Assembly (NCBI GenBank): GCA_005888755.1
Contig: VBBQ01000036.1
Location: forward strand, 1 to 46,485
Length of the DNA: 46,485 nt
Source of the DNA: Candidatus Bathyarchaeota archaeon
GTDB lineage: Archaea; Thermoproteota; Bathyarchaeia; 40CM-2-53-6
Reading direction: 5' to 3'
Below the pieces are notes generated by a model, which saw only the letters and a list, made by a program, of their open reading frames with translations, searched no databases and had not been told where the DNA came from. Position numbers and translations under genes: made by a program. Positions 1-46,485 of this stretch are shown here, piece by piece (position 1 is the stretch's first letter; each line of letters starts with the position of its first letter).

Positions 1-1339
1 CTGTCCGAATGGTCGAAATTCTCTCGCCCTTCTCAGGCTTCAGAACTCTATCGTAGATTCTCTTCTCTTCCTCCAACGCTATTCCTTGAACAGGGTTTCC
101 AAAGCTCTGTGCACCCTGCTTCGCGGCGTATTGAGCTGCTCCGATTCCAGCCTCGGCGCCGAACACGAGACATTCTGTCAACGAGTTGCTGCCGAGACGG
201 TTTGCACCGTTCATGCTGATGCAGGCGACTTCTCCCGCAGCGTACAGTCCAGGTAGGCCTGTGTAGCCGTGAATGTTGGTGTGGACGCCTCCCATCATGT
301 AGTGCTGGCCGGGCCTGACGGGTATCATCTCATGAGCTGGATCTATCCCCAAATATTTCTCGGCCAGTTCCTTCACGAAGGGGAGTTTCGCCTCAATCGT
401 CTCCTCGCCTAGATGGGTGAGATCCAAATGGACATAACTGCCGTATGGGCCCTCGAATCCCCGGCCCTCCTTGATCTCAGTCATCTCCGCCCGTGAGAGT
501 ATGTCTCTGGGCCCGAGCTCCATCTTGTTGGGAACGTACGTCTTCAGGAATCGTTCGCCATCCTTGTTGAGTAGATGGCCACCTTCGCCCCGCGCTGCTT
601 CTGTGATCAAGATGCCAGTGTTGGGTAGCAATGTTGGATGATACTGAACCATTTCCATGTCTTTGAGCGGCACGCCGGCGCGGTAAGCCAATGCCATACC
701 ATCGCCTGTCTTGATCCATCCGTTGGTTGTGAATTGATAGATTCTACCGCATCCTCCTGTAGCTATAACGACTGCCTTGGCTAAGAACGAGACGAGGCCG
801 CCTGAGCGCATGTCGATCGCGGTAACGCCGTCAACGCGTCCATTTTCTACAAGGATGGATGTGGCAAACCACTCGTCGTATCTACGAATATTCTCGAACT
901 TCAAGCTGGTCTGAAAGAGACTGTGCAGGAGGTGGAAGCCAATCTTGTCGGTAGCAAACAATGTTCTCTTTACGCTCATTCCTCCGAATGCCCGGACGCT
1001 AATTCGGCCATCAGGGTCTCGGCTGAATGGACAGCCCCAGTGCTCAAGCCGTACTGCTTCCTTGGGGGCTTCTTTCACAAAGAACTCTACGGTATCTTGG
1101 TCTGCTAGAAAGTCGCTCCCCTTGATAGTATCATATGCGTGTAGGTCGAAATTATCGTAGTCGGTCCTCAGGACGGCAGCCATGCCGCCTTCCGCGGATA
1201 CCGTGTGGCTGCGCATAGGGTATACCTTTGACACAATGGCGATGTCTAGCTTGGGGTTGAGCTCCGCTGCAGCAATGGCAGCTCGGAGTCCAGCTGCGCC
1301 ACCCCCAATGATCAAAACATCGTGGCTGAGATGTTCCAC
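1..1339 (-). CDS. sdhA: Succinate dehydrogenase/fumarate reductase flavoprotein subunit (C-terminus outside window)
   Basis: Catalytic flavoprotein of complex II, which oxidises succinate to fumarate and passes electrons to the iron-sulfur subunit. The reading frame stays open for 446 codons from a GTG at 1339 to the window edge; an in-frame TGA lies two codons before the GTG, so this is the only possible start. Visible motifs: N-terminal dinucleotide fold IIGGGAAG (residues 10-17); [10 protein letters not shown] (43-52), whose His45 is the usual covalent FAD attachment site; [13 protein letters not shown]; and near the end of the visible part HYMMGGV and GLYAAGEVA. All fit SdhA/FrdA. The C-terminal capping region and any sdhB/C/D genes lie beyond base 1. 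The sequence cannot separate succinate dehydrogenase from fumarate reductase; the heterotrophic gene content favours the former. Confidence 0.95.
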
Positions 1340-1390
1340 TATGATTCAGCTTCCTGCATTCGACGAGCGGCTGTTAACGAATCGGCCCGT

Positions 1391-1400
1391 ATTTTAAATA
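1391..1400 (-). promoter_or_regulatory. TATA box for sdhA
   Basis: Minus-strand TATTTAAAAT centred about 57 bases before the sdhA GTG. Archaeal initiation about 25 bases downstream would leave a leader of roughly 30 bases. Assigned by position and A/T content only. Confidence 0.45.
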
Positions 1401-1452
1401 GCGTTAGGAAGTCGGAGGAAAAACCGGCGATGGGGCAGGAGTCCCTAGTTGA

Positions 1453-3246
1453 CTAGAACGCTGCCTTCGCGACTCTGAGGGCTTGGCCTTGTGTATCGTC
1501 AAGTCGCATCTGGACTGAAAAGAGGCCTCTCAGCGCGCCCAAGAATCGTGGCTCTGTCGTCTCTATATTGACGAGAAATATTGCAGTGACAGTTGACGGG
1601 CTCAACAGCTCGATCAACTGTTTGATACCAGAGTAGACTTGCTCCCACCTTTCACCACGAATGAGTTCGGTGATACTGTCAAAGACGAAGCTCAACGCAA
1701 CGAACATGTTATTCTCGAAGAAATCCGTAACCAGCGAAGTTACCAGGCCGAGCTCTTTGTCCGGGATCTGGATCTCTCCATCCGGAGATTCGTCGGGAAC
1801 AGATACGAGAGAAGAAGCCACGACTATCCTCACCATTCTCTTTCCCTTCAACGATCTGTACAGCTTGCTCGACTTGGATGTGAACAGGGCACACATCTCA
1901 GCATTGGCGATTCCTTCGTCGAAGAACTTCTTCACCACGTCCTCAAAGTTCGCGTTTGAAGAGTACTCAAGAAGAATCTTTGAACCCTCAATCTTTGGAT
2001 GGTCCAGGTTGAGAAGAGTTGAGAATGGGTCCGATGCTTCTGAGAGGTTGACGAGCTCAACGTCTGCGTTCTTCTGCAAGAAATCAGCAACTTGGGGCCT
2101 TGGAGCCTTGCTAGATTCTAGCAGAAGCACTTCAGCTTCTGGCTCATTAGGATTCTTGGATTCTCTTGCAATCGATCCCATCGAGCTTTGGAGGTCCTGC
2201 CGTTCCAGCTCTTTCACGAACACGATTGCTGTCTGGCTCAGACCAAATTTGTCGGAGAGACCCTCTTTCCCAGACCTTTTGTCATCGGAAATGGTCGAAG
2301 GGGTGACAAATTTTCCGTTCTCTGTCCACTCGTTGAATCGCGAATCGCTACCTGACAGCCCTTCTACTAGCCAGGTGGCCGGAGACTTGAGGACGACCTT
2401 AGCACCGGCCTCGATGGTGCTTCGAAAAGCGGAGGACAGGAATGATACCGTTCGCGTACCACTATCGTGAAGGACAAGGTATCGTTTCCCGAATTTTATG
2501 AGACTTTGCGGAAAGAGGCTGCTTTTCAGAAACCTAGTTGTTCCAGGAAGAGAACGAATGGAAACGGCTAGCAGGCAATATAGCGTTGAACTGATAATCA
2601 GCCCTAGCTCGTAGGAAAACGGAATCATCGGCGAAAGGAGGAAGAAAACTACGAGCCCTACGGTGGGAAAGCAAAGCCAACTGGACAACATGAGGAGGAG
2701 AGAGTTTCTCGTATACGAAGTCTGGGCACGACGCAGAGATGAGAGAAGCATCAGGGAAGGATACAAGACTATGGGAACCGCTACAGCAACAGTGAGCGCA
2801 GTGTACCAAGCGGGAAAGGTGGGCAGCACATAGGCCTCGTTCCCGTATGACGTGAGGGAAGAGGTGACCGGATCAAAGACAATTGTGACAGCAAGCCATG
2901 TGCCAAGAATGAGAAGAAACAAGGGGAATAGCATGGTTCTCTTGAGAATGATCCTCACAGATTCTCCCCACGTCCTCGCTTCAGGACAAAACTGAACAAC
3001 GGCTGCGGCATGGCCAAAGTTCACGGCGACCAGGAAGAAGCCGACAAGCATTGCGTATGTTGCGAGGACGTTTTGGGTTAGAATTCTGTCGATATCAGCC
3101 GCCAGAATTAGGAAGAAGTAGATGTTGAGCCAAATCAGGTTCTCTCGCGCAATCCCGACAAAGGAGGGCTTCTGTCTGAAAAGTAGCCACAGAGATAGGG
3201 CTGGGGCCACCATCGCAACTAGGTCTAGATAAACGGGGGTGGACAT
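1453..3246 (-). CDS. Multi-span membrane protein with C-terminal DUF835-like domain
   Basis: 597 residues. About the first 240 are strongly hydrophobic, with roughly seven membrane spans. The rest is soluble. Residues from about 420 to the end resemble the archaeal DUF835 fold, a RecA/KaiC-like domain without a P-loop. It has a beta-strand reading ILLEYSS, then a helical segment, KRMVRIVVASS, a Walker-B-like strand ALSFVFDSITELI, and TAIFLVN near the end. Such proteins are common in archaea and are thought to be sensory or signalling, but no biochemical role is established. The ATG at 3246 directly precedes the first membrane segment. It lies about 95 bases downstream of the HIT gene on the same strand and may be cotranscribed with it. 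Function unknown; the domain assignment is from pattern, not a search. Confidence 0.8.
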   Translation of the reverse strand: MSTPVYLDLVAMVAPALSLWLLFRQKPSFVGIARENLIWLNIYFFLILAADIDRILTQNVLATYAMLVGFFLVAVNFGHAAAVVQFCPEARTWGESVRIILKRTMLFPLFLLILGTWLAVTIVFDPVTSSLTSYGNEAYVLPTFPAWYTALTVAVAVPIVLYPSLMLLSSLRRAQTSYTRNSLLLMLSSWLCFPTVGLVVFFLLSPMIPFSYELGLIISSTLYCLLAVSIRSLPGTTRFLKSSLFPQSLIKFGKRYLVLHDSGTRTVSFLSSAFRSTIEAGAKVVLKSPATWLVEGLSGSDSRFNEWTENGKFVTPSTISDDKRSGKEGLSDKFGLSQTAIVFVKELERQDLQSSMGSIARESKNPNEPEAEVLLLESSKAPRPQVADFLQKNADVELVNLSEASDPFSTLLNLDHPKIEGSKILLEYSSNANFEDVVKKFFDEGIANAEMCALFTSKSSKLYRSLKGKRMVRIVVASSLVSVPDESPDGEIQIPDKELGLVTSLVTDFFENNMFVALSFVFDSITELIRGERWEQVYSGIKQLIELLSPSTVTAIFLVNIETTEPRFLGALRGLFSVQMRLDDTQGQALRVAKAAF

Positions 3247-3340
3247 GTTACCCTTTCTTGGTCCTGTAAGTGTTCGTGTTAGTGTGTTTGGACAGTGGCG
3301 AATGTTTCAAGGTGACGTAACTGGACCGTGTGGCCGATTG

Positions 3341-3805
3341 TTACTCGGCTTTTCCGCGCGGCATAGTCTTGTTCCGTGGGGTCGGGATGTGTGTTTCGAT
3401 TCTTCGCTTTAGCAACTGGTATCCTTCTTCGTTCAACCTCTTCCGGCGCCTGTTACCGGCCCAGATGGGGCGTCCCCACATCGGGTCCGACATGTATCTC
3501 GGGACCAAGTGCCAGTGAAGGTGTGGCATGGAATTCCCCAGCAACTCATAATTCATCTTGTCAGGCTTGAACGCTTTCGACAAGACGTTCGCAACAAGAG
3601 ACATATCTTCGAGAAACTGTTTGCGATCCTTGTCAGCAAGCTTGTAAAGTTCTTCCTCGTGCCATTTTAGTGTCAGAAAACTGTACCCTTCGAACGCCTG
3701 GTCTGGGTTCAACTTGGCGACTGCCACCCTCGACTCGTAAAAGATCAGATTCTTGAGCTCGAAGATACCTTGGCACATCCAGCAGTCGGCCTGCAGACGT
3801 GGCAA
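3341..3805 (-). CDS. HIT-family nucleotide hydrolase/transferase
   Basis: Histidine-triad protein, a class that hydrolyses or transfers nucleoside phosphates such as AMP-lysine or diadenosine polyphosphates. The signature HLHWHLVP, with the catalytic His, is visible, as is an N-terminal CWMC that may bind zinc with a downstream His. The open frame reaches 4018, but that would overlap divergent ileS and add about 70 residues with no family resemblance. I chose the TTG at 3805 (LPRLQADCWMC) because a good TATA element lies 37 bases upstream and homologous sequence begins just after it. The C-terminal tail, rich in Arg/Lys (RRRKR), is longer than in minimal HIT proteins. Start uncertain by a few codons. 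Confidence 0.85.
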   Translation of the reverse strand: MPRLQADCWMCQGIFELKNLIFYESRVAVAKLNPDQAFEGYSFLTLKWHEEELYKLADKDRKQFLEDMSLVANVLSKAFKPDKMNYELLGNSMPHLHWHLVPRYMSDPMWGRPIWAGNRRRKRLNEEGYQLLKRRIETHIPTPRNKTMPRGKAE

Positions 3806-3835
3806 GATAGGACGATGCTGGGCTGGAATCCGATT

Positions 3836-3849
3836 GTTTTTAAGATAAC
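3836..3849 (-). promoter_or_regulatory. TATA box for the HIT gene
   Basis: Minus-strand GTTATCTTAAAAAC, centred about 37 bases before the TTG at 3805. It supports the short HIT reading frame over the longer one reaching into ileS. Confidence 0.5.
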
Positions 3850-3934
3850 GATGAAGATTCCGTTCGCCGAGGTTAGAGATCTTCGATTCCACGGAGACCA
3901 CTAGTTTGGGTGTCGACAGCTGACTCCTGGATCG

Positions 3935-6900
3935 GTGGGCAAGCTTGGCAGAGAATACAACCCTCACCAGACGGAGCAGGAGACGCTCAACTGGTGGAGT
4001 TCTAACCGAACCTATCAAAAGACCAAGAAGAAACTCGTCAAACGTCGCAAGTTCTACTTTCTAGACGGTCCACCCTACGTAACCAACGCTCCCCACGTGG
4101 GGCTCGCCTGGAACAAGACGCTGAAAGACATCGTGATCCGATACTATCGGATGAAAGGCTTCAATGTCCACGACCAGCCGGGCTACGACTGCCACGGTCT
4201 TCCCATCGAAGTACTGATAGAAAAATCGTTGAAGCTAAGTTCGAAAAAAGACATTGAGAATGTTGTTGGAGTAGACCGGTTCATCGCTGACTGCAAGAAA
4301 TTCGCTGAAGAAAACGTTCAGGCCCAAACGAAGGTTCTGAAAGACCTCGGGATCTGGATGGACTGGGACAACCCATACCTGACCTACAAAGACAGCTACA
4401 TCGAGTCTGTCTGGTGGACGATAAAACGCGCCGAAGAGAAACACCTCCTCTACAAAGCCTTGAAAGTGGTCCACTGGTGTCCTCGATGCGAGACTGCGCT
4501 CGCCGGGTACGAGGTCACAGACGAATACCGAACCCTTCAAGACTTCTCTATCTACGTGAAGCTTCCTCTAGTCGACAAGCCAGGACGATTCCTACTCATC
4601 TGGACAACAACGCCCTGGACCCTGCCTGCAAACTTGGGTGTGATGGTTCACCCAGACAAACCCTACGTCTTGGCGGAAGTCGACGGAGACAAACTCATAC
4701 TCGCGAAGGAGAGGATTGAACAGCTCCTTGGAGGACGAAGCTACAAGATCTTAGAGGAATTTCAAGGACGAGAACTAGAGGGCACACGATACCGGCCACC
4801 GCTACAGGAAGAGACCCAGGCCCAAACTGGAGGAGACCGGCATCGGGTTTTGCTGAGCGCGGAACACGTTTCAATGTCGGAAGGAACCGGAGCCGTCCAC
4901 ACCGCCCCGGGTCATGGAGAAGAGGACTTCGAGGTCGGCTCTAAATATGGACTCCCAGCCTTCTCGCCCGTAGACCCGTCAGGGCGCTTCACGAAGGAGG
5001 CAGGAAAGTATGCGGGTCTCTCCGTCAGAGATGCAAACAGAGTGATCATCGAAGACCTCCAGGCCAAGAACCTTCTCTGGAAGGAGGAAACAATAGAGCA
5101 CTCTTACCCGCACTGCTGGAGGTGTAAGACCGCACTCATACTCCGAGCTACAGATCAATGGTTTGTCAAAGTCACTTCCATCAAGGAAAAAATGCTGAGC
5201 GAAAACGAGAAGGTCCGATGGGTGCCGGAATGGGCCGGGTCCAAAAGATTCCACGACTGGCTTGAAGGCGCCAGGGACTGGGTAATATCGCGCCAACGCT
5301 ACTGGGGAGTCCCACTACCAGTATGGACCTGCGAAAAATGTGGGGAACATATCGTGATCGGCTCGAGAGCAGAACTCGTCAAGCTCGCCATACGCCCGCC
5401 GAAACAGTTTGAGCTGCACAGGAACGGTGTCGATAAAATTGAGGTCAAGTGCAAGTGCGGGGGGAACGCAAGGAGAGAGGCTGACATTCTAGATGTTTGG
5501 ATGGACTCCGGCACTGCCTCTTGGGCCAGCCTCGACTATCCAAAGAACTCTGCCAAGCTAAAACGCTGGTGGCCAGCTGACTTGATCCTAGAAGCACATG
5601 ATCAGACAAGAGGCTGGTTCTACAACCAGCTCGTTCCCAGCGTCTTTGCCTTCAACCGAAGCCCATACCGAAGAGTGTTGATGCACGGACATACCCTTGA
5701 TGAACAGGGAGAAAAAATGAGCAAGTCGAAAGGCAACTTCGTCAGCCCAAGCGACGTTGTTGGCAAGTACAGCCGTGACATCCTTCGATTCTACACTGTT
5801 CAGTCAACACTCTGGGAGGATTTCCAGTTCTCATGGAACGCCGTTGAGGTGGCAGCGAAAGATCTTCAGATTGCCTGGAACGTCTTCTCGTTCGCAACCC
5901 TCTACATGAACCTCGACAAGTTCAAGCCTGACGCTTGGTCGGTCAAGAGACTCTGGAGCAGCCTTAGGCCCGAGGACAAATGGCTGGTGTCTCGTAGCGA
6001 GAGCTTGCTGAAAGAGGTCGGTGACAATATGGAAGGCTTGGAATTCCACCTGGCCCTGCGGCGACTCAGAGCGTTTGTAATAGAGGATTTAAGCCACTGG
6101 TACATCCGTCTCGTAAGAAGACGGTTCTGGCAAGAAAAACAAAACAAGGACAAGCTTGCCTCGTACTCAGCACTCCATCATGCACTAAAAATCTGGGTGA
6201 TCCTAGCGTCTCCGTTCATCCCATTCTTGACCGAGACAGTATACCAGCAAGCATTTCGCAAAACGGTGAAGTCGGATCTGGAGAGCATTCACATGTCCTC
6301 TTGGCCAAGTTCTAGAGCGATGTGGATTAACAAGAGGCTTGAAGAGAACATGGAGATAGTACAACAGGTCTCCGCAGCATCATCGTCAGCCAGGCAATCG
6401 AAAAAAGTAAAACTACGCCAACCAGTCGCTAGGACCCTAATCGTCACAGACAGCAGCAGAGTAAGGCGAGCGGTCAAGAGCCTAAGACCACTATTCCTTC
6501 AACAGACAAACTCGAAAGACATTCGCCTCGTCGGACTCGCAGAAGAAGAACAGCTCAAGAAGCTGATAGTTGAACCGAACTTCAAAGGACTTGGACCCGT
6601 TTTCAAGGGAGATGCCAACAAGGTCGCCGAAGCCCTACGATTAACAAATGGCCGGCAGCTCTTCCAAGCCCTTCAAGCCAACAAGTCTTACGCATTGAAA
6701 GTGAATGATCGAGACTACACAATTACTGGGCAGATGGTCTCGTTCAAAGAGGAAATGCCGGAGAACTTTGCTGTGGGAAGCTTCGACGATGGCCGCGTGT
6801 ACGTCGATCTTACCATTCCGAAGGAACTGGTGAGGGAAGGCTTCGTAAGGGAAATTGTGAGACGATTACAGGAGATGAGGAAACGCCTCGACCTTCCAGT

Positions 6901-7117
6901 AGACGCCTTCGTTGAAGCATACGTAACCGTTCCTGACGCCCAGAAGCTCGAATGGTTGGAAGATGAGCGAGATTACCTAATGGAAGAGGTCAGGGCGGAG
7001 ACACTGCATCTCCTTCGTCCCGACCAAGAAAAGCCCAAGGTAAACGCGGAAGAAAACTGGCAGATAGAAGGTCACACGTTCCAGATGGGCCTATTATCCA
7101 AAGACGCGCTTCGCTAA
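3935..7117 (+). CDS. ileS: Isoleucyl-tRNA synthetase
   Basis: Class I synthetase that charges tRNA-Ile, with a CP1 editing domain that removes mischarged valine. 1060 residues, the archaeal/eukaryal size. Visible: GPPYVTNAPHVG (about 45-56), the variant HIGH motif; WTTTPWTLPANLG in the editing domain; a GTGAVHTAPGHGEEDF editing motif; WCPRC and CWRCK cysteine pairs; LDVWMDSG; and EKMSKSKGN (about 593-601), the KMSKS loop. The C-terminal half contains the anticodon-binding helical domain. GTG at 3935 is chosen because GREYNPHQTEQ matches the usual N-terminus. It is divergent from the HIT gene and followed two bases after its stop by the next gene, so both probably share a transcript. Confidence 0.97.
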   Translation: MGKLGREYNPHQTEQETLNWWSSNRTYQKTKKKLVKRRKFYFLDGPPYVTNAPHVGLAWNKTLKDIVIRYYRMKGFNVHDQPGYDCHGLPIEVLIEKSLKLSSKKDIENVVGVDRFIADCKKFAEENVQAQTKVLKDLGIWMDWDNPYLTYKDSYIESVWWTIKRAEEKHLLYKALKVVHWCPRCETALAGYEVTDEYRTLQDFSIYVKLPLVDKPGRFLLIWTTTPWTLPANLGVMVHPDKPYVLAEVDGDKLILAKERIEQLLGGRSYKILEEFQGRELEGTRYRPPLQEETQAQTGGDRHRVLLSAEHVSMSEGTGAVHTAPGHGEEDFEVGSKYGLPAFSPVDPSGRFTKEAGKYAGLSVRDANRVIIEDLQAKNLLWKEETIEHSYPHCWRCKTALILRATDQWFVKVTSIKEKMLSENEKVRWVPEWAGSKRFHDWLEGARDWVISRQRYWGVPLPVWTCEKCGEHIVIGSRAELVKLAIRPPKQFELHRNGVDKIEVKCKCGGNARREADILDVWMDSGTASWASLDYPKNSAKLKRWWPADLILEAHDQTRGWFYNQLVPSVFAFNRSPYRRVLMHGHTLDEQGEKMSKSKGNFVSPSDVVGKYSRDILRFYTVQSTLWEDFQFSWNAVEVAAKDLQIAWNVFSFATLYMNLDKFKPDAWSVKRLWSSLRPEDKWLVSRSESLLKEVGDNMEGLEFHLALRRLRAFVIEDLSHWYIRLVRRRFWQEKQNKDKLASYSALHHALKIWVILASPFIPFLTETVYQQAFRKTVKSDLESIHMSSWPSSRAMWINKRLEENMEIVQQVSAASSSARQSKKVKLRQPVARTLIVTDSSRVRRAVKSLRPLFLQQTNSKDIRLVGLAEEEQLKKLIVEPNFKGLGPVFKGDANKVAEALRLTNGRQLFQALQANKSYALKVNDRDYTITGQMVSFKEEMPENFAVGSFDDGRVYVDLTIPKELVREGFVREIVRRLQEMRKRLDLPVDAFVEAYVTVPDAQKLEWLEDERDYLMEEVRAETLHLLRPDQEKPKVNAEENWQIEGHTFQMGLLSKDALR

Positions 7118-7119
7118 GA

Positions 7120-8247
7120 TTGCCAAACCGGATCAACGCCCAAAGGGTAGGCTTTCTCGTCAATCCGATAGCTGGAATGGGTGGAGCAGTAGGGCTCAAG
7201 GGCACCGACGGCAAGAACATATTACAGGAGGCGATCCGAAAAGGTGCAAGATCGGTCTCCCCAGAAAGGGCCCTAAGATATCTGGAAGAGGTTCAGAGAA
7301 GCGACAAGGGCATCGAGTTTCTAATCGCCCCGGGAAAAATGGGAGAGAACATTGCTGACCAATTGAAGCTTGAGTATGAATTGGTTGGGCGAATTGGAAG
7401 GGCAACTACGTCCGAGGACAGCGTGAGGATCTCTTGTCTCATGAAGAAGAGAAGAGCAGACTTGATCGTTTTTTGCGGTGGAGACGGAACCGCCCGAGAT
7501 GTATTGAAGGGCGTTGGCCAAGATACTCCCGTTCTAGGTGTTCCCGCTGGTGTGAAAATCTACTCGTCAGTCTTCGCTATCAATCCGGGAGCCGCGGGAG
7601 AATCTACCGTCGCGTTTCTTCAGGGTCAGATTCCCAAGAGGTTGGGTGAGGTGGTCGATGTTGATGAAACTGCGTTCAGAGAGAATCGATTGTCAGTTAA
7701 ACTGTTCGGCCATCTTACGACCCCCGATTCGGGACCGCTGATGCAACGGTCAAAATCAGTTATTGGATCATCCGAGAACACTGAACTAGACGCGATCGCG
7801 GAATATTTCCAGGAGGAGATCGACCCAGCCTACACTTACGTTCTCGGTCCTGGATCAACATTGGAGAGGATTGCGAAGCGATTGAGAGTCAACAAGACGC
7901 TTCTAGGAGTTGATGCTGTGAAAGGGAATGGCACTCTCTTAGGAAGGGATATGGACCAAAGGGCACTGCTAAGCCTCGTCGGCAAGAGTCCTACTAAGAT
8001 CGTGATTTCACCGATAGGTGGACAGGGCTTTCTGTTCGGACGAGGAAACCAACAGATCACCCCAGAGGTGATTCGCAGAGTGGGTATCGAGAACATTATT
8101 GTGGTTGGATCGAGGAGCAAGATCGAAGCACTAGATCCCCGACGTCTGCTTGTCGACTCTGGTGATGATGAGATAGATCGACAGCTACGAGGTTACCTTC
8201 GGGTGATCACGGGATACAGGGAGGAAATGGTCATCAAGGTAGAGTAA
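7120..8247 (+). CDS. ATP-NAD kinase-like protein (COG3199 type)
   Basis: Predicted NAD/inorganic-polyphosphate kinase family member of about 375 residues. It shows VGFLVNPIAGMGG at the N-terminus and the kinase motif FCGGDGTARDV (around 119-129), followed by VLGVPAGVKIYSSVFA, which is characteristic of the long archaeal COG3199 subfamily rather than short PpnK. A later glycine-rich stretch, SPIGGQGFLFGRGNQQ, is also typical. The family adds phosphate to NAD or a related small molecule; the exact substrate for this branch is not settled. The TTG start lies two bases after the ileS stop, suggesting translational coupling. No other start lies before the conserved N-terminus. Confidence 0.9.
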   Translation: MPNRINAQRVGFLVNPIAGMGGAVGLKGTDGKNILQEAIRKGARSVSPERALRYLEEVQRSDKGIEFLIAPGKMGENIADQLKLEYELVGRIGRATTSEDSVRISCLMKKRRADLIVFCGGDGTARDVLKGVGQDTPVLGVPAGVKIYSSVFAINPGAAGESTVAFLQGQIPKRLGEVVDVDETAFRENRLSVKLFGHLTTPDSGPLMQRSKSVIGSSENTELDAIAEYFQEEIDPAYTYVLGPGSTLERIAKRLRVNKTLLGVDAVKGNGTLLGRDMDQRALLSLVGKSPTKIVISPIGGQGFLFGRGNQQITPEVIRRVGIENIIVVGSRSKIEALDPRRLLVDSGDDEIDRQLRGYLRVITGYREEMVIKVE

Positions 8248-8349
8248 GCGACCGACTCTCGCAGCTGACCCCTGCTGTGCCCCCATCTTGATGACCGACA
8301 GTAACACTACACTCTAAGTCAGTAGGACCCTTTAACATAACGATTGGTC

Positions 8350-8721
8350 ATGCCCACAGCCCACAGAAAGGCCCTGAAGAAAAAAACAAAATCCAAACCC
8401 GTGAAGAAACCTCGGAAAGCCTCTCATCCTCACAAGTCTTCTCCAAAGACTATTTCCCATTCTAAGAGAAAGACCACAACAGAGAAAGAATACGTCACCT
8501 ACGTGTATGAGTGCACTCGCCCTGGTTGTGGCTACAAGATCTGGCGAGACGACAAGGGTGAACCGGGACAGCTGCGCAGCGATTTGAAGTGTCCAAAGTG
8601 TCACCATGTAGAATTCCGGTGTCTCGGCAAAGGGGATTTACCTGAAAGCTTCCAAGTTCCAATCCCCCCGAACCCTGTCGATTTCAACGCGGTCAAAGCC
8701 TCTGAGATAGGATCTAACTAG
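8350..8721 (+). CDS. Small basic zinc-ribbon protein
   Basis: About 123 residues if read from the ATG at 8350. The first 45 residues are very rich in Lys, Ser and Pro, like a nucleic-acid-binding tail. Residues about 47-95 form a zinc ribbon with a CTRPGC pair and a CPKC pair, reminiscent of small RNA-polymerase or translation-associated ribbons, though I do not recognise a named family. A TATA-like CTTTAACATAAC lies only about 15 bases before the ATG. The start could therefore be the in-frame GTG at 8401, which would remove part of the basic tail. It ends just before the convergent tRNA-Leu gene. Function unknown. Confidence 0.7.
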   Translation: MPTAHRKALKKKTKSKPVKKPRKASHPHKSSPKTISHSKRKTTTEKEYVTYVYECTRPGCGYKIWRDDKGEPGQLRSDLKCPKCHHVEFRCLGKGDLPESFQVPIPPNPVDFNAVKASEIGSN

Positions 8722-8787
8722 CACATCGCTCACTATCAGAACAATGCTTGAAGGCCCACCTAAACTGACGTGGTGATTGCTGCTTGG

Positions 8788-8947
8788 TGCGGGGGGTGGG
8801 ATTCGAACCCACGAAGGCCTACGCCACAGGATCTCTCCTGAAGCCGGATCTTAAGTCAAGCACCACTCCCACCTGAGTGGTCCTGCCCCTTTGACCTGAA
8901 TCCCGCCCTATAGGACAGGATCCCATAGAGGTCTCGGGAACCCCCGC
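8788..8947 (-). tRNA. tRNA-Leu (anticodon UAA) interrupted by apparent introns in D-loop and anticodon loop
   Basis: Read on the minus strand, the acceptor is GCGGGGG paired with CCCCCGC, with discriminator A at 8788. The T-arm is GTGGG TTCGAAT CCCAC. The variable arm TGGCGTAGGCCTTC is of the long leucine type. The D-stem is CCC/GGG with GGTCAAA in its loop, and the anticodon stem CAGGA/TCCTG encloses CTTAAGA, giving anticodon UAA. A normal tRNA-Leu is about 85-88 bases, whereas this gene is 160. The excess falls in three places: about 34 bases within the D-loop (approx. 8897-8932), about 25 bases between the 5' anticodon stem and the loop (approx. 8857-8881), and about 17 bases at the canonical 37/38 site (approx. 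8835-8851). The first two inserts contain their own hairpins. Exact splice sites are uncertain. Confidence 0.88.
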
Positions 8948-8968
8948 TGGTAGTGCAATCGGCCTCAG

Positions 8969-8982
8969 TCCATTCTTAAAGA
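8969..8982 (-). promoter_or_regulatory. TATA box for tRNA-Leu
   Basis: Minus-strand GTCTTTAAGAATGG, centred about 28 bases before the 5' end of the tRNA. This spacing fits transcription starting at or just before the mature tRNA 5' end. Confidence 0.5.
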
Positions 8983-9120
8983 CAATCCAAATTATGACGT
9001 CACGAAGGTATGATAGTTCGGAACCTGAGACTGACACCCCTCGTTCTTCAGTCTGAGGTACAATCTCCACAAATTCCAGAATGAATCAGCCCCTTCTTGC
9101 GGAAGGGTCTGGCGGAAAGG

Positions 9121-9582
9121 ATGTCTCCCAGTAGGACCGTTCAGAAAGCTGTCACGCCAGATTCTGTCAAATCGCTCATGATCATCGAGGCAATCGTGAT
9201 AGCGTTCTTCTCGTTCTGGCTTGCTAATGAGTACGTCTACAACGTATTCTTCCGGATATACGTGAACAGCATCTTTATCGAACACTTCACGACCTACACA
9301 ATCGTATTAGGCCTAGGAATAGGTCTAGCAGGGACAGCTGCTGCGGCGACTCTCTACAAGAACCTACGGGAGGCAAAGGTGAGGCTGGAATCAGTTGCTC
9401 CAAAGATTAGAGGTTCTGTCGAGAAAATGCTAGCCGCTGTTCCTACCATGGAGACGCAGGGGGCCGTTCCCACGATCAGCTCTGTTTCCGTCTCTCAACC
9501 CGCCTCGGGAGCATCTACAACGATCGGCCCCCCGGTTCCTCCTCCAGTTTCTTCTTCCCAGCAAACGGAAGAGAAGAAATAA
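9121..9582 (+). CDS. Small membrane protein with two spans and Ser/Pro-rich tail
   Basis: 153 residues from the ATG at 9121. An in-frame TTG exists at 9097, but GGCGGAAAGG just before the ATG looks like a ribosome binding site. Two hydrophobic segments are visible, IIEAIVIAFFSFWLANEYVYN and TIVLGLGIGLAGTAAAATL. A charged helix and then a low-complexity Ser/Pro/Thr tail ending in EEKK follow. No catalytic motif is seen. It is convergent with dnaJ, with only six bases between the stops. Not recognised; possibly a lineage-specific membrane protein. Confidence 0.65.
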   Translation: MSPSRTVQKAVTPDSVKSLMIIEAIVIAFFSFWLANEYVYNVFFRIYVNSIFIEHFTTYTIVLGLGIGLAGTAAAATLYKNLREAKVRLESVAPKIRGSVEKMLAAVPTMETQGAVPTISSVSVSQPASGASTTIGPPVPPPVSSSQQTEEKK

Positions 9583-9588
9583 TTTGCC

Positions 9589-10704
9589 TTAGGGTTTCTC
9601 GCCTAGTTCTCTGGCGAACTCTGATAATAGTTCTTTTTGCCTGCGGGAGAGGTCTCTCGGGATCTCAACATCAACTCTTACAAGCTCATCTCCTCGCCCC
9701 CATCCTCCGACCCTGGGGAAACCTTTGCCTTCCAGACGAAACACTGTTCCGGGTCTTGTCCCCGGTGGAATCTTTAGCTGCGCTTTACCGTCGATAGATG
9801 GGATTTGAAGTTCTCCGCCGAGGGCGGCCTTTGGAAAACTGACTTTGGTCTCGTAGAGAATATTGTCTCCGTCGCGTTTGAACTCGGCGTGAGGCTTCAA
9901 TCTTATCCGAACATAGAGATCTCCACTACGCCCTCCCTGAGCAGCGTTTCCTTCTCCTCTAATTCGGAGGCTCTGGCCTTCATCCGCCCCAGGGGGAACC
10001 TTCACTTGGAGTTTGGTCCTGGTCCGGTCAAGGCCGCTCCCGCCGCAGTTTTTACATGGCTTGTCAATGATACTTCCTTCTCCCCTACACTTGGGGCATG
10101 TGGTTATTTGGACGAGTTGGGCGAAGCCGGCTCGCCGCACTGTTTGGACCTGGCCTCGGCCATGACAGTTGCTACAAGTCTTTCTGGAGCTTCCAGGCTG
10201 GGCCCCGGACCCGTTGCATTCTTTGCACTCTGCGAGCCGGGGTATCTCTATCTCTCTCGTCGCTCCATGGGCGACCTCGTCGAAGTTGATCTGTAGATCG
10301 TAGACCAAGTCCTCACCTTTGGCGGGTCCACCTGGAGCTCCATAGCTCTCGAAGCCTCCGAATCCGCCGAGGATTCGTTCCACGAAGCTGCTGAAGCCGC
10401 CGCCGAATGTGCCGAACCCCATGTCCCGGAATATGGAGTCAAAATCGGCGCCTCGGAAAATGTCTTCAGTGTTATATTTCTGGTAGATGCCTTCTCGCCC
10501 GAACTGGTCGTACTGTTTTCTCTTCTCATCATCGGACAGTATCGCGTAGGCTTCGGAGATTTCCTTGAACTTCTCAGTTGCCTCTGGGGCCTTGTTTCTA
10601 TCCGGGTGATACTGTAAGGCGAGCTTGCGGTAGGATCCCTTTATGTCATCCTTGGACGCGTTTCGAGTAACCCCGAGCACGTCGTAGTAGTCTCGCTTCT
10701 CCAT
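9589..10704 (-). CDS. dnaJ: Chaperone protein DnaJ (Hsp40)
   Basis: Co-chaperone that delivers unfolded proteins to DnaK and stimulates its ATPase. 371 residues with the full type I layout: J-domain (residues 1-70) with the HPD tripeptide in YHPDRNK; Gly/Phe-rich linker (about 75-125); four CxxCxGxG zinc motifs [24 protein letters not shown] and CKNCGGSG (about 160-225); and the C-terminal substrate-binding barrels with VPPGADEGQ and IPPGTRPG. It is the third gene of grpE-dnaK-dnaJ, starting 20 bases after the dnaK stop, so all three are probably one transcript. Confidence 0.97.
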
Positions 10705-10724
10705 CCTTTCCGATTCATCTCGCT

Positions 10725-12605
10725 CTACCGAGAGCCTTCGTCCTTTACCTCTCTGAACTCCGCGTCTACGACATTATCATCTTTAGGGGGGCTTGCTCCA
10801 GGAGCGCTTGCCTGCTGGGCTGACTCTCCAGGCTTCTGGGCAGTGACCTTCTGGTATATCTCCGCGCCAATCTTCTGCAGAATTCGCGAGAGATCGTCAC
10901 TGGCCGATTTTATCTTCTCAGCCTCCTTCCCGGATAGCGCGCCTCTCAAAACGCCTGCTGCCTTGTCAATGGTTTCGACCTGTTCTTTCGTAATTTTGTC
11001 TTTCAACTCGTCTTTTGTCTTGTCTGCGGTATACAGCATGCTCTCCGCTGTGTTGCGAAGTTCGACCTCTTCCTTTCTCTTCTTGTCCTCTTCTGAGAAC
11101 TGTTCAGCTTCATGAACCATTTTCTCCTTTTGGTCCTTCGAAAGCTTGGTCGAAGCAGCAATCGTGATCTTATTCTCTTTTGACGTAGCCAAGTCTTTTG
11201 CGGAGACGTTCAGGATACCGTTGGCATCGATGTCGAAGGTCACTTCGATCTGTGGAATGCCTCTTGGTGCTGGCGGGATTCCAGTTAGGTTGAACATCCC
11301 CAGAGATATGTTGTCGGAGGCCATGGCACGCTCTCCTTGGAGCACGTGAATTGTGACTGTGGTTTGCGAGTCGGCCGCTGTCGAGAATATCTGGCTACGC
11401 TTTGTCGGAATGGTAGTGTTTCTCTCCATAATCTTTGTAGCGACGCCTCCCAAGGTTTCTACGCCTAATGACAGCGGTGTGACGTCCAACAGAAGGATGT
11501 CCTTGACCTCTCCGGCGAGAACTGCGCCCTGAATGGCTGCTCCAACGGCCACGCATTCCATTGGATCGACTCCTCGCTCTGCTTGTTTGCCGATTATGTC
11601 TTCGACGAATTTTCGGACGAGTGGCATGCGGGTCTGGCCACCGATGAGTATGATTCTGTCCACATCCTTCGACGTAAGTTTCGCATCATCGAGGGTTCTC
11701 TTGATCGGTGTCTCAACTTTTCGGACTATAGGATTGGCGAGCTCTTCCAGCTTGGCCCTCGATAGGGTTGTGTGGAGGTGTTTGGGTTGGGATGAGTCTG
11801 CTGAGATGAACGGCAGATCTACATCGGTTGTGAGGAGAGTGGAAAGTTCGATCTTTGCTTTTTCCGCGCCTTCCTTGAGCCGCGTCATAGCGGCACGGTC
11901 GTTTCGCAAGCTTATGCCGGTCTGGCGCTGAAACTCAGTGAGCAAGTACTCGACGATCGCATTGTCGATGTCAGTCCCGCCTGTTTGCGTGTCTCCGCTA
12001 GTGGCTAGAACCTGGAAGACTCCGCCGCCGAATTCCATCAGGGTTACATCGTGTGTTCCGCCTCCGAAGCTGAACACCATGATTTTCATCTCCTTGTCGG
12101 CCTTGTCCAGCCCATAGGCGAGACATGCTGCTGTGGGTTCATTGATTATTCTGGCGACCTGGAAGCCGGCTATCTCTCCAGCGTCCTTGGTTGCTTGTCG
12201 TTGGTTGTCGTTGAAGTGGGCTGGGACTGTGATGACTGCTTTCTTCGTCGGTCGTCCTAAGAACGTCTCGGCGTCTTGCCTTATCTTCTGAAGTATGAAT
12301 GCAGAGAGCTGTTGTGGAGTATAGTCCTTCCCCGCGATGTGGACTCTGTAGTCGGTGCCCATCTTCCGTTTGATTTCGATAATTGTCCCCTCAGGGTTCG
12401 TAGCCGCCTGTCGCTTAGCCGGCTCACCGACTATCAATTGGCCGTCTTTGGTGAAGGCGATGACTGATGGGAACATCTTTCCGGACGCTGTCTGTCCTTC
12501 CGCGCTTGGGATAACGACCGGGCGTCCAGCTTCCATTATCGCGGCAGCCGAGTTCGTTGTTCCCAGGTCTATTCCTAGTATCTTCTCGGTCTCAGGCTTA
12601 CTCAT
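10725..12605 (-). CDS. dnaK: Chaperone protein DnaK (Hsp70)
   Basis: ATP-driven Hsp70 chaperone, 626 residues. The nucleotide-binding domain has GIDLGTTNS (11-19), [10 protein letters not shown] and [12 protein letters not shown], and the substrate-binding domain carries [14 protein letters not shown]. The C-terminal lid is helical and ends in an acidic [12 protein letters not shown] tail, as in bacterial DnaK, which fits the known bacterial origin of archaeal Hsp70. One oddity: the phosphate-2 loop, normally DLGGGTFD, reads SFGGGTHD (179-186), so the first, metal-coordinating Asp is Ser. The ATG overlaps the last eight bases of grpE, indicating translational coupling. Confidence 0.96.
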
Positions 12606-13215
12606 TGTCCTCTATCTCCTCTAGATCTGGCCTCTCGGATTTAGACTCGCGCTCGGCGGACTTCGCAGCTACTTTGACGATGCTTGGCCGGAGGACCTTT
12701 CCCTTCAGCATGTATCCTTGCCGGATCTCCTCCACGATCGTTCCATCCTCCTTGTCCGACTCGACTCGTAGTGCTGCCTCGTGGAGGTCGGAGTTGAACC
12801 TTGATCCTAGGCTTCGAATCTTCTCGACGCCTTCTTTTGAGAGGAGGGTCTGTAACCGTTTGTGGACCATTCCCACTCCCTCAACTATTGTCGGGTTCTC
12901 CTTGCTTTCCTCCGCTTCTCTGAGTGCCAATTCTAGCTCGTCATTTACGATTATGAGGTCCGATAGGAGGCGTTGGTTTCCGAATTGTCTGTTGTCAGAC
13001 ATTTCCTTCTCCACTCTCTTCCTATAGTTCTCGAAATCGGCCTGGAGATATTGCAGGCGCCGCAAATAGTCGTTAGATTTCGCCTTCTCTTTCTCCAATT
13101 CCTCTATGACCCCCTTCAACATGATTTCTGCGTCTTCTTCTTTCGAGGGTTTCTTGGGGGGTGGTTGAGCCTCTACTACTTCGGTTGCAAGATGTCTCTT
13201 TTTCTCACCCATCAC
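12598..13215 (-). CDS. grpE: Nucleotide exchange factor GrpE
   Basis: Exchange factor that releases ADP from DnaK. 205 residues: a basic/acidic N-terminal segment with [13 protein letters not shown], a long coiled-coil (about 30-110) containing [15 protein letters not shown], and the C-terminal beta domain with HEAALRVES and [16 protein letters not shown], all standard GrpE features. Two ATGs stand in tandem at 13215; GGAAGGAG lies a few bases upstream on the minus strand as a plausible ribosome binding site. First gene of the chaperone operon. The minus-strand T/A-rich TTTAATTTTT about 70 bases upstream may be the promoter. Confidence 0.93.
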
Positions 13216-13470
13216 AATTACTCCTTCCTGCCCTCGCCAAATTCCATAAGGCTAAGTTACAATCGATTTGGAGCGTCAGGGAAAAATTAAACCTTCTGAC
13301 ACGCCGACTGCTTGACATGCCGCAATGACTACGGGTGGGCGCCGACTGAGTCCCTTTTTTTGGTGAACTCCCCTTAAAGGAGGGCATCTGTTTCTCCGAA
13401 GATGCTGGTTTGGTTACGCTCGGTTGATAGCCCACATGGAAGGTGATAGAACCCATTCGGAGGATCATGT

Positions 13471-14172
13471 ATGGGCTTATTGAGTCATCTTACCCATCCA
13501 AAGGGCAAGATATGGATCGCCCTTGACAAGGCGACTTTCCAAGAGGGAGAGGCGGTTGTAGGCAAAGTAAACGTGACAGCAGAGGAGTACATCCCGTCCA
13601 TCGGATTGAAGGTTGAAGCGAGAGTCGTTGAAAGCTGGAACGAGATGGTCTGGGTCACTCTTCCCAATAACCAGCGGGTCCAAGAGAACCAACGTCGGAC
13701 GAACAATCTCTATTCGCGCGACGTACAGGTCACTGGACCTACCGACTTTGGAAAAGGCCCAACCCAGACATTTCCGTTTAGCGTCGGTATTCCTCCCTGC
13801 AGACCAACCCGAGGCGGGGCTTCCATCCAGAACTTGTTGAAGGCGGTCTTGCAGGTCAAAGGTAGACCCGACATGACCAATGAAACTCAAATCGCGTTCG
13901 TTCCAGCAGGAGCGTATGGCTCCATGCCAATGAATGTCGGATACGGTCCAGGACCAATGCCCGCAGGCTACGGACCGAACCCTGGCTATCAGCCAAATCC
14001 TGGCTACGGAATGCCACCTATGAACCCAGGCTACCAGGGCTATGGTCAACCGGGGTACGGTGTTCCGCCGCCACAACAGCAAACTCCCTCGGTCAAGGTC
14101 CGCTGCAAGTACTGTACCGGACTGATGGACGCTAATGCGTCAAACTGTCCTACATGCGGCGCCCACCAGTAG
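13471..14172 (+). CDS. Arrestin-like/Spo0M-like protein with PGY-rich linker and zinc-ribbon tail
   Basis: 233 residues. About residues 10-145 have the beta-sandwich pattern of arrestin-like and Spo0M-like proteins: KIWIALDKATFQEGEAVVGKV, then alternating strands with TFPFSVGIPP. Residues about 150-205 are a low-complexity linker of repeated GYGP, NPGYG and QPGYG units rich in Met, Pro, Gly and Tyr. The last 25 residues are a zinc ribbon with CKYC and CPTC. GGAGG lies eight bases before the ATG. No signal peptide is visible, so it is probably cytoplasmic and adaptor-like, though no partner is indicated. Convergent with the EamA gene (14 bases between the two stops). Confidence 0.75.
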   Translation: MGLLSHLTHPKGKIWIALDKATFQEGEAVVGKVNVTAEEYIPSIGLKVEARVVESWNEMVWVTLPNNQRVQENQRRTNNLYSRDVQVTGPTDFGKGPTQTFPFSVGIPPCRPTRGGASIQNLLKAVLQVKGRPDMTNETQIAFVPAGAYGSMPMNVGYGPGPMPAGYGPNPGYQPNPGYGMPPMNPGYQGYGQPGYGVPPPQQQTPSVKVRCKYCTGLMDANASNCPTCGAHQ

Positions 14173-14186
14173 TCCAGTATCTCGTT

Positions 14187-15020
14187 CTAGGACGAGGATG
14201 ATACTAGTAGGACACCGGCGAGTATGAGGACTGCGCCTGTTCCTGAGTAGAGGTTGAACGGGTCCCCGAATATTATCACTGATAGAGCGACAGCAACGAT
14301 CACTTCTATCGGGAGAACGATCGAGGAGACCGTCGGAGACACGGTTTCCAATCCTTTCATAAGGAAATGGTAAGCTCCTATTGTCGCAACCACCGATAGA
14401 AACACGACATAGAAGACAACTTCCCAGCTAAAGTTGATGGAAGCACTTTGGTCTAAGGGAATCGCGAGGACAAGTAGAAGACTTGTGACGAGAATCATTC
14501 CTCCCGTGACCGCACGGCCGCCTTTCTGAATGACGAGATCCTTGGAATAGATGAAAACCAATGCTATCGTAACTGCTGTTCCAAATATCAGCACGTCGCC
14601 TAGAAACTGCGCCTCACCCAAGCTCACAGCTCGACCCTGAGTTACTACCAGACTTGCTCCAAAGAATCCCGACAATACTCCGAGACCCTTCTTCGCGGCT
14701 ATCTTTTCGTTTCCACGTGCCCACGATAGAACTGGAATCATCAAGGCCGCCGTGCTTATGATCAAAGCCGCATCCGAAGAGGTTGTGAACTTCTGTCCTT
14801 GAAACTGCAGCACATATCCAAAAGCGTTAACGAAACCTACAACCCAGATCGGTCTTGATCGGAGAAGGGACCAGTCAACCCATCCCTTCCGGCGAAGAAG
14901 CAACAAGACCAGAACAGAGGATAGTGAAAATCGAAGAGCGGCGAAGAGACTCGGGGGAAGGAGGCCTAGCCCGAGCTTGATCACGGGCACGCTCGTGCCG
15001 AATAGTATACCGGAGAACAC
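14187..15020 (-). CDS. EamA/DMT-family transporter
   Basis: Inner-membrane drug/metabolite transporter superfamily protein. About ten hydrophobic segments arranged as two five-span EamA repeats are visible; the first begins ILFGTSVPVIKLGLGLLP, the typical motif, and the second starts after ATIGAYHFLMKGLE. 277 residues, a little shorter than the usual 290. The GTG at 15020 is the only canonical start after an in-frame TGA; it removes several residues of the first helix (RTGILATV) that would match the family, so a non-canonical upstream start is possible. Substrate cannot be predicted. Confidence 0.88.
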   Translation of the reverse strand: MFSGILFGTSVPVIKLGLGLLPPSLFAALRFSLSSVLVLLLLRRKGWVDWSLLRSRPIWVVGFVNAFGYVLQFQGQKFTTSSDAALIISTAALMIPVLSWARGNEKIAAKKGLGVLSGFFGASLVVTQGRAVSLGEAQFLGDVLIFGTAVTIALVFIYSKDLVIQKGGRAVTGGMILVTSLLLVLAIPLDQSASINFSWEVVFYVVFLSVVATIGAYHFLMKGLETVSPTVSSIVLPIEVIVAVALSVIIFGDPFNLYSGTGAVLILAGVLLVSSSS

Positions 15021-15143
15021 GGTGGCAAGGATTCCAGTTCTGGGAGCCGATTCCTCTCACCTCTAGAGGGGCGCGGTCTTGCGCTCTGGCTTTAGAGTAT
15101 AGCGCCACCTTGAGGAGAACGAGCGTGTTGAGATTCAGCTAGG

Positions 15144-15153
15144 CTTATCTTTG
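15144..15153 (+). promoter_or_regulatory. TATA box for the small zinc-finger gene
   Basis: CTTATCTTTG centred about 32 bases before the ATG at 15180, giving a leaderless or nearly leaderless transcript. Confidence 0.45.
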
Positions 15154-15179
15154 GGTGGGACCCTAATTCTAACCTCAAT

Positions 15180-15392
15180 ATGAGCGCGACAAGTCTGTTG
15201 GAGAGGGAGCAAGTCGAGTGCGCGTACTGCAAGGATTCCAAACCAGTATCAGAGACGACCTGGTTCATGGCTGAGCCAGGCGAGAAATCTGTGCGACTAT
15301 GCGACTTCTGCTACGAGGAAGCGCGGAAACAGCTCCGCCTCCTCCGGATAGTCCGAAACCGCGGAGACTATCCCATAGAAGCAGCGTCTTAG
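15180..15392 (+). CDS. Small zinc-finger protein
   Basis: 70 residues with two cysteine pairs, CAYC (about 14-17) and CDFC (about 41-44), enough for one treble-clef or ribbon-type zinc site. The C-terminal third is a basic helix (ARKQLRLLRIVRNRG). A TATA element lies at leaderless spacing upstream. Not a family I recognise by name; such short zinc proteins are common in archaea and may bind nucleic acid or a protein partner. Confidence 0.7.
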   Translation: MSATSLLEREQVECAYCKDSKPVSETTWFMAEPGEKSVRLCDFCYEEARKQLRLLRIVRNRGDYPIEAAS

Positions 15393-15521
15393 CCAAAAGA
15401 ACAACCTCGTCGAAACACAAGCTTGTACGCTTCCAGTAGCGCAGCTTGCGGTCGAGGTCTTCAACTCATTCCTCCACAAAGGGTTATTGCGGTTCAAATC
15501 CCCAAGTCTTGACGGGAAAAT

Positions 15522-16667
15522 TTGTCATCCAACGATAGAGTCATCGTTCTCGGTTGTGGAATGGGAGGTCTGGCAGTCTCAAGTCTCTTGGCCGAGCGCG
15601 CTCCCAAGGCATCGATTACGATCGTCGAGCAGAAGAAAATCTTCGAGTTCCCGCCTTCCTTCCCGTTGCTGGCAATGGGTCGGCGCGAACCCGGAAAAGT
15701 CCGTCGCCCCCTCTACGTCTCAAAGAAGCGGAAAGTCCGCCTGGTGAACGACCGGGTCGGTTCTATTGAGACTTCATCGAGGACGGTTAAGACGGGATCG
15801 GAAGAGTTGCGTTATGATCATCTAGTCATTTCGATGGGAGTTGAATACTCGCCTGGTGACGTTCCAGGTCTAGAGAAATACGCTCACCAATTCTACGATT
15901 TTGAATCGGCAATGAAGCTGCGTGATGCTCTCGAGAATCTCGATGGTGGAAAGTTGGCTATTGGGATTTCGCGATTGCCTATCAAGTGTCCTGTTGCGCC
16001 GTATGGTTTGGCTTTGCTCTTGCAGGATCACTTTGCGAGAGCGAAAAAGAAGGTTTCGATGGAGTTTTTCACCCCGGAGCCTCATCCCGCTCCGGCTGCC
16101 GGTCCTGTAATCGGTAAACAGGTGGAGAGGCTCTTGGCAGCCAGGGGGATCGCGTTTCGCCCGAAGGTCAAGCTTTCCAAGGTGGAAAAAGACAAGGTGG
16201 TCTTTGAGGGAAAGACAGAGCTCCCGTACGATCTGTTGATCGTTGTTCCGCCTCACAAGTGTCCAAGCGCCGTTGTTGAGGCTGGATTGACCGATTCGTC
16301 GGGCTGGGTCCCTGTGAGCCCGCAAACTCTAGCCACCAGGTTCGAACGGGTCTACGCGATCGGAGATGTAACCGCCATCGAGACGCCGCATGCTCATGTT
16401 CCGTTTCTGCCGAAGTCAGGATCATTCGCGCTCGGTCAAGCGGAAGTTGTCGCGAACAACATTGCAATGTCGATCACAGGGAAAGGGGAGCGAAAGATCT
16501 GGGACGGAACTGGATCCTGTTTTCTCGAAGTTAACAGGGGAGAAAGCGCTATGCTTAGGGGAGAATTTCTCTCGAACCCTCCACGGTTGGAGTTTCACCC
16601 GCCTCGCCGAAAATGGCAGGTTGAGAAGACAAAGTTGGAAGAGTACTGGATGACTCACCGATTCTAA
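15522..16667 (+). CDS. FAD-dependent oxidoreductase of the sulfide:quinone reductase (SQR)-like family
   Basis: 381-residue two-dinucleotide-binding-domain flavoprotein. N-terminal VIVLGCGMGG (7-16) binds FAD; YDHLVISMGVEYSPG is the second conserved strand; RVYAIGDVTAIETP (277-290) is the FAD-flavin motif. Cys156 in IKCPVAP and Cys333 near the C-terminus sit where SQR-type enzymes keep their redox cysteines, and Cys247 (HKCPSA) is additional. The family moves electrons from sulfide or NADH to membrane quinone. The cysteines favour SQR-like chemistry over NDH-2, but substrate remains inferred. TTG at 15522 is the only start before the Rossmann motif. Confidence 0.85.
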   Translation: MSSNDRVIVLGCGMGGLAVSSLLAERAPKASITIVEQKKIFEFPPSFPLLAMGRREPGKVRRPLYVSKKRKVRLVNDRVGSIETSSRTVKTGSEELRYDHLVISMGVEYSPGDVPGLEKYAHQFYDFESAMKLRDALENLDGGKLAIGISRLPIKCPVAPYGLALLLQDHFARAKKKVSMEFFTPEPHPAPAAGPVIGKQVERLLAARGIAFRPKVKLSKVEKDKVVFEGKTELPYDLLIVVPPHKCPSAVVEAGLTDSSGWVPVSPQTLATRFERVYAIGDVTAIETPHAHVPFLPKSGSFALGQAEVVANNIAMSITGKGERKIWDGTGSCFLEVNRGESAMLRGEFLSNPPRLEFHPPRRKWQVEKTKLEEYWMTHRF

Positions 16668-16757
16668 AAACCCGCTTTTCGTTAACAATCTGTGTCGACT
16701 TCAGAGTCGAAGGCAATCCGTGAACCCGACCATTCTAAACAATACATTCGGTGTTCT

Positions 16758-16880
16758 CCGTCTCTCCCACTCATGCGTCGCGAGGTGTAGTCGCTAGGAC
16801 CCCCTATTTCTAAAACATCCGCTGTTTGGTAGCGATAATGGGCGAGTCAGGCGATTCGGAACCCAATTATGGACTAGACG
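16758..16880 (+). repeat. Copy A of a diverged two-copy sequence block
   Basis: Part of a 340-base gene-free stretch (16668-17009). It shares with 34311-34430 the pattern CTCCGT-TCTCCC, CGAGGT then AGTCGCTA, GACCCC, AACAT, then CGAGTC and GATTC-GA in the same order and similar spacing. A short frame from 16826 (MVAIMGESGDSE...) covers the 3' part but looks non-coding and overlaps the DUF35 gene. Nature unknown. Nothing else recognised in this stretch. Confidence 0.4.
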
Positions 16881-17009
16881 CCTTGGCGAAAAACGCGATC
16901 TACCCGAACGAATCTAGGGGTGATCTTGAAGTGCCCTCTCAGATCGTCGAACATGATTCGTTCTGGGCTATTCGGGCAGCCTTTTTTCTTCTGACGGACT
17001 TGGGTTCGG

Positions 17010-17771
17010 TTAGCCGGACAGAGTGTCTGCGGGTTCGGTTTCAGATGAGCTCTTGACGGCCTTCCGCCATTCTCTCGCCTTGTCCCCAAGTCTGTGGAGC
17101 AACCTGTCCTCTTCGCGGGTGAGAAGTTCGCCCTTGCTTATCTTACTCCTTAGCGAGGATATTGTCATCTCGTCCTCCTCTACTGGGTATCCTGACTCTT
17201 CGATAGAATGGAGAAGAGACCGTGCTTGATTCTCTCCCGCTCCGACCTCCCATCTCTCTGCTTTTCCGACTTCAACTGTCTTACTGCTTGACTCGGTTGA
17301 GATTGGTTTGAAGGCGAGAATGTCGGTGATAGCGCCCCCACGTTCTGATGGGTTCTTGAGAGATGGGGATACTTTCATCCCGATTGATAGTCGATCAGAA
17401 TCGCCTCTCTCGAGCAGGTGCACTATTCCTCCCTTGACGCCTTCAAATTTCACAAGGCCAACGGTAATCGGTAATTCCGTGTCGGCACCGGCTCTGTCTC
17501 GGTTGACCGAAGTAAAGCTGTAGACATATCCAGGCTTGTCGATTGGGAACTGGTCTTTCATCTCGATGAAGCAGCTGGGGCAGTACATTCTAGCTGGAAT
17601 GTAGGTGCTCTTGCACTTGGAACACTTCGAGACCAGGAAACGGCCGTTGTCCCGGAGCTCGCGTCGAAATTCCTCCCCTGCAACCCCTGCCGTATAGTGG
17701 AACTCAAGCGGTATGCTGTCCGTCCAGTGCCGAGCCTGGCTTTGTTGTGTGAGCTTCTCTAAGATCGGCAT
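17010..17771 (-). CDS. DUF35 OB-fold/zinc-ribbon protein, long form
   Basis: 253 residues. DUF35 proteins are small partners of thiolase-fold enzymes and can form part of the acyl-CoA site. Here the rubredoxin-like ribbon has CSKC and CPSC (about 50-70), followed by an OB-fold with VYSFTSVNRDRAG and VGLVKFEGVKGG. The last 90 residues are an extra charged helical extension (WEVGAGENQARS..., then ISKGELLTREEDRLLHRLG) not normally present. Last gene of a four-gene minus-strand set with a second DUF35 and two thiolase-like genes, three bases after the previous stop. Its 3' end overlaps the short plus-strand frame at 16826-17056, which I consider spurious. Confidence 0.88.
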   Translation of the reverse strand: MPILEKLTQQSQARHWTDSIPLEFHYTAGVAGEEFRRELRDNGRFLVSKCSKCKSTYIPARMYCPSCFIEMKDQFPIDKPGYVYSFTSVNRDRAGADTELPITVGLVKFEGVKGGIVHLLERGDSDRLSIGMKVSPSLKNPSERGGAITDILAFKPISTESSSKTVEVGKAERWEVGAGENQARSLLHSIEESGYPVEEDEMTISSLRSKISKGELLTREEDRLLHRLGDKAREWRKAVKSSSETEPADTLSG

Positions 17772-17774
17772 GTT

Positions 17775-18296
17775 CTACTCTTCTCCTATTGGTCTGAAGT
17801 ACCGGATGTCTGTGATGGCGCCCTGCCTCTCGCTCGACGATTTCCATACTGCCTTGACCTTCATGCCTACTTTGATCTCTGAAGGCTCAACTTCTCCCAG
17901 ATTGTGGAGTATTCCCATTCCAGGAGTCGCACCGTCTAGATCAACGACCGCAACTAGTATAGGTGTTTTCAATCGTCTAGCGTCTGTGCCCACGTGTGAA
18001 ATCGAGTAAGTGTTGATAGTCCCCGTATCTTTGATCTGGACCCATTCGTCTGTGGGCCTGAAGCATTGCTCGCAGTACATTCTCGGCGGTACAAGTATCC
18101 GTTCGCAATTCATACACTTTCTCGCGATTATCCTTCCCTCTTTCAGCTCGGCCAGGAAGCGGCTGATCGCGACGCCTGCAGCCCAGCTATACTTCGGCTC
18201 AAACTTGTAGACAACATCCAGATACTTTCCCTCCTTTACATCCTCCGGAGTAATCTCGTGGCCAGGATAGCTTGTGATTTTCTGAGACAATATCAT
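17775..18296 (-). CDS. DUF35 OB-fold/zinc-ribbon protein
   Basis: 173 residues, canonical DUF35 length. Zinc ribbon CMNC/CEQC (about 61-76) precedes an OB-fold with INTYSISHVGTD and ILVAVVDLDGA, and it ends in AITDIRYFRPIGEE. The N-terminal 45 residues include an amphipathic stretch typical for contacts with a thiolase partner. It lies nine bases downstream of the second thiolase-like gene and just upstream of the longer DUF35, so the four are almost certainly one operon. By family knowledge it should bind acyl-CoA or bridge subunits rather than catalyse alone. Confidence 0.9.
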   Translation of the reverse strand: MILSQKITSYPGHEITPEDVKEGKYLDVVYKFEPKYSWAAGVAISRFLAELKEGRIIARKCMNCERILVPPRMYCEQCFRPTDEWVQIKDTGTINTYSISHVGTDARRLKTPILVAVVDLDGATPGMGILHNLGEVEPSEIKVGMKVKAVWKSSSERQGAITDIRYFRPIGEE

Positions 18297-18305
18297 CTTC
18301 CTCCT

Positions 18306-19466
18306 TTAGGACCTCATTACCGCAACAGTTCCGACCTGCATCAAATCTCCCCAGGCCTGAGCCAGACCCGTCCGAGCATCCTTCTTCACTTGTCTTTTCC
18401 CTGCTTCCCCTCGAAGTTGCCAGAAGACTTCGCAGATCTTCATCATCCCAGCGGCCGCGATTGGATTACCAACGCCCAGTAGTCCGCCTGAGGGGCAGAC
18501 GGGCAGATCACCGTCTCGCTGGGTTACACCGTCGACGGCCATCTTTGCAGCTTCTCCCTTGCCCGCCAGCTGAAGCCCTTCCATGTGATGAAGCTCCTTG
18601 TAGTCGAATGGATCGTAGACTTCCGCGATATCGATCTCCTTCCTCGGCTTCTTGATCCCGGCCATCTTGTAGGCCATCCAGGCAGCTTTCTCAACATACT
18701 CCGGATAGGCCAAGTCACGGTTCGTCCAGTGTGTGCTATCAAGAGTCCAGCCTACACCGTCGAGCCAGACAGGCTGGTCGGTTAGTTTCTTCGCAACTTT
18801 CTCAGTAGCGAGAACCACCGCAGCAGCTCCATCGCTAGGAGGACTCACGTCCAATCGTTTTACGGGCCAACAGATTGGCTCGGAGTTCATGACGTCGTCG
18901 ACAGTTATCTTAGCGCCTAGTTGTGCACAAGGATGATCAACAGCGTTTCCCTTGTTCTTCACCGCAACGCTCGCGATCTCTTCCTCCTTGATCCCGTACT
19001 TGTGCATGTAGCGTCGCATCTCCAACGAGAAAATCCACAGCAGAGTTGTGCCAAGAGGTCTCTCGAGGATCTGGTCGAATATGCTCCAGAAGGCGTACTG
19101 AGGATGAGGATGCAACGGTGACATTTTCTCTTCGGCAACGCAGAGGCAAGTATCGTACATTCCAGAGGCAACGTTCCAGAATCCGCCGATAGGCGTGAAG
19201 ACTCCTGTTCCTCCTCCGACGTAGACGCGCTGGTTGGGCTTGCCTATCCCTCCCATCCCGTCTAGGAGGTATTCTCCTTTCATGTGCATGCCGTCGAAAG
19301 CGTCAGGTGCTGAGCCTGATACCACTGACTGGATGTCTTTCAGTTCAAGCCCTGCCGAGTCGAGGGCCATTCTCGTCGCCTCAAATGAGAGTTCCTTCGG
19401 ACTTTCAAGCATTCGTCGTCTGAATAGTGTCATACCTGCCCCAACGATTGCTACACGATTTTTCAT
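18306..19466 (-). CDS. Thiolase-fold protein lacking catalytic residues (second copy)
   Basis: 386 residues with the overall SCP2/archaeal thiolase layout: N-terminal VAIVGAGMTLF, helical SFEATRMALDSAG, a domain boundary at DGAAAVVLATEKVA, and C-terminal PSGGLLGVGNP. The nucleophile position (normally C in CASG, about 85) is Gly within VGGGTGV; the conserved GHP His is Asn (about 334); and the usual HD in the central motif is YD in AEVYDPFDYKEL. It therefore cannot be a normal thiolase. Related cysteine-free thiolase-fold proteins with DUF35 partners act as acyl-CoA retro-aldolases (Ltp2 type). Middle gene of a four-gene operon, 13 bases after the first thiolase-like gene. Confidence 0.9.
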   Translation of the reverse strand: MKNRVAIVGAGMTLFRRRMLESPKELSFEATRMALDSAGLELKDIQSVVSGSAPDAFDGMHMKGEYLLDGMGGIGKPNQRVYVGGGTGVFTPIGGFWNVASGMYDTCLCVAEEKMSPLHPHPQYAFWSIFDQILERPLGTTLLWIFSLEMRRYMHKYGIKEEEIASVAVKNKGNAVDHPCAQLGAKITVDDVMNSEPICWPVKRLDVSPPSDGAAAVVLATEKVAKKLTDQPVWLDGVGWTLDSTHWTNRDLAYPEYVEKAAWMAYKMAGIKKPRKEIDIAEVYDPFDYKELHHMEGLQLAGKGEAAKMAVDGVTQRDGDLPVCPSGGLLGVGNPIAAAGMMKICEVFWQLRGEAGKRQVKKDARTGLAQAWGDLMQVGTVAVMRS

Positions 19467-19479
19467 TAGCAGACTCCTC

Positions 19480-20631
19480 CTAGTTTCCCAATACCGCTAC
19501 TGCCCCGGTCGCAGTTGGAATTCCTCTCCAGCTCTGAACGACAGCCTTCTTCGCTCTCTGAATCTGTAGACGTCCGGCTTGTCCTCGGAGTTGTAGAACA
19601 GCTTCGAGCACTCTGTGAAGACCGGTCGCCTCTAGGAGATGACCAACTCCCAACGAGCCGCCTGACGCGTTCACAGGCAACCGCCCGTCTCTATCAAAAG
19701 CGCCAGACTCGACCATCTTGCCAGCCTTGCCTTTAGCGGCGAGCTTGAGAGCCTCGAGGCTCTGAAGCTCCTTGTAGGAATAGGTATCATCCACCTCAGC
19801 AAGGTCAAAGTAAGTCGCTGGGTTCCGCACGCCTGCCATCTTGTAAGCGCGAGCCGCGGACTGTTCCGCGTACGCGGCTCTCGCCATGTCTCGATCCTCT
19901 AACCATGGCGTGTCAGAACTCCAGCCGATACCGTTTATCCAGACAGTGTGGTTGCCGAGTTTCTTGGCCTTCTGGGCCGAGGCGAGTACGAAGACCATGC
20001 TTCCGTCGATGGTCTTGCTCGATTCCAGTTCGGTGAGCGGTGAGGCTGCAATTTTCGAGTTAAGCACCGCCTTCTTGTCCAAGTCTGCCCCGTGGACCCC
20101 GCGCGGGTTCAGGAGCGCGTTCTTCTTGTTCTTGACCGCAACTTGTGCACAGTATTCTCTCTTTGTCGCAGTCTCTTTCAAGTAGCGGGCCATTTCGAGC
20201 CCTGCTACGAATCTCGGGTCCGCGTTAACGTGATGATCGTAGATAGGGTCGAGGGCGAAGCTTGAGATCTCGTCAGGGTTTACAACGTCCGAGATCTTGC
20301 TGTGAGACTCTACGACCGCGACGTCAGCAATTCCGGACATGATGTGCATGCACGCCGTTGCGAGACCGACAATTCCGTCTGAAGATATCGTGCATAATGG
20401 TTTGAGAACCGCTCCAAGCTGGTCGGGCATGTACTCGTCAGTAATGCTGATTCCCTCCCAGAAATCCTCGGTACAACAGATGAAACTCTGAACATCTTTT
20501 CGAGGGTCCACTCCAGCGTCTTCGTAGGCGCGAGTTGCTGCCTCAAACATTAGTTCCCGGGTTGAGAGACTGGGGGTCATCGAGTCGAAGCCTGAATATC
20601 CGACGCCCACTATTCCGATTCGTAGAGGCAA
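19480..20631 (-). CDS. Thiolase-fold protein lacking nucleophilic cysteine (first copy)
   Basis: 383 residues, paralogous to the following gene. N-terminal IGIVGVGYSGFDS, helix LMFEAATRAYEDAG, the ISSDG segment where thiolases have CASG (Ser83 at the Cys position by spacing to IMSG), and DGSMVFVLASAQKA at the domain boundary. The C-terminal His is kept in GGSLGVGHLLEATG (His331), but the central motif reads AEVDDTYSYKEL. Thus one catalytic residue is retained here and none in the partner, suggesting a heteromer of non-equivalent chains. TTG start at 20631 with MPLRIG matching the family N-terminus. First gene of the cluster; minus-strand TCTTATAGTAAAC at 20664-20676 is a plausible TATA element. 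Confidence 0.9.
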   Translation of the reverse strand: MPLRIGIVGVGYSGFDSMTPSLSTRELMFEAATRAYEDAGVDPRKDVQSFICCTEDFWEGISITDEYMPDQLGAVLKPLCTISSDGIVGLATACMHIMSGIADVAVVESHSKISDVVNPDEISSFALDPIYDHHVNADPRFVAGLEMARYLKETATKREYCAQVAVKNKKNALLNPRGVHGADLDKKAVLNSKIAASPLTELESSKTIDGSMVFVLASAQKAKKLGNHTVWINGIGWSSDTPWLEDRDMARAAYAEQSAARAYKMAGVRNPATYFDLAEVDDTYSYKELQSLEALKLAAKGKAGKMVESGAFDRDGRLPVNASGGSLGVGHLLEATGLHRVLEAVLQLRGQAGRLQIQRAKKAVVQSWRGIPTATGAVAVLGN

Positions 20632-20663
20632 GAATCTATCGGAAGCGACGGCGTTAGCGTGTT

Positions 20664-20676
20664 TACTATAAGACTT
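20664..20676 (-). promoter_or_regulatory. TATA box for the thiolase-like/DUF35 operon
   Basis: Minus-strand TCTTATAGTAAAC, centred about 39 bases before the TTG at 20631. Expected start of transcription leaves a leader of about 12 bases. Confidence 0.45.
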
Positions 20677-20691
20677 CCGCGAATAAAATGC

Positions 20692-22320
20692 TCATTGGGA
20701 CGGTGGAGGCGGGGCCGATGATGAACCGGGCAATTGCTGTTGAGGCGGAGGTTGCGGAGACCCAGCTCTAGGAGTTCCACATGTCATACAGAAGAATTCT
20801 GCAGGACCAAGGGGCTTTCCACAAGCACCACAGTAAGCCGCGGGGATTACAATTGGGTAGGGTGAAGTAATTGGCATGGCGGCCCGCCGAGTTTGTTCTC
20901 TCCTCAACGCCACGACTACAACTGCAATGGCGACTGCGATTGGCGGCATGATTACTGTGAGAAGTTCTGCGATGCTGAAGACAGGGATTGAGATGTTGGC
21001 TGGTCCTAGCACATTCGTCCTGAAGACGGATTGTACTCCGTACGGTACTATAACACGCAGGCTGTAATTCCCTGGAGGTAATTGCGCGAGAGTTGCATTT
21101 CCTTCAGAGTCCGTTCTTACGGTCTGATTGGTCGAGTCAGGAAGGAATGTGAGAACAGTTGCTCCGCCAACGGGCAGAGAGTAGAATCGACCTACTACGC
21201 GAACAGGAATTGAGAAAACATTTCCCTGGATTGTCTGGCTTGATGCCGAACTAGAAACCAAGGTATTGTTTACAACGTTGACACCGTGCCAGTACGCATA
21301 GTTAATTTTGAAAGTGCTGGATTGAGTAATGTTCTGGGACAAGTAGCTGGTGTAATATAGCACGTTGCCGTTGCCCTGGTCCTGCAGCGAAATCCAATCA
21401 GGTGTGAAAGGATTTCCACTGTGATCGATGAAATTGAAATTGAGCTGAGTGGGGGACGGAACTGACGTTGGCCAGAGTGTGGTCGCGGAGGCGGGCTGGC
21501 GAATGTTGCTTCCCGCGAGGAAGTCATCTCTGTGTCCTTCAACTTCCCAGACACCGTATAGGTTGGGCAAGCCTGTCTGACTACTATAACCGTAGCAACA
21601 ATGGCTTATCCCTGTTGGCATTTGGTGCCACGGACCAGCCTGACGTATTTCTAGATCTTTGAACTCGGCAGGGCCAATTATGTCCTTGTTGTCAGTAGCC
21701 TGGGCTACTTCAGCGATTCCCGCTGGAGCTTGGCTCCCTGAACTAGTCGCGCCGGCTCCAAGATAGCTCTTGTCCCCAGGCGGAGGTGATTTTCCAAGAA
21801 GATTGCCATCCATGTAGAAAGACCAAACGCCATTGCCGGTGTGGACCATTGAGTATGTGTGCCATGAACCGATAGGCCCGGCTGACCCTTCAGGTCCGAT
21901 TATTGGTGGACAGTCACAGTTTGGGGTATAGAAGGTTTCGAAGAACCAGGCGCAACAGTAGGTTTGGCCAGTGGTGCTGAGTCCGTTGAGATATCCTACC
22001 TGGACGAAGCCACCAGTGGAGAGTAGAGTCCCTACCCAGTATGAATGAGCGTCATTCCGAACCTGGTCATACACCGTTCTGATCGTAATGTTTGCGCCAT
22101 CAACATTGTAACTGCTACTGTCGCCAATGGCTCCGATCTGGAACCAGTAATAGCCCCCAAGAGCGTAGGTAGTTTGGAGTGGTCCTTGTCTAATCGGCTG
22201 CGGGATGAGGCCCAAGTTGGAACTAATTGCAAGCGAGCCATGCCCGAGAGCGATGAAAGACTGGAGACCCGCCACGACGCTGAGAATAACTAGAGCAATC
22301 CTAAGGGTCCGTGTCATCAT
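20692..22320 (-). CDS. Secreted, membrane-anchored protein with cytoplasmic zinc-ribbon tail
   Basis: 542 residues. N-terminal signal segment (about 5-27, IALVILSVVAGLQSFIALG), then a large extracellular region rich in Ser, Thr, Gly, Asn and Tyr. This contains a concanavalin/LamG-like section with GSWHTYSMVHTGNGVWSFYMDG and two unusual CC pairs. A carboxypeptidase-regulatory-like beta domain follows, with NATLAQLPPGNYSLRV (about 405-430). One transmembrane helix (about 455-475, TVIMPPIAVAIAVVVVAL) ends in RREQTRR. The intracellular tail has a zinc ribbon CGAC/CMTC and a Pro/Gln-rich end. Function unknown; the layout suggests surface carbohydrate or protein binding. Start is one of two tandem ATGs. 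Confidence 0.8.
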   Translation of the reverse strand: MMTRTLRIALVILSVVAGLQSFIALGHGSLAISSNLGLIPQPIRQGPLQTTYALGGYYWFQIGAIGDSSSYNVDGANITIRTVYDQVRNDAHSYWVGTLLSTGGFVQVGYLNGLSTTGQTYCCAWFFETFYTPNCDCPPIIGPEGSAGPIGSWHTYSMVHTGNGVWSFYMDGNLLGKSPPPGDKSYLGAGATSSGSQAPAGIAEVAQATDNKDIIGPAEFKDLEIRQAGPWHQMPTGISHCCYGYSSQTGLPNLYGVWEVEGHRDDFLAGSNIRQPASATTLWPTSVPSPTQLNFNFIDHSGNPFTPDWISLQDQGNGNVLYYTSYLSQNITQSSTFKINYAYWHGVNVVNNTLVSSSASSQTIQGNVFSIPVRVVGRFYSLPVGGATVLTFLPDSTNQTVRTDSEGNATLAQLPPGNYSLRVIVPYGVQSVFRTNVLGPANISIPVFSIAELLTVIMPPIAVAIAVVVVALRREQTRRAAMPITSPYPIVIPAAYCGACGKPLGPAEFFCMTCGTPRAGSPQPPPQQQLPGSSSAPPPPSQ

Positions 22321-22415
22321 CGCCTAGATCCTTCATTGGTAGTGATAGAGGCGTTCAGATTTTAGGAGTATGGAACTCTCCCCCGTTGCTCAATCAAGAT
22401 TTCGTTCTTGGCTAA

Positions 22416-22424
22416 GGTATAAAC
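22416..22424 (+). promoter_or_regulatory. TATA box for the acyl-CoA dehydrogenase gene
   Basis: GGTATAAAC centred 44 bases before the ATG at 22464. GAGGT at 22453-22457 would serve as ribosome binding site on the short leader. Confidence 0.5.
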
Positions 22425-22463
22425 CGGAGCTTCCAAAAAAGGAGTTTCCTAGAGGTTAATCAC

Positions 22464-23627
22464 ATGGGTTTCTTCGGGAACGAACAGAAAGAACTCATCC
22501 AGATGATATACGGATCCAGCTCCGAGGACCATATTCTCCTCCTAGACTCCCTCGGAGATTTCATCGAGAAAGAGATCGCACCCACCGCCCGAGAGATCGA
22601 CGTAAACGCTCAGTTTCCACGCGAGAACATTACCAAGATGTTCGAACAAGGCTTCACAAGCATAGGTTTTCCCAAGGAATACGGCGGCCTTGAACTCCCC
22701 TGGCCAGTCTATGTCGCGGCCATGGAGATGGTCGGCAAGGCATGTGCCAGCACTGCTCTCTCACTCGCAATTCACGGAACCTGTTGCGAAGGAGTACGTC
22801 TGTTCAGTAATCCAGAGCAGAAGAAACAGTTTCTTCCCGGAATGATCAGCGGAAAATCCTTTGCCGCGTTCTCGCTAACCGAACCGGGTGCGGGATCGGA
22901 CGCACGAAACATGCAAACCCAGGCCCGGTTGGAAGGGAACGAATGGATAGTTAACGGAACGAAAATGTTCACCACAAACGGAGGCTACTGCGATCTATAC
23001 TTTCTGTTCGCCAAGACCCCGAAGGGCCCATCCGCGTTTCTGGTCGATTCGAAAAAAGCAAAATCGAGCAAAGACATTGAAAAACTCGGGGTGAGAGGAT
23101 CAGTCACTTCAGAGGTAGTGTTCGAAAACGCAAAGGTCCCTAAGGAAAACCTGGTAGGAATAGAAGGAGAAGGCTTCGAGTACGCTAAGAGAATGCTCTG
23201 GGGCGGACGCGTAACGATTGGAGCCCTCACAACCGGAATCGCCCAAGCCGCCTTCGAAAAAGCAGTGAGGTACAGCAAGGAAAGGACGGCGTTTGGAAAG
23301 ACACTGTCCGAGTTCGAAATGACCCAGGCCAAACTCGCCGACATGTTAACGATGATTAACGCGTCACGAATGATGGTTTACCGCGCAGCGCACCTGAAGA
23401 GTCAGGGAAAACCATTCGAGTCAGAAGCAGCTCAAGGCAAACTTCTGGCGACGGAAAACGCGCTCAAAGTGTGTGATGAGGCAATTCAGATCTACGGAGG
23501 ATACGGGTACGCGGACGAATTTGATGTTCATCGTCACTGGCGGGACGCGAGACTAATGACGGTGGGAGAGGGCACCTCGGAGATCATGAGATTAATTATC
23601 TCGAAGAACATCCTCCATCCATCATAG
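22464..23627 (+). CDS. Acyl-CoA dehydrogenase
   Basis: FAD-dependent alpha,beta-desaturation of an acyl-CoA thioester, with electrons passed to ETF. 387 residues in the standard three-domain layout: helical N-terminal domain, beta domain with FSLTEPGAGSDA (about 137-148) and WIVNGTKMFTTNGG, C-terminal helical domain with RTAFGKTLSEFEMTQAKLADM, and QIYGGYGYADEF. VGEGTSEIMR carries the Glu that normally removes the alpha proton. It lies alone between divergent and convergent neighbours; together with the nearby thiolase-fold/DUF35 operon it suggests acyl-CoA catabolism. Chain length preference cannot be read. Confidence 0.95.
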   Translation: MGFFGNEQKELIQMIYGSSSEDHILLLDSLGDFIEKEIAPTAREIDVNAQFPRENITKMFEQGFTSIGFPKEYGGLELPWPVYVAAMEMVGKACASTALSLAIHGTCCEGVRLFSNPEQKKQFLPGMISGKSFAAFSLTEPGAGSDARNMQTQARLEGNEWIVNGTKMFTTNGGYCDLYFLFAKTPKGPSAFLVDSKKAKSSKDIEKLGVRGSVTSEVVFENAKVPKENLVGIEGEGFEYAKRMLWGGRVTIGALTTGIAQAAFEKAVRYSKERTAFGKTLSEFEMTQAKLADMLTMINASRMMVYRAAHLKSQGKPFESEAAQGKLLATENALKVCDEAIQIYGGYGYADEFDVHRHWRDARLMTVGEGTSEIMRLIISKNILHPS

Positions 23628-23630
23628 AGG

Positions 23631-24209
23631 TCAGAGCGTCTTCTCGTAGAGACTGGCCTTCCATCCAGGCGCCAGAGTATCTCTAACGTGGACAAATCCG
23701 GCCTTCTCATAATATTCGCGAATCACCTTGTTGCTAGCGAGACAGTCGAGCCGCAGGTAACTCTTGCCGTCTTCTCGCGCCTTCACCTCAGCCCAACTGA
23801 GCAATCTCAGGCCGAGACGTTGGCCGGCGTGGGCGCGTTTGATCGCAAGCTTGTGGATGTACCCGGCATCCGGTGGTACATCGCCCCAAAACTTCTTGTC
23901 ACTCCACTGGAGAGTAATCGTCCCAACAGTTTCTTTGACGTCCTTTGCAACGTAGACTTCCCCGTGGTCAATATTGTCACGAATAGTCTGACGGAACGCT
24001 GGGCTGGGCAACCATTGGGTCTCAAGCCCTTTTGAGATTAACCATCGAGAGGCCTCTTCCAGAATTTCCAGAACCCTATCAAGATCCCCTTGTTGCGCTC
24101 CGATGATTCTGATATCGGACCCGAGTTCGACCAAACCGTTGCCTTCGATGCAAAGCCTGTCCTCGTGAGATTTGGACATTGCCAGCGATTCGCCTGCGGC
24201 GGGAAACAT
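23631..24209 (-). CDS. GNAT-family N-acetyltransferase
   Basis: 192 residues. A non-conserved N-terminal segment precedes IRIIGAQQGDLDRVLEILEEA, the usual start of a GNAT fold. YVAKDVKETVGTITL is strand 2-4, and KRAHAGQRLGLRLL is the acetyl-CoA pyrophosphate loop (R/Q-x-x-G-x-G variant). YLRLDCLASNKVIREYYEKAGF is the conserved C-terminal half. Acceptor unknown. The first 30 residues may be extra, and an internal ATG (MSKSHEDRL) is an alternative start. Convergent with the acyl-CoA dehydrogenase, three bases between stops. Confidence 0.85.
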   Translation of the reverse strand: MFPAAGESLAMSKSHEDRLCIEGNGLVELGSDIRIIGAQQGDLDRVLEILEEASRWLISKGLETQWLPSPAFRQTIRDNIDHGEVYVAKDVKETVGTITLQWSDKKFWGDVPPDAGYIHKLAIKRAHAGQRLGLRLLSWAEVKAREDGKSYLRLDCLASNKVIREYYEKAGFVHVRDTLAPGWKASLYEKTL

Positions 24210-24318
24210 CCTCCAAGAGCTTGTGCTTCTGCGGAGCAGATTTGTGTTACCTGATTTACATCGTCAGGGTTAGACTTTGGCTATCATTAGCCCAGCCAAC
24301 GGTCCTAGCGACCCAACA

Positions 24319-24672
24319 ATGAAAGTCAAGAGAAAAGCCAAGGCGAAGCCGAGAACGAAAGCTAAGACCAGAGCCAAATCAAAGACAAGCCGAACGACTC
24401 AGGCAAGTGCAGCACCAAGACCCAGCTTAGCTACAACATCAAACCTGAGCCCCGATTTCAAGACCTGTGAAGAGGTCGAAGTGGGAGATATCGGCGGCTT
24501 CGGAATCACGAGCGAAGAACGAATGGAACGCGAGACTCGCTGCACTCAACGTGCAGCGCAATTCTGCAAGAGTTGCGCTAAGAACCTATGCAACACTCAT
24601 TACGACATACTTCACAAAGACCACGACCATCCGACCGGCCCCGATTCTGGGCCAAGCCCAGTTCAGATGTAG
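24319..24672 (+). CDS. Lysine-rich protein with B-box-like zinc finger
   Basis: 117 residues from the ATG at 24319. The frame is open to a TTG at 24277, but the ATG directly precedes the striking basic tail. Residues 1-25 are repeats of Lys/Arg-Ala (KVKRKAKAKPRTKAK), resembling histone-like or linker tails. The C-terminal half has C, CKSC, CNTH and HKDHDHP spaced as in B-box or arsenate-type zinc fingers. Probably nucleic-acid-associated, but this is inference from charge. Followed by a clear stem-loop and T-run terminator. Confidence 0.65.
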   Translation: MKVKRKAKAKPRTKAKTRAKSKTSRTTQASAAPRPSLATTSNLSPDFKTCEEVEVGDIGGFGITSEERMERETRCTQRAAQFCKSCAKNLCNTHYDILHKDHDHPTGPDSGPSPVQM

Positions 24673-24678
24673 ACACTA

Positions 24679-24712
24679 ATGGGACCCTGCGTCCCATCTT
24701 CTCCCTTTTTTT
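24679..24712 (+). terminator. Stem-loop plus T-run terminator
   Basis: ATGGGAC and GTCCCAT form a perfect 7-bp stem around a CCTGC loop, followed after eight bases by seven T residues (24706-24712). It sits seven bases after the lysine-rich zinc-finger stop codon. Confidence 0.6.
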
Positions 24713-25029
24713 CGGACCGCACATCAATGCTTCATGTTTCAAGCTAGATTAGGCAAATAAAGGGGGATTATGCCAGAAATATACTTCGTTAGGGCTGGAA
24801 TCACTTGGATTGGCGTGTATCTCCAACTTGCTTCCCGCATCCTTCTGAGATGGGTCAAATGGGGGCTTCAACTGCGAAAAAGGGACTGTTTCAAGCGAAC
24901 TAAGGGTAGGCCTTGAGCGTACCGATGCTCCGACGTATCTTTTCGGGAACGGAAGCTTATTACTCGGTCTGACCAACCGGCCTTCAACTATCACCTAGAT
25001 TTACCGGAACAAGAGGTAGAGACTAGCCT
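24713..25029. other. Gene-poor spacer
   Basis: No convincing gene. A 48-codon plus-strand frame at 24770-24916 (starts MPEIYFVRAG, basic C-terminus, GGGGG just upstream) and an 81-codon minus-strand frame at 24749-24994 overlap each other; neither has recognisable motifs. TAGATTTACC at 24994-25003 is a TATA candidate about 32 bases before the GTG at 25030. Confidence 0.35.
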
Positions 25030-25701
25030 GTGAGAACACTTATTGTCGGTGCGGGACGAATAGGAATGCACCTCATAGAATACCTGTCCTCGAGCGATGA
25101 GAACCAGCTTACCGTTATCGAGAAGAAAGGCGAACGATGCAAGGATGTCTCTAACAAGTATGACGCTATCATACTAAACGAAGACGGGTCAAAACTAGAT
25201 ATTCTGAAGAAAGCTGACGCGTCTCAGGCTGACCTGCTGCTCGCTGCCACTGACGACGACAGAGTAAATCTTGCAACTACGAGAGCTGCAAAGAAGGACT
25301 TCGGCATTCCCCGGGTAATCGCAGTTGCAAACAGCCCCAAGAACAAGGTACGGCTTATGCAAGCAGGAGCCGACGTGGTAATCTGCCCCGTAGACTTGGC
25401 TCTCCGTGACTTTGAGAATGTCCTCTCCAAGGATCAGTCTATTACCCTAATGTATCGGGCCGCCGAGAACCTGCGGGTGGCAGAAGCCGTTATTCCGTTA
25501 AACGCCTCGCTCATAGGCAAGAAAATTCACGAGATACAGTTACCTGAAAGGTGCCGGGTAGGCCTCGTCTGCCGAGACGACGCTTTCGTCTTCCCCGAAC
25601 CTGAACTCGAATTGAAATCTGGCGACAAAGTCTTGCTTCTAGGTGACGCCCCATCTGTGGCACGAACCGTCGAACTCTTAAGATCGAGCGAATCTGCCTA
25701 G
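25030..25701 (+). CDS. TrkA-family NAD-binding K+ channel/transporter regulator
   Basis: 223 residues: RCK/TrkA-N domain (1-125) with the Rossmann motif LIVGAGRIGMHL (4-15), an acidic strand end ALLAATDDD-type segment (LLLAATDDDRVNL), then a TrkA-C domain (about 140-218) with LIGKKIHEIQLPERCRVGLVCR and LKSGDKVLLLGD. Such proteins gate or activate potassium uptake systems in response to NAD(H) or other nucleotides. No TrkH/KtrB membrane partner is adjacent; an MscS-like and an APC-type permease follow on the same strand, so it may regulate one of them. GTG start, leaderless spacing from a TATA element. Confidence 0.9.
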   Translation: MRTLIVGAGRIGMHLIEYLSSSDENQLTVIEKKGERCKDVSNKYDAIILNEDGSKLDILKKADASQADLLLAATDDDRVNLATTRAAKKDFGIPRVIAVANSPKNKVRLMQAGADVVICPVDLALRDFENVLSKDQSITLMYRAAENLRVAEAVIPLNASLIGKKIHEIQLPERCRVGLVCRDDAFVFPEPELELKSGDKVLLLGDAPSVARTVELLRSSESA

Positions 25702-25733
25702 CTCGATCATAACGAAGGTCTTGCCGGGCTAGT

Positions 25734-26507
25734 ATGGCACTTCCAACTATCTACGACCTTCTGACGAGCAGCTTCGCCATCAGGATCTTCTACGTTGTCC
25801 TGACCCTTCTCTTCACCTTCCTAGTCGTCCGCCTTTACCGGAGCATCATCCACAGAGCTGCAGGGTCCGTTCCTTCTGGGCTTGTAGCCAGCCTTCAACA
25901 GATCGGATCTTGGGCTATCTGGATCTTTGGAATAATCATCGGCCTGAGCCAGCTTGACGTAGCGATCAACGTGCTACTCCTGATTCTCTTCCTGGGAGGA
26001 GTAGCGATAATCGTCGCTTACAGGAACATTCTCACAGATATGGCGGCGTCCCAGTTCATCTCCACCTACCAACCTTTCAAGGTGGGAGAATGGATAGAGG
26101 TCCAAGACTACTATGGAAGAGTCATCGAGAGGAACCTGATACAAACAAAGATTCTAACCTCTGACAACGAGATCGTTATTATCCCGAATTCTACCTTATT
26201 GAAGAGATCCGTCACAAACAGAAGCCGGTCCGGCGGCTTGCGGGTCCAGATTCCGGTCACCGTTGACAGCAAGTATGACTTGAAAAACGTAGAGAAAAAC
26301 CTGCTGGAAATTGGCCAGGGGATGAAGACGGACCTTGTGCCTGACGCCCCTCCCCAAGTAAGGCTCACGCAGGTGACCTCCCAGCAAGCCCACCTTGTCC
26401 TTATGCTCCGGATAACCAATCCGGCCAAGCGGGACCAGCTCATTTCAGATGTTCAAGAGAAATTCTACGAAGTTCTCCCTGAACTCGACGCTCGAAAGCA
26501 ATACTAG
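25734..26507 (+). CDS. Small MscS-type mechanosensitive channel
   Basis: 257 residues. Three hydrophobic segments (about 12-33, 50-68, 72-95), the last being the pore-lining helix with LLILFLGGVAIIVAYRN. The conserved MscS beta domain follows with YQPFKVGEWIEV, YYGRVIERNLIQTKI and NEIVIIPNSTLLKRSVTNRS, then the alpha/beta C-terminal domain. This is the minimal architecture that releases solutes on hypoosmotic shock. It starts 32 bases after the TrkA-like stop. A signalling link between the two is inference from position. Confidence 0.9.
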   Translation: MALPTIYDLLTSSFAIRIFYVVLTLLFTFLVVRLYRSIIHRAAGSVPSGLVASLQQIGSWAIWIFGIIIGLSQLDVAINVLLLILFLGGVAIIVAYRNILTDMAASQFISTYQPFKVGEWIEVQDYYGRVIERNLIQTKILTSDNEIVIIPNSTLLKRSVTNRSRSGGLRVQIPVTVDSKYDLKNVEKNLLEIGQGMKTDLVPDAPPQVRLTQVTSQQAHLVLMLRITNPAKRDQLISDVQEKFYEVLPELDARKQY

Positions 26508-26583
26508 AAACGTCAAGCCATATTAGCGCGGGGATTCGGGAACCCGCTTCTATCACTCACGGAATCATAGAGGAAACTCTTCC

Positions 26584-28080
26584 TTGACTCAACCCCCCGA
26601 GAAACCCGCCCGACGAAGGGGTCTAAAGAGGACCATCGGAATCGGCGGATTGTTCTCCATTGGATATGCGGACGTCGGAGCCGGCATCTATCTCGCTCTA
26701 AGCCTGGTTGCTCTTCATGCAGGCTACGCCACTCCTATAGCCATTGGAATAGCGGCTATCGCCTACTTTCTCACCGGACTTACCTATGCGGAGCTATCCT
26801 CAACATATCCGACGGCAGGAGGGTCCGCAGCCTTCGGCCAAGCAGCATTCGGAGACACCGTGAGCTTTCTCGCTGGATGGATGCTTTGCCTCGACTACGT
26901 GGTCACGGCCGCGATCTTCTCTATCCCGGCTATCGGCTATCTATCCTACTTCACGCCGATCCTCAAGGAGCCCCTCTGGCTAGGAACCGGAGCGATCGTC
27001 CTACTTTTCAGTCTCCTTCTCCTCAACGTGGTCGGAATAAAAGAATCCGCGAACTTCACACTCGGCCTCAGCATTCTCAGCCTGATCAGCGAGATCGCCC
27101 TCATCATTCTCGGACTTGCACTTGTGATACCCAACGGCAGCCTCTCCCAGTGGCCACAGAAGTTCAACCTCGGCACGATGCCGACATGGTCCCAGCTCAT
27201 TCAGGGCATAACCCTAGCAATGGTGTCTTATCTCGGAATCGAAGCACTGGCACAAGCGGCCGAGGAAACGAAGATTGCAGGGAAGACAATTCCTCGAGCA
27301 ACAATGCTGACGCTCGTAATTGTAATCGCACTCTATCTCGCAATTTCCTTGGTCGCAGTCAATGTAGTTCCGCCAACCATCCTGTCGAGTACATGGAAGA
27401 ATGATCCCCTTTCCGGAGTTGCAAGTAATCTTCCCGGAACGGGGGTACTCATTGTTGGATGGATCGCGCTGTTGGGAAGTGCCATCAGCATTATCGGGGC
27501 GAACGCTGGAATAATCGGGTCTTCCCGAACGCTCTTCGCACTCTCGCGATACAGGCTACTTCCAAAACGATTCGGCCAGATACATCCCAAATTCCGGACC
27601 CCGCACATTGCCGTGATGACGTTCGGTGTCGGAAGCATACTTCTAGTCGTATTCAGTACGTTCGTCTATCTAACCGGTGGTGAGGACCCACTGGTCTTGC
27701 TGGGAAGTCTCTACAATGTGGGAGCCCTTGTCGCATATGTCTCCGCGCACGCTAGCCTCATTGTCACTCGCAACACGGACAGACCGAGGTTCAGGCCCTT
27801 CAGGGTTCCGCTAACCCTCCGTTTCAAGAGAAAAACAGGAGTGTTGGAGCTTCCTATCTTGCCCCTCCTTGGATTGATCGCCACTAGCGCGATTTGGGTG
27901 GCCGTGATCGCGACACATGAACTGGGTAGAGAACTGGGCATTGTTTGGGTCGCAATGGGAATGGGGTTGTACATCTATTTCAGACGTAAGAATCGTCTGC
28001 CTCTCCGTGGGCGCACCCCTCCTGAGCCTCGAGAAGCATCAAGCCCTGAAAAGGGAGAGGGGCCTATTCTGTCTGCTTGA
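26584..28080 (+). CDS. APC-superfamily amino acid/polyamine permease
   Basis: 498 residues, about twelve membrane helices. Helix 1 contains GGLFSIGYADVGAGIYLAL, the substrate-binding glycine-rich break of APC carriers. YPTAGGSAAFGQAAFG is the conserved loop after helix 3, and RTLFALSRYRLLPKRFGQIHPKFRTPHIA is the loop after helix 8. A cytoplasmic tail of about 30 residues ends the protein. Substrate not predictable; COG0531-type members carry amino acids or act as exchangers. TTG start at 26584. The stop overlaps the end of the convergent coiled-coil gene by 17 bases. Confidence 0.9.
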   Translation: MTQPPEKPARRRGLKRTIGIGGLFSIGYADVGAGIYLALSLVALHAGYATPIAIGIAAIAYFLTGLTYAELSSTYPTAGGSAAFGQAAFGDTVSFLAGWMLCLDYVVTAAIFSIPAIGYLSYFTPILKEPLWLGTGAIVLLFSLLLLNVVGIKESANFTLGLSILSLISEIALIILGLALVIPNGSLSQWPQKFNLGTMPTWSQLIQGITLAMVSYLGIEALAQAAEETKIAGKTIPRATMLTLVIVIALYLAISLVAVNVVPPTILSSTWKNDPLSGVASNLPGTGVLIVGWIALLGSAISIIGANAGIIGSSRTLFALSRYRLLPKRFGQIHPKFRTPHIAVMTFGVGSILLVVFSTFVYLTGGEDPLVLLGSLYNVGALVAYVSAHASLIVTRNTDRPRFRPFRVPLTLRFKRKTGVLELPILPLLGLIATSAIWVAVIATHELGRELGIVWVAMGMGLYIYFRRKNRLPLRGRTPPEPREASSPEKGEGPILSA

Positions 28081-28444
28081 GCCTCTTCTCTATGAAGTCT
28101 ACCTGTTTTGTAAGGAATCTCTTGTATGTTCTGAGGAGCTTTGCCTGCTGAGGCTTGGTCTGCTTGTCGATTGTAGTCATGGTACGACGAAAGGTCTCCA
28201 TAGTCTCCTCCAGTCCGGCTGAAACCTTTGGACCCGTGTCTTGCACAAACCTCTCAGTTGAGGTTTTCAGAGTCTTGCTCGCGACAACCAAGTCCTTGCT
28301 CAATTGTTGGAGATCTTTTCGCATGGCTTCGAGGGCCTCCTTAGCCTCGCGCCGCACCTCATCTCGCATGCTCTTCTTCTCTGACATTTCTGGCTTCAGA
28401 GAAGGGTCATCTGAAGATAAAGCTTCGAATTTGAACGGCTTCAT
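28064..28444 (-). CDS. Helical coiled-coil protein
   Basis: 126 residues, almost entirely predicted helix with heptad-like spacing, from MRDEVRREAKEALEAMRKDLQQLSKDL to the basic end KRFLTKQVDFIEKRLKQ. No cysteine, no membrane segment. Resembles phasin- or apolipoprotein-like amphipathic helix proteins in composition only. ATG at 28444, back to back with the thioesterase promoter. The last 17 bases overlap the permease end. Function unknown. Confidence 0.65.
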   Translation of the reverse strand: MKPFKFEALSSDDPSLKPEMSEKKSMRDEVRREAKEALEAMRKDLQQLSKDLVVASKTLKTSTERFVQDTGPKVSAGLEETMETFRRTMTTIDKQTKPQQAKLLRTYKRFLTKQVDFIEKRLKQTE

Positions 28445-28451
28445 CTGAATT

Positions 28452-28459
28452 CATATTTA
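28452..28459 (+). promoter_or_regulatory. TATA box for the PaaI-like thioesterase
   Basis: CATATTTA centred 29 bases before the ATG at 28485, giving a leaderless transcript. The element sits only eight bases from the divergent coiled-coil gene start. Confidence 0.5.
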
Positions 28460-28484
28460 GACCGGTGACTGGACTGGCGAAGAC

Positions 28485-28904
28485 ATGAGAGGGGTCCGGG
28501 ACAAGGTCTACTCTGCATTGAAGGAGGGCCAGCCACCCAGTCCGGCGATCGCGACTCTGGGGATCAAGGTTCGCAGCATAGCGGAGAGCCGAGCGGTTCT
28601 CGAAATGGACGTAGACGAGCACCTGCACAATCTGTCGGGAACGATGCATGGGGGAGTAATGGTGGATATTGCGGATGCGGCAATGGGGATAGCAGTAGCA
28701 TCCACTCTCAGGCCCGATGAAGACATGACCACAATAGAGTTGAAGATGAGCTTCATGCGCCCCCATGTCAAAGGACGATTAGTTGCGGAAGGAACGATCG
28801 CAAAGAGAGGCCGACGTATCGCTTTCACCGAGGCGGTGCTAACCAATACCAAGAAAGAGGTATTGGCGAAGTGCAGCGGTACATGGCTCATAATGCCCGC
28901 GTAG
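28485..28904 (+). CDS. PaaI-type hotdog-fold acyl-CoA thioesterase
   Basis: 139 residues with the single hotdog domain: LHNLSGTMHGGVMVDIADAAMGIA (about 47-70), where the HGG turn and downstream Asp form the catalytic centre of PaaI-like thioesterases, then TIELKMSFMRPHVKGRLVAEG and a final strand LAKCSGTWLIM. These enzymes release CoA from aryl- or short acyl-CoAs, often as a housekeeping escape valve. In this setting it may hydrolyse intermediates of the acyl-CoA pathways encoded nearby. It is followed 12 bases later by a membrane protein on the same strand. Confidence 0.9.
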   Translation: MRGVRDKVYSALKEGQPPSPAIATLGIKVRSIAESRAVLEMDVDEHLHNLSGTMHGGVMVDIADAAMGIAVASTLRPDEDMTTIELKMSFMRPHVKGRLVAEGTIAKRGRRIAFTEAVLTNTKKEVLAKCSGTWLIMPA

Positions 28905-28916
28905 AATGGCTTTGTC

Positions 28917-29744
28917 ATGTCGTCTAAGCGGCCTGTTGAACTTGGCAGAGAAGTGCGGCTCTTTCTACTCTTCCTGTCAGAAATCAACCTAGTCATGGGC
29001 GCGCTGTTCTTTATGTATCCGAACTTGGTAATCGGCGTATGGCCATGGCCCGTGAAGGCATTGGCAGTTCGGTTCATCGGCGCCATATTTCTCGCGATAG
29101 CCTTTGGCTGCTGGTCTGCGCTGCGAGCCAAGATCTGGCAGAGGGCCAAGATTCTCTTGCTAGTTGGAGGAACATTCTTTGGAATTACATCGATCGTCTC
29201 GATCGTCCTAGCGGCCTCGCAGGGTGGCGGATATGTCATCTCTACGTGGACAGGATATTTCATAGTTGCAAGTCTAGGGAATTTCTACCTCTTGTACCGC
29301 TATCGTTGGTCTCGGAAGCCTCAGGATAGGCTGCCTGCAGGCCAACCTTGGAGGACTGCCCGTTGGTTCTTCCGGATCCAAACCGTCGTTGTCGGCGTGT
29401 TTGGCATCATGATGCTCTTGCTGCCTGAGGTTGCCCAGCAACAGTTCTGGCCTTGGCATGTAGCCACTCCTACTCTGCAAATGTTCGCGGGTTTGTTCTT
29501 GGCCACGTGTCTCGCGACTGGTTGGGCATCCTTGCAGACGGATATTGGTAGAATCAGAGTTTTGCTGCCACTGGACGTGATCTTTCCGAGCCTCGCACTC
29601 TTCGCCGTATGGATCCATTGGGACGTCATATCACGCGAGAGCCCGAGCGTGCCAGTCACGGGCGTTTGGGTGTTCATATACGCTTTCGTAGCAGTGGGAT
29701 CCGCTTACCTTCATTTTTTCTCTAGAAAAAAGATGGTGATGTGA
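28917..29744 (+). CDS. Internally duplicated membrane protein
   Basis: 275 residues with about eight membrane spans in two similar halves. The first contains YPNLVIGVWPWPVKALAVR followed by FIGAIFLAIAFGCWSAL; the second has LPEVAQQQFWPWHVATPTLQ followed by MFAGLFLATCLATGWASL. The shared WPW(P/H)V, a charged linker and G(C/W)(W/A)S(A)L turn show an ancient duplication of a four-span unit. No catalytic residues or known family recognised. The ATG at 28917 is 12 bases after the thioesterase stop, so the two are probably cotranscribed. Confidence 0.75.
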   Translation: MSSKRPVELGREVRLFLLFLSEINLVMGALFFMYPNLVIGVWPWPVKALAVRFIGAIFLAIAFGCWSALRAKIWQRAKILLLVGGTFFGITSIVSIVLAASQGGGYVISTWTGYFIVASLGNFYLLYRYRWSRKPQDRLPAGQPWRTARWFFRIQTVVVGVFGIMMLLLPEVAQQQFWPWHVATPTLQMFAGLFLATCLATGWASLQTDIGRIRVLLPLDVIFPSLALFAVWIHWDVISRESPSVPVTGVWVFIYAFVAVGSAYLHFFSRKKMVM

Positions 29745-29827
29745 TTTCGAAGATTCCCCGTCGCGGGAAATGAGCCCTGAGCACAACTAAATCTACTCAA
29801 AACAGATATTTTCTGACACCGCGATAT

Positions 29828-29853
29828 GGAGAGTCACGTGGATAGCACTCTCC
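29828..29853 (+). other. Perfect 7-bp stem-loop of unknown role
   Basis: GGAGAGT and ACTCTCC enclose a 12-base loop, in the 137-base gap between the duplicated membrane protein and the next gene. No T-run follows, so it is not an obvious terminator. Confidence 0.4.
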
Positions 29854-29881
29854 TGTTCAAACTCTTGATCTAAATAGCCCG

Positions 29882-30235
29882 ATGGGCGATCGTATCATCA
29901 GTTGGAAAATGGCATCGCAGGTACCGTTACTTACGCTGTCAAGACTCCTGGTCCTGATTGGTGGCATCGTTCTCCTCGTCGGCGGAATATTGGAGGCAGC
30001 AAACGTGGGAGGGCTAATGGATTTGGGCACCAATTTGGCCAGATTGGGTAGTCTCACGGGCATCGTCGTAGGAATCCTCGTAGGAATCCTGGCACTGGTG
30101 GGATCAAGAGAAGTTGCTAATCCTGCATGGAGCCTCATCCTCCTAATCCTCGGCTTGTTCGTTGGAAGCCTCGGCGGCATAGTTGTCTTCATCGGCGGCC
30201 TAATCGGCCTCGTCTCCTACTACGTGAAGGTCTAA
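29882..30235 (+). CDS. Small hydrophobic membrane protein
   Basis: 117 residues from the ATG at 29882, or 108 from the ATG at 29909 (MASQVPLLTL). A TATA-like TCTAAATAG at 29870-29878 suits the second start better, as it would place transcription start near 29898. Three or four glycine-rich helices: LVLIGGIVLLVGGILEAA, LTGIVVGILVGILALVG, and two at the C-terminus with LILLILGLFVGSLGGIVVFIGGLIGLVSYY. Resembles generic archaeal four-helix membrane proteins; no function predicted. Confidence 0.7.
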   Translation: MGDRIISWKMASQVPLLTLSRLLVLIGGIVLLVGGILEAANVGGLMDLGTNLARLGSLTGIVVGILVGILALVGSREVANPAWSLILLILGLFVGSLGGIVVFIGGLIGLVSYYVKV

Positions 30236-30266
30236 CTAACCGATAGATTAGAAACGAGGTGATCTG

Positions 30267-30473
30267 TTGGAAATAGAAGTATACAATTGCGGGTGCAGGG
30301 TCCGCATTTACGAAGTGGAATTTGGGGAGTCGAAAAACGACCTTACAGAACGACCAAGCCTCATTTCAGACTACAGTCCTTGTTCCAAGCATAGCTATGC
30401 TCGCAAGATTCCGCCAAGAGAGGCTCGTCTTCTAAAGGTCCGAGGCGAACACGAGGCCTTTCTGAATGAGTAA
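30267..30473 (+). CDS. Small hypothetical protein with CxC motif
   Basis: 68 residues from a TTG at 30267; GAGGTGAT lies a few bases before it, which supports this start. CGC near the N-terminus (8-10) and a later Cys-Ser-Lys-His could form one metal site, but this is weak. The rest is charged. No family recognised. Same strand as the preceding membrane protein, 31 bases downstream. Confidence 0.55.
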   Translation: MEIEVYNCGCRVRIYEVEFGESKNDLTERPSLISDYSPCSKHSYARKIPPREARLLKVRGEHEAFLNE

Positions 30474-30525
30474 AAGCTGACTATCATGAAGTGTTGACAA
30501 TATCGTTCGATAGAGAGCGCAGAAT

Positions 30526-30999
30526 CTAATTCTTCTTCCTATGTCGGAGATACAATGCTCCGAGCAGAACGGATACTGAAACAGCCCCGAAAAGGATCGG
30601 GCTAGAAGATACTAGTTGAGCTCCCACCTGAACTTCGGGGCTTTCTGTAACCCCTCTTAAGTACGGTATCTCGTAGGCTCCCGTAGCGTATCCGTATAGC
30701 CAAACAGCGAGAAAGCCGCCGAGAAAGACCACCAGTGCACCGCGAGCGGAACCGCGGTTTCGAGTTCTGGCCGGAATAGCTCTCTGACCAGAGTCCGAGA
30801 CCTGAACTGGGTCTTGAATCTCAACAGCCTCTCTTACTTGTCCTTCTTGAGGATGCGCATATTTCGTCAAGCTATTCAGAATATCATTCCTTGTGACGTT
30901 GGCCTCGCGAGGCTTGGCAGGACCTTCAGGTTGCCTAGTCTGGCCGGAAAAACTGAATCGGTGCCTTGGCCTCGGGGGTTTCTTCGAATCTGACCCCAA
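30526..30999 (-). CDS. Hypothetical membrane protein with long charged N-terminus
   Basis: 157 residues from a TTG at 30999. The first 90 residues are polar, with many Pro, Arg and Gln and no cysteine, and are probably disordered and cytoplasmic. Two membrane helices follow (ALVVFLGGFLAVWLYGYATG and SSPILFGAVSVSVLLGALYL), separated by a 25-residue loop, and the protein ends RHRKKN. No motif recognised. It is divergent from the 31233 gene, with the paired-helix structure at 31059-31126 between them. Confidence 0.6.
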   Translation of the reverse strand: MGSDSKKPPRPRHRFSFSGQTRQPEGPAKPREANVTRNDILNSLTKYAHPQEGQVREAVEIQDPVQVSDSGQRAIPARTRNRGSARGALVVFLGGFLAVWLYGYATGAYEIPYLRGVTESPEVQVGAQLVSSSPILFGAVSVSVLLGALYLRHRKKN

Positions 31000-31058
31000 A
31001 TGTACCTGTCCCCCATGTTATCTAGGCTCTGCTTCGATTTGGGCGTAGACGTACTGTC

Positions 31059-31126
31059 GAGCCCCCGGATTCGGACAGACGCAACCTCTCGTCGCATGAC
31101 ACCTTCGGACTGTCCGCTTCGGGCTC
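31059..31126. ncRNA. Candidate structured RNA or inverted-repeat element between divergent genes
   Basis: Two nested complementary segments: GAGCCC (31059-31064) with GGGCTC (31121-31126), and CGGACAG (31072-31078) with CTGTCCG (31110-31116), leaving internal loops of seven and four bases and a 31-base apical region. All pairs are Watson-Crick. No known RNA family recognised; strand undetermined. It could also be a DNA operator for the flanking divergent genes. Confidence 0.35.
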
Positions 31127-31196
31127 TAAGTTCCGAAAAATCGACGTTTCCAAGCCTCCTTCATTGTTTCTGTTCAATAATGAAGAACATGAAACG

Positions 31197-31204
31197 CGTT
31201 AAAT
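31197..31204 (+). promoter_or_regulatory. TATA box for the 31233 gene
   Basis: CGTTAAAT centred about 32 bases before the ATG, compatible with leaderless transcription. Confidence 0.4.
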
Positions 31205-31232
31205 CCATGGTCAGCTAGGCTGAGTCCCAATA

Positions 31233-31814
31233 ATGTCCAAACGCGACTGGGTGAACTCTCCAAGGATCAACCTGATCTCCCTCCTAGCTGGAGCTCTCGC
31301 ACTTGCCAGCCTATTTCTCCCATGGTGGGGCCTAGACGCGTCGGGTTTCGGTTCCTCTGTATCTCCCCGCTGGACCCTCTGGAACGGGCCCTCAACGGAT
31401 AGTATCTTCAGAGGTTCAACACAGCCCTACCCGACACTGACCTCGGCAAGCCCGATTATCGGGGCCCTCGTAGTTATCTCAGCTCTACTGGCCCTAGCTG
31501 GAAGCTTCACTAGGAATATTCGACCGCTGATTGGCAGCTTCATTCTTAGCGTTCTGACTCCTATCGCGTATCTGGGAGTCGTCAGCTATGCTGTCACCAA
31601 CTCCTGCAACGGCCAATCGAACTGTCTCAGCGGACCGTTCGGCACAGAAACTGTTTTTGGAATCACGCTCAACTGGGGCTTCCAGATAGGCTTCTACCTC
31701 TACGTTGTCGCTGGAACTCTGACGCTAGTCGGACTAGGTTTCCATCGAATCTTCCACAAGACTATCCCAACAACTCAGAAACCATCATCCCAACTTTCCA
31801 AGTCCACGAACTAA
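31233..31814 (+). CDS. Four-span membrane protein
   Basis: 193 residues. Four hydrophobic helices: about 12-32 (ISLLAGALALASLFLPWWGL), 75-93, 98-120 and 155-175. The loop after helix 1 is long and rich in Ser, Thr, Pro and Trp, and a second outer loop carries two Cys (SCNGQSNC) that could be disulfide bonded outside the cell. A polar cytoplasmic tail follows. The FLPWW motif after helix 1 occurs in several archaeal hypothetical membrane proteins. No function predicted. Confidence 0.7.
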   Translation: MSKRDWVNSPRINLISLLAGALALASLFLPWWGLDASGFGSSVSPRWTLWNGPSTDSIFRGSTQPYPTLTSASPIIGALVVISALLALAGSFTRNIRPLIGSFILSVLTPIAYLGVVSYAVTNSCNGQSNCLSGPFGTETVFGITLNWGFQIGFYLYVVAGTLTLVGLGFHRIFHKTIPTTQKPSSQLSKSTN

Positions 31815-31904
31815 GCCCAAGCCCAAGCTCCGAGACCAGTCTTGAACTAAAGAGCAAGTTCTGAACGAAGAAAAAGCTCGCTCCCTCGACTTGGCGCTAA
31901 TCCA

Positions 31905-32768
31905 TTGTCTGCGAAACATCCAGGCGCCCAAGAATTAGTGTTCTTAGGTACGGGTGGAGCAGATTGCACTCCCCGCGTCGGATGCTTGTGCGAGATATGC
32001 GCGGAAGCACGTCAAAAAAAGGGAAGATACGCACGCAACGGGCCCAGCGTTTTCTTCACTGGTGCTGACTTGCTGTTTGACACTCCGGAAGATGTCGCCC
32101 ACAGTTTAGAGAGGGAGGAAATTCACTACGTGTCCAATCTCGTCTATAGTCACTGGCATCCCGATCATACAATGGGTCGTCGGGTTCTAGAACAGCTCAA
32201 TCTGAATCTTCGAAAGAGAACGAAAACGACCACCAATGTTTGGCTACCGTCTTGGGTCCGCGATGACTTCCGAAAAAAGCTGGGCCTAGAGGACCATTTC
32301 CAGTTCTTTGAGAAAATGGAAATCGTAAAGATTCACGAGCTTGCTGAGGGCGAAGCAGTCAAGCTCGGCGATGCAACAGTGAAGGCGTTCCGTATGACTC
32401 AGCCCGGACTTGCATCATACCTAGTGCAACACGGTGGGAAACGAGTGGTACTCGCCCTTGATGAGATCAAGGATTGGAATCCTGGAGGCGAGCTGCTAGC
32501 GCCGGACGTGTTGGTCCTTGAAACTGGCTGGTTCGAACATGACAAGCAAGGAGAGCAGATAATCCCGACCGGGCACTGGATTCGCCGGTCAGAAGCCTCC
32601 TTCGAAGAGACGCTGGACTTGATTCAGAAGATCAACCCGCGGCTCGCTATTGCGACGCATATTGAAGAGTTGAATGGCCGCTCCTACGCTGACTATCTTG
32701 AACTTGAGAAGAAATACAAGAAATACCGATTACGCTTTGCGTACGATGGACTTCGAGTTTCAATTTGA
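31905..32768 (+). CDS. Metallo-beta-lactamase-fold hydrolase, PhnP-like
   Basis: 287 residues. The signature SHWHPDH (about 84-90) supplies the dinuclear metal ligands; LALDEI and ATHIEEL later supply the remaining Asp and His. The N-terminal LGTGGADCTPRVGCLCEIC (about 14-32) has the cysteine cluster that binds a structural zinc in PhnP, the cyclic phosphate phosphodiesterase of phosphonate breakdown. No phosphonate genes are near, so only a PhnP-like phosphodiesterase is proposed. TTG start at 31905; ten residues precede the first strand. Confidence 0.88.
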   Translation: MSAKHPGAQELVFLGTGGADCTPRVGCLCEICAEARQKKGRYARNGPSVFFTGADLLFDTPEDVAHSLEREEIHYVSNLVYSHWHPDHTMGRRVLEQLNLNLRKRTKTTTNVWLPSWVRDDFRKKLGLEDHFQFFEKMEIVKIHELAEGEAVKLGDATVKAFRMTQPGLASYLVQHGGKRVVLALDEIKDWNPGGELLAPDVLVLETGWFEHDKQGEQIIPTGHWIRRSEASFEETLDLIQKINPRLAIATHIEELNGRSYADYLELEKKYKKYRLRFAYDGLRVSI

Positions 32769-32772
32769 TGAG

Positions 32773-32811
32773 AAGCCCCGGACCGTTAGTCCGAGAACAA
32801 AAAAGGGGCTT
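32773..32811 (+). terminator. Bulged stem-loop after the PhnP-like gene
   Basis: AAGCCCC (32773-32779) pairs with GGGGCTT (32105+700, i.e. 32805-32811). Directly stacked inside is a small hairpin GGAC-CGTTA-GTCC, leaving a 12-base A-rich 3' bulge. It begins four bases after the stop codon and ends before the next promoter, so 3'-end formation is the simplest role. Its shape is unusual for a plain terminator. Confidence 0.4.
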
Positions 32812-32827
32812 GGAGAAACAATGGAAC

Positions 32828-32837
32828 CTTAACATAA
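32828..32837 (+). promoter_or_regulatory. TATA box for the tandem GNAT gene
   Basis: CTTAACATAA centred 27 bases before the ATG at 32860, giving a leaderless transcript. Confidence 0.5.
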
Positions 32838-32859
32838 CGGCCGCCAGTTCGAGGACGCC

Positions 32860-33837
32860 ATGTCCGGACAGAGGACTCTCTCCCTTGAGATGAGGGAGTT
32901 CGACCCCACCGACTATCAGAGGCTATTGGAAATCTACAACGCGAACTATCCGGACTATACTCGCAGCATTGACGAATGGAGCTCCAGAGATGAAAGCGTG
33001 GACAGGTCGAAGTATCATCTACAGAGATACGCGTTTCTTGAGAGCGAGGCCGTAGTCGGATTTGGTGATGTGTCCCATGTCACGGACATGTTTCATCCGA
33101 GGAAATTCTGGATTAACATCTTTGTCGATCCAACGGTCCAGGGAAGAGGAGTTGGGAGCGCGATCTATGAGAGGCTGAGTGGGGAGCTCGGGAAGCTAAA
33201 TGCGATCGTGGCATGGGCTGGAAGCACCGAGAGGCTGCCTCGGCTCACGGAGTTCTATCAGAGGCGAGGTTTCGAGGAGAAGATGAAAGCATGGGAATCA
33301 CGGCTCGACGTGCCGACGATAAATTTGGAGAAATTCCGAGATTACGCCGAGAAAGTGCTGCGGCAAGGGATTACGATTACGAACCTCGCAGAAGAGCGCA
33401 AGAATGGCCCTGATTCGCTAAAGAGTCTCTACAAGCTCGTTCAGCTAATCTCAGCTGACATGCCAAGTCCAGCCGCCTTTACGCCAATCTCGTACGAGCA
33501 GTGGGAGGCGTTTGAACTCAAGAACCCGAGTCTATTACCTGAAGCGTACATGATAGCAAAGGACGGTCCCAGGTTTGTCGGACTGAGCACGGTCTGGCGT
33601 CTCGATAAGGAGCCTACAGGCCTCGTCCAGGGAAACACTGGTGTTAGACGAGAATATCGTGGTAGGGGTATAGCGGTCGCGTTGAAGTTGAAGGTCATTG
33701 ATTTCGCAAGACGAAATGGCTACGTGAAGTTGAAGACATGGAACGCGTCCAGTAATGCCCCGATGCTGGCGGTCAACACGAAGCTGGGCTTCAAACGGGA
33801 AGTTGGCTGGATAACGTTGGAAAAAGCCCTCGCCTAA
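32860..33837 (+). CDS. Tandem GNAT acetyltransferase
   Basis: 325 residues with two GNAT domains. The first (about 8-150) has the CoA loop VQGRGVGSAIYERL and TEFYQRRGFEEK. The second (about 170-320) has RREYRGRGIAVALKLKVIDFARRNGY and TWNASSNAPMLAVNTKLGF. Two intact CoA-binding loops suggest both halves may bind acetyl-CoA, unlike tandem enzymes in which one half is degenerate. The layout resembles mycothiol-synthase-type proteins, but the acceptor cannot be inferred. The ATG is placed at leaderless distance from a TATA box. Confidence 0.88.
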   Translation: MSGQRTLSLEMREFDPTDYQRLLEIYNANYPDYTRSIDEWSSRDESVDRSKYHLQRYAFLESEAVVGFGDVSHVTDMFHPRKFWINIFVDPTVQGRGVGSAIYERLSGELGKLNAIVAWAGSTERLPRLTEFYQRRGFEEKMKAWESRLDVPTINLEKFRDYAEKVLRQGITITNLAEERKNGPDSLKSLYKLVQLISADMPSPAAFTPISYEQWEAFELKNPSLLPEAYMIAKDGPRFVGLSTVWRLDKEPTGLVQGNTGVRREYRGRGIAVALKLKVIDFARRNGYVKLKTWNASSNAPMLAVNTKLGFKREVGWITLEKALA

Positions 33838-33889
33838 TACACTGCCTCGCAACGTTCCAAGAGCCCATTTTTCACGCCCCCTCGTACTC

Positions 33890-34270
33890 TTGAGAGTAAT
33901 TCGGTATCCAGAGGAAACAAGTCACTTCGGGACTGAGGCTCTGGTAACGACCGACAAATTGGCTAACCCTGTCTGCCTTGTATGGAATATCGAGGCAGGG
34001 AATGCAAGATTGGCGACTTGGGAAGAGCCGAGAGAGCTGGACACTGACAACGAGGCAGTCGTCAGTCTTTACGATGGCATCAAGAAAATACTCGAGAAGC
34101 AGCCGAAACCAAAAGCCAAGCAAAACTCGGGCATCCCCAGAGAAGCAAGACACATCTTACGCTGTGGCCGAATTCTGAAAGTCGACATCGAACGGAAACT
34201 CGTCATCATTACTGTAATGAAGACAGACGGCGAACTTCACCAGCTCCGAATAGAAGCCAACCAAGACTGA
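33890..34270 (+). CDS. Hypothetical protein
   Basis: 126 residues from a TTG at 33890 (MRVIRYPEETSHFG). Mixed alpha/beta composition; a strand-rich C-terminus (CGRILKVDIERKLVIITVMKTDGELHQLRIE) looks like a small beta domain. A Lys/Pro linker (KQPKPKAKQN) divides it. No membrane segment and no conserved metal ligands. Not recognised. It ends just before the diverged repeat copy B. Confidence 0.6.
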   Translation: MRVIRYPEETSHFGTEALVTTDKLANPVCLVWNIEAGNARLATWEEPRELDTDNEAVVSLYDGIKKILEKQPKPKAKQNSGIPREARHILRCGRILKVDIERKLVIITVMKTDGELHQLRIEANQD

Positions 34271-34310
34271 CTGTACACCAGGTCAAGTCTGCGGTAGTCT
34301 CGCAGTCCTC

Positions 34311-34430
34311 CGTTTCTCCCTCTCCTGCGACACGAGGTCGAGTCGCTAAGACCCCGTACCCCAGAGAGAACATTTGTTGTCTCGCGGGTATTCTGGCCGA
34401 GTCTCGTGATTCAGAGCTTGGACTGGGCTT
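34311..34430 (+). repeat. Copy B of a diverged two-copy sequence block
   Basis: Second copy of the block described at 16758-16880, with the same ordered pieces (CTCCGT-TCTCCC, CACGAGGT, AGTCGCTAAGACCCC, AACAT, CGAGTCTCGTGATTCAGA). It lies in the 296-base gap between the hypothetical gene and the convergent mutase. Nothing else recognised in the gap. Confidence 0.4.
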
Positions 34431-34566
34431 CGATGCCTGGACGGAACTCGGGGTTTCATCGCCCTGTCACGAACGGTTTCCCGGGCAATCCACGGAAGGG
34501 CTTCCAGAATCGAGATCAGGGCAGAAAATGGGCGATTCAAGACGCACAATTCTTTCCATGTCACTG

Positions 34567-36147
34567 TCACGCGTTGATTCTAACTCGGTATTCTCCGAAA
34601 GCCTCTCTCAGAGCGTCGCTGATCTCGCCCACGGTGCAATTGGAACGGACTGCGCCTAGGATATCGTCTACAAGATTCTGTTGATGTTTTGCAGACCGGG
34701 AGAGGCGTCCGAGAGCATTCTTGACCTGGGTCGTGTTTCTCGATGCTTTCATCTTCTTCAACTGCCTGACTTGAGCCTTCTCAAGTTTGGGATCGATGCG
34801 CTGGATCTTCGGCTCGCTACTTCCTTCGGTAAACTTGTTGACTCCCACGATGATCGTTCGGCCTTCGTCGACGGATTTCTGGAACCTGTAGGCGCTTTCC
34901 TGTATCTCGCGATGGACAAATCCGGACTCTATCGCTTTTCGCGCTCCGCCTAAATCCTCCACTCTCTCTAAGAGACCTGTTGCTTTGGCCTCAAGGTTTC
35001 TTGTCAAGTATTCCAGATAGTAGCTTCCGGCCAACGGATCAGCCGTCTTTGTCACCCCAGATTCGTTCGCGATGATTTGCTGGGTCCTCAGTGCAATTCG
35101 CACAGACTCTTCAGTAGGTAGAGACAGTGCCTCGTCCCTAGAATTTGTATGGAGAGACTGTGTTCCACCCAGAACTCCTGCAAGGGCTTGGATTGCGACT
35201 CGAACGATGTTGTTGTTAGGCTGCTGCGCAGTCAAAGTCTCGCCACTCGTCTGGGTGTGAAATCGTAGCTTACACGATTCAGGGTCTCGGGCTTTGAAAC
35301 GGCCCTTCATTATGCGGGCCCAGATTCTACGCGCAGCTCTGAATTTCGCGATCTCCTCCAAGAAATCATTCCTGCAGGCAAAGAAGAACGAGAGTTGCGG
35401 CGCAAACTGGTCGATCCTGAGCCCTCGTTCAAGAGCCGCCTTAACGTATTCGATTGCGTTTGCAAAACAGAATCCCAATTCCTGAACCGCGTCTGCGCCT
35501 GATTCGCGAATGTGGTAACCGCTGATACTGATGGGGTGCCAGTGGGGCATTTTGTAGGCGCAGTATTCTATGAGATCGACGGAGAGTCTCAGCGATGCTT
35601 CTGGAGGGTAGATGTACGTGTTTCTCGCGATGTATTCTTTCAGAATATCATTCTGGGTCGTTCCCCTCAACTTGTTCTGCGGGACGCCTTGATTCATTCC
35701 AACGGCGATGTACAACGAGAACAGGATAGGTGCTGTCGCATTGATGGTCATGCTCGTGCTCACTCTTCCGAGGTCGATGCCCTCGAAGAGACGTCTCATG
35801 TCATGGACGCTGCTGATCGCAACTCCTACCCTGCCAACTTCCCCTGCTGCCCTAGGATGGTCTGAATCGAGGCCGAGCTGTGTTGGAAGGTCAAACGCTG
35901 TGCTGAGCCCGGTCTCGCCGTGAGATATCAGATACTTGAAGCGCCGGTTAGTTTCTCGAGCCGAACCAAACCCGGTGTACTGGCGCATGGTCCACAGCCG
36001 GTCCCGATACATTCCATCGTAGATGCCCCGTGTATACGGGAATTGGCCCGGTCTTCCCAGTGACTTTGACCATTTCGATGGAACATCTTTTTTCTCGCAG
36101 AACTTCTTGACTGGTATCCCAGAGTCCGTTGTTACAGGCTCAGTCAA
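34567..36147 (-). CDS. Methylmalonyl-CoA mutase large subunit (catalytic domain only)
   Basis: B12-dependent carbon-skeleton mutase barrel, 526 residues, converting methylmalonyl-CoA to succinyl-CoA. GQFPYTRGIYDGMYRDRLWTMRQYTGF is the start of the TIM barrel. The residue matching Tyr89 of methylmalonyl-CoA mutase is Tyr57 (RQY), and the residue matching Arg207 is Arg175 (IARNTYIYPP), so this copy has the methylmalonyl-type substrate pair. [25 protein letters not shown] is the conserved barrel end. No cobalamin-binding domain is attached; archaea carry it as a separate small subunit, not present here. Its ATG overlaps the MeaB stop by four bases (ATGA), so it is coupled downstream of MeaB. Confidence 0.93.
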   Translation of the reverse strand: MTEPVTTDSGIPVKKFCEKKDVPSKWSKSLGRPGQFPYTRGIYDGMYRDRLWTMRQYTGFGSARETNRRFKYLISHGETGLSTAFDLPTQLGLDSDHPRAAGEVGRVGVAISSVHDMRRLFEGIDLGRVSTSMTINATAPILFSLYIAVGMNQGVPQNKLRGTTQNDILKEYIARNTYIYPPEASLRLSVDLIEYCAYKMPHWHPISISGYHIRESGADAVQELGFCFANAIEYVKAALERGLRIDQFAPQLSFFFACRNDFLEEIAKFRAARRIWARIMKGRFKARDPESCKLRFHTQTSGETLTAQQPNNNIVRVAIQALAGVLGGTQSLHTNSRDEALSLPTEESVRIALRTQQIIANESGVTKTADPLAGSYYLEYLTRNLEAKATGLLERVEDLGGARKAIESGFVHREIQESAYRFQKSVDEGRTIIVGVNKFTEGSSEPKIQRIDPKLEKAQVRQLKKMKASRNTTQVKNALGRLSRSAKHQQNLVDDILGAVRSNCTVGEISDALREAFGEYRVRINA

Positions 36148-37094
36148 GCTCTCGCCCCCATTTTTGCAATAATCGCCACAAGTCTCGACGCAGCTGTCTC
36201 TGGGTCGAGTTCAAGTTTGACAACTCTTCCGACCAGCGCGTCGAGTTCTTTCTGATCCCTGAGACGCTCGACTGTTTGATCATGGAAATCTGAGAATGCA
36301 GCATCCAACAGTTCAGACTCGATTCTCCTCCTCAATTTTTTCTCTCTGAGTCCCCTCGCCTCCAAGTGTTTCCAGAATTTTTCGAGCGAATCTACGACCG
36401 CAGGTATGCCTGTTCCCTTGATTGCGACGGTCTTCAGAACTGGCGGCCTCCATCCATCTCTCTCTTGCAAACCGCTTGCGATGTTGTAGATTGTCTTGGC
36501 CGGGTTGACCAAGTCTGCCTTGTTGATGACGAACAAGTCACCGATCTCTGCGAAACCCGCTTTGAACGCCTGGACCTCGTCCCCCAGCTGGGGCATCAAT
36601 ACAACTACCGTGGCATCGACTGTGGTGGCGACTTGGACCTCTGTCTGGCCTGCTCCTACTGTCTCGACGATAATGAGGTCCATGCCGGCCGCGTCCAAAA
36701 CTCGTATAGTGTTTCTCGCAGCGCGAGCGAGTCCCCCCAGGTCGCCTCTGGAGGCCATGCTTCTAATGTAGACTTTCCTCTCTAGACTGTGGTCCATCAT
36801 CCGGACTCGGTCCCCCAGCAACGCGCCGCCTGTGAACGCGCTGGACGGGTCGATGGCTAGAACTCCAACGCTACGTTCTCTCTCGCGATACTCTCCAACT
36901 ATCTTGTCGACGAGAGTGCTCTTGCCGGTCCCGGTTGGACCAGTAACCCCGATGGTGAATGCCTTGCCCGTATGCGGATACAATTCTTGAATGAGCTTTC
37001 GGCTCGGCTCTCCGCCAGCCTCGACTATCGAGATCGCCTTGGCAACAGCGCGATGCTCACCCTTGAGCACTTGAGAAGATAGCTCCCGAGCCAA
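36144..37094 (-). CDS. meaB: MeaB/ArgK-type GTPase chaperone of B12 mutases
   Basis: G3E-family P-loop GTPase that protects and reloads cobalamin-dependent mutases. 316 residues: Walker A GPTGTGKS (around 51-58), [18 protein letters not shown], the switch strand [33 protein letters not shown] for guanine recognition, and a C-terminal helical dimerisation arm. TTG start at 37094 (MARELSSQ). Minus-strand CTTGAAATACGC at 37120-37131 is the likely TATA element. Directly followed by, and overlapping, the methylmalonyl-CoA mutase gene. Confidence 0.94.
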
Positions 37095-37196
37095 GTGAAA
37101 TTCTCAGTTCTGCTCTCGCCTCTAGAGCGTATTTCAAGATTCGGCGATGAAAGGCGTCAGGATAATGGAAAAATAGGAACCTCCAGGCATCTTCTA

Positions 37197-38915
37197 TTGT
37201 TTCGTGATCGTGTTTTGGCAAAGGGTTACTGGAAGAAAGTTCTAGACGAGATCAAACAGGTCAAGCAAGAGAGGCTCCGGTGGGAGACCAAGACGCTCAA
37301 ACCGTGGACCCGCACTAGCCCTGAACAGAAGGCGGAATTCAGAAACCTGTCCAATATTTCTGTGAAGAGAGTATACACTCCAGAAGACGTGTCACACCTA
37401 AACCAGTCCGAGCAGATCGGCCTTCCAGGCGAGTATCCCTATGTCCGTGGCGTATATCCGACGATGTACCGCGGGCGACCGTGGACTATGCGCATGTTCT
37501 CCGGCTTCGGAACCCCTGAAGACACCAACAAACGTCTACACTACTTGCTAGAGCACGGGGAAACAGGTCTAAGCATTGCATTCGACATGCCCACGCTCTA
37601 CGGGTATGATCCTGACAGTCCCCGAGCTGAGGGGGAAGTGGGACGTTGCGGTGTGTCAGTGGGCTCGTTGAAGGACATGGAGATCATTTTCGAGGGCATC
37701 CCGCTGGAGAAGGTCAGTACTAGTATGACGATCAATGCCCCAGCATCGGTTCTGACCGCGATGTATGTCGGCGTGGCTGAGAGGCATGGGGTGAAACCAA
37801 AAGAGCTGCGCGGAACGGTTCAAGCGGACATTCTGAAAGAGTACATCGCCCAGAAAGAATGGGCTTTCCCACCTGAGGCGCATCTTCGGATCATTCGGGA
37901 CATGATGGTGTATTGTACGAAGGAAATGCCGCAGTGGAACTACATCAGCATTAGTGGCTACCACATACGAGAAGCAGGGTCCAGTGCTGTCCAGGAGCTG
38001 GCATTCACACTGGCAGACGGGTTCGCATATGTCGATCTTGGAATTGAAGCAGGGTTGAAGGTCGAGGATTTCGCGCCCCGCCTCTCGTTCTTTTTCAACT
38101 GCGGGATGGACTTTTTCGAAGAAGTCGCCAAGTTTCGCGCTGCCCGGCGAATCTGGGCTCGGGTGTTGAAAGACAAGTACAAGGTCAAAGACCCTAGATC
38201 GTTGTTGTTGAGGACACACGCTCAGAACTCAGGTGCATCTCTCACGTGGCAGCAGCCTCTCAACAATATCGTGCGAACGACGATCGAAGCATTAGCGACG
38301 GTTCTCGGTGGAACCCAGTCGCTTCATACCAACTCTTACGATGAGGCGTGGGCGTTGCCGTCCGAGGCGGCGGCCACTGTCGCGCTGAGGACTCAGCAGA
38401 TCCTAGCAGAAGAGACAGGCGTCACCGACACCATCGACCCCCTAGCTGGATCATACTATCTCGAATGGCTTACTGATGAGATGGAAGAACGTGCGTTCCA
38501 GTACTTCGACAAGATAGAACGGGCAGGTGGGCTGCTCAACGCGATAAAGACCGGATTCATACAAAGGGAGATCGCTGAGAACTCCTACCGATATCAGCAA
38601 GAACTGGAGAAGGGAGAACGGGTCATCGTCGGCGTCAACAAGTACCAGTTAGAAGAGAAGAAACCTATTGACACTTTGAAGATCAACGAGGAGGCACAGC
38701 GACGACAGGTTGCACGGATGAACAGCGTGCGGGAGACCCGGGACAACAAGAAGGTCGAGCAAGCGCTCAATGATCTGCGGAAGACGTTCAAGGATGAGAA
38801 GGCGAACTCCATGTATCCTATGATCAAGGCGGTCAGAGCTTACGCAACGCTTGGAGAGATCATGGATGTGGGACGGAAGATTTTCGGCGAATACAAGGAG
38901 CCACCGATTCTCTGA
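37197..38915 (+). CDS. Isobutyryl-CoA-mutase-like large subunit
   Basis: Second B12 mutase barrel, about 572 residues from the TTG at 37197. The frame is open back to a GTG at 37095, but that start would abut MeaB with no room for a promoter, and homologous sequence begins near [29 protein letters not shown] (37164-37174) could be the TATA box; the TTG at 37215 is an alternative. At the two specificity positions it has Phe (RMFSGF) and Gln ([10 protein letters not shown]), the pair of isobutyryl-CoA mutase rather than Tyr/Arg; the Ala before FDMPT excludes the 2-hydroxyisobutyryl type. It is divergent from MeaB and lacks a B12 domain. Confidence 0.88.
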
Positions 38916-39561
38916 GCAGGGGGGGACCCTATCAACGAGGAAGAAAGCAGGACAAACACCAGCTCGGATTAACTATGAGGTCAAGGAGCTAAGCTCTGCT
39001 ACTTGGCCTGATTTCGAGAAGTTCTTCGCGAAACACAACGGGGTCCAGGGCGGTTGCTGGTGCACTTTCTACCACCATGCTGAAGGCCGCTTGTTGAAAG
39101 AAGGCTTGGAGCGGAATGACGCGATCGCGCTGAATCGAAAGGAAAAGAAGACTCTTGTCACTAAGGGCCGATCTCACGGAATCCTCGTCTACGCAGGCGA
39201 CCAAGCTGTCGGATCGTGCCAGTACGGTAAGAAGGAGGAGTTGCCTCGGATCGATTCAGGTCGCAACTACAGCAAGCTGGACCTATCAGCTGATCAAGGC
39301 CAAAAACTCTGGCGTCTCACATGCTTCTTCGTGGACAGAGACTTCAGGAAAAAAGGCGTCGCAGGGGTCGCCTTGAAGGCGACTCTGGATTCCATTCGAA
39401 AACAAGGTGGCGGAATAGTCGAGGCGTACCCGCCCACTTCCAAGGAAGGAGGATCATGGGCTCTCTGGTTCGGAACGGTGGCCATGTATGAGAGGGAAGG
39501 CTTCAAAGCCCACGCCAAGCTGGGTGAGAAACACTTGCTCATGCGCAAGACCATTGCATAA
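38851..39561 (+). CDS. GNAT-family acetyltransferase
   Basis: 236 residues as open frame, but the first 40 are out-of-frame mutase sequence; the GNAT fold starts at about [20 protein letters not shown]. No ATG, GTG or TTG lies between the mutase stop and that point, so either translation starts at 38851/38866 inside the mutase gene or at a rare codon. [24 protein letters not shown], and the CoA-loop region [21 protein letters not shown] are visible, and [14 protein letters not shown] ends the fold. This type is common in archaea and Firmicutes as a stand-alone acetyltransferase. Acceptor unknown. Confidence 0.8.
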
Positions 39562-39572
39562 CGTGTCCGTTC

Positions 39573-40172
39573 TTGCCACGAGATAACCTGAAGTTCCGAA
39601 AGACCCCGAAGCCCTGGAAGACTCTGGAAAGTAGAAAGATCGCAACTCTGGGCGACCTGAGGCTTCACAGGGACCGGATCGTCTCCAAGACTGGTTTCGA
39701 AATGGTTCATCCTCGACTACTCGTTGACGATTTCTCAATCATCGTCCCGGTTCTTGGCCGCGACAAGCTTGTAATGATCTGGAACTATCGACATGCGATT
39801 CAGGGCTGGGAGCTAGAGCTGCCAGCGGGTCATATTGAGAATGGCGAGAGTCCGGAGGCTTGTGCTAGGCGGGAGCTAGAAGAGGAAACAGGATACTCCG
39901 CCAGTTCCTGGAAGAGACTCGGATGGTTCCATCCCTCTCCAGGAATATCCTCGCAAAGAGCCTACGCCTATCTCGCCCGGAGACTGAAGAATGGAGATTT
40001 GCATCGAGAGCCGTACGAGTTTGGCATGGAAGTCAAGACCCTTGGAGTGCGGGATGCCTACAGGCGGTTATGGCGTGGTGAGATTGTTCATTCGCCGACG
40101 GCGTCTGCCCTCGGAATAGCCCAGCCTACGATTCTACCGGTAAAGAGAGCTACTGTTTCGCGCCGCAGTTAG
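39573..40172 (+). CDS. Nudix hydrolase, ADP-ribose pyrophosphatase-like
   Basis: 199 residues. Complete Nudix box GHIENGESPEACARRELEEETGY (about 90-112; G-x5-E-x7-REL-x-EE-x-G). Upstream VIPV-type strand IIVPVLGRDKLVMIWNYRHAI and WELELPAG are as in ADP-ribose pyrophosphatases, which cut ADP-ribose to AMP and ribose-5-phosphate. WFHPSPGISSQRAYAYLAR follows. Could instead act on other nucleoside diphosphates. TTG start at 39573, 12 bases after the acetyltransferase stop. Its last 23 bases overlap the end of the convergent zinc-ribbon membrane gene. Confidence 0.9.
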   Translation: MPRDNLKFRKTPKPWKTLESRKIATLGDLRLHRDRIVSKTGFEMVHPRLLVDDFSIIVPVLGRDKLVMIWNYRHAIQGWELELPAGHIENGESPEACARRELEEETGYSASSWKRLGWFHPSPGISSQRAYAYLARRLKNGDLHREPYEFGMEVKTLGVRDAYRRLWRGEIVHSPTASALGIAQPTILPVKRATVSRRS

Positions 40173-40782
40173 TGCAGAAGGAATTGCCTGGAGCCAAAGG
40201 CATGCCGCAAGAGCGACACTTCCCGGTCGCTGTCGCCGGTGTCTGTGCAGGTATAGGTGCTGGGGTGGGGTTGTACTGGAGGGTGGGCGGAGCCATTGGA
40301 GCATACTGAGTCTGTGATTGGAGAACTGGAGCAGATCGCATTGTCGGCTGAGTGTTCATCGCGGGCATGTAGCTTGGAACAGTTCCTTTGCCGAAGAAAA
40401 CTTTGACGTGAGACCTGGTAAGATAGATGATCATGATAATCCAGAAAACTAAGGCGTACCCGGCTTGATAGACCCCGGTAAACGCGACGTAGGCCGCGCC
40501 GAGTATGGAGAGGACTGTGAAGATCATCCCGAGGGTCCAGGCCCAACCTTTTCCATGGAGAAAACCGACCCCGGTTGCCAGCCAGATGAGGCTGAAGAAA
40601 GCAAACACTCCACCAATGACGACTCCTACAGTACCGATCAGGGTTCCGACTGTGGGAAGGGTCGAGAAGAGCGCCGACACGCCGATTATCGCGATGCTAA
40701 CTAGAAGTCCGAGGACCCCAATTAGGATCTCAATTATCCCAAGAATTGTAATGCCGATCGGTCGCGGAGGCTTCTGCATCAT
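40150..40782 (-). CDS. Four-span membrane protein with zinc-ribbon tail
   Basis: About 210 residues from the ATG pair at 40782/40779 (MMQKPPRPIG); the frame extends to 40800 but the adjacent paralogue also starts at M-Q-x-KPPRP. Four helices in the first 130 residues, with HGKGWAWTLGMIF before the third and RSHVKVFFGKGT just after the last. A Pro/Gln/Thr-rich linker of about 45 residues then leads to a C-terminal zinc ribbon CRSC/CTNC ending GAKQ. Same fold as its neighbour at 40918 plus a ribbon. Function unknown; last of three small membrane genes on this strand. Confidence 0.8.
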   Translation of the reverse strand: MMQKPPRPIGITILGIIEILIGVLGLLVSIAIIGVSALFSTLPTVGTLIGTVGVVIGGVFAFFSLIWLATGVGFLHGKGWAWTLGMIFTVLSILGAAYVAFTGVYQAGYALVFWIIMIIYLTRSHVKVFFGKGTVPSYMPAMNTQPTMRSAPVLQSQTQYAPMAPPTLQYNPTPAPIPAQTPATATGKCRSCGMPLAPGNSFCTNCGAKQ

Positions 40783-40917
40783 GGGAAAATCGAGTCTCAA
40801 CGGAAGGTGTTAAGCGGACTGTTACCAACCTCCTTCTCAAACAGTGAGCCATGACGGAATAGGCGATCGGGATGGGGAGAAGAAGGTTGATTCTGATTGC
40901 TTGAGATAATCGCTCGA

Positions 40918-41427
40918 CTAGGGCTTCGAGGAGCCCGTTCCTGGCGTTGTAGCAGGTGATGCCATCAGGGTTCCCTTGCCGAAGAAGGTTTTGACGTGCG
41001 GTCTCATTAGATAGTAGACTATCAACAGCGAGATTATCAGCGAAAGGATACTGCCGTAGTTGCCGAAAGCCAACTGAACTATGGCGAGAACTATTCCGAT
41101 GACACTTACTATGACTCCTAGGGTCCATGCCCATCTTTTTCCACCGAAGAACCCGATTCCGACGGCGAGATAGAGGATTCCGAGAATCGCGAATACTGCG
41201 CCTAGGGCGATTATGAGCGCCGATATTGTTCCAACGCCCAGCGAGCTCAATCCGGGATAGCCGGCATTGTTGATGGCGTTCGTAATGTCAACGGTTGCTG
41301 CTAGCGTACCAAGGAGGAGTCCAAGTCCGATCAGCGCTGCTCCGCTAAACAGAAGCCCGAGTGCTCCTAGTATCGCTAGTACGGCAAGAATTGTTACGCC
41401 GGTTGGTCGCGGTGGTTTCGGTTGCAT
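40918..41427 (-). CDS. Four-span membrane protein (paralogue of 40150 gene, no zinc ribbon)
   Basis: About 169 residues from the ATG at 41427 (MQPKPPRPTG), three bases after the stop of the preceding gene; the frame opens at 41448. KPPRPTGVTILAVLAILGALGLL, FGGKRWAWTLGVIVSVIG and RPHVKTFFGKGT match the paralogue at 40150 in order and spacing. It stops in a short Thr/Pro/Gly tail where the paralogue continues into a zinc ribbon, so the ribbon has been lost or gained after duplication. Unknown function. Confidence 0.78.
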   Translation of the reverse strand: MQPKPPRPTGVTILAVLAILGALGLLFSGAALIGLGLLLGTLAATVDITNAINNAGYPGLSSLGVGTISALIIALGAVFAILGILYLAVGIGFFGGKRWAWTLGVIVSVIGIVLAIVQLAFGNYGSILSLIISLLIVYYLMRPHVKTFFGKGTLMASPATTPGTGSSKP

Positions 41428-41429
41428 GG

Positions 41430-41936
41430 CTAAAGGTTCGCTCCGCAACTAGGGCAACGTGTTGCCCCAGCAGGTATGCTTGCTCCACAGTTCTTACAGG
41501 TCATACCCATCGATCCCATTGGGGCCGAGCCCATCGGCATTGACGAACTCATCATAGGTGGAGGCATGGCACCTGGAGCCATAGTCGGCTTGAAGGTCAG
41601 TGCCAGTATGCTGCCAATTAGTCCGAGGAGGAAGCCGATGAAGAAGCCTCCGAGGGCGGTGACCCAGCTAATTATCGAGAGTATCAATACTATGACGCCC
41701 CACATCTTGGCGCTGGTTGGTTTGGAGTACATCATGAACCCTCCAACAACCATGATGATTCCCATGATTACGCCTGCGATTCCTAATCCCAATGCGGTAC
41801 TACTGGCAGCCCCTGTGCCCGTAACGTTAAGGGAGCCGATTAGCGACCCTACGAACGCAAGGGCGGCTCCTCCGAAGATTACGAATAACCCACCTATCAG
41901 GGATAGAACCATTGCGGCTGTTGGCTTATCTCCCAT
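41430..41936 (-). CDS. Four-span membrane protein with zinc-ribbon tail
   Basis: 168 residues. Four glycine-rich helices (about 8-30, 45-65, 78-95, 100-115) carry GFFIGFLLGLIGSILAL, the pattern of DUF4064/SHOCT-like small archaeal membrane proteins. A Met/Pro-rich linker (APGAMPPPMMSSSMPMGSAP) and a zinc ribbon CKNC/CPSC ending GANL follow. The helices differ from the two following genes, so it is a separate family sharing only the tail. A strong TATA box precedes it; the next gene starts three bases after its stop. Confidence 0.78.
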   Translation of the reverse strand: MGDKPTAAMVLSLIGGLFVIFGGAALAFVGSLIGSLNVTGTGAASSTALGLGIAGVIMGIIMVVGGFMMYSKPTSAKMWGVIVLILSIISWVTALGGFFIGFLLGLIGSILALTFKPTMAPGAMPPPMMSSSMPMGSAPMGSMGMTCKNCGASIPAGATRCPSCGANL

Positions 41937-41964
41937 ATTCAGTCAGGCTTTGCCTCGCCCTTAC

Positions 41965-41974
41965 GCTATATAAG
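41965..41974 (-). promoter_or_regulatory. TATA box for the small membrane-protein operon
   Basis: Minus-strand CTTATATAGC, the closest match to the archaeal consensus in the window, centred 33 bases before the ATG at 41936. Confidence 0.65.
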
Positions 41975-42220
41975 ATATTTCATTCTCGCCGAGTTTAGGC
42001 GATTATCACCGGTTTTAGGGAGTTTTCCGAGTTTTGAAGCCTGTTTACCTATTGGTCTGATCGGAGGCTCAAGGCATGTTTGTGTTTTGTGAAGGGTGGC
42101 GAGCGGAAAAATCGATCACCCGAACGGGCCAAGAGAGGGTTGGGGAAAAGAAGAGTTCGCAGAAAAACTGTTTCAGAAAAAGGCGAAGCATGAGGATTCC
42201 AACATATTCTTCGTGCTCGT

Positions 42221-43213
42221 TTATCGTAGGCTAGGTTCAGTTGGTTTCGGCATGTTCGATTTGGGTTGAACTGGATCTTGGATTCTGGGGAGGCGCGCGA
42301 GGATGTTCTTTCTGATCCAGAGGAGGTAAGTGATGAAAGAAATTCCCAAGACAATTGTTCCTATCCTTCCGAGGAAGAGATCGAGGATGAAGTCGAAGAA
42401 GAGCGCGAAGAAGCCTATTGCCCCGGTCATGAGGCCGAGTTTCTGAAGATCGCTGAATCCTTTCCGGGCCCAACGGGTAAGCAGCCTCTCGTAACCAAGA
42501 ACAATGAAAACTCCAATAATCATGGTCCCCGCAGCGATCGGAATCAATGCGCTGTTGAAAAAGAAAAAGAAAAAGAATACTGCTGGTACTGAGAATCCGA
42601 GAGGGACGAGGATTTTCCAGGATAGCTTGAGATTTCGTTGTGCTGGAGAAATGTTTGAGATCCGCTTCGCGAACCAACCTAGAGCGACAACCGCTGCGAT
42701 GCAACCCGTTATGGCAAGTACGCCGGGGTCGTAGGGGAAGGCGAAGAAGCCGAGAATTATGGCAACGACCAATAGGCCGTGGAACAGAACTCGCATCCTT
42801 GACGAGAGCCAGATCCGAGTCTTAGATTGTGGAAAAGTTAGCTCGACGAGGAAAATGGGGATCGTGATGCTGAAGATCGCATGGTAGATTGCGAGCCATT
42901 CCGCCCATACCCAATTTGTACCGAGCCAGCGCCCATAAGTCCCGAGGACCCCGAGATCTTTCCATGCCGGGTTGAAGAAGCTGCGGACCATTATTCCCTC
43001 CTCGATTATTCCGTAGGCGGCGCCGAGGATCAGGATTGATCGCCAGCCTTTCTGCCAACGCCTCGCATAATCCCTGACTAGCAACGCGCCACTGCCGTAG
43101 AGAGAGGCTAGGAGAAGCGTCACTCCAGGATTGAGGAATGCTAGTGGAGGAGTCGATCCGGAAAGCCCCTCCCCGATTAGAGGGGAGAGGAAAAAGAGTA
43201 GCAGAATTGGTTT
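42221..43213 (-). CDS. Polytopic membrane protein, conserved archaeal family, start codon unclear
   Basis: At least 300 residues from the first canonical start, GTG at 43123, but the conserved N-terminus is encoded further upstream: KPILLLFFLSPLIGEGLSGSTPP reads in frame at about 43213-43147. The frame is open to 43309 with no ATG, GTG or TTG, so the coordinate used here is approximate. SLYGSGALLVRDYARRW, GAAYGIIEEGIMV and LGTYGRWLGTNWVWAEW follow, then about seven more helices and a polar tail. The motifs recur in archaeal membrane proteins of unknown function. A (TTTTTC)3 repeat at 42557-42577 encodes seven successive Phe. Confidence 0.75.
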   Translation of the reverse strand, partial: KPILLLFFLSPLIGEGLSGSTPPLAFLNPGVTLLLASLYGSGALLVRDYARRWQKGWRSILILGAAYGIIEEGIMVRSFFNPAWKDLGVLGTYGRWLGTNWVWAEWLAIYHAIFSITIPIFLVELTFPQSKTRIWLSSRMRVLFHGLLVVAIILGFFAFPYDPGVLAITGCIAAVVALGWFAKRISNISPAQRNLKLSWKILVPLGFSVPAVFFFFFFFNSALIPIAAGTMIIGVFIVLGYERLLTRWARKGFSDLQKLGLMTGAIGFFALFFDFILDLFLGRIGTIVLGISFITYLLWIRKNILARLPRIQDPVQPKSNMPKPTEPSLR

Positions 43214-43250
43214 TCGATAGACCTTCGTCAGACTTAGAGCTGCCAGGATT

Positions 43251-43290
43251 GGACCCTTTGAAAGGGTCCGGATGAGACGAAAAAAAGGGA
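43251..43290 (-). terminator. T-run and perfect hairpin after the VOC gene
   Basis: On the minus strand a run of seven T residues (about 43280-43286) is followed by GGACCCTTT-C-AAAGGGTCC (43251-43269). The T-run could end the VOC transcript; the palindrome lies inside the open frame preceding the membrane protein. Order (T-run first) is not that of a bacterial-type terminator. Confidence 0.35.
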
Positions 43291-43343
43291 GTTGATACTC
43301 CGCGCTGGGCTAGCGCGTACCTAGGAACGCGTGGGGCGTTGGT

Positions 43344-43694
43344 TTACTTTTTGCTCCAGAGACCTATGACGTTGCCGTGCGGGTCACCGATGGTGCCCCA
43401 GTAGCCCATTCCGCCGCCGATGGACTTCCGCTTCTTCAGTATTCGTCCGCCGAGACTCTTTGCCTTCTGTTGTGTTGCTGGTATGGTGTCGACGTTGACG
43501 TAGAATGTTGTTGAGCCGGGTTTGACTTTCTTGCCGAGCATGAAGCCACCGCCGAGACCTTTCTGGGTGGTCTTGAACATTGCATAGCCGTCGCCGAACA
43601 TCTCGAATTTCCAGCCGAAGAGTTTGCTGTAGAACTTCTTTGTCGTCACTAGATCCTTTGATACCAGTTCTATGTGGCCGATTTCCTTTGGCAT
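43344..43694 (-). CDS. Glyoxalase/VOC-fold protein
   Basis: 116 residues from the ATG at 43694 (MPKEIGHIELVSKDL); the frame extends to 43736 but a TATA element sits 31 bases before this ATG. Two beta-alpha-beta-beta-beta units: first with FYSKLFGWKFEMFGDGYAMF, second with GSTTFYVNVDTIPATQQKAKSLGG and YWGTIGDPHGNVIGLWSKK. Metal ligands at the usual His/Glu positions are only partly present (His7 and His in PHGN), so it may be a binding rather than catalytic VOC protein. Confidence 0.85.
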   Translation of the reverse strand: MPKEIGHIELVSKDLVTTKKFYSKLFGWKFEMFGDGYAMFKTTQKGLGGGFMLGKKVKPGSTTFYVNVDTIPATQQKAKSLGGRILKKRKSIGGGMGYWGTIGDPHGNVIGLWSKK

Positions 43695-43721
43695 AGTAGC
43701 TGTATATTGCCAAATATTGAG

Positions 43722-43729
43722 TTTAAAAG
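43722..43729 (-). promoter_or_regulatory. TATA box for the VOC gene
   Basis: Minus-strand CTTTTAAA centred 31 bases before the ATG at 43694, leaderless spacing. Confidence 0.5.
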
Positions 43730-43774
43730 TTCTCACACGAGCTTCGGAAACAGCTGTTTTGATGTATCAGCCGC

Positions 43775-44752
43775 TCAGGCCGAGATCAAACAGTCTAGAA
43801 ACAAATTCTTGAAACCTCTAGAATCGACATTCTTGCAGATCAGCACTTTTTCGCCTAGCATCTTGCCTGGCGGTGGCCGTTCGCGTCTGTCGGCAACAGT
43901 CATGCCTGCGGTGATTTCGCCCCTCGTCTCCACGTGGACCTTGTAGTCTGCAAATTGGAACAGTGATGGTTTGACTCTGGTGGCGACGGTCATTGGATCG
44001 TGCAACGCGAATATTCCGTGATGATGTATGTTCTTGTTGAGGATGGCGGCCGCGAAAGCTGCTACCCTACCCTTCCCCCTCTTGATACTGGCATAATCCG
44101 CCAGAGTCAATTGATTCTTGGGCATCATTGTCACGTCGAGGCCGACTGCTTCTAGCGAGATTCCAGATTCGAACACGATCTTGGCGGCTTCGGGGTCCGC
44201 GTAGATATTGAACTCCGCAACGGGAGTTACATTGCCAACACCATACTCTGTCAGGCCGTAGACTCCGCCCATTATCACAAGTTCCTTGATCTTCTTGGCA
44301 GCATCTGGGAGGCTGGTGAGTAGAGCGGCAATGTTGGTTAGAGGACCAGTGCAGATTATGGTTAGTTCATGAGGCTTTGACGTGGCTAGCTCGTCCGAGA
44401 TAGCATCTAGAGCACTCTTGTCTGAGGGTCGAATCCTAGAAAGTGGTAGGTTGGAATCGCCCAGCCCATCTTTCCCATGAAAGCTTGTGGCCCGAACTGC
44501 ATCTCGTACAAGCGGGTTTGCCAATCCCATAGCAACCGGCACGTCTCCTCTATTGAGGAGATCAACCACTCGCAACGCATTCAACGTCGCCTGCTCCACC
44601 GTAACGTTTCCCGAGACAGAGGTTATGCCTGCGACTTCTAGTTCCGAAGATCTAAGCGCGAGGATGAGGGCGAGCGCATCGTCTATTCCACCATCTTGGT
44701 CGATGATGACGAGGGTGGGCCTCTTCGAGCCCGAGCCCTTCTTAGAACAACT
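43775..44752 (-). CDS. Inosine-uridine-preferring nucleoside hydrolase family, no canonical start codon
   Basis: Family that splits nucleosides into base and ribose using a Ca2+ site. In frame from 44752 the sequence gives TLVIIDQDGGIDDALALILAL (about 13-33), whose D-x-D-x-G-x-DD is the metal and ribose motif. TIICTGPLTNIA, IMGGVYGLTEYGVGNVTPVAEFNIYADPEAA and FALHDPMTVA follow; about 325 residues, normal for the family. The frame begins after a TGA at 44755-44753 that overlaps the nicotinamidase end, and contains no ATG, GTG or TTG before GTG 44599, which would cut off the active site. So it uses a rare start, arises by frameshift from the preceding gene, or is damaged. With nicotinamidase upstream, nicotinamide riboside is a plausible substrate. 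Confidence 0.82.
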   Translation of the reverse strand, partial: SCSKKGSGSKRPTLVIIDQDGGIDDALALILALRSSELEVAGITSVSGNVTVEQATLNALRVVDLLNRGDVPVAMGLANPLVRDAVRATSFHGKDGLGDSNLPLSRIRPSDKSALDAISDELATSKPHELTIICTGPLTNIAALLTSLPDAAKKIKELVIMGGVYGLTEYGVGNVTPVAEFNIYADPEAAKIVFESGISLEAVGLDVTMMPKNQLTLADYASIKRGKGRVAAFAAAILNKNIHHHGIFALHDPMTVATRVKPSLFQFADYKVHVETRGEITAGMTVADRRERPPPGKMLGEKVLICKNVDSRGFKNLFLDCLISA

Positions 44753-45323
44753 TCACGATCTTCTTTGTCGGAAGCACGTCAGTCAAATACCAGAACTTGA
44801 CGTACTGCAGTCCAGTCCGGTATTGTAGCTCGGTGAACGAGTTGACAGCGTCCTCAGCAACGATCGTCTCGTAGCCTTTGAAGAACGCGTCCGCGCAAGT
44901 ATGTCTCACACAACAGTCTGCGTGTAGCCCCGCGAGTATCAGCGTGTTTGCACCCTTGCCGTCGTAGGCCCTTTTGAGTTCCTTCTCTAGCCTCGTGTCG
45001 TGGAAGCTGCTGTAGGTCGTCTTAGGAATCTCCAGATCCTTCTTCCGCGGCCGAAGAGCGCTAATCACTTTTGCGCCTTTTGTCCCTCTCATGGCATGTT
45101 CTCCCCAGCGCTGGATCTCGAAGTCTCGGCGTGTGTGTGAATCGTTAGGATAGAAGACTGGGATGGCCGCGCTGCGAGCAACGTCAGCTAGTTCCCCTGA
45201 TTTCGGAATTATCGGCAAGGCGCGGTCGGTCTTGATCTTGCCATAGACAAAGTCGTAGAGCATGTCGACGACTAGTACAGCGTATCGTCGGTCTTTGTCG
45301 TAGACGTGGGGCGCGACCGACAT
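44742..45323 (-). CDS. Isochorismatase-fold hydrolase, probable nicotinamidase
   Basis: 193 residues from the ATG at 45323 (MSVAPHVYDKD). The cysteine hydrolase triad is visible: Asp in YAVLVVDMLYDF, Lys in IPKTTYSSF, and Cys in LHADCCVRHTCADAF. The metal motif D-x-H...H (NDSHTRRDFEIQRWGEHA) is that of nicotinamidase (PncA), which deamidates nicotinamide to nicotinate for NAD salvage, rather than of isochorismatase. The open frame runs on upstream to 46028, but that part is unrelated transposase remnant in the same frame. It ends inside the region where the nucleoside hydrolase frame begins. Confidence 0.85.
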   Translation of the reverse strand: MSVAPHVYDKDRRYAVLVVDMLYDFVYGKIKTDRALPIIPKSGELADVARSAAIPVFYPNDSHTRRDFEIQRWGEHAMRGTKGAKVISALRPRKKDLEIPKTTYSSFHDTRLEKELKRAYDGKGANTLILAGLHADCCVRHTCADAFFKGYETIVAEDAVNSFTELQYRTGLQYVKFWYLTDVLPTKKIVKLF

Positions 45324-45719
45324 TCCGGGATCATAGAGTATTAGTTTCTCGGTGGAGCCCTGTCCGTGAATTCTGCTCAAGTCTCCTCGACAATGGATCA
45401 GGCATGATTTTAAGGCTGGTGGGGTGACTGCCGCTTTTGCAGGGACGCTGTCCTCGTTCAACTTCGCGAAGAGGCGGTTCCCAGGTTCGTTCTTTCGCCC
45501 AATTTCCAGAATGATTCTTGTCGTCACCCTGTTCAACGCCCTTTCATCTGAAGTTATCCTCAATGAACCTCGCCCAGCTTTGCCAACTAGGACCTTCATC
45601 GGTAACCGCTCCTTCTCTTTCAAATAGAGAGACCTCCATGGAGACCGTTTCGATATTAGTGTCAGTTTGTCACCGAAAATTGTTTTCTTGAGGGTTGAGT
45701 CGCTTCCAATGGAGTGCCT
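45324..45719. other. Open but uncharacterised stretch between nicotinamidase and IS remnant
   Basis: Open on the minus strand in the same frame as the nicotinamidase and the transposase remnant. The translation (for example SDERALNRVTTRIILEIGRK) has no motif I recognise. It may be decayed transposase 3' sequence or former intergenic DNA. Confidence 0.3.
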
Positions 45720-46281
45720 CGTAGGATAGTCTGGACGCGCTGTCAATCCCATAGAACGTAGCCAGCCCCCAGGCCAACGCTTGTAGGACCATGGACGTTT
45801 CGCAAGTGCTGTTAGAGAAGTTATGCAGCCAACTCCGAAAACCCTTTGATGCATCTTGTGAAAGCTCAATGCGTTACACGCCGATCGAAGCTCTTTGTCC
45901 AAAGCACTAACCTCTTGCTTCGTGGAAGCATTGACTTGTTCTATGCGCGTGTCTTTGTACATAGGTGAAGCCAAGTATTGCTTTGACAACCTGATCTTCT
46001 TCTGAACAAATTCGCGATAGTTCAACAACTCAATTAGGCGAACTATCTCTGGCTCCGTTCTTCTATGCCTGTGCCATACGACCTCGGTTGAGAAGTCGCG
46101 TAGGATTTTGGCATCAACAAAGTCGGATTTGCGAAGACCGTACTTTTTTCTCAGTCTTTTGTCTTAGCTCTTCTTCGGATAGAACTTTCTCCGTGCTGTC
46201 CAGGGTGGCTACAGTGAGAGGCTTCGTCTTCACCCAATCCACAAAAAGGTCGCCAATGTTCCGGCGGCGGTCGAAATCATG
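45720..46281 (-). pseudogene. Decayed IS110-family transposase
   Basis: Minus-strand remnant in two frames. From 46281: LFVDWVKTKPLTVATLDSTEKVL, matching the IS110 N-terminus (V-G-I-D-x-x-K) with the DEDD catalytic Asp but the Gly replaced. The frame breaks near a six-A run at about 46145-46150 and continues as KYGLRKSDFVDAKILRDFS (normally K-T-D-x-x-D-A), then a helical region ending RVFGVGCITSLTALAKRPWSYKRWP and MGLTAR, the Transposase_20 region. The usual spacer of about 50 residues between the first two parts is missing. So the gene is inactive by deletion and frameshift. IS110 elements lack terminal repeats, so ends cannot be set. Confidence 0.65.
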
Positions 46282-46485
46282 CTAGTTGTAAGATATCTAG
46301 AACCGCCGGCCGGTTGCGGAGAACCGAACCCTCTGAGATTCGGATCCCTTTCGCCACTTGCGGGAGTCAATCACTCGACAGAGTACTTTCTCAGGATTAG
46401 TTCCAATATAATTAGACTCCTAAGCAAAGGCACTCTGCTGTTGACATCTAATTATGGATCGCTAACGAACTCTTCCAACCAAGCC
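46282..46485. other. Right-edge sequence without recognised gene
   Basis: 200 bases upstream of the transposase remnant. No open frame of note and no RNA gene recognised; CCGCCGGCCGG and AATATAATTAG are the most distinctive strings. Too short to interpret. Confidence 0.3.

Follow-up and report, generated by a model that had tools for sequence, protein, structure and literature searches.

The known aldolases of the thiolase fold carry a glycine where thiolases have their nucleophilic cysteine, and both work with DUF35 proteins. In the steroid side-chain aldolase Ltp2–ChsH2 of Thermomonospora curvata (PDB 6ok1), ChsH2 is the DUF35 partner. The bile-acid aldolase Sal–Shy of Comamonas testosteroni (PDB 9myr) has a single kind of thiolase-fold chain, and its DUF35 domain is fused, in Shy, to a MaoC hydratase; in the mycobacterial igr operon a hydratase is likewise close at hand. 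The tyrosine of the YDxF motif is essential in both Ltp2 and CtSal (PMC12329534). An archaeal DUF35-scaffolded thiolase system (6esq) retains the complete Cys/His/Cys/His set and includes an HMG-CoA synthase partner and one DUF35 protein. Other members of the superfamily also form multi-chain complexes, namely PhlABC (5m3k), MucABC (9vbo) and the benzoylsuccinyl-CoA thiolase BbsAB (7pxp); PhlABC and MucABC include a DUF35-type subunit, and PhlABC has one inactive partner.

Here we describe a four-gene module, found in a 46,485-nucleotide stretch of DNA (the window) from a soil archaeon of the Bathyarchaeota type. It encodes two thiolase-fold proteins, alpha and beta, and two DUF35 proteins, DUF35a and DUF35b (Table 1). 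The four open reading frames nearly abut on one strand, a tight arrangement that bears out the operon proposed in a sequence-only reading of the window. Thiolase_N and Thiolase_C_1 match both alpha and beta in Pfam, and both DUF35 proteins score above cut-off for zf-ChsH2 and OB_ChsH2_C, with the rubredoxin-like zinc ribbon, its four cysteines and the OB fold that define the family. AlphaFold models of alpha (pLDDT 89.7) and beta (pLDDT 86.1) have the thiolase fold and lie closest to archaeal thiolases, with VIA Z scores to 6esq_A of 53.6 and 53.4, respectively; beta scores 45.5 to 6ok1_C. The 6esq system is nonetheless unlike the module in its catalytic residues, its partner enzyme and its number of DUF35 proteins.

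Table 1. Features of the four-gene module and its divergent neighbour; positions are those of the window.
Feature	Position	Strand	Basis
alpha, 383 aa, TTG start; thiolase fold, PRK06066-type	20631-19480	minus	ORF, Pfam, NCBIfam, alignment, AlphaFold
alpha degenerate site, Ser83/Asp281/Thr283/His331	within 19480..20631	minus	alignment
beta, 386 aa; thiolase fold, PRK06065-type; putative catalytic subunit	19466-18306	minus	ORF, Pfam, NCBIfam, alignment, AlphaFold
beta Gly85 codon; column of thiolase nucleophile Cys	19212..19214	minus	alignment
beta Tyr284 codon (Y of YDPF); column of thiolase HD-His, Ltp2 Tyr294, CtSal Tyr302	18615..18617	minus	alignment
beta Pro286 codon; column of thiolase HDC-Cys, Ltp2 His296, CtSal Cys304	18609..18611	minus	alignment
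beta Asn334 codon (GNP); column of thiolase GHP-His, Ltp2 Tyr344, CtSal Gln352	18465..18467	minus	alignment
DUF35a, 173 aa; zf-ChsH2 + OB_ChsH2_C; zinc cysteines 61, 64, 75, 78	18296-17775	minus	ORF, Pfam
DUF35b, 253 aa; SSO2064 (PDB 3irb) orthologue; zinc cysteines 50, 53, 64, 67	17771-17010	minus	ORF, Pfam
acyl-CoA dehydrogenase, divergent neighbour; context, membership in the complex only possible	22464..23627	plus	Pfam, NCBIfam

The alignment of alpha and beta also included solved structures and two further thiolases encoded by this genome, the latter with Cys, His, Cys/Ser and His at the columns of beta Gly85, Tyr284, Pro286 and Asn334. At these columns alpha has Ser83 (nucleophile), Asp281 (HD-motif His), Thr283 (HDC Cys) and His331 (GHP His). 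Neither chain has the nucleophilic Cys, nor the HD-His and GHP-His together, of a Cys-dependent thiolase. Every residue named in the sequence-only reading proved right, because the alignment places each at a thiolase catalytic column: Ser83 and Gly85 in place of the nucleophile, DD in alpha and YD in beta for the central HD, and GN rather than GH in beta. The C-terminal GH that it ascribed to alpha is present in the window, but His331 varies among alpha orthologues.

The replacements in beta are themselves conserved. Gly85, Tyr284, Pro286 and Asn334 are near-invariant in 117 beta orthologues from archaea and bacteria, the sole exceptions being two true thiolases drawn into the alignment, so the loss of cysteine is neither chance nor sequencing error. 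Together with Asp285, Phe287 and Tyr289, these residues stand at 97–100%, a pattern across both domains that is, as read from sequence, one of active-site-like selection. A conserved cysteine at the nucleophile site, which the sequence-only reading had itself named as evidence against it, was looked for and is in neither chain: no column of the beta alignment exceeds 59% Cys, and no conserved Cys column was found among alpha orthologues.

The same sites drift freely in alpha, and alpha therefore looks like a pseudo-subunit. At site 331, about 112 alpha proteins have His (35), Tyr (20), Val (18), Asn (17), Trp (9) or Asp (6), and the eight that have Cys at site 83 have neither the HD His nor the GH His. 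Mean identity is 68% in beta versus 48% in alpha, and 46 polar positions reach at least 97% identity in beta against 8 in alpha. This disparity points to one catalytic-looking subunit, beta, with a degenerate partner, and speaks against the earlier view of two active, non-equivalent thiolase-fold subunits.

Beta resembles both aldolases in part. Its Gly85 and Tyr284 match the nucleophile-site glycine and the catalytic Tyr294 (YDHF) of Ltp2, but His296 of Ltp2 corresponds to Pro286 and its general acid Tyr344 to Asn334 (Ltp2 residues after PMC12329534). Sal also has the glycine, and CtSal Tyr302 aligns with Tyr284; CtSal has the amide Gln352 where beta has Asn334. The Tyr302 and Cys304 dyad of Sal (YDCY) is not preserved, however, since the essential Cys304 is Pro286 in beta. 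The module shares a DUF35 partner with Ltp2 but adds the degenerate thiolase-fold chain, unlike either Ltp2 or Sal, and a second DUF35. Both of its DUF35 genes stand alone, in contrast to Shy, and no hydratase, MaoC or other, is fused or linked to the module. In our tree, rooted at the midpoint for drawing only, Ltp2, Sal and 4u4e form a group of their own, apart from alpha and beta, each a separate group with 100/100 support. Because beta lies outside the Ltp2/Sal clade, its function cannot be transferred from the aldolases by descent.

Zinc cysteines are kept in nearly all DUF35a orthologues. In DUF35b the fourth is lost in Archaeoglobus and many crenarchaea, so the intact cysteines noted from sequence hold for both window proteins but not for all relatives. 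DUF35b in the source genus carries an additional C-terminal tail. SSO2064 (PDB 3irb), in 2010 the first DUF35 structure, is 80% identical to DUF35b of one module locus (L057 cluster) and belongs to the DUF35b family, the fourth member of the module. Mirror-tree correlations are 0.76 for alpha with DUF35a, 0.63 for beta with DUF35a and 0.65 for alpha with beta, values that do not assign either DUF35 protein to one of the chains.

The module is not peculiar to this genome. Co-occurrence of the four genes in relatives, suggested earlier as a check, held up: they form a same-strand cluster in 97 of 120 loci, and the module is present in Sulfolobales, Thermoproteus, Archaeoglobus, Asgard MAGs and several bacterial phyla. 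Apparent alpha–beta and DUF35–DUF35 fusions in two loci (L164, L176) were rejected as merely longer open frames. Beta scores 676.8 bits against NCBIfam PRK06065, above the curated cut-off of 455. Alpha, at 490.5 bits, falls under the cut-off of 516 for PRK06066 but is still an orthologue, on the basis of synteny and the tree. Both families are unnamed equivalogs, called 'thiolase domain-containing protein' with no function assigned, and a literature search by locus and family names returned no functional study of any module member. The arrangement, earlier thought novel, is thus a widespread conserved module already known as database families.

An acyl-CoA dehydrogenase acts in the same pathway as Ltp2–ChsH2. 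Across other genomes, a gene for such an enzyme is also what most often lies near the module (40 of 103 loci); acyl-CoA synthetase is nearby in 20, canonical thiolase in 9, enoyl-CoA hydratase in 5 and hydroxyacyl-CoA dehydrogenase in only 2. The scarcity of the last fits an aldolase, because a dehydrogenase followed by an aldolase requires none. All 61 beta-positive genomes among the 300 sampled have an acyl-CoA dehydrogenase, compared with 131 of the 300 overall; the Fisher test applied to this ignores phylogeny, and the association partly reflects shared ancestry. The neighbouring dehydrogenases match no NCBIfam model of specific substrate, the best, acryloyl-CoA reductase, always being below cut-off. 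In some lineages B12 mutases of the isobutyryl/2-hydroxyisobutyryl type flank the module, with the F/Q signature rather than the Y/R of methylmalonyl-CoA mutase. Elsewhere the source genome has intact Cys-thiolases, three crotonase genes and HCDH; MaoC (PF01575) gave no match in it at E 0.001.

We propose a model, to which we give an even chance, where the four proteins assemble into a single hetero-oligomer that acts on acyl-CoA, forming or cleaving a C–C bond in aldolase fashion, with no covalent acyl-cysteine intermediate. Beta would bear the active site. Tyr284 could serve as the acid/base for the beta-hydroxyl group of 3-hydroxyacyl-CoA, Gly85 would offer space and a backbone NH in place of the nucleophile, and Asn334 may assist by polarising the thioester enolate or keeping it in place. 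Candidates for a proton donor close to Tyr284 are His61, Tyr289, His293 and His294. Retro-aldol cleavage would yield acetyl- or propionyl-CoA and an aldehyde or ketone, as with Ltp2 and Sal. Alpha would complete the dimer or tetramer as a pseudo-thiolase, and the two DUF35 proteins may be zinc-ribbon/OB scaffolds lining the entrance for CoA and substrate. The neighbouring dehydrogenase would supply enoyl-CoA, and a hydratase encoded elsewhere, perhaps by one of the crotonase genes, the hydroxyacyl-CoA.

The sequence-only reading had called the module an acyl-CoA C–C lyase or a substrate-channelling scaffold, and not a thiolase. The last part stands as far as Cys-dependent chemistry goes, and Gly with the YDxF Tyr recalls both aldolases; the lyase reading is weakened by the missing general acids (Tyr344 of Ltp2, Cys304 of Sal), the position of beta outside their clade and the lack of a hydratase. 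These gaps leave room for other non-covalent acyl-CoA chemistry in the same pocket, such as decarboxylative or Claisen/aldol-type condensation, decarboxylation of a 3-oxo/malonyl-type thioester, or hydration, which we consider unlikely but a serious contender. The fold family is chemically versatile, B12 mutases flank some modules, and TbSLP, with Tyr in YDCF, reportedly shows weak malonyl-CoA decarboxylation; CtSal, with the same Gly/Tyr, is without that activity (PMC12329534). Linkage to acyl-CoA dehydrogenase, and nesting in genomes that contain it, favour breakdown. That no acid/base pair fully equals that of a known enzyme would also suit a silent CoA-binding scaffold or channelling platform for acyl-CoA dehydrogenase or synthetase, as would the plain degeneracy of alpha and the scaffolding role of DUF35 subunits in other complexes (PMC6996347). 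We think this quite improbable, as a pure scaffold would be expected to drift at the beta sites as alpha does.

An ordinary acetyl-CoA acetyltransferase/thiolase, using an alternative cysteine or one from a partner subunit, is very unlikely, even though databases name it so, Sulfolobus literature counts thiolase-superfamily genes as the final step of beta-oxidation, and the nearest folds and the eight Cys83 alpha proteins lend it some colour. Both catalytic histidines are replaced, no Cys column is conserved, those eight proteins lack the histidines as well, and the genome has other, intact thiolases. We hold it equally far-fetched that the module is a multicomponent C-acyltransferase like PhlABC or MucABC, in which one thiolase-fold partner is inactive and DUF35 acts as a bridge. 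The part list is identical, two thiolase-superfamily chains and DUF35 (PMC2954200), and the alpha model reaches VIA Z about 50 to 5m3k_C. Yet PhlABC, like BbsAB, has a catalytically active Cys chain, which the module does not; there are two DUF35 proteins here, and no aromatic-biosynthesis genes occur among the classified neighbours.

Beyond the aldolase model itself, it is tempting to imagine, although we regard it as unlikely, a widespread family of heteromeric, cysteine-free C–C lyases that takes over where the final reactions of beta-oxidation cannot proceed, its Gly/Tyr/Pro/Asn site, a third catalytic set, having evolved independently of Ltp2 and Sal. Acyl-CoA dehydrogenase and then hydration would lead to a tertiary or branched 3-hydroxyacyl-CoA, whose retro-aldol cleavage would release a ketone or aldehyde and an acyl-CoA, for instance from the 3-methyl-branched isoprenoid chains of archaeal lipids. 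The module is annotated as acetyl-CoA acetyltransferase/thiolase in hundreds of archaeal and bacterial genomes, and pathway reconstructions may therefore count a thiolase that is absent. If the aldolase reading is true, retro-aldol cleavage of acyl-CoA C–C bonds would reach far beyond steroid breakdown; the enzyme would have a pseudo-subunit of its own and an active site that differs from those of both Ltp2 and Sal, and SSO2064 would gain its missing partners.

The intergenic gaps within the module are 13, 9 and 3 bases, and the host genome is an archaeal assembly of 2.0 Mb whose closest named relatives are MAGs of Candidatus Bathyarchaeota from soil. Beta belongs to NCBIfam family PRK06065 (677 bits, cut-off 455) and alpha lies near PRK06066 (490 bits, under the cut-off of 516); the only name for either family is 'thiolase domain-containing protein'.

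Coordinates of the module, of other genes in the window and of related loci
Feature	Position	Strand	Remarks
alpha	20631-19480	-	TTG start; Pfam thiolase domains
beta	19466-18306	-	Pfam thiolase domains
DUF35a	18296-17775	-	Pfam zinc ribbon and OB fold (DUF35 pair)
DUF35b	17771-17010	-	Pfam zinc ribbon and OB fold (DUF35 pair)
542-aa protein gene	20692-22320	-	60 bases upstream of alpha; carboxypeptidase-regulatory-like domain (under Pfam cut-off), C-terminal zinc-ribbon-like CxxC pair; in 5 loci only, outside the conserved module
Flavin disulphide-type oxidoreductase	15522-16667	+	Best NCBIfam match is to a model for type III sulfide:quinone reductase, scoring well under cut-off
Pair of back-to-back B12 mutase large subunits around MeaB GTPase	34567-36147; 36144-37094; 37095-38915	-; -; +	One with methylmalonyl-CoA mutase Tyr/Arg signature, the other isobutyryl-type Phe/Gln
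Divergent module version, L080	5660-8462		beta' and alpha' pair
Divergent module version, L081	5941-8745		beta' and alpha' pair
L167, Lokiarchaeota MAG	9357-14341		Module, then aldehyde ferredoxin oxidoreductase (AFOR), acyl-CoA synthetase, second AFOR-type gene

Our active-site alignment took in solved structures together with L093 and L094, two other thiolases from this genome, and is supported by its recovery of the published numbering of Ltp2 (Tyr294/His296/Tyr344) and CtSal (Tyr302/Cys304/Gln352) (PMC12329534). The sequence-only reading had proposed two thiolase-fold proteins devoid of the catalytic cysteine, and all the residues it placed at the catalytic sites were confirmed. Where thiolases have the nucleophilic Cys, alpha has Ser83 and beta Gly85; at the HD-His column they have Asp281 and Tyr284. 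Beta thus carries the Gly and Tyr that Ltp2 and CtSal have at these columns, but it differs from them in Pro286 at the HDC-Cys column (His in Ltp2, Cys in CtSal; Thr283 in alpha) and in Asn334 at the GHP-His column (Tyr and Gln; His331 in alpha).

Among about 117 beta orthologues, Gly85, Tyr284, Asp285, Pro286, Phe287, Tyr289, Glu291 and Asn334 are virtually invariant; the sole exceptions are two true thiolases and, for Asp285, the divergent L080/L081 pair. No column of beta holds a conserved Cys (59% at most). The catalytic sites of alpha, in contrast, all vary (S/A/P/T/C/G/E at 83, D/E/S/C/N/H at 281, H/Y/V/N/W/D at 331), and only 8 polar positions reach at least 97%, against 46 in beta. Across 85 loci, mean pairwise identity is 68% in beta, 48% in both alpha and DUF35a, and 38% in DUF35b. 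This contrast suggests that beta is the enzyme and that alpha is a pseudo-subunit. DUF35a keeps all four zinc cysteines in nearly every member; DUF35b lacks the fourth in Archaeoglobus and many crenarchaeal members (e.g. loci L063, L136, L156), and this second zinc ribbon seems dispensable.

Both models show a complete thiolase fold (pLDDT 90 for alpha, 86 for beta). Their nearest structure is archaeal thiolase 6esq (Z about 53), with further matches to Ltp2, Sal and PhlC at Z 44.9-50. In the PMSF tree alpha and beta form separate groups (100/100 each) that cluster together (91/84), at a distance from both the thiolases and the Ltp2/Sal/4u4e group. With this separation, the tree does not show beta to have inherited its Gly and Tyr from Ltp2 or Sal. 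L080 and L081 represent one divergent paired version that branches apart; their beta' keeps Tyr-Asn-Pro-Phe and the Asn, with a Cys one residue ahead of the nucleophile site (ATCGSTGG), and their alpha' has Glu at that site.

The module is widely distributed. Of 300 genomes of the phylum, 49 encode alpha and 61 beta; the two genes are adjacent wherever both are found, with few exceptions (e.g. L076). Both are present in Sulfolobus acidocaldarius. Loci repeatedly show the order alpha-beta-DUF35a-DUF35b, and all four genes are close together on one strand in 97/120; some of the others lie at contig ends or have members that the search models did not pick up. Across GTDB genomes, a scan returned at least 571 relatives, some from chromosome-level assemblies, including Archaeoglobus, Thermoproteus, MAGs labelled Loki- and Thorarchaeota, and, among bacteria, Actinobacteria, Deltaproteobacteria, Krumholzibacteria and Anaerolineales; beta identity is mostly 65-70% outside Bathyarchaeota. 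The first DUF35 protein of known structure, SSO2064 (PMC2954200), shares 80% identity over 117 residues with DUF35b of the same-type cluster at locus L057. We found no functional characterisation of the module in the literature searched.

Genes within the fetched flanks of 103 loci include acyl-CoA dehydrogenase (ACAD; 40), acyl-CoA synthetase (20), canonical thiolase (9), B12 mutase (6), enoyl-CoA hydratase (5) and hydroxyacyl-CoA dehydrogenase (2). ACAD sits directly ahead of alpha in Sulfolobales and directly behind DUF35b in Archaeoglobus, and is encoded in 61/61 beta-positive genomes against 131/300 overall (Fisher p 4e-27, phylogeny ignored). At locus L166 the order is etfB-etfA-ACAD-adenosyltransferase-mutase-B12 subunit-alpha-beta-DUF35-DUF35. 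Mutases adjoining the module have a Phe/Gln rather than a Tyr/Arg signature; we take the former to mark isobutyryl- or 2-hydroxyisobutyryl-type mutases and the latter methylmalonyl-CoA mutase. Mutases similar to the window's pair flank the module in other lineages.

On sequence, acyl-enzyme chemistry is very unlikely, since a conserved Cys and a His dyad are both absent. The module is not needed as the genome's beta-oxidation thiolase because crotonases, hydroxyacyl-CoA dehydrogenases and Cys-thiolases are all encoded elsewhere. By analogy with Ltp2 and Sal, in which the equivalent Tyr is essential (PMC12329534), the simplest interpretation is that the module performs non-covalent C-C chemistry on an acyl-CoA, in which Tyr284 would serve as acid/base. 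An ACAD context that lacks hydroxyacyl-CoA dehydrogenase fits a retro-aldol step of the kind found in steroid side-chain breakdown. The AFOR neighbours at L167 might be what an aldehyde-releasing enzyme would need. The missing general acid, the absence of a linked hydratase and the separate clade nevertheless hold the retro-aldol reading, which the sequence-only reading had proposed alongside a substrate-channelling scaffold, to about even odds; branched or tertiary 3-hydroxyacyl-CoAs are offered as candidate substrates by way of suggestion only. Membership of the aldolase families tested, Ltp2- and Sal-type, was rejected. The module is real, widespread and misannotated, and is a new variant among DUF35-partnered thiolase-superfamily enzymes.
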